From assembly GCA_013407085.1 (NCBI GenBank), contig JACCGJ010010096.1:124001-188000 (forward strand): a stretch of 64,000 nt of DNA. Reading direction: 5' to 3'. A model generated the notes under the pieces. The model was not told the DNA's origin, made no database searches, and was given only the letters and a program-made list of their open reading frames with translations. Positions 1-64,000 of the stretch are shown one piece after another. A program made the translations under genes and the position numbers. Every line of letters starts with the position of its first letter. The first letter of the stretch is position 1. This DNA is from Atriophallophorus winterbourni. Taxonomy: Eukaryota > Platyhelminthes > Trematoda > Plagiorchiida > Microphallidae.

Positions 1-2111
1 TCCGTACCGACCATTCGTGTAGAGCATCTAGATCACGTTGCAGCTGTACACAGTACGCAATTGTTTTTATCACTGGTCCAAAGTTTAATGTCATCAGCAA
101 AAAGAATCACCGTGCATCCGAGCGTCTCTGGTAAGTCGTTGATGTAAGCCAAGAAAAGTACTGGCCCGAGGACTGAACCTTGCGGTACGCCACTAGAGGC
201 ATCAATAGTCTGTGATAGTACCCCGTTGATTCGAACGATCGCCTTACGCCCACTGAGGTAACTTTCAAGTCATATGAGTAGCTGTCCGCTGTCTGCTTCA
301 GCTTTTGTAATAGTCGAAAGTGATCAACTCGATCGAAAGCTTTAGACATGTCCAGATAACAAGCGTGGATACTAGCTCCTTCGTCAACCGCTTGGGTCCA
401 GTCATTTAAAACCGTCAACAGGTTTGTCAAGCATGAGCGAGATTTACGAAAACCATGCTGCGCGACAGATAGTATATTTTTTGATTCCAGGTGATGAACT
501 ATTTTTTCTGTCACTATCCGCTCTAGAACTTTGGATATCACAGGAAGTAGGGTGACAGGACGGTAGTTTGCCAGATCTGAACGTCTACCGCCTTTGTAGA
601 TAGGTGAAATAACCCCTGTCTTCCACTCTGTTGGCACCACTCCTTCAATTAGAGAATGTTTGAACAATTCACACAAAGGTTCACACAGCTGCTGGTCACA
701 GGATTTTAGTATAGTCGGAGTGATCCCATCCACTCCAGGGGATTTCCTAGGGTTCATTCGACACAAATGTCGTTGTATAATCGCTGGATTTATCTCGATC
801 TCAGTCAGCTGTTGCGTCACTGTTGATGGCGTTAATTCTTCAGTCGATCGAATCGCTAACGGACTAAATACTTTAGCATAAAATTGAGCGAGTGCATCAG
901 CTGTTTCCGTTGCTGAGACTGTTAATCCCTCGTCAGTAAGAACAGGAAACACCCCTGGTTTCACGCTCGATCGAGCATTGACAATCCGATAAAGCAATTT
1001 TGGATTTCCTTCCATTTTCCAAGATAGAAAGCGATGGTAATTTTGCTTGTCTTCTTTGATGAGATTGTTTACTTTGTTGCGAATTCCGCAAAATTGTTGC
1101 CACGACGCATCAGTCTTGGTATTTCTGTGTTGAAACCAAGCAGAGTTCCTTTGCCCGATCCATTTTTTCGTGCGACTACGAAGCTTAAAGCGAAAGTCGC
1201 TTAACCTTCGTTCATTAACAAATCGCAAATTTTGATATATGTTTGACTGAAGTCTTTCTGTGATTGCGGTGCAATGTGTTTCCGTGTTGTGATAATCAAG
1301 CACTCGCCAATTTACTAACCCAAGCGCGTCACGTAAACTCACGTAGTCGATCCTTCTGAATAGTTTTGCGGACTCACATACTCGTCTAGCGCTGCATACA
1401 TATTCAAAACCTAACACAAGATGATCACTTCGACCGAGAGGGGCAATGTAGTCAACACCTTCAATTGCTGTTGCCTCGGAAGTAAGGATTAAACCCAAAG
1501 CGGACGGTAACTCTGATCCTCTTTTGTGAGTAAAGTCGGACAAATGGTTATGCAGTGGAATCATGTCGAACAGCTCACGGATGAGGATGATCTGATCTGT
1601 TAAAAAGATGAGGAAGGTTGAAGTCCCCCATGACCATTAATTGGGAGCTTCGCATCTCTCTGGCATATTTTAGAGCCTCTAATACCCTGTCGTTTTGTGC
1701 ATCCGTCGAAGATGGAGGGCGATATATTATGCCAATGATGCAGTCATCCTGTGACTCCTGTGTAAGGCTACACCTGAGGGTATCTTCTGATTCGAGGTTG
1801 GGATCGTGAATCTTCATGCACTGAAGACGTTCGTGAAAGTATAAAGCCACACCACCACCTTTTCGTTGACGATCGTTCCGTAATAGTATCATGTTTGGGA
1901 TCGGCAGTTCCCTTTCATTCATACAAGATTGAAACCAGGTTTCAGTCACAGCGACGAGGTCTGGTGAGTATCGTTTGCACAGCTCGGTTAGTTCAGCCAA
2001 TTTATTAAACAGACTTTGGGCATTCGTATAGAGACACTTTATTGAGCTTCTAGCGTGTAACAACGAGTCAGTAACAGTATTTATTGGTCCGACGCTCTCG
2101 ACGTCGGACAT
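1..2111 (-). pseudogene. CR1 ORF2: APE endonuclease + reverse transcriptase (broken, 3' end outside window)
   Basis: ORF2 nicks target DNA and copies the element RNA at the nick. The endonuclease starts near 2040 (IKCLYTNAQS), followed by VTETW, IIYRPP, GDFNLP and, after a frame break near 1565-1575, GRSDH. The reverse transcriptase follows, with NPRKSPGVDGITP, ANYRPVTLL, AQHGFRKSRSC and CYLDMSKAFDRVDH. A second frame break lies near 290-300. Beyond it the other frame reads QGSVLGP and the catalytic FADD (codons at 90-101). The family's ORF2 is about 930 aa; some 700 aa are in view. At least two frameshifts rule out a functional protein. Confidence 0.85.
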
Positions 2112-2965
2112 TTGTCGTTTTTTGATGCAAGTTGAGATATTTTCACTGGCGACTTTGAGTCAGACTCGGATGCCTTTGCAATGGAAGGCTGCAATTTGAC
2201 ATCAACAACTTTGGGATTGCACAATCTAACATTATCGGGTAATCTCTTTCTGTATAGTTTCAGTTCGGATCGGACAGCATCTGCCATACTACTTGACAAA
2301 AATGTAATCTTGAGTGGATTTGAACATTTTTCTTGATAGTTTGGCGAGCAAGGTATTCGGTATGTGTCGACGACTACAGAATTTGAAGAGCCCATAGTCT
2401 CGGCAATAAATGACCACTGTTTACGATCGTGCTCTTTTCTTTCGTGAACCGTTGTGGCTCTTGTATTTTCAGGAACGTCAAGCAGAATAATACTTCTTGA
2501 TGCTGCTTGATCCCGACCATTGGGTGTTCGTTGCCTTTCCCACCAAAGTACGTTAGCATGTATACGTTGGTGTGAGTCACTTTGTGTTTGGAGCAAATAC
2601 GAATTGAGTAGGACATTCTGCATGTCCCTTTCGTTGGCAAAAGTGATTTTAAGCAAACGTGGTTTGTCTTGGTTCGGGGACTTCGGGTGACGAGCGAGCC
2701 GAGTTACCGATACCGGGTGTATACCATCTAAGCCAATTCGATTGCAAATATCTTACCACTTCTCAAGGTCATGTTTTTGCCTTGCATGAAAGAGCGTGAT
2801 TTCTGGCTCAGTAATACTGGTGCAGATTACGCTTAAATTCTTTCCGTGTTTAATAGAGTATATTGGCTCCTTATGATGTGAGACGGTTTTGCTCAGAACT
2901 TCCTCTTTCTCCTGAAGTGTTGGCGTCTGTGCTCCCGTCAAACGCTTACCTGCTTTAGTCACCAT
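2081..2965 (-). pseudogene. CR1 ORF1, C-terminal part (broken)
   Basis: This is the C-terminal half of an ORF1 nucleic-acid-binding protein. It contains the family signature NLSVICTSITEPE with QKHDLEKW (near 2840-2755). After a frame break between 2656 and 2753 come the conserved blocks LKITFANERDMQNVLLNSYLL, SRSIILLDVPENT and VVDTYRIPCSP. These align by eye with 10000-10460, 33060-33430 and 37700-38110. The N-terminal zinc-finger half is absent. ORF1 and ORF2 overlap slightly (2081-2111). The role in binding the element RNA is known for ORF1 proteins generally and is not shown here. Confidence 0.75.
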
Positions 2966-2968
2966 ATG

Positions 2969-3645
2969 GGCAAATGTTGAGTTGTTAGTGTGTGATGCAA
3001 CTAGACGTTGGGGAGTCGTAGCAATAGTGTTCGCAATTTTATTCGATGATGAGCACGGGAAGCAGGGTTCAATAGGACCATTTTTGTTGCATCCGGATAA
3101 GCACTCACAACACTCAGTTAAGGGTGCGCTTTTTGGTTACGCCGACGATACATTCGTCAGCATAAAACGAGATGTACCAGAAGCACCCCATATTCAGCAT
3201 AACACTATATATCTATAAATCCAATTTACAATGAAAATTGTGTCGATAGTACGGGACATTTCCATTTTGAGAATGTCTCGCGCGCAAAAAGACAGACAAA
3301 ATAAAAATCACGGTCTATCCTAAGACAATCGATAGGCTTGTGGTCTTGAGGTACTCCCTCCTCACTCCGGTGTTTAATCATAATAGACATTTGTGCGCAT
3401 TTCCATCGAAATCTCACAAACGATTTCATGTAGCTTGCCCTCATCACGTAGTAATTGTAGGAATTCATTTGCAAAATGGCTGTTTTACAAATTTTAACAC
3501 GTACAGCGATTCTACCGATGCAAAGCAAGCCCATCAAGGAGTTGTTCGTTGGTTTGCTGGTCATTGTTACCCTAAGAGCCTAATTAAGTGCCGATTAAAA
3601 CAGGTAAAATATCATGTACGACCATTTAACGTTTTTATTGCTACA
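2969..3645. other. Unassigned sequence between two CR1 copies
   Basis: No repeat from the rest of the window is recognisable here. A stretch near 3440-3603 in the + frame reads like coding sequence (HHVVIVGIHLQNGCFTNFN) and ends at a possible donor, AACAG|GTAAAAT. I cannot identify it or find a partner exon. It may be a host-gene fragment or chance. Confidence 0.3.
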
Positions 3646-4073
3646 TCTTACACTGATCTGACGTGCGGTCGCATTTTTGTTGCTCTGACACTTTTGCCCG
3701 TTCCTTCACCAAATCTACTCGGATTTTAACAATTCCAAAACCCTTTGTTACATTTGGACCAGAGCTATCGGAATTCATACATTTTGATCTGGTCCATCGA
3801 TTAACAGCAAAGTTACCGTTTCAACGTTAGTATCTCAGTTTGCTCACGCGTGCAAACTTTCTCCCACAGTTAACTATCGTACGGTTTTTGCTTTCATTGC
3901 AAACATCACATCGAACTACACATTTTGATACGCCATGCTGTGCTCTACTTTGTGTGGTTATCGAGTTATCACGGATTATTCGTAAAATGACCAAATAAAC
4001 AATAATAACCCAGCTAAATCGACCAGTCGAACGGACGACCCTTCTTCAACCGGTCGTCCCAATTCAGCCTACA

Positions 4074-4538
4074 ATGCGTGGTCGAGTCACGAGATCCAAC
4101 ACGCACACGAAAAAATCGATCGATCATGGTGTGCATATGACGGTTGTTCACCCGACAGCGACATCAAACCACCTTGACCTCTGCGCCAAGTGCCTGTACC
4201 CGGTAAGCAATGATAGTGCTTTGGTTAAGAATATTTTTTCTGATATACATGTGCACGTGGCTTGCGATGAGACTTTGACCGATGAGTGTGTAAAGATCGT
4301 GAATGATAAAAACCTCCCAACGGTTTGCTATTTGTGTATTGACTGTAGAAATTCAATAGTGAGTCGTAATCATATACACATACTGTGCGCTGTGCGGTCG
4401 CATTATTCTGTGCTATTGCGTTTTTGCATCTACTTCATTCCCATCTCGTCCTATCTGGATAATTTTTACCTTTTTGGACTCCTCTTAACACAAGCATTGT
4501 GTTCATGCCATTTTCGGAGGCAGAAAAAGCAATTTTAG
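4074..4538 (+). pseudogene. CR1 ORF1 N-terminal zinc finger, fused to foreign 3' sequence
   Basis: The 154-aa frame starts MRGRVTRSNTHTKKSIDHG. It contains a Cys/His cluster resembling a PHD-type finger: LCAKC, then a His-rich HVHVAC, then VCYLCIDC. From about residue 95 (position 4360) the DNA switches to 5' UTR sequence of another CR1 subfamily, so the last 60 residues are not ORF1. The same frame is repeated exactly at 7053-7517. ORF1 fingers of this kind are thought to bind nucleic acid. Here only the first third of the protein remains. Confidence 0.7.
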
Positions 4539-4639
4539 AAAAATCAGTTTTCTACATTTTGAACCAAACTAGACCTACTCAGTCAAGTTTGTGTGCAACA
4601 CTGAATATTGGATTGAGTTTGCTGCCTCCGCAGCCTACC

Positions 4640-4905
4640 ATATGAGAATCGACTTGAGCAGCTTAATTTGGATATACTGCTTCGCAGAAGGGATCGATTC
4701 GATCTAATACTAACCTACAAAATAATGAACTCCAAGGCACACCCTCTGAGGCATCTATTTCGCCTCCGGTCAAGCCATGCCACACGTACTCACCCATTTG
4801 CATTTGATATTCCACATTCCCACCGGAACTGCCGTCGGTTCTTCTATTCGGTGCGCGTTTGTTTCTTATGGAACTCCCTACCGTGAGATGTTGTCCAATC
4901 ATCTA
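4640..4905 (+). pseudogene. CR1 ORF2 C-terminal remnant
   Basis: The end of ORF2 is recognisable by RRDRFDLILTYKIMN and, after a frame break, RNCRRFFYSVRVCFLWNSLP. These match LILAYKIL and RNCRRYFYSVRKCFAWNSL near 40960-41125 in copy E. Only the region after the reverse transcriptase core is present. It is non-functional. Confidence 0.75.
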
Positions 4906-5084
4906 GTGAAAGGATTTTCAGGAACAAATAGGATATATTTATGCGTAGTAATTCCACCCTACATCCCGTTTATATAACATGATTTTTTTTCCAAACGAAT
5001 ATTTTTTTACCCATCATACCGCCATAATACATGGCATTTTTTGCAACTACAAAACTGACGATCTTTCTAAAGACTCAATCTTTT

Positions 5085-5086
<2 letters not shown>

Positions 5087-5121
<35 letters not shown>
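5087..5121. repeat. (TA)n microsatellite in a CR1 3' UTR
   Basis: About 17 TA dinucleotides run without interruption, upstream of the CR1 tail. Confidence 0.95.
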
Positions 5122-5124
<3 letters not shown>

Positions 5125-5200
5125 TTGTCCTTATACGAAGATCCTGTGGTGTACAGCTACGAGCTTTTTTATACCATAAATTCTTGAATCTTGAATCTAG

Positions 5201-6275
5201 TGTATTATTGCCCATTCAGTTATCATGAAGACTTTATTTTTGTCTTAGTATTTGATATGATTTTAGCATTCATGGTGCTGGTTGAAATACATAGACTTGT
5301 TTGATAATCATCAGATTACTTGTATGTAAAACTAACCAAGATTATTTTCGAATTGCATGGGAATTCACGAATAGGTATATTGTTCAGACATGACTCGTTT
5401 AATCGTTAGGAGTTGCGTCATTCCAGTCTGCTGCCTCTGCAAACGCGCGTTGAAGCTTGAAACATTAAACAGTGAGTTTTTGTTTACATCATCAATAACG
5501 TCACGCGCTTTATTGACATTGATGTTATGTTAATGTATAGTGCATTCCTAATGTATTATTGCCCATTCAGTAAACATGAAGGCCTTTTTTGTCTTAGTAT
5601 TTGATATGATTTTAGCATTCATGTTGCTGGTTGAAATACATAGACTTGTTTGACAATCATCAGATTACTTGTATGTAAAACTAACCAAGATTTTTTTGAA
5701 TTGCATGGGAATTCACGAATGGCGATATTGTTCAGACATGACTCGTTTAAAGGTTATGAGTTGCGTCATTCAAGTCTGCTGCATCTTCAAACTCGCGTGT
5801 TTCAGCTTGAAACATTCAACGGTGAGTTCTTGCTTACATCATCAAAAACGTCATACGGTTTATTTGCATTGATTTGATGTTAATGTATAGTGCATTTCTA
5901 GTGTATTATTGCTTATTCAGTTATCATGAAGACTTTATTTTTGTCTTAGTATTTGATGTGATTTTAGCATTCATGTTGCTGGTTAAAATACATAGACTTG
6001 TTTGATAATCATCAGATTATTTGTATGTATAACTAACCAAGATTATTTTTGAATTGCATGGGAATTCACGAATGGCGATATTGTTCAGACATGACTCGTT
6101 TAAAGGTTATGAGTTGCGTCATTCAAGTCTGCTGCATCTTCAAACTCGCGTGTTTCAGCTTGAAAACGGTGAGTTCTTGCTTACATCATCAAAAATTTCA
6201 AATGGTTTATTGGCATTTATTTGATGTTAAAGTATAGTGCATTCCTAATGTATTATCACCCATTTAGTTAACATC
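5201..6275 (+). repeat. Three tandem 350-bp repeats plus a short fourth start
   Basis: Units start at TGTATTATTGCCCATTCAG: 5201-5551 (351 bp), 5552-5901 (350 bp), 5902-6248 (347 bp) and a stub from 6249. All three share AATTGCATGGGAATTCACGA and TTCAGACATGACTCGTTTAA blocks. They lie between a CR1 tail and a Penelope-like fragment, so they could be part of a Penelope-like terminal structure or an independent minisatellite. No convincing coding potential: the short frames inside differ between units. Confidence 0.85.
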
Positions 6276-6909
6276 CGAATAGTTTTGTAAAACGCCAATT
6301 GATGAAGGTAAAATATCAATCCGAAAAATCTGAGAAAAATTGGCGAGATACAGTTTGTATACCTTACGTAAAATGTACATCTGAAGCGATACTTAGAATC
6401 TTGAACCAGGCGGTCATACGCGTAACTTATAAGAAAATGAAAACTATCCGTTCGGTTCTGATGCACCTCAAGGATAATACGCCTTTATCTAGCGTTAAAA
6501 ACAGCATCGACAGAATCAACTGTAAGGACTGTTCGGGTGTTTATATAGGGCAGACTTCCAGGGAAATTCACACTAGAATCGAAGAACACCGAAAGCGTGT
6601 CCGGAGACAGCCCCGGGATGCGAGGGATTATCAATCCCTTTTTCGTTATTCCGCCTTGGCGGAGCACGTTTTTGATACAGGCCACAGCGTCGATCTAGAC
6701 AATGTGGTAATGTTGAGACGCGGTATTAAACCGTATAGCGAACACTTACATGCGGAGGCGGTCGAAATTGCCAAGGCAGGTCGACTGGCGGTCAATAAGG
6801 TGGAATGGGCAGAAATGTCCACAATCTGGCGCTCAGCACTGATGCGAAATTAAATAATTTTTATTCACCTTATACCTACTAGTTAATTAGATTTTTATTT
6901 TTCTTCAAA
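6276..6909 (+). mobile_element. Penelope-like element, 3' fragment (PLE-1)
   Basis: This is a 5'-truncated Penelope-like retroelement that keeps only the linker and the GIY-YIG endonuclease region. It has no reverse transcriptase. The 3' flank (TTCACCTTATACCTACTAG, 6865-6883) is shared with the two other copies at 25341 and 28253. Unlike them, this copy stops at 6909, before the terminal repeat, where the second CR1 derivative begins. Confidence 0.8.
6299..6853 (+). CDS. GIY-YIG endonuclease domain of a Penelope-like element (open, truncated)
   Basis: The 184-aa open frame matches the C-terminal part of Penelope-like proteins. A linker with VCIPYVKCTSEAILRILNQ (about residues 19-37) and VTYKK comes first. 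Then come a CKDC pair and the GIY-YIG core GVYIGQTSREIHTRIEEH (about 80-97), followed by ALAEHVFDTGHSVDLDN and EAVEIAK. In this family the domain nicks DNA to prime target-primed reverse transcription. The N-terminal reverse transcriptase is missing, so this is a remnant, but its frame is intact, unlike the other two copies. The true start is unknown; the first ATG (6302) is used only because the element is truncated. Confidence 0.75.
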   Translation: MMKVKYQSEKSEKNWRDTVCIPYVKCTSEAILRILNQAVIRVTYKKMKTIRSVLMHLKDNTPLSSVKNSIDRINCKDCSGVYIGQTSREIHTRIEEHRKRVRRQPRDARDYQSLFRYSALAEHVFDTGHSVDLDNVVMLRRGIKPYSEHLHAEAVEIAKAGRLAVNKVEWAEMSTIWRSALMRN

Positions 6910-6911
6910 CC

Positions 6912-7977
6912 CCATGCTGTGCTCTACTTTGTGTTGTTATCGAGTTATCACGGATTATTCGTAAAATGACCAAATAAACAATAATAACCCAGCTAAATCG
7001 ACCAGTCGAACGGACGACCCTTCTTCAACCGGTCGTCCCAATTCAGCCTACAATGCGTGGTCGAGTCACGAGATCCAACACGCACACGAAAAAATCGATC
7101 GATCATGGTGTGCATATGACGGTTGTTCACCCGACAGCGACATCAAACCACCTTGACCTCTGCGCCAAGTGCCTGTACCCGGTAAGCAATGATAGTGCTT
7201 TGGTTAAGAATATTTTTTCTGATATACATGTGCACGTGGCTTGCGATGAGACTTTGACCGATGAGTGTGTAAAGATCGTGAATGATAAAAACCTCCCAAC
7301 GGTTTGCTATTTGTGTATTGACTGTAGAAATTCAATAGTGAGTCGTAATCATATACACATACTGTGCGCTGTGCGGTCGCATTATTCTGTGCTATTGCGT
7401 TTTTGCATCTACTTCATTCCCATCTCGTCCTATCTGGATAATTTTTACCTTTTTGGACTCCTCTTAACACAAGCATTGTGTTCATGCCATTTTCGGAGGC
7501 AGAAAAAGCAATTTTAGAAAAATCAGTTTTCTACATTTTGAACCAAACTAGACCTACTCAGTCAAGTTTGTGTGCAACACTGAATATTGGATTGAGTTTG
7601 CTGCCTCCGCAGCCTACCATATGAGAATCGACTTGAGCAGCTTAATTTGGATATACTGCTTCGCAGAAGGGATCGATTCGATCTAATACTAACCTACAAA
7701 ATAATGAACTCCAAGGCACACCCTCTGAGGCATCTATTTCGCCTCCGGTCAAGCCATGCCACACGTACTCACCCATTTGCATTTGATATTCCACATTCCC
7801 ACCGGAACTGCCGTCGGTTCTTCTATTCGGTGCGCGTTTCTTTCTTATGGAACTCCCTACCGTGAGATGTTGTCCAATCATCTAGTGAAAGGATTTTCAG
7901 GAACAAATAGGATATATTTATGCGTAGTAATTCCACCCTACATCCCGTTTATATAACATGATTTTTTTTCCAAACGA
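6912..7977 (+). mobile_element. Second copy of the deleted CR1 derivative (copy B')
   Basis: It repeats 3933-4998 at a constant offset of 2,979 bp. By eye I see two base differences over 1,066 bp: near 3954/6933, and at the TTTGTTTC/TTTCTTTC site near 4861/7840. It carries the same ORF1 finger (7053 on) and ORF2 remnant (about 7619-7884). The 3' UTR end and the TTGAATC tail present in copy B are cut off here, and sequence of the tandem unit follows directly. Neither boundary is a natural CR1 end, so this looks like duplication or gene conversion, not a fresh insertion. Confidence 0.85.
7053..7517 (+). pseudogene. CR1 ORF1 N-terminal zinc finger (duplicate)
   Basis: Same 154-aa frame as at 4074-4538, with the CxxC ... 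HVHVAC ... CYLCIDC cluster and the same non-ORF1 C-terminal end. The frame is preserved because the copy is recent, not because it is a complete gene. Confidence 0.7.
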
Positions 7978-8765
7978 CTGCACACGGGCTAAAATATTGT
8001 CATCGTAGATCAGCCTAGACATATATGCAAATGAAAATAGAAATGGCAGTGTGACTGCAACGTATTTAAACATGTACGTCACTCCCGGTGGCAGATAAAT
8101 TTATCTCGGTGTTAGCTTCACATCCTCCGAATACTGCATGTTTGCACATCCGTGTACATCTGACGCTTCACACTCATTGCTACCCACATATAGCGAATTA
8201 GCATTTATGAATTTATACACAGGCTAATATATTTGAATTGTGCTGTAAACCTGAGAACCAGAAAATGTGAACCAAGATCTGTTGTTTTCCAATCTCTGTT
8301 TCCGTCCATCCGATCTGATGAAATGTAACCTGATACTGAATAAATCTGTTGTTATTTTTCATGTAAGCGACTATTTATCAGTAGCAGACACTTTGAGAAA
8401 TTCACAAAGCTCGTCACGAGGTTCCGCAACGTGTGCACAGGACTGGGTTATTTTTCCCTATTTCAGGTCTGCAGTATTAAATGTCGTCCGTCTCCGATGT
8501 GTGTTGTACACATGATCATGCTTTTAGTAGTCCCAGGCCAAACAGTCTTGGCTACGAGTCGGCCGTCTTACGAATCTCGAATGAGTATTTATGAATCTTC
8601 AACCAGATAGCCACATTTAGAAGCCAATTTTACCCGTCCAGCCATTAAGCCACCGGCAACATCTATTTCTGACTTTGCAGCGGTATTCTATTGGAATAAA
8701 TGAATAAATGGATTTCGCGCATACGACAACACATCAGTAGGAGATCTTTCGAAATATACACGATC
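7978..8765 (+). repeat. Left array, partial unit (part of exon C to exon D)
   Basis: The unit begins in the middle of exon C, right after the CR1 derivative. It passes the stop and AATAAA region, then a 3' splice site (TTTCAG, ending 8466) into exon D (start codon 8497). The signal-peptide frame MCVVHMIMLLVVPGQTVLA is intact, but a TAG about 37 codons in (near 8608) ends it. The unit is cut at CACGATC (8765) by CR1 copy C1. Confidence 0.8.
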
Positions 8766-9251
8766 ATAACATTAATACTACTGTGTGCTGTGTGGTCGCA
8801 TTATTCTTTATTCTTGCGTTTTTGAATGTACTTCACTCCCATCTCGTCCTATCTGGATAATTTTTACCTTTTTGGACTCCTCTTAACACAAGCACTCTGT
8901 TCATACCATTTTTGGAGGCAGAACACGCAATTTTAGTAAAATCAGTTTTCTACATTTTGAACCAAACTAGACCTACTCGGGCAAGTTTGTGTGCAACACT
9001 GAATATGGGATTTAGTTTGCCACCATTCGAAAGAGCTCGCTTTCCCAATTCGCTTGACACGTTGGACCGGAAAATCGGATCCAATCTGAAGGAGCTACGA
9101 CGAATTTCGTTACCCATCTTTCCTGTGGCGAGATTATTCACTCACCCACTTCCAACAACCTTAAATCCGCTTCGGACCCGACTTCGTTTCATACGTGCCG
9201 CACACCCATTTACCACACAGATCGATCGATAAATCTTTTCATCCCGGCGTC

Positions 9252-10761
9252 ATGACCTTACGAGCGATGCCCAGTGAAGGCGGTCACTTGTGCAAAATTT
9301 GTCGAAAGGCGGTAAGTCACAATGCCCGACACGCTAGTTATTTTATTTGTCACGATAAAGTTCATATGAAGTGTGATGTTACCCTGACTGCTGATGTTAT
9401 TGCAATTATCAATAAAGCTGAATTGCCAGGAGTATGCTATATCTGTCATGTATGCAGAATTGAACCTAGAAAATGTACAAAGATGACTGCGAGCTCACAG
9501 ACTGAAACTAATATGGGGGTGATGAATTTAGAGGACCGCATACAGAGAATTGAAGGTTTTTTAAATGACTTATTAATTAGCAAACTGAAGCCTAGACTTG
9601 AGTGTGGAGATCGTGTTTCATCTCCGTTTCTAAGGAAGCAGGAAGGCAAAAAATGCGATGATGAACATACGGACATTCGACCTAGCAATTCCGAACAACT
9701 GAGCCGTTCCCATGATCCGCGTACCTTGGAAAGGTCTGAATCAAATTCAACAAAATCTGAGAATAAAAAGCGAGCCGTTAAACAACCAACTGATCCCAAA
9801 ACAGATAATGCTTTGGGGAAACGAAATAACATCTCCACAAATCGTAAGGCACACTCTGAGTGTCATTTGTACTGACGTTCGCGAGCCTGAATGCACTCTC
9901 TTCAATGACCGTCAAAGACATGATGAAGAAAAATGGAAGGAACTGTGTGGACTTATGAAACTTGGAACTGTAGTGCCGTTAGCATTGACTCGTTTAACTA
10001 GACGGCGTGATTCACCTCATCAGGATAAACCCAGACTGTTGAGGGTTAACTTAGAAAATGCGCGTGACCTGGAAAACGTAATACTAAATTCTTACCTAAT
10101 TGGGTCTAACAATTCACTGAATATTCGTATTCATGTTGATATTCCATGGTCCGAAAGGAGGAACAATACATACGACAAAAGAAAGACATCTAATCGCAAT
10201 CTCATCATCATCGGCGTTCCAGAACTGGCAGGCTATTCTGAGGCTAACGAGCGAGCTGAGCATGACTACAGGCAATGGAGTTTTCTGGCTGATACTATTT
10301 TCGTCGAAAAGGCCGTTGTCGTGGATACTTTTCGACTGCCATCCTCAGCAAAATACAAAGGTAATTGGCCACGTCCATTAAAAATAAACTTCCTAATGAG
10401 TACTATGGTTGATACTGTACGTTTCAACTGGAAAAGCTGGAAACACAATATCCCAAAAGGTGTAATCCTTAGCAATCACATAAACACTGATATAAATGCA
10501 GCCCATTCTGCATTAAATACTGTCAGGATTGATGAAGCCCTATCAACTGAACCAAGAAATGAATCTTCAGCTGCGACACAAAATCAGCAATCGAACGCAA
10601 AGCCACCCCAAATGACTCCCGAGAGTGAACTGAAGCCAGATAAAGAAATCTTTTTTGGCCAAAAAGAGGACTCGATTTGCGCCTCTCAACCTGAAACGAC
10701 CGATTTGCTACTTAACTTTTCAAAAAACAGAACAGTGCCTACTCTTCCAGAGTCGGCGTGA
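9252..10761 (+). pseudogene. CR1 ORF1 protein (one frameshift)
   Basis: The start is MTLRAMPSEGGHLC at 9252. Residues 12-75 form a Cys/His finger: CKIC, CHDKVHMKC and VCYICHVC, similar to a PHD finger. A charged, partly helical region follows (NLEDRIQRIEGFLNDLL). Near 9862 two bases are missing compared with 20316, which throws the frame; the rest (about 9868-10761) reads TLSVICTDVREPE and contains two related blocks, PRLLRVNLENARDLENVILN and PLKINFLMSTMVDTVRFNW. The stop TGA (10759-10761) is followed two bases later by the ORF2 ATG, which suggests coupled translation. The same two-base loss occurs in copy C3. Confidence 0.8.
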
Positions 10762-10763
10762 CA

Positions 10764-12144
10764 ATGACGGTTGTCTCAGATTATGCCATCACACGACACC
10801 ATCCATCTTTGCTTGCCAAAACTGTTCTTGGATGCCTCTATACCAATGCCCAATGCTTGATTAACAAATTTGCCGAACTTGTCGCTCGGTTTGAGACTAA
10901 ACGACCTCAGCTAATTGCCATTACCGAAACATGGCTGAGCCCGGAAATCCACGATTGTGAGTTAGAGATTGCTGGCATGTCACTGCTCCGCCGAGCGTCA
11001 CGTGGAGGAGGTGTGGCACTCTATTACGATCAGAGACTCAAGTGCAAAGAACTGACGGATTCCGACTTGGTGCTTCAGGACACGCTATGGTGTTTGTTGA
11101 CAACGACTACAGGCGATGATTGCACAATCGGCGTAATTTATCGTCCACCAGCAGCCCCGGAAGTTTATAATACGAATCTACTCGACGAGCGACGCTTGAT
11201 TGCCTCGAGATATCATACCAGAATCTTGATCATGGGAGACTTTAATCTGCCTAACTTGCAGAAGACTAACAAAATTTCTCAGACCTCCACTGCTGCCATC
11301 TTCCAGCAGCTGTTTGACGAAATTCCCTTGTATAATCACGTTGAAAGCAATACAAGATACAGAGGGAGAGATATGCCTTCAATGCTCGATCTTATCTTGA
11401 CAACTGGAGGAGACTTTGTCGAAAACATTACATTCGATAGTCCGCTAGGTTCGAGCGACCATTTGGTCTTGAATTTTGACTACCTATGTCGAGCAGAGCG
11501 AAAAAACGATACAACAAAATTCATCAGAAAAGTATGCCTATCTAAATTATCAAACGCCCTAAGTTTGATTAACGATTGGCAAATTGAAGGCATAGGAGTA
11601 AAAGAGCAGTGGTGTAGCAATTTGACTAAGCTTAACCGGGAAATCAACTCAAACTCAGCATTCGTACCGAAACAGTGTGGAAACGCATTCGAATTTAAAA
11701 TCCGCAGTCGCACTCGGAAATGGATTAAACTGCGAAATATGGCTTGGAGAAACCATCGCCGGTTAACCACCGATGTCACATGGGAGACCTTTAGAAAACT
11801 AAGAAACCAGGTCATTAAACTTATTGCTGAAGACAAAATACAGTATCAAGCTGTCATAAGGTCTAAAATGAAACGGAATCCCAAGCTTCTTTACCAGATT
11901 GTGAACAAGCAGTGTTCAGTGAAACCAAAAGTTGCGGCATTGCGGACGCCCTCTGGAATGACCACAAATGCAGCTGACAACGCGGATGCTTTGGTAAATT
12001 ACTATGCTACACTATTTTGTCCAAAGGAAAGCGTGGATATACAAATAGATCCAGAAATAACGCATCCTCTACAATTGGACACAATAACCATAACCGAAGA
12101 AGAGGTGCTGGGAACTCTACTATCGTTGAATCCCAGAAAATCCT
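10764..12144 (+). pseudogene. CR1 ORF2, endonuclease and start of reverse transcriptase (truncated)
   Basis: The open frame begins MTVVSDYAITRHH two bases after the ORF1 stop. An intact APE-type endonuclease covers residues 20-245: CLYTNAQC, AITETWL, GVIYRPP, IMGDFNLP, MLDLILT and SSDHLVL. The linker continues to LLSLNPRKSSG at about residue 460, the entry into the reverse transcriptase. There the element ends and 8 foreign residues from tandem-unit exon A follow before a stop at 12168. No polymerase motif remains, so a product could only be an endonuclease fragment. Confidence 0.8.
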
Positions 12145-13141
12145 CAGGTTTTCGTGTCGCCTTTTCGTAGTGCGGGTCGATCGCGTGATCATCATTATCG
12201 TAGTCCTACGTGTTACGGCATTGGCCACCATCCGCCATCTGACCGATCACGAATTCGCAATGTGAATATTTCTCCAAGTTGTCTCACGCCAGTGGCGGTG
12301 TGCCCTATTGGTTTTGCAGTTTTTCGATGTCGCTGTTCCTACTTTCATTCAATACAAGGTTAGATGCCATGAATTAATCCAGCTGTGTGCGGTTATTTTA
12401 TAACTTTGTAGAGAAATAGATTTGATGTATATTGCTACTCATCAGTGGTGGACCATGCGCCATATCGAACTTAATTCAAGACAATCGTCATTGTTACAAT
12501 TAGTACACAAACTTCGATCTTATTGGAGGTCATCAGTATTTTAAATCTATATAACTTTTGCAGCATCATGCTTGCATGTAAACGTTCGCCCGACCTATGA
12601 TATGGGCAGCACGGTCATATACTACATGTGGGCTAAAATATTGTCATCCTGGTTCAGCCTAGACATGTTTATGCGAATGAAAATAGAAATGGCAATGTGA
12701 CTGCAGCGTGTTTAAACATGTACGTCACTCCCGGTGGCAGATAAATTTATCTCGGTGTTAGCTTCACAGCACCCGAATACTGCATGATTGCACATCCGTG
12801 TACATCTGACACTTCACAATCATTGCTACCCACATATAGCGAATTAGCATTTATGAATTTATACACAGGCTAATATATTTGAATTGTGCTGTAAACCTGA
12901 GTAACCAGAAAATGTGAACCAACATCTGTTGTTTTCCAATCTCTGTTTCCGTCCATCCGATCGGATGAAATGTAACCTGATACTGAATAAATCTGTTGTT
13001 ATTTTTCATGTAAGCGACTATTTATCAGTAGCAGACACTTTGAGAAATTCACAAAGCTCGTCACGAGGTTCCGCAACGTGTGCACAGGACAGGGTTTTTT
13101 CCCTATTTCAGGTCTGCAGTATTAAATGTCGTCCGTCTCCG

Positions 13142-13672
13142 ATGTGTGTTGTACACATGATCATGCTTTTAGTAGTCCCATGCCAAACAGTCTTGGCTAC
13201 GAGTCGGCCGTCTTACGAATCTCGAATGAGTATTTATGAATCTGTCGTCAGACCGCCACATTTAGAAGTCAATTTTACCCGTCCAGCCATTAAACCACCG
13301 GCAACATCCATTTATTACTTGGCAGCGGTATTCTTTTGCAGCGTGAATAAATGGTTTTCGCGCATACGAGACTCATCAATATGAGAGCTTTCTAAATATA
13401 CACGATCTGGTTTACGACTGCGCACAATGGAAGAATCTGGACGCCAAGTTTCTCTTATGTCGCTTTTCAGATTTTCGTATCGCCTTTTCGTAGTGCGTGT
13501 CGATCGCGTGATCATCATTATCGTAGTCCTACGTGTTACGGCCTTGGTCACTATCCGAACACGAATTCGCAATGTTAATAATTCTCCAAGTTGTCTCACG
13601 CGAGTGGCGATGTGTGCCCGATTGGTTTTGCAGTTTTCAGATGTCGCTGTTCCTACTTTCATTCAATACAAG
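13142..13672 (+). pseudogene. Tandem secreted-protein gene copy, left array (broken)
   Basis: Exon D (13142-13342) is open and encodes a signal peptide (MCVVHMIMLLVVPCQTVLA) and 48 further residues ending FFCS. It is followed by a GT...AG intron of 128 nt. Exon A (13471-13672) reads VSPFRSACRSRDHHYRSPTC, but a deletion of about 10 nt and a two-base insertion relative to the 45976 copy introduce a stop, so the Cys-rich end is lost. A residual gene of the family described at 45976. Confidence 0.6.
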
Positions 13673-14638
13673 GTACGGTGCCTTTGATTAATCCAGGTGT
13701 GTGTGGTTATTTTATAACTTTGCAGAGAAATAGATTTGATGTATATTGTTACTGATCAGTGCTGGACCATGCGACATATCTTACTTCGTTCAAGGCAATC
13801 GTCATTGTAAAAAAACAATTATCGATCTTATTGGAGCTCATCAGTATTTTAATTCTATATAACGTTTTTAGGATCAAGCTTGCATGTTACCGTGAGCCTG
13901 ATCTTTGAGATGAGCAGCAAGGTCATAGACTGCACGCGGGCTAAAATACTGTCATCCTGGATCAGCCTAGACATATATGCAAATGAAAATAGAATTGGCA
14001 GTGTGACTGCAGCGTGTTTAAACAAATAAGTCACTACCGGTGGCAGATAAATTTATCTCGGTGTTAGCTTCACATTCCCCGAATACTGCATGATTGCACA
14101 TCCGTGTACATCTGACGCTTCACAATCATTGCTACCCACATATAGCGAATTAGCATTTATGAATTTATACACAGGCTAATATATTTGAATTGCGCTGTAA
14201 TCCTGAGTTACCAGAAAATGTGAACCAACATCTGTTGTTTTCCAATCTCTGTTTCCGTAAATTCGATTAGATGAAATGCATCCTGACACAACCCGCAACG
14301 TAAGCACCGGACTGATGTTTTCCTATTTCTGGTCTACAGTATTAAATGTCGTCCGACTCCAATGCGTGTTGTACACATGATCATATTTTTATTAGTCCCA
14401 ATTTTCCGATGTCGCTTTTCCTACTTTCATCCAATACAAGGTAAGATGCCATTGATTAATCTAGCTGTTTGGTTATTTTATAACTTTGCAGAGAAATAGA
14501 TTTGATGTATATTGTTACTGATCAGTGCTGCACCATGCGACATATCGTACTACGTTCAAGGCAATCGTCATTGTAAAAAAAACAATTATCGATCTTATTG
14601 GAGCTCATCAGTATTTTAATTCTATATAATGTTTTTAG

Positions 14639-14817
14639 GATCATGCTTGCATGTCACCGTGAGCCTGATCTGTGAGATGAGCAGCACGGTCATAGACTGC
14701 ACGCGGGCTAAAATACTGTCATCCTGGATCAGCCTAGACATATATGCAAATGAAAATAGAAATGGCAGTGTGACTGCAGCGTGTTTAAACATGTACGTCA
14801 CTCCCGGTGGCAAATAA
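14639..14817 (+). pseudogene. Exon C of the tandem gene, left-array form
   Basis: The exon follows TTTTTAG and reads GSCLHVTVSLICEMSSTVID, then CTRAKILSSWISLDIYANEN and ends TPGGK-stop. The right-array form has a two-base difference (GTGTTTAAAC against AGTGTTCCAAC), so its last 20 residues are read in another frame. The exon A that precedes this copy is the fused, deleted one, so no intact product is expected. Confidence 0.55.
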
Positions 14818-15748
14818 ATTTATCTCGGTGTTAGCTTCACAGCCCCCGAATACTGCATGATTGCACATCCGTGAACATCTGACGCTTCACACTCATTGCT
14901 ACCCACATATAGCGAATTAGCATTAATGAATTTATACACAGGCTAATATATTTGAATTGCGCTGTAAACCTGAGTAACCAGAAAATGTGAACCAACATCT
15001 GTTGTTTTCCAATCTCTGTTTCCGTCCATCCGATCGGATGATATGAAACCTGATACTGAATAAATCTGTTTTTATTTTTCATGTAAGCGACTATTTATCA
15101 GTAGCAGACACTTTGAGAAATTCACAAAGCTCGTCACGACTACTGTGTGCTGTGCGGTCGCATTATTCTGTGCTCTTGCGTTTTTGGATCTACTTCATTC
15201 CCATCTCGTCCTATCTGGATAATTTTCACCTTTTTGGACTCCTCTTAACACAAGCATTGTGTTCATACCATTTTCGGAGGCAGAACAAGCAATTTTAGAA
15301 AAATCAGTTTTCTAGATTTTGAGCCAAACTAGACCTACTCGGGCAAGTTTGTGTGCAACACTGAATATGGGATTTATTTTGCCACCATTCGAAAGAGCTC
15401 GCTTTCCCAATTCGCTTGACACGTTGGACCGGAAAATCGGATCCAATCTGAAGGAGCTACGACGAATTTCGTTACCCATCTTTCCTGTGGCGAGATTATT
15501 CACTCACCCACTTCCAACAACCTTAAATCCGCTTCGGACCCGACTTCGTTTCATACGTGCCGCACACCCATTTACCACACAGATCGATCGATAAATCTTT
15601 TCACCCCGGCGTCATGACCTAACGAGCAAAGCCCAGTGAAGGCGGTCACATGTGCCAAATTTGTCGAAAGGCGGTAAGTCACAATGCCCGACACGCTAGT
15701 TGTTTTATTTGTCACGATAAAGTTCATATGAAGTGTGATGTTACCCTG

Positions 15749-15902
15749 TGTAGAAAAGTCAAGATCAGAGCGACAGATGTGTATTCACTACACGTCAACA
15801 AGCATATGAATCATCATGGGAATTACAATACAGAGGTAGACACACTGACAGTTACTGCATTCTGATTGAACAATGAGTATTCATGCTGACAGCCACTCCA
15901 CA
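15749..15902 (-). repeat. 3' LTR of the Gypsy element
   Basis: 154 bp; pairs with 19690-19843. Three differences (catatGaatc, acagTtact, gattGAac) separate the two LTRs. Very short for a Gypsy LTR. Confidence 0.95.
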
Positions 15903-16007
15903 TCCTTCCGTTTTTCGAATAAACTTACGCACTGTGCGGTTGCGCAAATTTATTTCGTTTGGAGGCTCTGGATCTCTTTCACACATCTCGTCTGAATCAA
16001 TGGGTTC

Positions 16008-16415
16008 TTACTTTCTTAAATGTACTCTATTTCTTTTCACAGTTCCGTGTTGCGTATTCACCTCGTAAGATCTTTCACTCGTACGACCACGGACAGTTCC
16101 AAGATCCCATTTCTCAGCTCCCATGCCGAACGTTTGTACCCAAACCGTATCTCCATCAGACAATTCGGGAAGCTCCCGTGCACCCTCATCATATACCTGT
16201 TTTTCGCGCTCCATGCGCCGTTTTAATTGCTGATTGATGACGTCCCATGAAACGTCATGTCTGGACAGACGGTTGGTAACAATAGGTATCCTCGTTCTTG
16301 TGCGTCTACCCATGAGTCTTTGAGCTGGGATTAATTCTATATCGGTGGATGGAGTATTTCTATGTTCCAGAAGCGCTAAAAACGGATCTTCTTTAGCCTC
16401 CATGCATTTTTTCAT
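16008..16415 (-). pseudogene. Gypsy integrase C-terminal end (separated by a frameshift)
   Basis: This frame continues the integrase after a one-base loss in an A-run near 16413-16420. It starts KKCMEAKEDPFLALLEHRNT, typical of the segment after the catalytic core. It ends with a basic C-terminal domain (DGDTVWVQTFGMGAEKWDLG, then VRGRTSERSYEVNTQHGTVK) of the kind that contacts DNA. The stop lies about 105 bases before the 3' LTR. It is part of pol, not a separate gene. Confidence 0.85.
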
Positions 16416-19213
16416 TATTTTCTCGCTTCTTTCACTGCCGATTCTGCTTTACCATTCGATTGGCTATGGTAAGGGCTGGACATTTCATGTTTAAAACGCC
16501 ATTTTTCTGTGAGGTCAGCAAACTGATTTGCAGAAAACTGTGGACCTCCATCGGATCTGACACTTTCTGGGATACCATACCTCGCAAATTGACCTTTCAT
16601 TTTCGCCACGATTTCTTCAGCTGATGTGGTAGTCAGTTTCTCTATTTCGAAAAAATCGCTGAAATAATCCACCAAAAGTAAATAATCTTTTGTCGCATGT
16701 GAAAACAGGTCAGCTGCAATATGTTGCCAAGGGCGCTCTGGTATTTTGCGACAAACCATTGGTTCTTTTATTTGGCGGTTCCCGAACTTGTTACATATTG
16801 GGCACTTAGAGACGAAATCCTTCACTTGGCAACTGACGCCTGGCCAATATACCGTATCCTTGGCTCTTCTAGTGCAACCGTTGATCCCCAAATGAGATCG
16901 ATGTAACTCCTGTAACATCACCTTTCGGGCTAAACGTGGGATAACCAGTCGCTCGCCCCGGAAGAGCAACCCATCCTCAGTTGATAATTCATCTCGGATT
17001 TTGTAATAAGGTCGAATGAGTTCGTCAACCATCGCGATACTATCTGGCCAGCCACTGATTATCTGTTCCTCGAGCTTTTTCATTTCATCATCCTCAGCCA
17101 TAGTTTGTCGGATTCGTGGCAACCTGATATCGCTTTCTGCAAGCGTAAAGTGTACTTCTACAAGGTCCAGGTTAGCAGCGGCTACGGATTTCAATGGAGC
17201 TCTAGATAGGGTGTCCGCAAGGACCATGGTTTTAATGTAAATGATTTCGAAATCGTATTTCTGCAGTCGGACTAGCATTGACTGTAGCCGACGCGGTGCT
17301 TTGTCGAGTGGTTTTTTCACTATTGTGGTCAAAGGCTTATGATCTGTTTGTACTATAGTCTTTCGGCCAAATGTGTAATCATTGAATTTTTCTATCGCGA
17401 ATACGACTGCCAGCAGTTCTTTCTCAATCTGTGCATAGCGAGTTTCTGCATCGCTCATCGTTCGACTTCGAAAATGTATAGGTTGGTCGTTTTGCATAAG
17501 TACGGCGCCGATACCGTTTTGGCTACTGTCACACTGTATCACTAATTCCAATCGGGGGTCGTAATATCGTAAAACAGGTGCATTGGATATGAGTCTTTTG
17601 ATTTCTTCCCAGGCCTGTATTTGTTGTGTCCCCCAGACCCAAGTTGTATCTCTATGTGTCAGCCGGCTGATCGGTTCCATTATCTGTGATAAGCAAGGCA
17701 AAAAACGGCTAAGATAGTTCACCATACCGTTAAAACGAGCTATACTCTTGGCATCTGTAGGAGGAGGCATGTGTTTAATGGCCTCCACTTTTGCAGGATC
17801 TGGCTTGATACCGTCACTTGATAGGACATGACCATGAAATGTTACCTCATTTGTGCAATATTCAATTTTCGATTTCTTGAGTTTAATGCCCAGTCCTAGG
17901 CATCGTTGAAGAAGTTTGTCTAGGTTCTGATCGTGTTCTGCCTTTGTTCGACCGTAGACTAAAACATCATCTGCTACGCAAATGACACATGTAAGGTTTT
18001 CTATGGCCTGTAGCAGCCGTTTTTGAAATATCTCGCTAGAAACTTTCAGTCCGAATGGTAAACGAAGCCAACGAAACCTTCCAAAGGGGGTTCCGAATGA
18101 CGTCAAAAAACTGGATTTATCGTCCAAACACACGTGCCAAAATGCTGGATACAGATCCACTTTCGTGAAATATCGAGCACCAGACAATCTCGGCAAAGTA
18201 TCTTCTAACAACGGAAGTCTGAAATACTCTCGCTTGAGGGCCATGTTCAAAGCTTTCGGGTCGATACATATTCTCATTTCACCTGACTTCTTTGTTACGA
18301 CGGTAACCTGGCTGACCCATTCAGTAGGTTCTTCTACTCTCCTGATGACCCCAACGAGCTGTAGTCTTTTCAATTCTAGCTCAAATCTGTCCTTCACTGC
18401 AAAGGGTAAACGACGTATTGGTAAGGCGACCGGTGTTACATTCGGATCAATTGACAACTTACAAAGTCCGGGCAACTTCCCCAATTTATCATCAAAAACA
18501 CTCTGATTCTTTTGACAAATGTCTGTTATGTCCGAATTAATATTATTAATACAATTAAAAGTAATCAGTCCCAGGTTTTCGATCGCTTCAACTCCGAGTA
18601 GCGGTAAAAAATTTTCATCAACAACGTACATTACATGTTCTATGCGCTTACCGCTTATTGGATTGCGCAGAGTCGCCGTAAATTTCCCCATTGGCTTGAC
18701 AGTCGTGCCGTTCCACATTCGCAAAACGATTCTCGTGTCAGATAGGGGCTCATTTTGTACGTAGGCACGTGGAATAAGATTAACGGAGGCCCCTGAATCC
18801 ATTTGGAAACGAACCTTCTTGCCGTTTACCTCGATTTCGAAAGACCGGATATGATTTACTCGTTCCTCACCCTGAACGACACTGAGAGTCGAAAATGAGC
18901 GCTGCGCATTTGTCGTTGTCATCTCAGAAGATCTACAGCAAATCGCGAAATGGTTTGCTTTACCGCATCGAGTACAAACTTTCTTCCACGCAGGGCATAG
19001 TTCCTTCTTAAATTCATGTTTCGATTTTTTCGACTGGATTGTTTTCTCTACATGAATTCTGTTGATGTCTTCGCAAGAATGAGTTCTGAGGGCTTCTGTC
19101 TTTTTCTCGGCTGCCTCCTCACTCTTGCATATATTTATACATTGCCTCAACGTAAGGTTGCTTTCTTTCAATAATCGCTTCGTGAGACTTCTGTTTTGTG
19201 CTCCGATAATCAA
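16415..19213 (-). pseudogene. Gypsy pol: zinc knuckle, protease, reverse transcriptase, RNase H, integrase
   Basis: Open for 932 aa. Domains in order: gag C-terminal zinc knuckle CTRCGKANHFAICC (about residue 80); aspartic protease QMDSGASVNLIP (about 137); reverse transcriptase with TKVDLYPAFWHV and the catalytic VADDVLVYG (about 330-420); RNase H with QCDSSQNGIGAVL, EKELLAVVFAIEKF and QTDHKPL; integrase with the HHCC zinc motif (LHRSHLG ... CPICNKF) and D,D,E residues in AADLF, SDGGPQF and GKAES. The frame is the same as that of gag upstream and is parted from it only by one TAA. The RNA-copying and integration roles follow from family knowledge. The frame ends early by a frameshift near 16415. 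Confidence 0.9.
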
Positions 19214-19234
19214 ACGATCCTTGATTAAATTGTC

Positions 19235-19690
19235 TTACATGCATTTGCAGAAGTTGCATGTCTCAGCCATTAATTTCAATGCTCGGATGAAATGTTCGAT
19301 CGGCTCATCGGCACCTTGGACGCGACAATTGAATTTATATCGTTCAAATGTATCGTTCACTTGACCGAGGCAATGTTCATCGAGCTTCGCGATGATTGTT
19401 TCCCAGTCATCTGCGTCTTCGTTCTCATCAAATGTGAAACACTGTATGAACTTTGTCGCCTGATCACCAAGCGCATTTCTCAGCGTCGCCATTTGATACG
19501 CTTTATCGGTATTCGTCAGATTCGCCAACGTCCGAAAATCGCTAAACTGTTGCTTCCACAGTTTCCATCTCTCTGCCAATCCGTCATCACCTTCCATCAT
19601 GAGTGGTGCCGGTGGTCGAACATTAAATCCGCTAAATCGGGCGTTGTCAGTTCTATTCGACATTTTCTCGTCGATCATCCTCGTCACCAT
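19235..19690 (-). pseudogene. Gypsy gag, N-terminal part
   Basis: The 151-aa frame has typical retrotransposon gag features: WKLWKQQFSDF, NALGDQATKFIQCF, FERYKFNCRVQG and EPIEHFIRALKLMAETC. An in-frame TAA (19237-19235) separates it from the zinc knuckle and pol, which follow in the same frame with DNLIKDRLIIGAQNR; it is best read as a nonsense mutation. The ATG (19690-19688) overlaps the first base of the adjoining LTR, where the primer-binding site TGGTGACGAGG also starts. The N-terminus may therefore differ in the active element. Confidence 0.85.
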
Positions 19691-19843
19691 GTAGAAAAGT
19701 CAAGATCAGAGCGACAGATGTGTATTCACTACACGTCAACAAGCATATAAATCATCATGGGAATTACAATACAGAGGTAGACACACTGACAGCTACTGCA
19801 TTCTGATTGGACAATGAGTATTCATGCTGACAGCCACTCCACA
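19690..19843 (-). repeat. 5' LTR of the Gypsy element
   Basis: 154 bp. In element orientation it ends ...CTTTTCTACA and is followed by TGGTGACGAGG, a plausible primer-binding site because TGG pairs with the tRNA CCA end. Confidence 0.95.
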
Positions 19844-21227
19844 CCCTGACTGCTGGTATTATTGCAATTATCAATAAAGCTGAAATGCCAGGAGTATGCT
19901 ATATCTGTCATGTATGCAGAATTGAACCTAGAAGCTGTACAAAGGCGACTACAAGCTCACAGACGGAAACTATAATGGGGGTGTTGAATTTAGAGGGCCG
20001 CATACAGAGAATTGAAGGGTTGTTAAATGACTTATTAATTAGCAAACTGAAGCCTAGACTTGAGTGTGGAGATCGTGTTTCATCTGCGTCTCTATGGAAG
20101 CAGGAAGGCAAAAAATGCGATGATGAAGATACGGACATTCGACCTAGCAATTCAGAACAACTGAGCCGTTCCCATGATCCGCGTGCTTTGGAAAGGTCTG
20201 AAACAAATTCAACAAAATCCGAGAATAAAAAGTGAGCCGTTAAACAACCAACTGATCCCAAAACAGATCATGCTTTGTTGAAACGAAATAACATCTCCAC
20301 CAATCGTAAGGCACACTCTTTGAGTGTAATTTGTACTGACGTTCCTGAGCCTGAATGCACTCTCTTCAAAGACCGTCAAAGACATGATGAAGAAAAATGG
20401 AAGGAACTGTGTGGACTTATGAAACTTGGAACTGTAGTGCCGTTAGCATTGACTCGTTTAACTAGACGGCGTGATTCACCTCATCAGGATAAACCCAGAC
20501 TGTTGAGGGTTAACTTAGAAAATGAGCGTGACCTGGAAAACGTACTACTAAATTCTTACCTAATTGGGTCTAACAATTCACTGAATATTCGTATTCATGT
20601 TGATATTCCATGGTCCGAAAGGAGGAACAATACATACGACAAAAGAAAGACATCTAATCGCAATCTCATCATCATCGGCGTTCCAGAACTGGCAGGCTAT
20701 TCTGAGGCTAACGAGCGAGCTGAGCATGACTACAGGCAATGGAGTTTTCTGGCTGATACCATTTTCGTCGAAAAGGCCGTTGTCGTGGATACTTTTAGAC
20801 TGCCATCCTCAGCAAAATACAAAGGTAATGGGCCACGTCCATTAAAAATAAACTTCCTAATGAGTACTATGGTTGATACTGTACGTTCCGACTGGAAAAG
20901 CTGGAAACACAAAATCCCAAAAGGTGTAATCCTTAGCGATCACATAAACACTGATATAAATGCAGCCCATTCTGCATTAAATACTGTCAGGATCGATGAA
21001 GCCCTATCAACAGAACCAAGAAATGAATCTTCAGCTGCGACACAAAATCAGCAATCGAACGCAAAGCCACCCCAAATGACTCCCGAGAGTGAACTGAAGC
21101 CAGATAAAGAAATCTTTTTTGGCCAAAAAGAGGACTCGATTTGCGCCTCTCAACCTGAAACGACCGATATACGACTTAACTTGTCAAAAAACAGAACAGT
21201 GCCGACTCTTCCAGAGTCGGCGTGACA

Positions 21228-21596
21228 ATGACGGTTGTCTCAGATTATGCCATCACACGACACCATCCATCTTTGCTTACCAAAACTGTTCTTGGATGCC
21301 TCTATACCAATGCCCAATGCTTGATTAAAAAATTTGCCGAACTTGTCGCTCGGTTTGAGACTAAACGACCTCAGCTAATTGCCATTACCGAAACTTGGCT
21401 GAGCCCGGAAATCCACGATTGTGAGTTAGAGATTGCTGGCATGTCACTGCTCCGCCGAAACCGTGCGTCACGTGGAGGAAGTGTAGCACTCTATTACGAT
21501 CAGAGACTCAAGTGCAAAGAACTGACGGATTCCGACTTGGTGCTTCAGGACACGCTATGGTGTTTGTTGACAACGACTACAGGCGATGATTGCACA
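21228..21596 (+). pseudogene. CR1 ORF2 N-terminal endonuclease piece (copy C2, truncated)
   Basis: It starts MTVVSDYAITRHH as in C1 and keeps CLYTNAQC, AITETWL and a glycine-rich ASRGGSVALYYDQ. It ends at TTTGDDCT, before the catalytic GDFN and SDH motifs, where tandem-unit DNA begins. It cannot be active. Confidence 0.8.
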
Positions 21597-21925
21597 CACA
21601 CTCATTGCTACCCACAAATAGGGAATTAGCTTTTATGAAATTATACACAGGCTAATATATTTGGATTGCGCTGTTGACCTGAGTAACCTGAAAATGTAAA
21701 CCAACATCTGTTGTTTTCTAATCTCTGTTTCCGTCCATCCGATCTGATGAAATGTAACCTGATACTGAATAAATCTGTTGTTATTTTTCATGTAAGCGGC
21801 TATTTATCAGTAGCAGACACTTTGAGAAATTCACAAAGCTCGTCACGAGGTTCCGCAACGTGTGCACAGGACTGGGTTATTTTTCCCTATTTCAGGTCTG
21901 CAGTATTAAATGTCGTCCGTCTCCA

Positions 21926-22126
21926 ATGTGTGTTGTACACATGATCATGCTTTCAGTAGTCCCAGGCCAAACAGTCTTCGCTACGAGTCGTCCGTCTTAC
22001 GAATCTCGAATGAGTATTTATGAATCTGCCGCCAGACCGCCACATTTAGAAGCCAATTTTACCCGTCCAGCCATTAAGCCACCGGCAACATCCATTTATT
22101 ACTTGGCAGCGGTATTCTTTTGCAGC
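21926..22126 (+). pseudogene. Exon D of the tandem gene (signal peptide exon), left array
   Basis: Open 67-codon exon: MCVVHMIMLSVVPGQTVFA signal peptide, then SRPSYESRMSIYESAARPPH, an NFT glycosylation site and the end FFCS. Its exon A is interrupted by retroposon R1, so this gene copy is dead. Confidence 0.6.
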
Positions 22127-22311
22127 GTGAATAAATGGTTTTCGCGCATACGACGACTCATCAATATGAGAGCTTTCTAAATATACACGATCTGGTTTAC
22201 GACTGCGCACAATGGAAGAATCTGGAGGCCAAGTTTCTCTTATTTCGCTTTTCAGGATTTCGTATCGCCTTTTCGTAGTGCGTGTCGATCGCGTGATCAT
22301 CATCATCGTAG

Positions 22312-22977
22312 TTATTTATTATTTATTTTTACACAAGTCTTTACAGACGAAGTGCCAACAAGTATACCATGAAGAGGGTACATAATGAAAGAAAAATGTA
22401 GGTTCCATGGTTCTTCTTGAAGGCGACATACTACCCGGTTGCCAAGGCCGAAGTAGGTGGTTAGCTTAGGGGACCCCACTCGGAGCCTTTGACTCAAAAG
22501 TCTACCCGCAAGGCAGCGGTTTTTTTTCCTTCACGAGAGCCGGTGACCATTTTGAGGGTTCTTGCACCTCTCTTGAAGTGCCTCGGCGATTGTTCGAGTA
22601 CGCCTCTCTAGCCTTTGCACGACCAGGTGCAACCTGCAAGGCAGCAAGGATTTTTCCTCAGGGTTCACTCCCGAAGCCTTTCCCGCAATCGGGTATGCCG
22701 CAAGGCAGCGGAGGTTTGGAATCAGGGTTTTCCTTCCCTTAGATGGACTGCCCTGCCAGGCTGACGAGCTCCATCTACCCGGAGCAAACTGGTTTTGAGG
22801 CGCCAGTCATCCTCCTTCGCCCCTTCTCCTGTCAGTAGAAGCAGTTCCGCCACGTGCAGGCCAGGAGCTGGGCTTTGGTTGTCAGAGGCAGTTTGAGACG
22901 CACGCCATATGGGAGCATTATATAGACAGTGGGAGCTCATCCCCACTGCCGCCCCCAGCTGTGACAACCTTGGAACC
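22312..22977 (-). mobile_element. Unclassified non-coding retroposon (R1)
   Basis: A 666-bp insertion inside exon A of a tandem unit. A 10-bp duplication flanks it (ATCATCGTAG 22302-22311 and ATTATCGTAG 22978-22987, one mismatch). On the minus strand it ends in an AAATAAATAATAAATAA-type tail, like a LINE or SINE. The core is homologous to R2 at 49235-49739, including CTACCCGGTTGCC, GGCCGAAGTAG and ACCCGCAAGGCAGCGG blocks. No coding motif was recognised. I cannot assign it to a known family. Confidence 0.75.
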
Positions 22978-23921
22978 ATTATCGTAGTCCTACGTGTTAC
23001 GGCCTTGCTCACTATCCGGCATCTAACCGAACACGAATTCGCAATGTGAATAATTCTCCAAGTTGTCTCACGCGAGTGGCGATGTGTGCCCGATTGGTTT
23101 TGCAGTTTTCAGATGTCGCTGTTCCTACTTTCATTCAATACAAGGTACGGTGCCTTTGATTAATCCAGGTGTGTGTGGTTATTTTATAACTTTGCAGATA
23201 AATAGATTTGATGTATATTGTTACTGATCAGTGCTGGACCATGCGACATATCGTACTTCGTTCAAGGCAATCGTCATTGTAAAAAAACAATTATCGATCT
23301 TATTGGAGCTCATCAGTATTTTAATTCTATATAACGTTTTTAGGATCATGCTTGCATGTTACCGTGAGCCTGATCTTTGAGATGAGCAGCAAGGTCATAG
23401 ACTGCACGCGGGCTAAAATACTGTCATCGTGGATCAGCCTAGACATATATGCAAATGAAAATAGAAATGGCAGTGTGACTGCAGCGTGTTTAAACATGTA
23501 CGTCACTCCCGGTGGCAGATAAATTTATCTCGGTGTTAGCTTCACAGCCCCCGAATACTGCATGATTGCACATCCGTGTACATCTGACGCTTCACACTCA
23601 TTGCTACCCACATATAGCGAATTAGCATTAATGAATTTATACACAGGCTAATATATTTGAATTGCGCTGTAAACCTGAGTAACCAGAAAATGTGAACCAA
23701 CATCTGTTGTTTTCCAATCTCTGTTTCCGTCCATCCGATCGGATGAAATGTAACCTGATACTGAATAAATCTGTTTTTATTTTTCATGTAAGCGACTATT
23801 TATCAGTAGCAGACACTTTGAGAAATTCACAAAGCTCGTCACGAGGTTCCGCAACGTGTGCACAGGACTGGGTTATTTTTCCCTATTTCAGGTCTGCAGT
23901 ATTAAATGTCGTCCATCTCCA

Positions 23922-24122
23922 ATGTGTGTTTTACACATGATCATGCTTTTAGTAGTCCTAGGCCAAACAGTCTTGGCTACGAGTCGGCCGTCTTACGAAT
24001 CTCGAATGAGTATTTATGAATCTGCCGCCAGACCGCCACATTTAGAAGCCAATTTTACCCGTCCAGCCATTAAGCCACCGGCAACATCCATTTATTACTT
24101 GGCAGCGGTATTCTTTTGCAGC
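23922..24122 (+). pseudogene. Exon D of the tandem gene (signal peptide exon), left array
   Basis: Open exon D: MCVLHMIMLLVVLGQTVLA signal peptide and the same mature start as in other copies. The D-A intron is the long form (about 130 nt). Exon A (from about 24253) contains the two-base insertion, so the Cys-rich end is read out of frame. Confidence 0.6.
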
Positions 24123-25340
24123 GTGAATAAATGGTTTTCGCGCATACGACGACTCATCAATATGAGAGCTTTCTAAATATACACGATCTGGTTTACGACT
24201 GCGCACAATGGAAGAATCTGGACGCCAAGTTTCTCTTATTTCGCTTTTCAGGTTTTCGTATCGCCTTTTCGTAGTGCGTGTCGATCGCGTGATCATCATT
24301 ATCGTAGTCCTACGTGTTACGGCCTTGTTCACTATCCGGCATCTAACCGAACACGAATTCGCAATGTGAATAATTCTCCAAGTTGTCTCACGCGAGTGGC
24401 GATGTGTGCCCGATTGGTTTTGCAGTTTTCAGATGTCGCTGTTCCTACTTTCATTCAATACAAGGTACGGTGCCTTTGATTAATCCAGGTGTGTGTGGTT
24501 ATTTTATAACTTTGCAGAGAAATAGATTTGATGTATATTGTTACTGATCAGTGCTGGACCATGCGACATATCGTACTTCGTTCAAGGCAATCGTCATTGT
24601 AAAAAAACAATTATCGATCTTATTGGAGCTCATCAGTATTTTAATTCTATATAACGTTTTTAGGATCATGCTTGCATGTTACCGTGAGCCTGATCTTTGA
24701 GATGAGCAGCAAGGTCATAGACTGCACGCGGGCTAAAATACTGTCATCCTGGATCAGCCTAGACATATATGCAAATGAAAATAGAAATGGTAGTGTGACT
24801 GCAGCGTGTTTAAACATGTACGTCACTCCCGGTGGCAGATAAATTTATCTCGGTGTTAGCTTCACATTCCCCGAATACTGCATGATTGCACATCCGTGTA
24901 CATCTGACGCTTCACAATCATTGCTACCCACATATAGCGAATTAGCATTTATGAATTTATACACAGGCTAATATATTTGAATTGCGCTGTAATCCTGAGT
25001 TACCAGAAAATGTGAACCAACATCTGTTGTTTTCCAATCTCTGTTTCCGTAAATTCGATTAGATGAAATGCATCCTGACACAACCCGCAACGTAAGCACC
25101 GGACTGATGTTTTCCTATTTCTGGTCTACAGTATTAAATGTCGTCCGACTCCAATGCGTGTTGTACACATGATCATATTTTTATTAGTCCCAATTTTCCG
25201 ATGTCGCTTTTCCTACTTTCATCCAATACAAGGTAAGATGCCATTGATTAATCTAGCTGTTTGGTTATTTTATAACTTTGCAGAGAAATAGATTTGATGT
25301 ATATTGTTACTGATCAGTGCTGGACCGTGCGACATATCGA

Positions 25341-25467
25341 CCAGGATCCGTGGCCGATTTTCCACACAGTGTGTATCCAATTCAATCTGATACAAGTGAA
25401 CACGGTCAAGGTCAATTGACACAGTGGCCCACATACGTAAAAGTACATAACTAACGGGGCTAAGGTT
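25341..25467 (+). repeat. Inverted repeat, left arm (PLE-2)
   Basis: Starts CCAGGATCCGTGGCC; reverse complement of 26013-26139. Confidence 0.85.
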
Positions 25468-25958
25468 AAGCTGTTTAAAATGCACATCTGAGGCGATACG
25501 CAGAATCGTGAACCAGGCGGCCATACGCGTAACTTATAAGAAAGGGAAAACTATCCATTCGGTTCTGATGCACCTCAAGGATAAGACGCTTTTGACTAGC
25601 TTTACGAACAGCATCTACAAATTAAATGTAAGGACTGTTCGGGTGTTTACATAGGACAGACTTCCAGGAAAATTCACACTAGAATCGAAGAACACCGAAA
25701 GCGTGTCCGGAGACAGCCCCGGGATGCGATGAATATCAATCCCTTATTCGTGATTCCGCCTTGGCGGAGCACGTTTTAGATACGGGCCACAGCGTCGATC
25801 TAGACAATGTGGCAATATTGAGACGCGGTATTAAACCGTATAGCGAACGTCTACATGCGGAGGCAGTCGAAATTGCCAAGGCAGGTCGACTAGCGGTCAA
25901 TAAGGTGGATGGGGTAGAAATCTCCACAATCTGGCGCTCAGCACTGATGCGAAAGTAA
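25468..25958 (+). pseudogene. GIY-YIG domain remnant (PLE-2)
   Basis: Equivalent to the frame at 6299-6853 but frame-broken in at least two places (near 25620 and 25730). Recognisable pieces: TSEAIRRIVNQAAIRVTYKK, then after frame changes the second half of the domain, AEHVLDTGHSVDLDNVAILR and AEAVEIAKAGRLAVNK (25761-25958). It ends at the same stop position as PLE-1. Confidence 0.8.
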
Positions 25959-26012
25959 ATAATTTTTATTCACCTTATACCTACTAGTTAATTAGATTTT
26001 TGTTTTTCTTTA

Positions 26013-26139
26013 AACCTTAGCCCCGTTAGTTATATACTTTTACGTATGTGGGCCACTGTGTCAACTGACCTTGACAGTGTTCACTTGTATCAGATTGAAG
26101 TGGATACACACTGTGTGGAAAATCGGCCACTGATCCTGG
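26013..26139 (+). repeat. Inverted repeat, right arm (PLE-2)
   Basis: Reverse complement of 25341-25467. Ends CTGATCCTGG. Confidence 0.85.
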
Positions 26140-26257
26140 TCATTCCCACGAGACGTGACACACTGTAGGCGTACTATAGGCTGTTTAGCGGTAAGGTCAA
26201 ATAAGTGGTGGCGGGTTGACTGCTACTTAATCATGTTCCCTGTCCTGACTATCACCC

Positions 26258-26301
26258 TTGGTCTGACGAAGATTCTGTGTCAGAAGTGAAACGTTAACCA
26301 A
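26258..26301 (+). ncRNA. Hammerhead-ribozyme-like motif (PLE-2)
   Basis: The order fits a hammerhead core: TTGGT (stem I, 5' side), CTGACGA, a hairpin with TTCTG-TGT-CAGAA (stem II), GAA, a minimal ACGT (stem III), and ACCAA (stem I, 3' side). TTGGT pairs with ACCAA. Short stem III is typical for motifs of Penelope-like elements. Stem II has an internal loop near the core, so cleavage activity is uncertain. The same motif is at 29244-29287. Confidence 0.55.
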
Positions 26302-26342
26302 AAACTACTCTAACAGATTGCACTCAAATACCTTTGCATTAG

Positions 26343-28252
26343 GATTTGATGTATATTGTTACTGATCAGTGCTGGACCATGCGACATATCGAACTTCATT
26401 GAAAACAATCGTAATTGTAAAAATTAGTAAACAACTTTCGATCTTATTGGAACTCATCAGTATTTTAAGTCTATATAACGATTTTAGGATCAGGCTTGCA
26501 TCCGTGTACATCTGACGCTTCACACTCATTGCTACCCACATATAGCGAATTAGCATTTATGAATTTATACATTTATATATTTGAATTGTGCTGTAAACCT
26601 GAGTAACCAGAAAATGTGAACCAACATCTGTTGTTTTCCAATCTCTGTTTCCGTCCATCCGATCGGATGAAATGTAACCTGATACTGAATAAATCTGTTG
26701 TTATTTTTCATGTAAGCGACTATTTATCAGTAGCAGACACTTTGAGAAATTCACAAAGCTCGTCACGAGGTTCCGCAACGTGTGCACAGGACTGGGTTAT
26801 TTTTCCCTATTTCAGGTCTGCAGTATTAAATGTCGTCCGTCTCCAATGTGTGTTGTACACATGATCATGCTTTTAGTAGTCCTAGGCCAAACAGTCTTGG
26901 CTACGAGTCGGCCGTCTTACGAATCTCGAATGAGTATTTATGAATCTGCCGCCAGACCGCCACATTTAGAAGCCAATTTTACCCGTCCAGCCATTAAGCC
27001 ACCGGCAACATCCATTTATTACTTGGCAGCGGTATTCTTTTGCAGCGTGAATAAATGGTTTTCGCGCATACGACGACTCATCAATATGAGAGCTTTCTAA
27101 ATATACACGATCTGGTTTACGACTGCGCACAATGGAAGAATCTGGACGCCAAGTTTCTCTTATTTCGCTTTTCAGGTTTTCGTATCGAGTGCGTGTCGAT
27201 CGCGTGATCATCATTATCGTAGTCCTACGTGTTACGGCCTTGTTCACTATCCGGCATCTAACGAACACGAATTCGCAATGTGAATAATTCTCCAAGTTGT
27301 CTCACGCGATGGCGATGTGTGCCCGATTGGTTTTGCAGTTTTCAGATGTCGCTGTTCCTACTTTCATTCAATACAAGGTACGGTGCCTTTGATTAATCCA
27401 GTGTGTGTGGTTATTTTATAACTTTGCAGAGAAATAGATTTGATGTATATTGTTACTGATCAGTGCTGGACCATACGACATATCGTACTTCGTTCAAGGC
27501 AATCGTCATTGTAAAAAAACAATTATCGATCTTATTGGAGCTCATCAGTATTTTAATTCTATATAACGTTTTTAGGATCATGCTTGCATGTTACCGTGAG
27601 CCTGATCTTTGAGATGAGCAGCAAGGTCATAGACTGCACGCGGGCTAAAATACTGTCATCCTGGATCAGCCTAGACATATATGCAAATGAAAATAGAAAT
27701 GGTAGTGTGACTGCAGCGTGTTTAAACATGTACGTCACTCCCGGTGGCAGATAAATTTATCTCGGTGTTAGCTTCACATTCCCCGAATACTGCATGATTG
27801 CACATCCGTGTACATCTGACGCTTCACAATCATTGCTACCCACATATAGCGAATTAGCATTTATGAATTTATACACAGGCTAATATATTTGAATTGCGCT
27901 GTAAACCTGAGTAACCAGAAAATGTGAACCAACATCTGTTGTTTTCCAATCTCTGTTTCCGTCCATTCGATTAGATGAAATGCATCCTGACACAACCCGC
28001 AACGTAAGCACCGGACTGATGTTTTCCTATTTCAGGTCTACAGTATTAAATGTCGTCCGACTCCAATGCGTGTTGTACACATGATCATATTTTTATTAGT
28101 CCCAATTTTCCAATGTCGCTTTTCCTACTTTCATCCAATACAAGGTAAGATGCCATTGATTAATCTAGCTGTTTGGTTATTTTATAATTTTGCAGAGAAA
28201 TAGATTTGATGTATATTGTTACTGATCAGTGCTGGACGGTGCGACATATCGA
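26343..28252 (+). repeat. Left array, block between PLE-2 and PLE-3
   Basis: One full unit (3' splice site 26815, exon D 26846-27046 open with MCVVHMIMLLVVLGQTVLA, exon A near 27180) and one deleted unit (27960-28140, same D/A fusion as at 14250 and 25080). Exon A has extra losses (CGTATCGAGTGCGTG near 27181; missing single bases near 27260-27400). The block parallels the sequence before PLE-2 at an offset of about 2,912 bp. Confidence 0.85.
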
Positions 28253-28399
28253 CCAGGATCCGTGGCCGATTTTCCACACAGTGTGTATCCAATTCAATCT
28301 GATACAAGTGAACACGGTCAAGGTCAGTTGACACAGTGGCCCACATACGTAAAAGTACATAACTAACGGGGCTAAGGTTAAGCTGTTTAAAATGCACAT

Positions 28400-28946
28400 C
28401 TGAGGCGATACGCAGAATCGTGAACCAGGCGGCCATACGCGTAACTTATAAGAAAGGGAAAACTATCCATGCACCTCAAGGATAAGACGCTTTTGACTAG
28501 CTTTACGAACAGCATCTACAAATTAAATGTAAGGACTGTTCGGGTGTTTACATAGGACAGACTTCCCGGAAAATTCACGTTCCTAACACCGAATACCGGA
28601 GACAGCTCCTATGCGAGGAATATCAATCCCTGTATTCGTGATTCCGCCTTGGCAGACACACAGTTTTAGACTGGGCCACAGCGTCGATCTAGACAATGAC
28701 AGCAATATTGGGACGCGGTATTAAACACGTATAGTACGTGATTCCGCCTTGGCGGAGCACGTTTTAGATACGGGCCACAGCGTCGATCTAGACAATGTGG
28801 CAATATTGAGACGCGGTATTAAACCGTATAGCGAACGTCTACATGCGGAGGCAGTCGAAATTGCCAAGGCAGGTCGACTAGCGGTCAATAAGGTGGATGG
28901 GGTAGAAATCTCCACAATCTGGCGCTCAGCACTGATGCGAAAGTAA
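28400..28946 (+). pseudogene. GIY-YIG domain remnant (PLE-3)
   Basis: The same remnant as in PLE-2, more damaged: a loss near 28468 and a scrambled, partly duplicated section at 28565-28745. The final part (28749-28946) is identical in protein sequence to 25761-25958, through the same stop. Non-functional. Confidence 0.75.
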
Positions 28947-29243
28947 ATAATTTTTATTCACCTTATACCTACTAGTTAATTAGATTTTTGTTTTTCTTTA
29001 AACCTTAGCCCCGTTAGTTATATACTTTTACGTATGTGGGCCACTGTGTCAACTCACCTTGACAGTGTTCACTTGTATCAGATTGAAGTGGATACACTGT
29101 GTGGAAAATCGGCCACTGATCCTGGTCATTCCCACGAGACGTGACACACTGTAGGCGTACTATAGGCTGTTTAGCGGTAAGGTCAAATAAGTGGTGGCGG
29201 GTTGACTGCTACTTAATCATGTTCCCTGTCCTGACTATCACCC

Positions 29244-29287
29244 TTGGTCTGACGAAGATTCTGTGTCAGAAGTGAAACGTTAACCAA
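29244..29287 (+). ncRNA. Hammerhead-ribozyme-like motif (PLE-3)
   Basis: Identical to the motif at 26258-26301: TTGGT, CTGACGA, TTCTG-TGT-CAGAA hairpin, GAAACGT, ACCAA. Preservation may only reflect recent duplication. Confidence 0.55.
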
Positions 29288-29328
29288 AAACTACTCTAAC
29301 AGATTGCACTCAAATACCTTTACATTAG

Positions 29329-31425
29329 GATTTGATGTATATTGTTACTGATCAGTGCTGGACCATGCGACATATCGAACTTCATTGAAAACAATCGTAA
29401 TTGTAAAAATTAGTAAACAACTTTCGATCTTATTGGAACTCATCAGTATTTTAAGTTTATATAACGATTTTAGGATCAGGCTTGCATCCGTGTACATCTG
29501 ACGCTTCACACTCATTGCTACCCACATATAGCGAATTAGCATTTATGAATTTATACACAGGCTAATATATTTGAATTGTGCTGTAAACCTGAGTAACCAG
29601 AAAATGTGAACCAACATCTGTTGTTTTCCAATCTCTGTTTCCGTCCATCCGATCCGATGAAATGTAACCTGATACTGAATAAATCTGTTGTTATTTTTCA
29701 TGTAAGCGACTATTTATCAGTAGCAGACACTTTGAGAAATTCACAAAGCTCGTCACGAGGTTCCGCAACGTGTGCACAGGACTGGGTTATTTTTCCCTAT
29801 TTCAGGTCTGCAGTATTAAATGTCGTCCGTCTCCAATGTGTGTTGTACACATGATCATGCTTTTAGTAGTCTAGTACTCCCAGGCCAAACAGTCTTGGCT
29901 ACGAGTCGGACGTATCTCGAATGAGTATTTATGAATCTGCCACCAGACCGCCACATTTAGAAGCCAATTTTACCCGTCCAGCCATTAAGCCACCGGCAAC
30001 ATCCATTTATTACTTGGCAGCGGTATTCTTTTGCAGCGTGAATAAATGGTTTTCGCGCATACGACGACTCATCAATATGAGAGCTTTCTAAATATACACG
30101 ATCTGGTTTACGACTGCGCACAATGGAAGAATCTGGACGCCAAGTTTCTCTTATTTCGCTTTTCAGATTTTCGTATCGCCTTTTCGTAGTGCGTGTCGAT
30201 CGCGTGATCATCATTATCGTAGTCCTACGTGTTACGGCCTTGTTCACTATCCGGCATCTAACCGAACACGAATTCGCAATGTGAATAATTCTCCAAGTTG
30301 TCTCACGCGAGTGGCGATGTGTGCCCGATTGGTTTTGCAGTTTTCAGATGTCGCTGTTCCTACTTTCATTCAATACAAGGTACGGTGCCTTTGATTAATC
30401 CAGGTGTGTGTGGTTATTTTATAACTATGCAGAGAAATAGATTTGATGTATATTGTTACTAATCAGTGCTGGACCATGCGACATATCGTACTTCGTTCAA
30501 GGCAATCGTCATTGTAAAAAAAACAATTATCGATCTTATTGGAGCTCATCAGTATTTTAATTCTATATAACGTTTTTAGGATCATGCTTGCATGTTACCG
30601 TGAGCCTGATCTGTGAGATGAGCAGCACGGTCATAGACTGCACACGGGCTAAAATACTGTCATCGTAGATCAGCCTAGACATATATGCAAATGAAAATAG
30701 AAATGGCAGTGTGACTGCAACGTATTTAAACATGTACGTCACTCCCGGTGGCAGATAAATTTATCTCGGTGTTAGCTTCACATCCCCCGAATACTGCATG
30801 ATTGCACATCCGTGTACATCTGACGCTTCACACTCATTGCTACCCACATATAGCGAATTAGCATTTATGAATTTATACACAGGCTAATATATTTGAATTG
30901 TGCTGTAAACCTGAGAACCAGAAAATGTGAACCAAGATCTGTTGTTTTCCAATCTCTGTTTCCGTCCATCCGATCGGATGAAATGTAACCTGATACTGAA
31001 TAAATCTGTTGTTATTTTTCATGTAAGCGACTATTTATCAGTAGCAGACACTTTGAGAAATTCACAAAGCTCGTCACGAGGTTCCGCAACGTGTGCACAG
31101 GACTGGGTTATTTTTCCCTATTTCAGGTCTGCAGTATTAAATGTCGTCCGTCTCCGATGTGTTTTGTACACATGATCATGCTTTTAGTAGTCCCAGGCCA
31201 AACAGTCTTGGCTACGAGTCGGCCGTCTTACGAATCTCGAATGAGTATTTATGAATCTTCCACCAGATCGCCACATTTAGAAGCCAATTTTACCCGTCCA
31301 GCCATTAAGCCACCGGCAACATCCATTTCTGACTTTGCAGCGGTATTCTATTGGAATAAATGAATAAATGGTTTTCGCGCATACGACAACACATCAGTAG
31401 GAGATCTTTCGAAATATACACGATC
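29329..31425 (+). repeat. Left array, last block
   Basis: Unit with exon D near 29806-30039 (signal peptide frame broken by a duplication, AGTAGTCTAGTACTCCC near 29866), exon A from about 30167 and exon C near 30580. The next exon D has its 3' splice site at 31136 and ATG 31167 (MCFVHMIMLLVVPGQTVLA). That exon ends differently (FYWNK-stop) and runs into the junction CACGATC (31425) with CR1 copy C3. The part from about 30640 on is nearly identical to 7978-8765. Confidence 0.85.
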
Positions 31426-32606
31426 ATAACATTAATACTACTGTGTGCTGTGTGGTCGCATTATTCTTTATTCTTGCGTTTTTGAATGTACTTCACTCCC
31501 ATCTCGTCCTATCTGGATAATTTTTACCTTTTTGGACTCCTCTTAACACAAGCACTCTGTTCATACCATTTTTGGAGGCAGAACACGCAATTTTAGTAAA
31601 ATCAGTTTTCTACATTTTGAACCAAACTAGACCTACTCGGGCAAGTTTGTGTGCAACACTGAATATGGGATTTAGTTTGCCACCATTCGAAAGAGCTCGC
31701 TTTCCCACTTCGCTTGACACATTGGACCGGAAAATCGGATCCAATCTGAAGGAGCTACGACGAATTTCGTTACCCATCTTTCCTGTGGCGAGATTATTCA
31801 CTCACCCACTTCCAACAACCTTAAATCCGCTTCGGACCCGACTTCGTTTCATACGTGCCGACGCGCGCACACCCATTTACCACACAGATCGATCGATAAA
31901 TCTTTTCATCCCGGCGTCATGACCTTACGAGCGAAGCCCAGTGAAGGCGGTCACATGTGCCAAATTTGTCGAAAGGCGGTAAGTCACAATGCCCGACACG
32001 CTAGTTGTTTTATTTGTCACGATAAAGTTCATATGAAGTGTGATGTTACCCTGACTGCTGATGTTATTGCAATTATCAATAAAGCTGAAATGCCAGGAGT
32101 ATGCTATATCTGTCATGTATGCAGAATTGAACCTAGAAAATGTACAAAGATGACTGCGAGCTCACAGTCTGAAACTAATATGGGGGTGATGAATTTAGAG
32201 GACCGCATACAGAGAATTGAAGGTTTGTTAAATGACTTATTAATTAGCAAACTGAAGCCTAGACTTGAGTGTGGAGATCGTGTTTCATCTCCGTTTCTAA
32301 GGAAACAGGAAGGCAAAAAATGCGATGATGAACATACGGACATTCGACCTAGCAATTCCGAACAACTGAGCCGTTCCCATGATCCGCGTACCTTGGAAAG
32401 GTCTGAATCAAATTCAACAAAATCTGAGAATAAAAAGCGAGCCGTTAAACAACCAACTGATCCCAAAACAGATAATGCTTTGGGGAAACGAAATAACATC
32501 TCCACAAATCGTAAGGCACACTCTGAGTGTCATTTGTACTGACGTTCCTGAGCCTGAATGCACTCTCTTCAATGACCGTCAAAGGCATGATGAAGAAAAA
32601 TGGAAG
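31426..32606 (+). mobile_element. CR1-like element, 5' part (copy C3), joined to copy D
   Basis: The sequence matches copy C1 (8766-9940) at an offset of 22,660-22,667 bp, including the junction with the tandem unit. It carries a 5' UTR and ORF1 to about DRQRHDEEKWK. At 32607 similarity to C1 ends and a different CR1 subfamily (copy D) starts in the middle of ORF1. The join may be recombination between elements. Confidence 0.85.
31919..32606 (+). pseudogene. CR1 ORF1 N-terminal half (copy C3)
   Basis: It starts MTLRAKPSEGGHMC and has the finger CQIC, CHDKVHMKC, CYICHVC and the helical NLEDRIQRIEGLLNDLL. It shares the two-base deletion of C1 (near 32525), so it stops at 32542; the frame beyond reads TLSVICTDVPEPE to 32606. 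There the element changes to copy D. Confidence 0.8.
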
Positions 32607-33735
32607 ACCTCACCGCCACAGATTGCTCCTGGAAAGGTTACATTATTACACGACACTGAGGAGATTGTTAAAAAGGCCTTAAAGCAGAAACCGTCTACCT
32701 CGAATGCTCCATTAATCAAAGCTGCCTCAAAAAATAAATCACCTAGTGTTATCTGCACCGATTCGATATCAACTAAAACGGCCTCGTTCGTAGAAAATAC
32801 TTACGGAGAAAGGCGTTTGCAGTCGATCTCCGCTACTCACTCTAAAGCTTCTTCCCATGACTCACGAATATTAAATCAAAAAGGTTCACATTCTATAAAG
32901 AATGACGCTCGGACACGGAACAAGAATTCTTATGCACTAAGCGTAATATGTACGAATGTTAGCGAGTCCAACGAAAGCCTGTTAGATAGAAAACACAAAC
33001 ACGACCTCGATATATGGTCTCAAATTTTTTCAACAATTGCAAATTGAGCATGTTACTCCTGACAAATTGATTCGCCTAACTCGCCATTCCACCTCACCTC
33101 ATAGTGATCAACCTCGGTTACTAAGAGTTACACTGAAGTGCGAGGCTGATATCGAAAACATACTGCTAAATTCGTACCGACTAAAGACGGATCCGAATTC
33201 AAATTGCCGGATATATCCTGATGTGCCATGGTGGGAACGGATGGGTGCCTCAAACACCAATGAAAAAACGGTATCGCGGAGTATGGTTCTACTTGGGGTA
33301 CCAGAAAATACCACTGAAGCATCGAGACAGGAAACAGCAGATCATGACTTCAAGCAGTGGCGTTACATTGCGTCTTTGCTTAATATTTCTAACGTTGTGA
33401 TCACTGACACTTTCCGGGTGCCTTTTCAATAAACTATAAAGGAGACGGACCGAAACCTCTCAGGATTACCTTTTTAACTAGCGACATGGCTGAATTTGTC
33501 AAGTCCAAATGGAAAAAAGCAAAACTTGCTTTATCGAAAGACATTAGACTTTGTCCACAGAGACCAAGTACCATGAGTGAGACACACTCGCCACTGGGGT
33601 CGGTAGACGGCAGCGTTCCCACCGAAACGGAAGCAATCAATACATCAAAAAACGTAGTGGGTCCGGCTCAAACCGAGTCGGACCGAGTACATCATACACG
33701 GAACAAAATGTTGATTCAAACTGTTGGAGCGCAAT
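32607..33735 (+). pseudogene. CR1 ORF1 C-terminal part (copy D, broken)
   Basis: A low-complexity linker rich in Ser, Lys and Thr is followed by ALSVICTNVSESNESLL (32935 on). After a frame break near 33037, the paired blocks PRLLRVTLKCEADIENILLN, SRSMVLLGVPENT and VITDTFRVPF (33037-33432) follow. A further break leads to SKWKKAKLALSKDIRLCP (33486 on). It parallels 37398-38315 of copy E. Three frames are needed to read it. Confidence 0.75.
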
Positions 33736-33855
33736 AACCAGCCCACAAGTCACACCCTCACAAGCACTTACTGTTAAGCCAGATCTGGCATCACATTGTC
33801 CTACCCCTTACCTCATATCGCCCGATTAATCGCTACACCGAGTCGTATCGATCAA

Positions 33856-36380
33856 ATGTATATATACTAATGCTCAATGTTTAGTCAACAAGCTGGCAGA
33901 ACTCACTGATATGTGTGTAGAACAGTCCCCTGACCTTATTGCTGTGACGGAAACCTGGTATCAGCCCAGTATGACGGTCAGTGAACTCTCAATCCCTAAC
34001 ATGACACTTTTTCGTCATGACCGTGATGGCCCGGGAGGCGGCGTTGCATTGTATTATCACAAGCGCCTCAATGTTAATATCATTGCAGATACTGATCTTT
34101 CACTCACAGACACGCTGTGGTGTTCACTTGACCTGGAATCTGGTGAGAGCTGTACAATTGGGGTTATATATCGCTCACCAACTTCGACCGTCGATCATAA
34201 TGATGTGTTAGTTGAAAGACTTCAGCGCATCAGCGCTCGGCCACATGCTCAAATATTGATTATGGGGGATTTCAACCTTCCGCAGCTATACTCGAGAAAT
34301 CAACACCCAATTAACTCACTGGAATACAAATTTCAAGAAGTATTTGATCTATTCCCCCTGTACAATCACGTTTGCAACCACACACGAATGCGAGGGACAG
34401 ACCGGCCCTCTGTTCTGGTCCTAGTTTTGACTTCTAACGAATCAGCTATTGAATTATTACACTATGAAGCTCCATTGGCACGGAGTGACCATGTGATGCT
34501 CGCGTTCGATTATGTCTGCGGTGAATCGAGACACAGTGACGAATCTAAAATCATCCGTAGAGTCGACTTTTGGAGACTCAAGGAAGCACTTTGTGAGCTG
34601 AATGATGTTCAACTTGATTTTAGTGACTCAAATACACATTATAACTCTCTGATAAACTACCTTCAGATGCAAATCCAGTCGAACTCTCGATATATTCAGA
34701 GGAAAGATGTCCACACCCTCCGTTTCTCTTTTCGCAGCAGAACTAGAAATGGATTTCATTGAAAATGTGTGCTTGGGTTACACATTGCAATAACGTCACC
34801 CCTACATCTTGGTTACAATTTTGCAGAATACGTAACAGAGTCACCACCCCAATTCAGCAGGACAAAAAAACAGTACCAGCAACATATGGTGGAACGAATG
34901 GAAGCGAATCCGAAACTATTGTACAAAATTGTGAATGACAGAACCAAAGTTAAACCAGGTGTTTTCGCGATCATGACAGAAGAAGGTTTGACTGTTACAT
35001 TCCAAGAGACGGCGGATGCGCTTGCGTGCTTTTACTCTCAAGTCTACTGCCCCAAAAAGCAATTATTGCATCATGAATTATCAAACACTGTAGAACCACT
35101 AACTGAGCCCGCGATCGTTCAACTGGTGGTAGAGCGACACTTACGTCGATTGAATACAAAGAAATCTCCCGGGGAGGACAATATTACCCCAGCGATCCTT
35201 CATGTGTGTTATAGAGAGCTTTCAAATAGCTTAGCTGCGGTTTTCATCCAGAGTCTTGGTGAAGGTTGTGTACCTTTGGCTTGGAAAGCGGGTGTGTTAA
35301 CACCAATTTAAAAAGGTGGCAGTCGTTCTGACGCAGCAAATTACAGACCTGTAACGATGCTACCATGTATTTTAAAAATTATGGAGCGCATTATATCTGA
35401 ATGTATTGTGGGTCAGCTTGAAGCACGAGGTCTTTTGTCAGCAGCGCAACACGGGTTCCGCCGGACCAGATCTTGTCTTTCGAATTTACTGATCACACTA
35501 AATGATTGGACGATGTCGCTTGATCAAGGCTATACGCTACATGCTTGTTATATTGATATTTCAAAGGCTTTTGACAAGGTCGACCACAGCTTGCTTCTGC
35601 AAAAGCTAGTGCGATATGGAATAACAGGTAACTTACTATCGTGGCTAACAGATTATCTGACCGATCGGCACGTGCGAGTTGGCGTTGACGGAGTATTGCC
35701 GAAAAGTATCGATGTCACGAGCGGGGTGCCTCAAGGTTCAGTGCTCGGACCTATTCTTTTCCTCTTATATATAAATGATATAACTGAAATAGTGCGATGC
35801 AAGCTCGTTCTTTTTGCAGATGACATTAAAATATGGAAGCAAATCCGCTCTAATGAAGATTGTTTAATGCTGCAAAACGACTTGGATGCTCTGTATCGCT
35901 GGTCTCTAGAGAATCAAATGCCTTTCAGCCTACGTAAGTGTCATACGTTACAGCTTGGCCGTAACTACGAACATACATACCATTTAGGCCACGATATCCT
36001 AAATTGGACCACCGATGAAAAGGACCTCGGAATTTGGATTACTAATAACCTGAAACCGAGTATGCATTGTAAAAAGTGTTTAATCGGGCATGTGGTATAT
36101 TAGGAATCCTGAGAAGAATTTTCGGACGGTTCTCACCCAAAACAATTCCTCGTATTTTAAATATTTACATCCATCCAACGATGGATTATTTGATCCCAGC
36201 CTGGGCACCGTGGATGCGTAAAGACATCGACATCCTGGATCGAATATACCACAAAGCTACAAAGTTAGTTGAAGGGATACAGCGGGTCCCGTATCAAGAG
36301 CGAATGGCTATCCTTGGTTTGCGTGATTTTACACGAAGACGAATGAGGATCGACCTGATTCTGGCTTACAAGATACTGCG
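33856..36380 (+). pseudogene. CR1 ORF2, endonuclease and reverse transcriptase (copy D, broken)
   Basis: Endonuclease: IKCIYTNAQC (33855 on), AVTETWY, GVIYRSP, IMGDFNLP, ARSDHVML, open to 34762. The linker starts again at 34769 in another frame. Reverse transcriptase: NTKKSPGEDNITP, then a TAA where the family has the Tyr of IYKGG (35309-35311), AQHGFRRTRSC, CYIDISKAFDKVDH, SGVPQGSVLGP and the catalytic FADD near 35813-35824. A further frame break lies near 36080. ORF2 ends after copy E, at 41363-41591 (SRLDCRRYFFSVRICFLWNA, stop 41589). Two frameshifts and one stop at least. Confidence 0.85.
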
Positions 36381-36736
36381 TATATATCATTCGTATATAT
36401 CATTGACCTACTGTGTAGTCGCATTTTTTGTTGCTCTGACACTTCTGCTCATATCTTCGCCGAATCTGCTTGGATTTCTCTCATTCCACGAATTCTGGGC
36501 TACTTTCAATCATATCTATCGGAATTTATTTGTTTTGCTGTTGTTAACGGATTAGCAGCAAAGTTATCATATCAGCGTAAATTTCACAGTTTGCTCACGC
36601 GCGCAAACTTTTTTCAATCGCTAACTATTCTACGGTTTTTGCTATCATTGCAAGATCGCGTCGAGCTACGCATTTTGATACTTATTTCCGTGTTCTAGCT
36701 TGTGTAGTTAACGAGTTATATTGGATTATTTGATAC

Positions 36737-38315
36737 ATGACGAAATCACGTATTCCAAAACAGCCATCTCGACCCGTCGAACAAAAACCCGTCACACAGC
36801 CGAGCAACCCAATTGAGGCTACTAACATGTTTGACCGCATCACGAGAACCTACATACGTACTAAAAAATCGATCGATCAAACTGTGGCAGCGACATCATT
36901 GCCAAGTGCCTGGATCTGGCGAACGAAACAATGGTCACGGCCGGCACAGCTGATAGGACGAATCTCGACACGCAGAATTGTCCCGAAGTCACGTGCAAAG
37001 CATGCAAACAACCGGTGAGTCCCATGACGCGTAAAGTAATAACGTTTTTTCTGTGTATGGGTAAAATCCATGGTAAATGCGACCGTACTTTAGCCCCTGA
37101 CTCGATAGCATTATTAAATAATGAAATGGTTCTAGGTGCATGCTATCTCTGCGTTCGTCGCAGAGCTACATCTTTGCACAAAGCCGATACTTTTGAAACA
37201 AAATTAGGAAATAGAATGGCCGGTTTGGAGTTGGGCCTTCGCCGTGTGGAAGAAATGTTGGTAAATCATGTGAGTACGCAAGTGATGACTGATGTAAACC
37301 ATCATATCAATACATCGATTTCGGAACCACCATTGAAAGAATCTAAGACTAAGGCTTTTCGTGTGCCATAAAGCCAAAAAGTAGGGTTATTCCCGTTTTG
37401 GAATCAGCTAAAAAGACCACAAAAGTAGGACATTCTTACAGAGATATGCTTTTACGGTCGACCTCAGCTGTACGCTCCAAAACTGCTGTACCCGACTCAC
37501 AAAGTCAAGCCACAAATGTTTTTAATTCTAAATCGCCTGACTTTCCGATACGCAAAAAGAACACCCCATACACGCTGAACGTGATATGTACGAATGTCAG
37601 CGAGTATCAAGAAAGCCTGTTTGATAGCAAACAGAAACACGATGTGGAGAAATGGACTGAACTTTGTCACCTAATGAAAATTGATCACGTAAACGCAGAA
37701 AAAGTGACACGTCTAACCCGCCATTCAACTTCTCCTCATATTTGTCAGCCTCGGTTGCTCAAGGTAACACTAAAATGCGAGGCTGATATCGAGAACGTAT
37801 TGCTGAATGCATACCTACTCAAGTCAGATTCCGACTCAAACTGCCGCATATATCTCGATGTACCATGGTGGGAAAGGAAGGGCAGCTTGAAAGCCAGGGA
37901 ATAAACGGTATCGCGAAGTATAGTTCTACTTGGTGTACCAGAAAATACTTCTAGAGCATCGAATAAGGAAACCGTAGAGCACGACGTCAAACAATTGCGC
38001 TACATTGCGTGTTCTCTCGATATTTCTAACGCCGTTGTTGTGGACACTTTTCGAGTTCCTTTTTCGCCAAAATATAAGGGGGATGCACCGAAACCTCTGA
38101 ATAATACGTTCTTGACCAGCGCTATGGCTGAAATAGTAAGGTCGGAATGGACAAAAGGGAAACGAACATTACCCAAGGATGTTAGACTTAGCCCACCCAA
38201 ACCAAGTCAAACACTCTCTCGTTTGGAGATAGCGAATAGCAGTGTTTCCATCCAAATGGAGGAAATCAATGCATCAAAAAACGTCGTAGGTCCGGCTCAA
38301 ATCGAGTCGGACTGA
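36737..38315 (+). pseudogene. CR1 ORF1 (copy E, broken)
   Basis: The start is MTKSRIPKQPSRPVEQKPVT (36737). A frame change near 36930 leads to the finger CKACKQPVSPM ... MGKIHGKC ... ACYLCVRR and a helical stretch (MAGLELGLRRVEEMLVNHV). A stop at 37369 and a frame change precede TLNVICTNVSEYQESLF, PRLLKVTLKCEADIENVLLN (open to 37904) and, after another break, VVVDTFRVPFSPKYKG, PLNNTFLTSAMAEIVRSEW (37995-38315). The order finger, coiled-coil-like helix, two RRM-like blocks is the same as in the C copies. Confidence 0.8.
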
Positions 38316-38431
38316 GCAATTCACATCGAAAACTAATTGTCAATAAACCAATAAGACGCACACGTGTTTTACTATCCAAAGAAGCCGGACCAATAGCTTC
38401 GGTTTACACCCCGTCATTACTCACGAAAAAT

Positions 38432-41223
38432 ATGATTAAGTGCATCTATACAAACGCGAACAGCCTTTTCAACAAATTAATCGAATTGTCCGAGATTTGT
38501 AATGAAACGGCGCCAGACATAGTTGCAGTAACAGAAACGTGGTTCCATGCCTCATTGTCTGATAATGAACTCTATTTGCCCAACATGTCTCTATTTCGGC
38601 GTGACCGTTTAGGCGATGGCGGAGGGGCAGCACTCTACTTCAAGCAATCGTTTATCTGTAGAACTATGAACGACGTGATCCTTGATATCACTGACACACG
38701 TTGGTGTTCTCTGACTCTTACTTCAGGAGACCAATGCATCATTGGAGTGATCTATCGCTCTCCAACAGCAACTCTCGATCTAAACAATAAACTGATTAAT
38801 GCTTTGCGCTATGCAACAACGCGATACAATACTCAAATATTAATAATGAGGGATTTCAACTTTCCCCAGCTCTATAGCCGAAATGATCATCCATCAGAGG
38901 CACTTGAAAATGGACTTCGAGCCGTTTTGGATTACGCACCCCTTTATACCCACGTTTTTGGGTTTACTCGTATGAGAGGATCAGACCAGCCGTCTACCTT
39001 GGACCTTATACTTACATCAGATCCCACAGCTGTTGAGAATATCGTTTATAAACCGCCGATTGGAAGAAGCGATCACGTTGTCCTAGAATTCGAGTACGTT
39101 TTTAGCGCTAGGCGCAATAGTGACGGGACAAAATGCGTCAGAATGGTGAACTACCGTGCTCTGTGTGCCGAGTTGCAGAACACTAGTTTCGCACAACTGG
39201 ATTACTCCGATCCGGATAGTCATTGGCGATTTCTCTTACAGCACCTCAAATCTATATTGAAGGAACATTCAATGTTTGCTTTGAAGAAAACGTCTCAACG
39301 AAATAAATTTTCACTACGAAGCAGGACTAAAAAGTGGATGAAACAAAGGGCAGTAGCGTGGGAGTTTCACAAGGCTACCGACACAGCTGATTCTTGGGCA
39401 CAATTTACACGACTGAGAAACAAATTTATCAGCATAATTCGAGATGATAAACAAGCGTTCCAATCGTAATTGATTACTCAGATGCACCAGAATCCGAAGC
39501 TCTTGTATAGACTTGTAAACGATAGAACAAATATTAAACCAGGAGTCTTTGCCCTGAAAACTTCGTCCGGCTTCACAGAATCCATAAATCAGACCGCTGA
39601 CTTGTTAGCAGACTTTTATGCCGGAGTTTTTGCGCCGAAATCCATGGAGCCTGATCAGGAACCAATCGTTCGACTTGACCGACCGACCTTGAGTGAAGTA
39701 TTGATTACTCCGATGGTGGTAACGCAGTACTTACGAAAATTAAACGTAAAGAAATCTCCAGGACCAGATGAGATAACTCCAAAGCTGCTCAAAACCTGCC
39801 ATGCGCAGCTATCTGAACCTCTATCTTGCATGTTTAATAATTTGCTCCAAGCCGGCGTAGTGCCACAAGACTGGAAACTGGGTCAAATAATACCCATTTA
39901 CAAAGGTGGTTGCCGTTCTGATGTTGAAAATTACAGGCCGGTGACCTTGCTGTCTTCGGTATCAAAAGTTTTTGAGCGAATAATAACCGCAGAAATCGTG
40001 CGACATCTGGAAACGAATCAACTTTTGGCAGTTGCCCAACATGGATTTCGCAGAAATCGCTCTTGTCTAACAAATATGCTGACAAGCTTAGACGATTGGA
40101 CGAGGATTGTAGATGCGGGGGGCTGTATTCATGCGTGCTACCTGGACATTGCTAAAGCGTTCGACAGAGTTGATCACAATTTACTCTTGAACAAGCTAAA
40201 AAACACGGTGTTGTTGGAAGACTATACGAATTGCTAAGAGATTACCTCAGCAACAGACGCATCCGAGTTCGTGTGGACGGCCTATTATCGAAGAACATCG
40301 ATGTCACTAGCGGAGTTCCACAAGGCTCAGTGCTTGGACCAATACTGTTTCTAGTCTATATGAACGATATACCACTACCAAATGATAGTAAGATGGTTTT
40401 GTTTGCTGACGATATAAAAGTATGGAGGCAAATCAGAAATGCTGACGATTGTATCTTGCTGCAAAACGATTTGAGTGCTCTGTTCAAATGGTCATCTGAA
40501 AATAAATTGTCATTGAATATGCAAAAGTCGAAGATGATTCAGATTGGTCGGGACCTTGGCTTTTCCTATCCATACAAGCTCGGCGACATTAACCTGGAGT
40601 ACACCGAAAAAGAAAAGGACCTCGGTGTCTGGATTTGCGGTAGTTGCAAAAATGGTCTACAATGCGAAACGGTTTACAAAAGCGCGTCTCGGCTGCTCGA
40701 CATGCTACGGCGGATATTTGGACGTTTTTCCCCGGGGTGTTTTCCTCTCATGATGAATACATATATACACCCGGTTCTAGATTATGCCGCACAAGCCTGG
40801 ACACCATGGCTCCAGAAAGACATTTTACTCCTGGATCGCATATACCGGATATCTTCTAAGCTGGTCATTGGTCTCGAAAATATGTCATTCGCCAGGCGAC
40901 TCAGACAACTGGAAATGAGGACACTTGCAAAAAGGAGAATGCGAGGTGATCTCATCCTCGCATACAAAATACTAACTACTGTTTCCCACCCCCTGGATAT
41001 ATTATTCCACCGTCGAACTTCCAGCAACAGCCGTGGCTTTGGTTGCAAGTTGGATATACCACATTCCAAACGGAACTGCCGCAGGTATTTTTATTCGGTA
41101 CGTAAGTGCTTTGCTTGGAATTCCCTATCTTCCGATTCGGTAAGCTCAAACAGCTTATTTATATTCAAATCAAAACTTGACGATTATATGAGAGCTAATC
41201 CGAATTTTCCCCCAAACTATTAA
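38432..41223 (+). pseudogene. CR1 ORF2, full length with one stop and one frameshift (copy E)
   Basis: About 930 aa. Endonuclease (residues 1-230): IKCIYTNANS, AVTETWF, GVIYRSP, IMRDFNFP (Gly of GDFN replaced by Arg), GRSDHVVL. An in-frame TAA lies at 39467-39469. Reverse transcriptase: NVKKSPGPDEITP, IYKGGCRSD, AQHGFRRNRSC, CYLDIAKAFDRVDH; a frameshift near 40195; SGVPQGSVLGP and the catalytic FADD (near 40403). A C-terminal domain (LILAYKIL, RNCRRYFYSVRKCFAWNSL) follows. The endonuclease substitution means the copy was probably inactive even without the frame breaks. Confidence 0.9.
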
Positions 41224-41332
41224 TAAGCTATCATTGTCCCATTGATTTTGATTTTATTTATACTTATATATACATTTGTACCTATATTTCCACCCTGTGG
41301 TTATTGTAAAGTTAATTGCTTTTTCAACCATA

Positions 41333-41358
41333 AATCTTGAATCTTGAATCTTGAATCT
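41333..41358 (+). repeat. CR1 3' tail, (TTGAATC)n
   Basis: Three to four heptamers after CCATAAATC. The same tail ends copies B (5181-5198) and D (41724-41743). A heptamer or octamer tail in place of poly(A) is a CR1 trait. Confidence 0.9.
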
Positions 41359-41743
41359 TGCGGATCGAAAACCATCCGCTTAGCGAACTAATAAAAGTAA
41401 ACTCCCCTCGAAATACGCGCAGTCACTCGTGTTGCCTCGAAATACCACATTCAAGACTTGATTGTCGTCGCTATTTCTTCTCTGTGCGTATCTGCTTTCT
41501 GTGGAATGCGCTACCGCAAGATGTTGTAAATGCAACTACAATTGATGTTTTCAAATCGAAATTGGATGCATACGTCGAACAAAACCCTTAATTTGGCCCG
41601 GTGTGTTGAAGCAACATGAACCCAGAAAAATATTAACAATGTGATTTCGATTAAATTTTTCTTTGCAATAGTTGTCATCCAATGGTACGTGTAAAGCATT
41701 AGCTTTTTATCACCATAAAATGTTGATTCTTGAATCTTGATTC

Positions 41744-43807
41744 ACCTGTAACGCTACTGTTATCACTAGTTTACTATGGACCTTCAGCAAGGAACGGCAC
41801 AGTCTTTACTCTAGAATCAAATGTGTTTAGTATCACCTTCTAAATTGCGTTCATCAGAAATTATGAAGATGTCTTCGGATGTCTTTCCGAAGAAGTTCGT
41901 GGGTTGAAACTAACATACACTAAATTTCAACTCTCTGTCTGAGGGTGTATAATTGTTTCCAATTATACGAACTCAGGATTTTGGAGAGGCTCTAGTTGAT
42001 TGGATAAAGAAAAGGTTGCTAGTGGTCATTCAAGTATAACCGGTGCTTCAATGTACAGACACGCATAGCAATTTTCTTTTCCCTAGTCGCGAATGGCAAC
42101 CTGGAGAATCATTTTATCATAAACGTTCCAGGCACCAGCATTTTAACCAAGCTCTACAGCAAAACCATGACTTTCTAATCGACGCTCTAAGAAATACGTT
42201 TAAGCTATCCATAAGTCATAATGTTATTAAGTGTACGCTCTAATCGATTCATAGCAATTGTAGCTGAGGAACCACAAGCACCATACAAATGTGACAAACA
42301 AATTGACATTAAAATTCGGTCGACAGTTTATTCAATCAGGCCATATTCACACATAACGGTTTGCTTGTGCATATATTGATTAGCTCGATTAAATCTTAAT
42401 CAGCACAAGTCGTCCTAATTAGCTGATGTTTTCTTGATTATGATTTCATATCGATCTTTCTAAATGACCATTCATCATGTGCGTTCTCATTGATCAATAT
42501 TGCCTGAATTATGCTCGAGCCAATACCAAGTAAACAACAAATATTACGGCACGCACATTTGAATGTTCCGAGCTGAATATTTGCTGTTTCTTATTCTCAA
42601 TTGGTAATCATGATCTACTACGTCGCTGATTTTAACCCTCAACTGATCACCTGGATACAAGCACAACAAAACAACAAGAAAAATGCAAACCATTGGGACA
42701 TTGGAAATTGTAATTCCGACAACTGAAGTGGATTGAAGTAATCAAACGTGCGGGACATAAGGTAAGATTAAAACGTGTTAAGCATTATGAATACTTAATA
42801 AAAGTATTTTAGGTTGGTTCTTATAATTTTCGGCTGTCTATTTTGAGCATTTGTGAATATAGCTTGCTTATAAATCAACGAAAATGTTTTATCCTCAGGT
42901 TTCAAATTAACTAATAGCAGCGTCTAATTTCACAGTATCTGTTCGGTCGCCGAGAATCCAAATCGATAATATTTTTTTGAAAACAGAACAACGTTTGGGA
43001 GTGGTTGTACTAAGACAAGAAGAAATATTTTCGTTCAGGTAACTTAAATGTACATGTGGAACAATTCAAGTGTTAATGTTGAAATGTAGAAATTTCTTTA
43101 AACAATTGGGCTACATCTAAAAAAATTGTAAGCAGCATTGATATCTTAGTTATTGCAATTTGGTCAAGACTCACTTAACCTGATCTTACTGTCTCCAGCA
43201 AACAGACGGCAAACAGACAGAAACCCTGATTGGTGTGTAAGGGATAGGGATGTGAGCACCACAATACATTAGTCTGGTTCTGTTTTATGACTTTCTTTTC
43301 TTGAAAACAATTTGCATATTTCTGGATATCACACAAATCTTGTGCGTTATTCATTTGTTGCAAGTTCACAGTTGGTGTTAAATTTTTACCAAGCTCCCCA
43401 GATCACAGATAGCCCTTATGAACTCATCGATTTCCTAAAGGAACACATCTTGTCAAATCAAAGATCATTAATTACGAGTGATTTTACGAGAGCTCTAGAA
43501 AAGATCTACGGTTTAGTTACTGAAAGCTAAACTTTCAAAGATTTGATCGTTAATGTTGGATTAACAGGGAATCCTAACCAGAATATCGTTATGCCATTGG
43601 AAAACATGTTGGACGTATTTATAGCTCTTATCATTTTTGAGTCTGATTCTGTTTTATGTCCGTCATTCAAGAAGATTTCAAGTACCATTTTCGTCTTCAT
43701 CAACATTTATTTGTGAACGTTTTATTTAAGATTTGAAGTGAAGAATGCTGATGCGATTGCGCGCATGTAAGTGCTCTTTAGCTAACATATCGCATTAAGA
43801 ATATGTC
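41744..43807. other. Low-repeat region with no recognised element
   Basis: No CR1, Penelope, LTR or tandem-unit sequence is recognisable. Possible coding traces are two exon candidates (42987-43038 and 43357-43530). A short frame at 42043-42243 (QALQQNHDFLIDALRNTFKL) and a strong donor at 42761|GTAAGATT are also seen, but cannot be linked to them. This may be the only host single-copy DNA in the window. Confidence 0.4.
42987..43530 (+). CDS. Possible last two exons of an unidentified host gene
   Basis: Candidate exon 1 (42987-43038) lies between TTTGAAAACAG and the donor CAG|GTAACT and reads QRLGVVVLRQEEIFSF. Candidate exon 2 (43357-43530) follows CATTTGTTGCAAG. With AG|T as the split codon, the frame continues SSQLVLNFYQAPQITDSPY, then ELIDFLKEHILSNQRSLIT, and ends ALEKIYGLVTES before TAA (43528-43530). 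The composition looks like a soluble helical protein and not like any repeat here. I do not recognise the family. No upstream exon in a matching phase was found; no canonical AATAAA was seen before the right array starts. Confidence 0.35.
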
Positions 43808-43809
43808 TT

Positions 43810-44864
43810 ATGCGTGTTGTACACATGATCATATTTTTAATAGTCCCATTTCACACAGTCTTGGCTACGAGTCGGCCGTCTTACGAATCTCGAATGAGTA
43901 TTTATGAATCTTCCGCCAGACTGCCACATTTAGAAGCCAATTATACCCGTTCAGTTATTAAGCCACCGGCAACTGCCATTTATTACTTTGCAGCGTTATT
44001 CTGTTGCAGCGTGATTAAATGGGTTTCGCGAATACGACAACTCATCAGTAGGAGATCTTTCGAAATATACACGGTCTTGTTTACGACAGCGCACAATGGA
44101 AGAACTGGACGCCAGGTTTATCTTATTTCGCTTTTCAGGTTTCCGTGTCGCCTTTTCGTAGTGCGGGTCGATCGCGCGATCATCATTATCGTAGTCCTAC
44201 GTGTTACGCCATTGGCCACCATCCGCCATCTGACCGATCACGAATTCGCAATGTGAATATTTCTCCATTTTGTCACACGCCAGTAGCGATGTGCGCCCCA
44301 TTGGTTTTGCTGTATGACGATGTCACCGTTCCTACTTTCATCCAATACATAGTAAGATGACATTAAGGAATCCAGCTGTGTGTGAATATTGTATAAATTT
44401 GTGCAGAAATAGATTTAATGTATACTGCTACACATCAGTGCCAGACCATGCGACATATCGAACTTCATTCAAGAAAATCGCCATCGTAAGAATTAGTAAA
44501 CAAATATCGATCTCATTGGAGCTCATTAGTATTTAAAATCTATATTACTTTTGTAGGATCGTTCTTGCATGTAATCGTGAGCCCGATCAGTGAGAAGAGC
44601 AACACGGTCATAGACTGCACGCTGCCTGAAATATTGTCATCCTGGTTCAGCCTAGAATTATATGCAAATGAAAATAGAAATAAAAGTGTGACAGCAGCGT
44701 GTTCAAACATGTACACCACTCCCGGTGGCAGAGAAATTTATCTCGGTTTAAGCTTCACAGCACCGGAATACTGCATGATTGCACATCCGTGTACATCTCA
44801 CGCTTCAAAATCATTGCTACCCACATATAGCGAAATAGCAGTTATGATTTTATACACAGGCTAA
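43810..44864 (+). pseudogene. Tandem secreted-protein gene, first unit (U0, divergent)
   Basis: Homology to the array starts at the ATG (43810), so the usual upstream splice site is absent. Exon D (43810-44010): signal peptide MRVVHMIIFLIVPFHTVLA, end CCS. The D-A intron is the long form (44011-44138, 128 nt) seen in the left array. Exon A (44139-44351) has two extra bases before the Cys-rich part, so it does not join exon C in frame. Exon C (44557-44864) is longer than elsewhere: its frame goes on through TPGGREIYLGLSFTAPEYCM to ILYTG-stop. This copy looks intermediate between the left and right arrays and may show the ancestral exon C. Confidence 0.6.
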
Positions 44865-44983
44865 TATATTTGGATTGCGCTGTAAACCTGTGTAACCTGA
44901 AAATGTGAACCAACATTTGATGATTTCCGATCTCTCTTTCCGTCCATCCGATCGGATGAATTTTCTCTTATTTCGCTTTTCAG

Positions 44984-45596
44984 GTTTCCGTGTGGTCTTT
45001 TCGTAGTGCGGGTCGATCGCGTGATCATCATTATCGTAGTCCTACGTGTTACGGCATTGGCCACCATCCGCCATCTTACCGATCACGAATTCGCAATGTG
45101 AATATTTCTCCAAGTTGTCTCACGCCAGTGGCGGTGTGCCCCATTGGGTTTGCAGTTTGCCGATGTCGCTGTTCCTACTTTCATCCAATACAAGGTAAGA
45201 TGACATTGATTAATCTAGTTGTGTGTGGTTATTATATAACTTTGCAGAGAAATAGATTTGATGTATATTGCTACTCATCAGTGCTGGACCATGCGATATA
45301 TCGAACTTTATTCAAGACAATCGTCCTTGTAACAATTAGTAAACAAATTTCAATCTTATTGGAGCTTATTAGTATTTTAAATCTATATTACTTTTGTAGG
45401 ATCAAGCTTGCATGTACACAAGAGCTCGAACTGTGAGATGAGCAGCGCGGACATAGATTGTACGTGGGCTAAATTATTATCATCGTGGTTCAGCCTAGAC
45501 ATATATTCAAATGAAAATATAAATGGTAGTGTGAATGCAGCAAGTGTTCCAACATGTACACCGCTCTCGTTGGCAAATAAATTTATCTCGGTGTAA
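44984..45596 (+). pseudogene. Tandem gene unit lacking exon D (U0b)
   Basis: A deletion at about 44958 joins the region after exon C of U0 to the end of the D-A intron, so exon D and its signal peptide are gone. Exon A (44984-45194, 211 nt) and exon C (45400-45596, 197 nt) are open and in phase. Without exon D it has no start or secretion signal. Confidence 0.65.
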
Positions 45597-45975
45597 GCTT
45601 TACAGCACCGAAAAACTGCATGATTGCACATCCGTGTACATCTCACGCTGCACAATAATTCCTACCAATATATTTCGAATAAGCATTTATTAATTTACAC
45701 ACAGGCTAATAATTTTGGATTGCGCTGCAAACCTGAGTAACCTGAGAATGTGAACCTACATCTGTTGTTTCCGATCTCTGTTTCCGTCCATCCGGTTAGA
45801 TGAAATGTAACCTGACACTAAATAAATCTCTTGTTATTTATCATGTAAGCGACTATTTATAAGTAGTTGACACTTTGAAAAGTTCACAAAGCTCGTCACG
45901 ACGTTCCGCAACGTGACCACAGGACTGGGTTATTTCCTATTTCAGGTGTGCAGTATTAATTGTCGTCCGCCTCCA

Positions 45976-46828
45976 ATGCGTGTTGCACACATGATCATAT
46001 TTTTAGTAATCCTAGTCCAGACTATCTTGGCTACGAGTCGGCCGACTTACAAATCTCGAATGAGTATTTATGAATCTTCCGCTAGACTGCCACATTTCGA
46101 AGCCTATTATACCCGTCCAGTCATTAAGCCACCTGCAACATCCATTTATGACTTTGTAGCGGTTTTCTATTGCAGCGTGAACTTGACGTGAATTTTCTCT
46201 AATTTCGCTTTACAGGTTTCCGTGTGGCCTTTTCGTAGTGCGGGTCGATCGCGTGATCATCATTATCGTAGTCCTACGTGTTACGGCATTGGCCACCATC
46301 CGCCATCTGACCGATCACGAATTCGCAATGTGAATATTTCTCAATTATGTCTCACGCCAGTGGCGGCGTGCCCCATTAGTTTTGCAGTTTGCCGATGTCG
46401 CTGTTCCTACTTTCATCCAATACAAGGTAAGATGACATTGATTAATCCAGTTGTGTGTGGTTATTATATAACTTTGCAGAGAAATAGATTTGATGTATAT
46501 TGCTACTCATCAGTGCTGGACCATGCGATATATCGAACTTTATTCAAGACAATCGTCCTTGTAACAATTAGTAAACAAATTTCGATCTTATTGGAGCTCA
46601 TTAGTATTTTAAATCTATATTACTTTTGTAGGATCATGCTTGCATGTAAACAAGAGCCCGAACTGTGAGATGAGCAGCACGGACATAGATTGTACGCGGG
46701 CTAAATTATTGTCATCGTGGTTCAGCCTAGACATATATTCAAATGAAAATATAAATGGTAGTGTGACTGCAGCAAGTGTTCCAACATGTACACCGCTCTC
46801 GTTGGCAGATAAATTTATCTCGGTGTGA
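45976..46828 (+). CDS. Secreted Cys-rich protein of the tandem family, 3 exons, intact (U1)
   Basis: Model: 45976-46176, 46216-46426, 46632-46828 (609 nt, 202 aa). Exon D encodes a signal peptide (MRVAHMIIFLVILVQTILA, residues 1-19) and a polar stretch ending YCS. The 39-nt intron has GTGAAC...TACAG and an internal stop, phase 0. Exon A is Ser/Arg/His-rich (RSAGRSRDHHYRSPTC) and then Cys-dense (CPISFAVCRCRCSYFHPIQ). Its donor is G|GTAAGATG in phase 1. Exon C after TTTTGTAG completes a Gly codon and reads GSCLHVNKSPNCEMSSTDID to DKFISV-stop. There are 11 Cys and NxS/T sites (NIS, NGS). CxC followed by GGSC recalls EGF- or EB-type modules only weakly; I do not recognise the family. Secretion is inferred from the signal peptide. 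No transcript evidence is available. Confidence 0.7.
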
Positions 46829-47053
46829 GCTTCACAGCACCGGCGTACTGCATGATTGCACATCCGTGTACATCTCACGCTACACAATCATTCCTACCAA
46901 CATATATCGAATTAGCATTTATAAATTTATACACAGGCTAATAAATTTGGATTGCGCTGCAAACCTGAGTAACCTGAAAATGTGAACCTACATCTTTTGT
47001 TTTCCGATCTCTGTTTCCGTCCATCCGGTTAGATGAAATGTAACCTGACACTG

Positions 47054-47176
47054 AATAAATCTGTTGTTATTTATCATGTAAGCGACTATTTATAAGTAGT
47101 TGACACTTTGAAAAATTCACAAAGCTCGTCACGACGTTCCGCAACGTGACCACAGGACTGGGTTATTTCCTTTTCA
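47054..47176 (+). promoter_or_regulatory. Poly(A) signal followed by the 3' splice site of the next unit (representative)
   Basis: AATAAA at 47054-47059 follows exon C of U1. A 3' splice site (TTATTTCCTTTTCAG, ending 47176) opens exon D of U2 117 nt later. The same pair occurs in almost every unit (for example 59883-59888 and 60008). Such spacing is what one expects between genes of a trans-spliced polycistron. A second AATAAA lies at 46939-46944. Confidence 0.5.
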
Positions 47177-47191
47177 GGTGTGCAGTATTAA

Positions 47192-48059
47192 ATGTCGTCC
47201 GCCTCCAATGCGTGTTGCACACATGATCATATTTTAGTAGTCCCAGTCCAGACTATCTTGGCTACGAGTCGGCCGACTTACGAATCTCGAATGAGTATTT
47301 ATGAATCTTTCGCCAGACTGCCACATTTAGAACCCAATTATACCCGTCCAGTCATTAAGCCACCGGCAACATCCATTTATGACTTTGCAGCGGTTTTCTA
47401 TTGCAGCGTGAACTTGACGTGAATTTTCTCTTATTTCGCTTTTCAGGTTTCCGTGTGGTCTTTTCGTAGTGCGGGTCGATCGCGTGATCATCAGTATCGT
47501 AGTCCTACGTGTTACGGCATTGGTCACCGTCCGCCATCTGACCGATCACGAATTCGCAATGTGAATATTTCTTCAAGTTGTCTAACGCCAGTGGCGGTGT
47601 GCCCCAATGGTTTTGCAGTTTGCCGATTTCGCTGTTCCTACTGTCATCCAATACAAGGTAAGATGAGATTGATTAATCCAGTTGTGTGTGGTTATTATAT
47701 AACTTTGCAGAGAAATAGATTTGATGTATATTGCTACTCATCAGTGCTGGACCATGCGATATATCGAACTTTATTCAAGACAATCGTCCTTGTAACAATT
47801 AGTAAACAAATTTCGATCTTATTGGAGCTCATTAGTATTTTAAATCTATATTACTTTTGTAGGATCTTGCTTGCATGTAAACAGGATCCCGAACTGTGAG
47901 ATGAGCAGCACGGACATAGATTGTACGCGGGCTAAATTATCATCATCGTGGTTCAGCCTAGACATATATTCAAATGAAAATATAAATGGTAGTGTGACTG
48001 CAGCAAGTGTTCCAACATGTACACCGCTCTCGTTTGCAGATAAATTTATCTCGGTGTAA
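47192..48059 (+). CDS. Tandem family gene, open but with altered N-terminus (U2)
   Basis: Model: 47192-47407, 47447-47657, 47863-48059 (624 nt, 207 aa). One T is missing in the signal-peptide region (ATATTTTAG), so the usual ATG runs into a stop. An ATG 18 bases upstream in another frame restores the reading frame and gives MSSASNACCTHDHILVVPVQ at the N-terminus, a weaker signal peptide. Exon A (RSAGRSRDHQYRSPTC ... CPNGFAVCRFRCSYCHPIQ) has a shifted Cys pattern (CRC to CRF, extra Cys in YCH). Exon C is normal. It may be a pseudogene or a non-secreted variant. Confidence 0.45.
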
Positions 48060-48409
48060 GCTTCACAGCACCGGAGTACTGCATGATTGCACATCTGTGT
48101 ACATCTCACGCTACACAATCATCCCTACCAACATATATCGAATTAGCATTTATAAATTTATACACAGGCTAATAAATTTGGATTGCGCTGCAAACCTGAG
48201 TAACCTGAAAATGTGAAATAATATCTGTGGTTTTCCGATCTCTGTTTCCGTCCATCCGGTTAGATGAAATGTAACCTGACACTGAATAAATCTGTTGTTA
48301 TTTATCATGTAAGCGACTATTTATAAGTAGTTGACACTTTAAAAAATTCACAAAGCTCGTCACGACGTTCCGCAACGTGACCACAGGTCTGGGTTATTTC
48401 CTATTTCAG

Positions 48410-49795
48410 GTGTGCAGTATTAAATGTCGTCCGCCTCCAATGCGTGTTGCACACATGATCATATTTTAGTAGTCCCAGTCCAGACTATCTTGGCTACGAG
48501 TCGGCTGACTTACGAATCTCGAATGAGTATTTATGAATCTTTCGCCAGACTGCCACATTTAGAAGCCAATTATACCCGTCCAGTATTAAGCCACCTGCAA
48601 CATCCATTTATGACTTTGCAGCGGTTTTCTATTGCAGCGTGAACTGGACGTGAATTTTCTCTTATTTCGCTTTTCAGGTTTCCGTGTCGCCTTTTCGTAG
48701 CGCGGGTCGATCGCGTGATCTTTATTATCGTAGTCCTACGTGTTACCGCATTTGCCACCATCCGCCATCTGACCGATCACGAATTCGAAATGTGAATATT
48801 TCTTCAAGTTGTCTCACGCCAGTGGCGGTGTGCCCTATTGGTTTTGCAGTTTGCCGATGTCGCTGTTCCTACTTTCATCCAATACAAGGTAAGATGACAT
48901 TGATTATCCAGCACTGTGTGGTTATTATATAATTTTGCAGATAAATAGATTTGATGTATATTGCTGCTCATCAGTGCTGGACCATGCGACATATCGAACT
49001 TTATTCAAGACAATCGTCCCTGTAACAATTAGTAAACAAATTTCGATCTTATTTGAGCTCATTAGTATTTTAAATCTATATTACTTTTGTAGGATCTTGC
49101 TTGCATGTAAACAGGATCCGGAACTGTGAGATGAGCAGCACGGACATAGATTGTACGCGGGCTAAATTATCATCATCGTGGTTCAGCCTAGACATATATT
49201 CAAATGAAAATATAAATGGTAGTGTGACTGCAGCCGTTGCGCCGAGACTGGACCGTTGCGCCGAGACTGGACCTTGACGTGGTGCAGCGGCTTGCGTGCC
49301 TCGATGATCCATTGAGCTATACTGGGTGATGTCTTCGTGTCATCTTCAGAGTTACTCATACCAGGTTGGTCAATGGTGAGAAGCCAGACAAACACAGTCT
49401 CCTTGTCCCTCGCGGACATTGTATACCAGAAGAGGCGTATGAATCCACAAGGATCACCGGCTCGACTGGTTGGGATTATGTCGGGAGTCCCTGCTTGGTC
49501 TCTACCTCGCGAATGGCTTGTGAACTGTACCTACAGTATCCGGCCCCGATAGGTGCGATCCTTAATCTCGCTCCGCTGCCCTGCGGGTTAGGCTTTCGGG
49601 CCAAAGGCTTGAGGTGGGAGTCCTCAAGATCAACTCCTCTACTTCGGCCTGGGCAACCGGGTAGTATCACGCCCACACCCAAATTGATTGGGTGGCACTT
49701 TGTCATTTTTAAATGATTGTGTAAAAATATATAATATATAAGTGTTCCAACATGTACACCGCTCTCGTTGGCAAATAAATTTTTCTCGGTGTAAG
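48410..49795 (+). pseudogene. Tandem gene unit with retroposon in exon C (U3)
   Basis: Exon D (48410-48638) has the T loss seen in U2 and a further base loss (CCAGTATTAAG in place of CCAGTCATTAAG near 48582), which shifts the frame. Exon A (48678-48888) is open with six Cys. Exon C starts at 49093 and is cut after GACTGCAGC (49234) by retroposon R2; its last 55 bases follow at 49740. Confidence 0.75.
49235..49739 (+). mobile_element. Unclassified non-coding retroposon (R2)
   Basis: A 505-bp insertion in exon C of U3. It starts with a 19-bp direct repeat (CCGTTGCGCCGAGACTGGA at 49234-49252 and 49253-49271) and ends AT-rich (GTAAAAATATATAATATATA). Core blocks match R1 (22312-22977) in the opposite strand orientation. 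No target duplication is visible. Frames inside have no recognised domain. Confidence 0.7.
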
Positions 49796-50144
49796 CTTCA
49801 CAGAACCGGAGTAGTGCATGATTGCACATCCGTGTACATCTCACGCTACACAATCATTCCTACCAATATATATCGAATTAGCATTTATAAATTTATACAC
49901 AGGCTAATAAATTTGGATTGCGCTGCAAACCTGAGTAACCTGAAAATGTGAACCTACATCTGTTGTTTTCCGATCTCTGTTTCCGTCCATCCGGTTAGAT
50001 GAAATGTAACCTGACACTGAATAAATCTGTTGTTATTTATCATGTAAGCGACTATTTATAAGTAGTTGACACTTTGAAAAATTCACAAAGCTCGTCACGA
50101 CGTTCCGCAACGTGACCACAGGACTGGGTTATTTCCTATTTCAG

Positions 50145-51027
50145 GTGTGCAGTATTAAATGTCGTCCGCCTCCAATGCGTGTTGTACAAATGATCATATT
50201 TTAGTAGTCCCAGTCCAGACTATCTTGGCTACGAGTCGGCCGACTTACGAATCTCGAATGAGTATTTATGAATCTTTCGCCAGACTGCCACATTTAGAAG
50301 CCAATTATACCCGTCCAGTATTAAGCCACCTGCAACATCCATTTATGACTTTGCAGCGGTTTTCTATTGCAGCGTGAACTGGACGTGAATTTTCTCTTAT
50401 TTCGCTTTTCAGGTTTCCGTGTGGCCTTTTCGTAGTGCGGGTCGATCGCGTGATCATCATTATCGTATTCCTACGTGTTACGGCATTGGCCACCATCCGC
50501 CATCTGACCGATCACCAATTCGCCATGTGAATATTTCTCAATTACGTCTCACGCCAGTGGCGGTGTGCCCCATTGGTTTTGCAGTTTGCCGATGTCGCTG
50601 TTCCTACTTTCATCCAATACAAGGTAAGATGACATTGATTAATCCAGTTGTGTGTGGTTATTATATAACTTTGCAGAGAAATAGATTTGATGTATATTGC
50701 TACTCATCAGTGCTGGACCATGCGATATATTGAACTTTATTCAAGACAATCGTCCTTGTAACAATTAGTAAACAAATTTCGATCTTATTGGAGCTCATTA
50801 GTATTTTAAATCGATATTACTTTTGTAGGATCATGCTTGCATGTAAACAAGAGCCCGAACTGTGAGATGAGAAGCACGGACATAGAATGTACGCGGGCTA
50901 AATTATCATCATCGTGGTTCAGCCTAGACAGATATATTCAAATGAATATATAAATGGTAGTGTGACTGCAGCAAGTGTTCCAACATGTACACCGCTCTCG
51001 TTGGCATATAAATTTATCTCGGTGTGA
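50145..51027 (+). pseudogene. Tandem gene unit, frameshifted (U4)
   Basis: Exon D (50145-50373) has the same two single-base losses as U3, which suggests U3 and U4 are recent duplicates. Exon A (50413-50623) is open. Exon C (50829-51027) has two extra bases (AGACAGATATATTC), so its frame is lost. Confidence 0.7.
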
Positions 51028-51377
51028 GCTTCACAGCACCGGAGTACTGCATGATTGCACATCCGTGTACATCTCACGCTACACAATCATTCCTACCAAT
51101 ATATATCGAATTAGCATTTATTAATTTATACACAGGCTAATAAATTTGGATTGCGCTGCAAACCTGAGTAACCTGAAAATGTGAACCTACATCTTTTGTT
51201 TTCCGATCTCTGTTTCCGTCCATCCGGTTAGATGAAATGTAACTTGACACGGAATAAATCTGTTGTTATTTATCATGTAAGCGACAATTTATAAGTAGTT
51301 GACACTTTGAAAAATTCACAAAGCTCGTCACGACGTTCCGCAACGTGACCACAGGACTGGGTTATTTCCTATTTCAG

Positions 51378-52260
51378 GTGTGCAGTATTAAATGTCGTCC
51401 GCTTCCAATTCGTGTTGTACACATGATCATATTTTTAGTAGTCCCAGTCCAGACTATCTTGGCTACGAGTCGGCCGACTTACGAATCTCGAATGTGTATT
51501 TATGATTCTTTCGCCAGACTGCCACATTTAGAACCCAATTATACCCGTCCAGTCATTAAGCCATCGGCAACATCCATTTATGACTTTGCAGCAGTTTTCT
51601 AATGCAGCGTGAACTGGACGTGAATTTTCTCTTATATCGCTTTTCAGGTTTCCGTGTGGCTTTTTCGTAGTGCGGGTCAATCGCGTGATTATCATCATCG
51701 TAGTCCTACGTGGTATGGCATTGGCCACCATCCGCCATCTGACCGATCACGAATTCGCAATGTGAATATTTCTCCAAGTTGTCTCACGCCAGTGGCGTTG
51801 TGTCCCATTGGTTTTGCAGTTTGCCGATGTCGCTGTTCCTACTTTCATCCAATACAATTTAAGATGGCATTGATTAATCCAGCTGTGTGTGGTTATTATA
51901 TAACTTCGCAGAGAAATCGATTTGATGTATATTGCTACTCATCAGTGCTGGACCATGCGACATATCGAACTTTATTCAAGACAATCGTCCCTGTAACAAT
52001 TAGTAAACAAATTTCGATCTTATTTGAGCTCATTAGTATTTTTAATTTATATTACTTTTGTAGGATCTTGCTTGCATGTAAACAGGATCCCGAACTGTAA
52101 GATGAGCAGCACGGACATAGATTGTACGCGGGCTAAATTATCATCATCGTGGTTCAGCCTAGACATATATTCAAATGAAAATATAAATGGTAGTGTGACT
52201 GCAGCAAGTGTTCCAACATCTACACCGCTCTCGTTGGCAAATAAATTTATCTCGTTGTAA
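51378..52260 (+). pseudogene. Tandem gene unit, start, nonsense and donor lesions (U5)
   Basis: The signal-peptide ATG is ATT (CCAATTCGTG). The Tyr codon near the end of exon D is TAA (GTTTTCTAATGC). The exon A donor is lost (CAATTTAAG in place of CAAGGTAAG near 51857). Exon C (52064-52260) stays open. Translation from the next Met (MIIFLVVPVQTILA) would still stop at the TAA. Confidence 0.7.
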
Positions 52261-52610
52261 GCTTCACAGCACCGGAGTACTGCATGATTGCACATCTGTG
52301 TACATCTCACGCTACACAATCATTCCTACCAACATATATCGAATTAGCATTTATAAATTTATACACAGGCTAATAAATTTGGATTGCGCTGCAAACCTGA
52401 GTAACCTGAAAATGTGAACCTAAATCTTTTGTTTTCCGATCTCTGTTTCCGTCCATCCGGTTAGATGAAATGTAAACTGACACTGAATAAATCTGTTGTT
52501 ATTTATCATGTAAGCGACTATTTATAAGTAGTTGACACTTTGAAAAATTCACAAAGCTCGTCACGACGTTCCGCAACGTGACCACAGGACTGGGTTATTT
52601 CCTATTTCAG

Positions 52611-53493
52611 GTGTGTAGTATTGAATGTCGTCCGCCTCCAATTCGTGTTGTACACATGATCATATTTTTAGTAGTCCCAGTCCAGACTCTCTTGGCTACG
52701 AGTCGGCCGACTTACGAATCTCGAATGAGTATTTATAATTCTTTCGCCAGACTGCCACATTTAGAACCCAATTATACCCGTCCAGTCATTAAGCCACCGG
52801 CAACATCCATTTATGACTTTGCAGCAGTTTTCTAATGCAGCGTAAACTGGACGTGAATTTTCTCTTATTTCGCTTTTCAGGTTTCCGTGTGGCTTTTTCG
52901 TAGTGCGGGTCAATCGCGCGAATATCATCATCGTAGTCCTACGTGTTACAGCATTAGCCACCATTCGCCATCTGACCGATCACGAAATCGCAATGTGAAT
53001 ATTTCTCCAAGTTGTCTCACGCCAGTGGCGGTGTGTCCCATTGGTTTTGCAGTTTGCCGATGTCGCTGTTCCTACTTTAATCCAATACAAGGTAAGATGG
53101 CATTGATTAATCTAGCTGTGTGTGGTTATTATATAACTTTGCAGAGAAATCGATTTGATGTATATTGCTACTCATCAGTGCTGGACCATGCGACATATCG
53201 AACTTTATTCAAGACAATCGTCCCTGTAACAATTAGTAAACAAATTTCGATCTTATTTGAGCTCATTAGTATTTTAAATCTATATTACTTTTGTAGGATC
53301 TTGCTTGCATGTAAACAGGAGCCCGAACTGTGAGATGAGCAGCACGGACATAGATTGTACGCGGGCTAAATTATCATCATCGTGGTTCAGCCTAGACATA
53401 TATTCAAATGAAAATATAAATGGTAGTGTGACTGCAGCAAGTGTTCCAACATGTACACCGCTCTCGTTGGCAAATAAATTTTTCTCGGTGTAA
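52611..53493 (+). pseudogene. Tandem gene unit, ATT start and TAA in exon D (U6)
   Basis: ATT replaces ATG and TAA replaces the Tyr codon, as in U5. The donor after exon D is GTAAAC. Exon A (52881-53091) and exon C (53297-53493) are both open and in phase, so two exons remain conserved in a copy whose first exon is dead. Confidence 0.7.
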
Positions 53494-53842
53494 GCTTCAC
53501 AGCACCGGAGTAGTGCATGATTGCACATCCGTGTACATCTCACGCTACACAATCATTCCTACCAATATATATCGAATTAGCATTTATAAATTCATAACAC
53601 AGGCTAATCAATTTGGATTTGCGCTGCAAAACCTGAGTAACCTGAAAATGTGCACCTACTCTTTTGTTGCCGTTCTCTGTTTCCGTCCATCCGGTTTAGA
53701 TGGAATGTAACCGACACTGAATAAATTGTTGGTATTTATCATGTAAAGCGCTATTAAAAGTAGTTGAACTTTGAAAAATTCACCAAAGCTCGTCACGACG
53801 TTCCGCAACGTGACCACAGGTCTGGGTTATTTCCTATTTCAG

Positions 53843-54724
53843 GTGTGCAGTATTAAATGTCGTCCGCCTCCAAGGCGTGTTGCACACATGATCATATTTT
53901 AGTAGTCCCAGTCCAGACTATCTTGGCTACGAGTCGGCCGACTTACGAATCTCGAATGAGTATTTATGAATCTTTCGCCAGACTGCCACATTTAGAACCC
54001 AATTATACCCGTCCAGTCATTAAGCCACCGGCAACATCCATTTATGACTTTGCAGCAGTTTTCTAATGCAGCGTGAACTGGACGTGAATTTTCTCTTATT
54101 TCGCTTTCCAGGTTTCCGTGTGGCTTTTTCGTAGTGCGGGTCAATCGCGCGAATATCATCATCGTAGTCCTACGTGTTACAGCATTGGCCACCATCCGCC
54201 ATCTGATCGATCTCGAATTCGCAATGTGAATATTTCTCCAAGTTGTCTCACGCCAGTGGCGGTGTGTCCCATTGGTTTTGCAGTTTGCCGATGTCGCTGT
54301 TCCTACTTTCATCCAATACAAGGTAAGATGGCATTGATTAATCCAGCTGTGTGTGGTTATTATATAACTTTGCAGAGAAATCGATTTGATGTATATTGCT
54401 ACTCATCAGTGCTGGACCATGCGACATATCGAACTTTATTCAAGACAATCGTCCCTGTAACAATTAGTAAACAAATTTCGATCTTATTGGAGCTCATTAG
54501 TATTTTAAATCTATATTACTTTTGTAGGATCTTGCTTGCATGTAAACAGGATCCCGAACTGTGAGATGAGCAGCACGGACATAGAATGTACGCGGGCTAA
54601 ATTATCATCATCGTGGTTCAGCCTAGACATATATTCAAATGAAAATATAAATGGTAGTGTGACTGCAGCAAGTGTTCCAACATGTACACCGCTCTCGTTG
54701 GCAAATAAATTTTTCTCGGTGTAA
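53843..54724 (+). pseudogene. Tandem gene unit (U7), broken exon D
   Basis: Exon D has the one-T loss with upstream ATG (MSSASKACCTHDH) and ends in TAA. Exon A (54112-54322) and exon C (54528-54724) are open and in phase. The sequence just before (53590-53770) has many single-base insertions and losses that other units lack. Confidence 0.7.
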
Positions 54725-55074
54725 GCTTCACAGCACCGGAGTACTGCATGATTGCACATCCGTGTACATCTCACGCTACACAATCATTCCTACCAATATA
54801 TATCGACTTAGCATTCATAAATTCATACACAGGCTAATAAATTCGGATTGCGCTGCAAACCTGAGTAACCTGAAAATGTGAACCTACATCTTTTGTTTTC
54901 CGATCTCTGTTTCCGTCCATCCGGTTAGATGAAATGTAACCTGACACTGAATAAATCTGTTGTTATTTATCATGTAAGCGACTATTTATAAGTAGTTGAC
55001 ACTTTGAAAAATTCACAAAGCTCGTCACGACGTTCCGCAACGTGACCACAGGACTGGGTTATTTCCTATTTCAG

Positions 55075-55945
55075 GTGTGCAGTATTGAATGTCGTCCGCC
55101 TCCAATTCGTGTTGTACACATGATCATATTTTTAGTAGTCCCAGTCCAGACTATCTTGGCTACGAGTCGGCCGACTTACGAATCTCGAATGAGTATTTAT
55201 AATTCTTTCGCCAGACTGCCACATTTAGAACCCAATTATACCCGTCCAGTCATTAAGCCACCGGCAACATCCATTTATGACTTTGCAGCAGTTTTCTAAT
55301 GCAGCGTGAACTGGACGTGAATTTTCTCTTATTTCGCTTTTCAGGTTTCCGTGTGGCTTTTTCGTAGTGCGGGTCAATCGCGCGAATATCATCATCGTAG
55401 TCCTACGTGTTACAGCATTAGCCACCATTCGCCATCTGACCGATCACGAATTCGCAATGTGAATATTTCTCCAAGTTGTCTCACGCCAGTGGCGGTGTGT
55501 CCCATTGGTTTTGCAGTTTGCCGATGTCGCTGTTCCTACTTTAATCCAATACAAGGTAAGATGGCATTGATTAATCTAGCTGTGTGTGGTTATTATATAA
55601 CTTTGCAGAGAAATCGATTTGATGTATATTGCTACTCATCAGTGCTGGACCATGCGACATATCGAACTTTATTCAAGACAATCGTCCCTGTAACAATTAG
55701 TAAACAAATTTCGATCTTATTTGAGCTCATTAGTATTTTAAATCTATATTACTTTTGTAGGATCTTGCTTGCATGTAAACAGGATCCCGAACTGTGAGAT
55801 GAGCAGCACGGACATAGATTGTACGCGGGCTAAATTATTATCATCGTGGTTCAGCCTAGACAGATATATTCAAATGAAAATATAAATGGTAGTGTGACTG
55901 CAGCAAGTGTTCCAACATGTACACCGCTCTCGTTGGCAGATAAAT
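55075..55945 (+). pseudogene. Tandem gene unit (U8), broken
   Basis: ATT start and TAA in exon D. Exon A (55345-55555) is open. Exon C (55761 on) has the two-base insertion AGACAGATATATTC and is out of frame. The D and A sequences are almost identical to U6, two units upstream. Confidence 0.7.
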
Positions 55946-56308
55946 TTATCTCGGTGTAAGCTTCACAGCACCGGATACTGCATGATTGCACATCCGTGTA
56001 CATCTCACGCTACACAATAATTCCTACCAACATATATCGAATTAGCATTTATAAATTTATACACAGGCTAATAAATTTGGATTGCGCTGCAAACCTGAGT
56101 AACCTGAAAATGTGAACCTACATCTTTTGTTTTCCGATCTCTGTTTCCGTCCATCCGGTTAGATGAAATGTAACCTGACACTGAATAAATCTGTTGTTAT
56201 TTATCATGTAAGCGACTATTTATAAGTAGTTGACACTTTGAAAAATTCACAAAGCTCGTCACGACGTTCCGCAACGTGACCACAGGACTGGGTTATTTCC
56301 TATTTCAG

Positions 56309-57190
56309 GTGTGCAGTATTGAATGTCGTCCGCCTCCAATTCGTGTTGTACACATGATCATATTTTTAGTAGTCCCAGTCCAGACTATCTTGGCTACGAG
56401 TCGGCCGACTTACGAATCTCGAATGAGTATTTATGAATCTTTCGCCAGACTGCCACATTTAGAACCCAATTATACCCGTCCAGTCATTAAGCCACCGGCA
56501 ACATCCATTTATGACTTTGCAGCAGTATTATTTTGCAGCGTGAACTTGACGTGAATTTTCTCTTATTTCGCTTTTCAGGTTTCCGTGTCGCCTTTTCGTA
56601 GTGCGGGTCGATCGCGTGATCATCATTATCGTAGTCCTACGTGTTTACAACCGCATTAGCACCATTCGCCATCTGACCGATCACGAATTCCGCAATGTGG
56701 AATTTTCTCCCAAGTTGTCTCACGCAGTGCGGTGTGTCCCATTTGGGTTTGCAGTTTTGCCGATGTCGCTGTTCCGACTTTATCCAATACAATGTAAATG
56801 GCATTGATTAATCTAGCGTGTGTGGTTAATTATCTACTTTGCAGATAAATCGATTGATGTACTATTGGCTTACGCATCAGTGCTTGACCATGCGACATAT
56901 CGAACTTTAATCAAACAATCGGCCCTGTACATTAGTAAACAATAAATTTCGATCTTATTGGAGGCCATTAGTATTTTAAATCTATATTACTTGTAGGATC
57001 TGCTGCATGTAACACAGAGCCGAACTGTGAGATGAGCAGCACGGACATAGATTGTACGCGGGCTAAATTATCATCATCGTGGTTCAGCCTAGACATATAT
57101 TCAAATGACAATATAAATGGTAGTGTGACTGCAGCAAGTGTTCCAACATGTACACCGCTCTCGTTGGCAAAAAAAATTTTTCTCGGTGTA
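56309..57190 (+). pseudogene. Tandem gene unit (U9), indel-rich
   Basis: ATT start; exon D otherwise open to FCS. From 56640 to 57015 exon A, the intron and the start of exon C carry many one-base gains and losses (for example GTGTTTACAACCGCATTAGC), and the exon A frame is lost. The pattern resembles uncorrected long-read errors. Confidence 0.65.
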
Positions 57191-57541
57191 AGCTTCACAG
57201 CACCGGAGTAGTGCATGATTGCACATCCGTGTACATCTCACGCTACACAATCATTCCTACCAATATATATCGAATTAGCATTTATAAATTCATACACAGG
57301 CTAATAAATTTGGATTGCGCTGCAAACCTGAGTAACCTGAAAATGTGAACCTACATCTTTTGTTTTCCGTTCTCTGTTTCCGTCCATCCGGTTAGATGGA
57401 ATGTAACCTGACACTGAATAAATCTGTTGTTATTTATCATGTAAGCGACTATTTATAAGTAGTTGACACTTTGAAAAATTCACAAAGCTCGTCACGACGT
57501 TCCGCAACGTGACCACAGGACTGGGTTATTTCCTATTTCAG

Positions 57542-58424
57542 GTGTGCAGTATTGAATGTCGTCCGCCTCCAATTCGTGTTGTACACATGATCATATTTTA
57601 AGTAGTCCCAGTCCAGACTATCTTGGCTACGAGTCGGACGACTTACGAATCTCGAATGAGTATTTATAATTCTTTCGCCAGACTACCACATTTAGAACCC
57701 AATTATACCCGTCCAGTCTTTAACCCACCGGCAACATCCATTTATGACTTTGCAGCAGTTTTCTAATGCAGCGTGAACTGGACGTGAATTTTCTCTTATT
57801 TCGCTTTTCAGGTTTCCGTGTGGCTTTTTCGTAGTGCGGGTCAATCGCGCGAATATCATCATCGTAGTCCTACGTGTTACAGCATTGGCCACCATTCGCC
57901 ATCTGACCGATCACGAATTCGCAATGTGAATATTTCTCCAAGTTGTCTCACGCCAGTGGCGGTGTGTCCCATTGGTTTTGCAGTTTGCCGATGTCGCTGT
58001 TCCTACTTTAATCCAATACAAGGTAAGATGGCATTGATTAATCCAGCTGTGTGTGGTTATTATATAACTTTGCACAGAAACAGATTTGATATATAATGCT
58101 ACTCATCAGTGCTGCACCATGCGACATACCGAACTTTATTCAAGACAATCGTCCTTGTAACAATTAGTAAACAAATTTCGATCTTATTGGAGCTCATTAG
58201 TATTTTAAATCTATATTACTTTTGCAGGATCTTGCTTGCATGTAAACAGGATCCCGAACTGTGAGATGAGCAGCACGGACATAGATTGTACGCGGGCTAA
58301 ATTATCATCATCGTGGTTCAGCTTAGACATATATTCAAATGAAAATATAAATGGTAGTGTGACTGCAGCAAGTGTTCCATCATGTACACCGCTTTCGTTG
58401 GCAGATACATTTATCTCGGTGTAA
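57542..58424 (+). pseudogene. Tandem gene unit (U10), broken exon D
   Basis: ATT start and TAA in exon D. Exon A (57812-58022) and exon C (58228-58424) are open. Exon C reads PSCTPLSLADTFISV at the end. Confidence 0.7.
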
Positions 58425-58804
58425 GCTTCACAGCACCGGAGTACTGCATGATTGCACATCCGTGTACATCTCACGCTACACAATCATTCCTACCAACATA
58501 TATCGAATAAGCATTTATAAATTTATACACACGCTAATAAAATCGGATTGCGCTGCAAACCTGAATAACCTGAAAGTGTGAAGCTACATCTTTTGTTTTC
58601 CGATCTCTGTTTCCGTCCATCCGGTTAGATGAAATGTAACCTGACACTGAATAAATCTGTTGTTATTTATCATGTAAGCGACTATTTATAAGTAGTTGAC
58701 ACTTTGAAAAATTCACAAAGCTCGTCACGACGTTCCGCAACGTGACCACAGGACTGAATCATTACCAACTTCAGGTGTGAAGTATTAAATGTCGTCCGCC
58801 TCCA

Positions 58805-59657
58805 ATGCGTGTTGTACAAATGATCACATTTTTAGTAGTCTCAGACAAGACTATCTTGGCTACGAGTCGGCCGACTTACGAATCTCGAATGAGTATTTAT
58901 GAATCTTTCGCCAGACTGCCACATTTAGAAGCCAATTATACCCGTCCAGTCATTAAGCCACCTGCAACATCCATTTATGACTTTGCAGCGGTTTTCTTTT
59001 GCAGCGTGAAGTGGACGTGAAATTTCTCTTATTTCGCTTTTTAGGTTTCCGTGTCGCCTTTTCGTAGTGCGGGTCGATCGCGTGATCATCATTATCGTAG
59101 TCCTACGTGTTACGGCATTGGCCACCATCCGCCATCTGACCGATCACGAATTCGCAATGTGAATATTTCACCAAGTTGTCTCACGCCTGTGGCGGTGTGC
59201 CCTATTGGTTTTGCAGTTTGCCGATGTCGCTGTTCCTACTTTCATCCAATACAAGGTAAGATGACATTGATTAATCCAGCTGTGTGTGGTTATTATATAA
59301 CATTGTAGAGAAATAGTTTTGATGTATATTGCTACTCATCAGTGCTGGACCATGCGACATATCGAACTTTATTCAAGACAATCGTCCTTGTAACAATTAG
59401 TAAACAAATTTCGATCTTATTGGAGCTCATTAGTATTTTAAATCTATATTACTTTTGTAGGATCTTGCTTGCATGTAAACAGGATCCCGAACTGTGAGAT
59501 GAGCAGCACGGACATAGATTGTACGCGGGCTAAATTATCATCATCGTGGTTCAGCTTAGACATATATTCAAATGAAAATATAAATGGTAGTGTGACTGCA
59601 GCAAGTGTTCCAACATGTACACCGCTCTCGTTGGCAAATAAATTTTTCTCGGTGTGA
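58805..59657 (+). CDS. Secreted Cys-rich protein of the tandem family, 3 exons, intact (U11)
   Basis: Model: 58805-59005, 59045-59255, 59461-59657 (609 nt, 202 aa). Signal peptide MRVVQMITFLVVSDKTILA, then SRPTYESRMSIYESFARLPH and ANYTRP (possible N-glycosylation). Exon A reads VSVSPFRSAGRSRDHHYRSP and has the full Cys cluster CPIGFAVCRCRCSYFHPIQ. Exon C reads GSCLHVNRIPNCEMSSTDID and ends ANKFFSV-stop. Introns: 39 nt (GTGAAG...TTTTTAG) and 205 nt (GTAAGATG...TTTTGTAG). The 3' splice site before exon D is present (58774) and AATAAA follows at 59883-59888. Together with U1 this is the best candidate for a working copy. The function is unknown. Confidence 0.7.
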
Positions 59658-60008
59658 GCTTCACAGCACCGGAGTACTGCATGATTGCACATCCGTGTAC
59701 ATCTCACGCTGCACAATAATTCCTACCAATATATTTCGAATAAGCATTTATTAATTTATACACAGGCTAATAAATTTGGATTGCGCTGCAAACCTGAGTA
59801 ACCTGAAAATGTGAACCTACATCTTTTGTTTTCCGATCTCTGTTTCCGTCCATCCGGTTAGATGAAATGTAACCTGACACTGAATAAATCTGTTGTTATT
59901 TATCATGTAAGCGACTATTTATAAGTAGTTGACACTTTGAAAAATTCACAAAAGCTCGTCACGACGTTCCGCAACGTGACCACAGGACTGGGTTATTTCC
60001 TATTTCAG

Positions 60009-60890
60009 GTGTGCAGTATTAAATGTCGTCCGCCTTCAATTCGTGTTGTACACATGATCATATTTTTAGTAGTCCCAGTCCAGACTATCTTGGCTACGAG
60101 TCGGCCGACTTACGAATCTCGAATAAGTATTTATAATTCTTTCGCCAGACTGCCACATTTAGAACCCAATTATACCCGTCCAGTCATTAAGCCACCGGCA
60201 ACATCCATTTATGACTTTGCAGCAGTTTTCTAATGCAGCGTGAACTGGACGTGAATTTTCTCTTATATCGCTTTTCAGGTTTCCGTGTGGCTTTTTCGTA
60301 GTGCGGGTCAATCGCGTGATTATCATCATCGTAGTCCTACGTGTTATGGCATTGGCCACCATCCGCCATCTGACCGATCACGAATCCGCAATGTGAATAT
60401 TTCTCCAAGTTGTCTCACGCCAGTGGCGGTGTGACATATTGGTTTTGCAGTTTGCCGATGTCGCTCATCCTACTTTCATCCAATACAAGGTAAGATGGCA
60501 TTGATTAATCCAGCTGTGTGTGGTTATTATATAACTTTGCACAGAAATAGATTTGATATATATTGCTACTCATCAGTGCTGGACCATGCGACATACCGAA
60601 CTTTATTCAAGACAATCGTCCTTGTAACAATTAGTAAACAAATTTCGATCTTATTGTAGCTCATTAGTATTTCAGATCTGTATTACTTTTGTAGGATCTT
60701 GCTTGCATGTAAACAGGAGTCCGAACTGTGAGATGAGCAGCACGGACATAGATTGTACGCGGGCTAAATTATTATCATCGTGGTTCAGCCTAGACAGATA
60801 TATTCAAATGAAAATATAAATGGTGGTGTGACTGCAGCAAGTGTTCCAACATGTACACCGCTTTCGTTGGCAGATACATTTATATCGGTG
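60009..60890 (+). pseudogene. Tandem gene unit (U12), broken
   Basis: ATT start and TAA in exon D. Exon A stops early (GTGTGACATATTGG, TGA at the Cys position of VCPIG). Exon C has the two-base insertion near 60795. Three independent lesions. Confidence 0.7.
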
Positions 60891-61273
60891 TAAGCTTCAC
60901 AGCACCGGAGTACTGCATGATTGCACATCCGTGTACATCTCACGCTACACAATCATTCCTACCAACATATGTCGAATAAGCATTTATAAATTTGTACACA
61001 CGCTAATAAATTTGGATTGCGCTGCAAACCTGAGTAACATGATAATGTGAACCTACATCTGTTGTTTTCCGATCTCTGTTTCCGTGCATCCGGTTAGATG
61101 AAATGTAACCTGACACTGAATAAATCTGTTGTTATTTATCATGTAAGCGACTATTTATAAGTAGTTGACACTTTGAAAAATTCACAAAGCTCGTCACGAA
61201 GTTCCGCAACGTGACCACAGGACTGAATCATTACCAACTTCACGTGTGAAGTATTAAACGTCGTCCGCCTCTA

Positions 61274-62126
61274 ATGCGTGTTGTACAAATGATCATATTT
61301 TTAGTAGTCCCAGTCCAGACTATCTTGGCTACGAGTCGGCCGACTTACGAATCTCGAATGAGTATTTATGAATCTTTCGCCAGACTGCCACATTTAGAAG
61401 CTAATTATACCCGTCCAGTCATTAAGCCACCTGCAACATCCATTTATGACTTTGCAGCGGTTTTCTATTGCAGCGTGAACTGGACGTGAATTTTCTCTTA
61501 TTTCGCTTTTCAGCTTTTCGTGTCGCCTTTTCGTAGTGCGGGTCGATCGCGTGATCATCATTATCGTAGTCCTACGTGTTACGGCATTGGCCACCATCCG
61601 CCATCTGACCGATCACGATTCCGCAATGTGAATATTTCTCCAAGTTGTCTCACGCCAGTGGCGGTGTGCCATATTGGTTTTGCAGTTTGCCGATGTCGCT
61701 GTTCCTACTTTCATCCAATACAAGGTAAGACGGCATTGATTAATCCATCTGTGTGTGGTTATTATATAACTTTGTAGAGAAATAGATTTGATATATATTG
61801 CTACTCATCAGTGCTGGACCATGCGACATACCGAACTTTATTCAAGACAATCGTCCTTGTAACAATTAGTAAACAAATTTCGATCTTATTGTAGCTCATT
61901 AGTATTTTAGATCTATATTACTTTTGTAGGATCTTGCTTGCATGTAAACAGGATCCCGAACTGTGAGATGAGCAGCACGGACATAGATTGTACGCGGGCT
62001 AAATTATCATCATCGTGGTTCAGCCTAGACATATATTCAAATGACAATATAAATGGTAGTGTGACTGCAGCAAGTGTTCCAACATGTACACCGCTATCGT
62101 TGGCAAATAAATTTTTCTCGGTGTAA
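61274..62126 (+). CDS. Secreted Cys-rich protein of the tandem family, coding exons intact (U13)
   Basis: Model: 61274-61474, 61514-61724, 61930-62126 (609 nt, 202 aa). Signal peptide MRVVQMIIFLVVPVQTILA. Exon A carries CHIGFAVCRCRCSYFHPIQ, exon C GSCLHVNRIPNCEMSSTDID. All splice phases agree with U1 and U11. The site before exon D has lost its AG (CAACTTCACGTGTG near 61243), so this unit would have to use another 5' exon junction or read-through. U13 and U11 share the unusual GAATCATTACCAACTT stretch before exon D, and so belong to one sub-family. Confidence 0.6.
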
Positions 62127-62505
62127 GCTGCACACACCGGAGTACTGCATATTGCAACATCCGTGTACATCTCACGCTACACAATCATTCCAACTAACAT
62201 ATATCGAATAAGCCTTTATAAATTTATACACAGGTTAATAAATTTGGACTCCGCTGCAAACCTGAGTAACCTGAAAATGTGAAATAATATCTGTTGTTTT
62301 CCGATCTCTGTTTCCGTGCATCCGGTTAGATGAAATGTAACCTGACACTGAATAAATCTGTTGTTATTTATCATGTAAGCGACTATTTATAAGTAGTTGA
62401 CACTTTGAAAAATTCACAAAGCTTGTCACGACGTTCCGCAACGTGACCACAGGACTGCGTTATTTCCTATTTCAGGTGTGCAGTATTAAATGTCGTCCGC
62501 CTCCA

Positions 62506-63355
62506 ATGCGTGTTGTACACATTATCATATTTTTAGTAGTCCCAGTCCAGACTATCTTGGCTACGAGTCGGCCGACTTACGAATCTCGAATGAGTATTTA
62601 TGAATCTTTCGCCAGACTGCCACATTTAGAAGCCAATTATACCCGTTCAGTCATTAAGCCACCGGCAACATCCATTTATGACTTTGCAGCGGTTTTCTAT
62701 TGCAGCGTGACCTGGACGTTAATTTTCTCTTATTTCGCTTTTCAGGTTTCCGTGTCGCCTTTTCGTAGTGCGGGTCGATCGCGTGATCATCATTATCGTA
62801 GTCCTGCCTGTTACAGCATTGGCCACCATCCGCCATCTGACCGATCACGAATTCGCAATGTGAATATTTCTCCAAGTTGTCTCACGCCAGTGGCGGTGTG
62901 CCCTATTTTTTGCAGTTTGCCGATGTCGCTGTTTCTACCTTCATCCAATACAAAGTAAAATGACATTGATTGATCCAGTTGTGTGTGGTTATTATATAAC
63001 TTTGTAGAAAAATTGATTTGACGTATATTGCTACTCATCAGTGCTGGACCATGCGACATATCGAACTTTATTCAAGACAATCGTCCTTGTAACAATTAGT
63101 AAACAAATTTCGATCCTATTGGAGCTAATAAGTATTTTGAATCTATATTTTTTTGTAGGATCTCGCTTGCATGTTTACAGGATCCCGAACTGTGAGATGA
63201 GCAGCACGGACATAGATTGTACGCGGGCTAAATTATTATCATCGTGGTTCAGCCTAGACATATATTCAAATGAAAATATAAATGGTAGTGTGACTGCAGC
63301 AAGTGTTCGAACATGTACACCGCTATCGTTAGCAGATAAATTTATCTCAGTGTAA
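62506..63355 (+). pseudogene. Tandem gene unit (U14), frameshift in exon A
   Basis: Exon D (62506-62706) is intact, with MRVVHIIIFLVVPVQTILA. The stop in the 39-nt D-A intron is mutated (GACGTTAATT in place of GACGTGAATT), so D and A also read as one open frame. Exon A (62746-62954) lacks two bases (CCTATTTTTTGCAG), which destroys the CRCRC motif, and its donor is weakened (CAAAGTAAAA). Exon C (63159-63355) is open. Confidence 0.7.
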
Positions 63356-63705
63356 GCTTCACAGCACCGGAGTACTGCATGATTGCACATCCGTGTACAT
63401 CTCACGCCACACAATCATTCCTACCAACATATATCGAATTAGCATTTATTGAATTATACACAAGCTAATAAATTTGAATTGCGCTGCGAACCTGAGTAAC
63501 CTGAAAATGTGAACCTACATCTTTTGTTTTCCGATCTCTGTTTCCGTCCATCCGGTTAGATGAAATGTAACCTGACACTGAATAAATCTGTTGTTATTTA
63601 TCACGTAAGCGACTATTTATAAGTAGTTGACACTTTGAAAAATTCACAAAGCTCGTCACGACGTTCCGCAACGTGACCACAGGACTGGGTTTTTTCATAT
63701 TTCAG

Positions 63706-64000
63706 GTGTGCAGTATTAAATGTCGTCCGCCTCTAATTCGTGTGGTACACATGATCACATTTTTAGTAGTTCCAGTCCAGACTATCTTGGCTACGAGTCG
63801 GCCGACTTACGAATCTCGAATGAGTATTTATGATTCTTTCGCCAGACTGCCACATTTAGAAGCCAATTATACCCGTCCAGTCATTAGGCCACCGGCAACA
63901 TCCATTTATGACTTAGCAGCAGTATTCTTTTGCAGCGTGAACTAGACGTGAATTTTCTCTTATTTCGCTTTTCAGTTTTCCGTGTCGCCTTTTCGTAGTG
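63706..64000 (+). pseudogene. Tandem gene unit (U15), cut by window end
   Basis: 3' splice site at 63705. ATT replaces the start codon. Exon D is otherwise open (MITFLVVPVQTILA ... LAAVFFCS). Exon A begins at 63976 and continues beyond the window. Confidence 0.7.

What the first reader, a model, noticed from the sequence alone, without database searches (positions are those of the whole stretch)
43808..64000. Tandem array is a multi-copy, 3-exon gene family for a secreted Cys-rich protein
Seen directly: every 1,232-bp unit has three blocks bounded by splice-like signals. D (201 nt from ATG), A (211 nt) and C (197 nt) join in matching phases (0 and 1) to an open 609-nt reading frame in U1, U11 and U13. 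The first exon encodes a clear signal peptide and the product has 11 Cys and NxS/T sites. Inference: this is an amplified secreted-protein locus, perhaps for a host-parasite interface, as seen for other expanded secreted families of flatworms. I know of no named family with this pattern.
Basis: partly seen in the sequence, partly recalled or inferred. Interest (0 to 1): 0.9.

Follow-up and report, generated by a model that had tools for sequence, protein, structure and literature searches.

The report
Gene-shaped satellite repeat in a flatworm
A 1.2-kb tandem repeat in a probable fluke genome has the outline of a three-exon gene, but its copies mutate as if no protein were being kept, so it looks like a decayed gene spread as satellite DNA rather than a working secreted-protein family.

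Summary
The anatomy is real. The array of ~1,232-bp units runs from 43808 past the window to the contig end: 28 copies of block D, 23 of 27 spacings at 1,223-1,235 bp. Read as D-A-C, 4 of 28 units encode 202 aa without a break, three of them in the window. At the strengths of the proposed splice sites, 0 of 150 shuffles allow a 609-nt ORF.

A maintained gene family is not supported. Among 24 aligned units N/S is 0.95 of the neutral expectation (about 0.72-1.24), codon positions vary 87/82/104, and indels are as dense in exons (24/609) as outside (25/623). The ATG is lost in 10 of 28 units by four different changes. Related arrays lie on 21 contigs and ten more; nine representatives differ by 12-15% in exons and spacers, and block A is 211, 212, 213 or 214 nt long, so the frame is not kept. 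No protein relative was found.

Best reading: a gene-derived, mostly pseudogenic satellite family of a probable trematode. A few working copies are not excluded.

The parts
43808..64000 (+). Part in the window of the tandem array of ~1,232-bp units (type I); continues to the contig end at window coordinate 79528
   Evidence: blastn of one unit against window and neighbouring stretches of the contig
43808..44960 (+). First, divergent unit (U0) with a 128-nt intron 1 and block A of 213 nt (type II features); its third block is open for a longer stretch (44559-44861)
45976..46176 (+). Unit U1 block D (first exon of the model, ATG, hydrophobic start)
46216..46426 (+). Unit U1 block A (second exon of the model)
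46632..46828 (+). Unit U1 block C (third exon of the model, to the stop)
58805..59657 (+). Unit U11: D 58805-59005, A 59045-59255, C 59461-59657; reads through
61274..62126 (+). Unit U13: D 61274-61474, A 61514-61724, C 61930-62126; reads through
45820..45975 (+). Spacer P of U1 (AATAAA-like, TATA-like motifs and an acceptor-like site about 30 nt before the ATG); its first 80 nt are the least divergent 80-nt stretch among eight subfamily representatives
   Evidence: the motif names are by eye
7976..31425 (+). Older, broken cluster of related units (type II, intron 1 about 129 nt) mixed with LINE and other repeats

Best explanation
A gene-derived, or at least gene-shaped, satellite family. A small spliced unit, possibly encoding a secreted Cys-rich protein, was caught in tandem duplication, spread into many arrays, and is homogenised locally by unequal exchange or conversion while its coding content drifts. 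Shown: tandem structure, the same splice-like anatomy in several subfamilies, neutral substitution and indel patterns, mostly broken copies, arrays on many contigs. Inferred: that the ancestor was an expressed gene, that exchange rather than selection spreads the unit, and that the few open copies are leftovers.
For: Neutral pattern in 24 aligned units of the array (4 irregular ones left out): N/S 0.95 of expectation, about 0.72-1.24; codon positions 87/82/104; indels 24/609 in exons, 25/623 outside. ATG lost in 10 of 28 units by four changes. 4 of 28 units open. Splice dinucleotides no better kept than other bases: 7 of 240 bases changed by my count, 97.1%, against a mean of 96.5%. Nine subfamily representatives diverge alike in blocks (D 0.126, A 0.124, C 0.126) and spacers (P 0.125, i1 0.132, T 0.121, i2 0.154), with A at 211-214 nt. 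Model open in 7 of 58 three-block units, all among the 48 of type I, none of 10 of type II. Neighbouring units are more alike (0.947) than distant ones (about 0.931-0.934 from 12 apart) and one ATG-less variant is shared by seven units. Gene-like anatomy.
Against: Stop-creating variants are 6 where 11.8 were expected (P 0.05; shifted frames 20 of 24.5 and 19 of 26.9). Some pooled pN/pS values are below 1: D 0.70 and C 0.69 within type I, A tail 0.57 and C 0.62 between types; others are not (D 1.26 between types, A start 0.92-1.12) and the pairs are not independent. D is open in 14 of 19 full-length copies of other arrays (22 partial ones not judged), and its middle is the second least divergent 80-nt stretch (0.087), with second codon positions lowest (0.104/0.078/0.114). 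No progenitor gene was found.
Confidence: 0.7

Rival explanations
1. A living family with fast birth and death: a minority of intact units is expressed as secreted Cys-rich proteins, the rest is debris, and rapid change hides the constraint.
For: 4 of 28 units on the contig and 3 more among units fetched from other contigs read through; dN/dS of one of six pairs of the four open units is 0.51; D mostly open in other arrays; fewer stop-creating variants than expected.
Against: dN/dS of the six pairs of open units is 0.51-1.08; N/S of all variants excludes about 0.7 or less at the 1% level under the spectrum used; the frame is lost in type II; the sets were chosen by similarity of translated D and so favour open copies.
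Confidence: 0.15
2. An ordinary satellite whose three-block ORF is a coincidence of type I.
For: The ORF exists only in type I; at the same thresholds the other eight representatives give 351-537 nt; without a site threshold 4 of 40 shuffles reach 609 nt; no homologue.
Against: 0 of 150 shuffles at the site thresholds. The acceptor before A is among the top three AG sites in nine of nine representatives and the donor after A is first in seven and among the top three in nine. D and A in frame 0 have no stop in eight of nine representatives each, though several were chosen because D was full length.
Confidence: 0.12
3. The arrays act as RNA or chromatin: transcribed repeats or an internal-conflict element of the Stellate type, with no need for a kept protein.
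For: The first 80 nt of P, with TATA-like and AATAAA-like motifs, are the least divergent stretch (0.065 against a mean of 0.136); acceptor-like site about 30 nt before the ATG in 22 of 24 units.
Against: No transcript data. By count of invariant columns P is not among the six best stretches, which lie in D and elsewhere. Parasitic flatworms lack the Piwi pathway (PMC8191739, passages), so a piRNA version is unlikely.
Confidence: 0.03

Closest known systems
Stellate / Su(Ste) repeats of Drosophila melanogaster (PMC7874207, passages seen)
   Same: A gene with an ORF and two introns turned into tandem repeats, derived from a gene with the same exon-intron structure; array sizes of tens to hundreds of copies; damaged relatives elsewhere.
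   Different: No homology was tested or expected; Stellate derives from a CK2-beta gene and is silenced by piRNA, whereas here no progenitor is known, the product would be secreted, and flatworm parasites lack Piwi. Works like it in the way it spread; not a member.
Satellite DNA in general (concerted evolution of long tandem arrays)
   Same: Long head-to-tail arrays on many contigs, subfamilies, local homogenisation, neutral change.
   Different: The unit is long and has the outline of a spliced gene with an ORF still open in some copies.
Amplified secreted protein families of flukes (micro-exon genes, polymorphic mucins; recalled; PMC2576457 seen in a search listing only)
   Same: Multi-copy locus whose product would begin with a hydrophobic, signal-like stretch (by eye).
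   Different: Blocks of 201, 211 and 197 nt are not micro-exons; no homologue found; no coding constraint among copies.

Membership tests
Functional protein-coding multigene family | Purifying (or clear positive) selection on the coding blocks | tested here: not met
   N/S 0.95, interval about 0.72-1.24, in 24 units; six pairs of open units 0.51-1.08. Mixed pooled values (0.55-2.57).
Functional protein-coding multigene family | Most copies keep the frame | tested here: not met
   4 of 28 on the contig; 7 of 58 three-block units
Functional protein-coding multigene family | Spliced transcripts and protein | not testable with these tools
   No reads or proteomes on hand
Secreted protein | Signal peptide | tested here: inconclusive
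   Hydrophobic start by eye in the translations; no predictor available
Satellite DNA | Long head-to-tail arrays of near-identical units, in several places | tested here: met
   28 units on this contig up to its end; matches on 21 contigs and ten more, several with repeated spacing of about 1.2-1.3 kb
Satellite DNA | Concerted evolution | tested here: met
   Identity falls with distance between units; shared variants in neighbouring units
Satellite DNA | Heterochromatic or centromeric location | not testable with these tools
   No chromosome map
Gene-derived satellite | A progenitor gene with the same exon structure | tested here: inconclusive
   None found: protein searches empty; own-genome lists show only the best 150 candidates, which lie in arrays where looked at
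Stellate / Su(Ste) | CK2-beta homology | tested here: not met
   No Pfam family over its cut-off on six pieces
Micro-exon genes of flukes (definition recalled) | Several very short symmetric exons | tested here: not met
   Blocks of 201, 211 and 197 nt

The most novel reading that the evidence does not exclude
The arrays are a living amplified gene system of a fluke: a three-exon secreted-protein gene carried in satellite-like arrays of at least hundreds of copies, where exchange between units keeps regenerating a few intact, fast-changing copies among pseudogenes, as a reservoir of variant proteins or as a Stellate-like conflict element.
Probability: 0.12. Interest if true: 0.75.

Novelty: new member of a known kind. 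Interest (0 to 1): 0.35.

Why it matters
It shows a satellite that carries a whole gene outline (splice-like sites, a 202-aa frame in some copies) and still evolves as non-coding DNA, which is a trap for gene prediction in fluke genomes. If any copy is expressed, the family would allow a test of how satellite-style exchange feeds protein diversity. Keyword searches of the open literature (listings only) showed no paper that names this repeat, which is weak evidence because the species is unknown.

Tried and rejected
Homology: Pfam on six pieces, none over a cut-off; three weak matches (YncO E 0.76, DUF3581 0.11, ATR1_WY-dom 0.23) were set aside. PDB by sequence with the frame holding U0's third block: none up to E 10. 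The 5.8-billion-protein search with the same frame (3 candidates, none scored) and with a natural 185-aa frame of unit 62506 that runs through D, intron 1 and part of A (36 candidates, none at E 1). Viral contigs: 4 pattern matches, none a relative. Control for that silence: the window's Gypsy protein gives 1,363 matches in the same database, with Dicrocoelium dendriticum among the best, so at least one fluke is represented. Rfam at gathering scores: none in the window.

Sequencing error as the cause of broken frames: of 24 distinct exon indels three lie in runs of 5 or more bases; these could be errors, the others and the ATG losses less easily.

Diversifying selection on D: type II pairs gave 2.57, but the set holds a unit whose D is frameshifted (29836) and few changes; not relied on.

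Not done: copy number by DNA pattern; species not identified; structure prediction not tried, because a spliced protein is not among the sequences that tool says it accepts.
Full report
Setting. The window is bases 124001-188000 of a 203,528-bp contig (C6551) in a 537-Mb assembly of 15,840 contigs. The host is very probably a flatworm and likely a trematode: PF08034 (TES) gives six matches, all over its cut-off, and none in 14 control genomes, and the nearest named relatives of the window's Gypsy element are Dicrocoelium dendriticum proteins at about 51% identity. The species was not identified.

Aligning one unit to the window and its neighbours gives head-to-tail copies from 43808 to the end of the contig: 28 copies of block D, 23 of 27 spacings between 1,223 and 1,235 bp. 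Blocks D (201 nt from ATG), A (211 nt) and C (197 nt) are separated by GT...AG stretches of 39 and 205 nt. Read in the stated phases, 4 of 28 units give 202 aa without a break: 45976, 58805 and 61274 in the window and 70463 beyond it. The three in the window have 11 Cys and a hydrophobic start, both judged by eye.

The anatomy is more than chance. In unit 61274 the two proposed acceptors are the best two of 54 AG sites and the intron-2 donor the best of 85 GT sites; the intron-1 donor is poor. At those thresholds 0 of 150 dinucleotide shuffles allow a two-intron ORF of 609 nt; with no threshold 4 of 40 do. The weights are generic values from memory and the thresholds come from the claimed sites. 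Over nine subfamily representatives the acceptor before A is among the top three AG sites in nine, and the donor after A is first in seven and among the top three in nine; an acceptor-like site about 30 nt before the ATG is among the top four in six of the eight that hold that stretch. So the founder plausibly was a spliced gene.

The copies do not behave like genes. Over 24 aligned units (four irregular ones left out), distinct variants fall 87/82/104 on codon positions 1/2/3 (p 0.23 against equality); 194 are non-synonymous and 73 synonymous against 192.5 and 68.7 expected from the spacer spectrum, ratio 0.95, about 0.72-1.24. With variants in at least two or three units it is 0.90 and 0.85, with wider intervals. 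Variants per base are 0.448 in the blocks and 0.483 outside. Distinct indels number 24 in 609 exon bases and 25 in 623 others. The start codon is lost in 10 of 28 units in four ways. Splice dinucleotides and AATAAA are not clearly better kept than other bases. Six pairs of the four open units give dN/dS 0.51-1.08.

Results against this reading. Stop-creating variants are 6 where 11.8 were expected (P 0.05), though shifted frames also fall short (20 of 24.5, 19 of 26.9). Pooled pN/pS over 48 type I and 10 type II units is below 1 for some parts (D 0.70 and C 0.69 within type I; A tail 0.57 and C 0.62 between types) and not for others (D 1.26 between types; A start 0.92, 1.03, 1.12), with related, non-independent pairs. 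D is open in 14 of 19 full-length copies of other arrays, window cluster 1 and U0, 22 partial rows not judged. The middle of D is the second least divergent 80-nt stretch and the richest in invariant columns (60 of 80), and second codon positions are lowest there (0.104/0.078/0.114). These leave room for past or weak constraint on D.

The family is genome-wide. With block D as query the own genome gives 644 candidates, of which the best 150 were scored; 150 of 150 match, on 21 contigs, 14 of them with a stop inside D (contigs and stops counted by eye). With U0's longer third-block frame there are 18,372 loose candidates; of the 150 scored, 141 carry one to six stops and nine none, seven of these nearly full length: U0, three on C3471, two on C12382 and a more distant one on C3346 (by eye); ten contigs of that list are not in the first. 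Both lists are drawn by translated similarity. Two classes appear among 71 distinct units: type I, 61 units (intron 1 of 38-40 nt, A mostly 211, C mostly 197) and type II, 10 units (intron 1 of 127-129 nt, A mostly 212-213, C mostly 195). 58 have all three blocks by match, 48 and 10; the model is open with ATG in 7, all type I. Between nine representatives, several of which I chose because D was full length, the blocks diverge as much as most spacers (D 0.126, A 0.124, C 0.126; P 0.125, i1 0.132, T 0.121, i2 0.154) and A is 211, 212, 213 or 214 nt long. Hence the D-A-C frame belongs to type I, not to the family. D and A in frame 0 have no stop in eight of nine representatives each, which fits inheritance from a coding founder.

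Exchange. Identity between units falls from 0.947 for neighbours to about 0.931-0.934 at 12 to 16 units apart, and one ATG-less variant is shared by seven units. That is the pattern of local unequal exchange or conversion (inference). The first 80 nt of P are the least divergent 80-nt stretch (0.065, mean 0.136), a possible trace of a promoter, a polyadenylation signal or an exchange signal.

No relatives. The searches named under Tried and rejected found no protein, structure or RNA family related to it, in a database that holds at least one fluke's proteins.

Conclusion. Shown: a gene-shaped tandem repeat family evolving without clear coding constraint. Inferred: descent from a spliced gene and spread as a satellite. 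The closest process I know is the amplification of Stellate and Su(Ste) in Drosophila, where a gene with two introns became tandem repeats (PMC7874207, passages); silencing there is by piRNA, and parasitic flatworms lack Piwi (PMC8191739, passages). A living minority of secreted-protein copies is not excluded and is the reading to test with RNA.

Noticed in passing
window 7976-32606: Units of the repeat are joined at sharp junctions to LINE pieces: a 242-bp LINE-like start recurs at 4381, 7360, 8779, 15141 and 31439, and endonuclease/RT frames end abruptly in unit sequence near 12144 and 21596. Cause (insertion, recombination or assembly) not resolved.
   Followed up: partly
window 1-6913 and the stretch before it (L003, L004): A 9.5-kb duplication at 99.5% identity: window coordinates -2623 to 6913 repeat -10780 to -1257.
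   Followed up: no
window 16008-19699, minus strand: Gypsy-type element with RT, RNase H, integrase and a weak protease match; 51% identical to Dicrocoelium dendriticum proteins.
   Followed up: partly
window 5197-6274: A separate 350-bp tandem repeat, 3.1 copies, with further copies upstream of the window.
   Followed up: no
window 44960-45436, 46192-46668 and further units: Block A's frame stays open through the proposed intron 2 to 158 aa in seven units of the window list, an alternative to splicing that was not pursued.
   Followed up: no
window 49235-49739: About 500 bp inserted in one unit, with a 19-bp repeat at its left edge.
   Followed up: no
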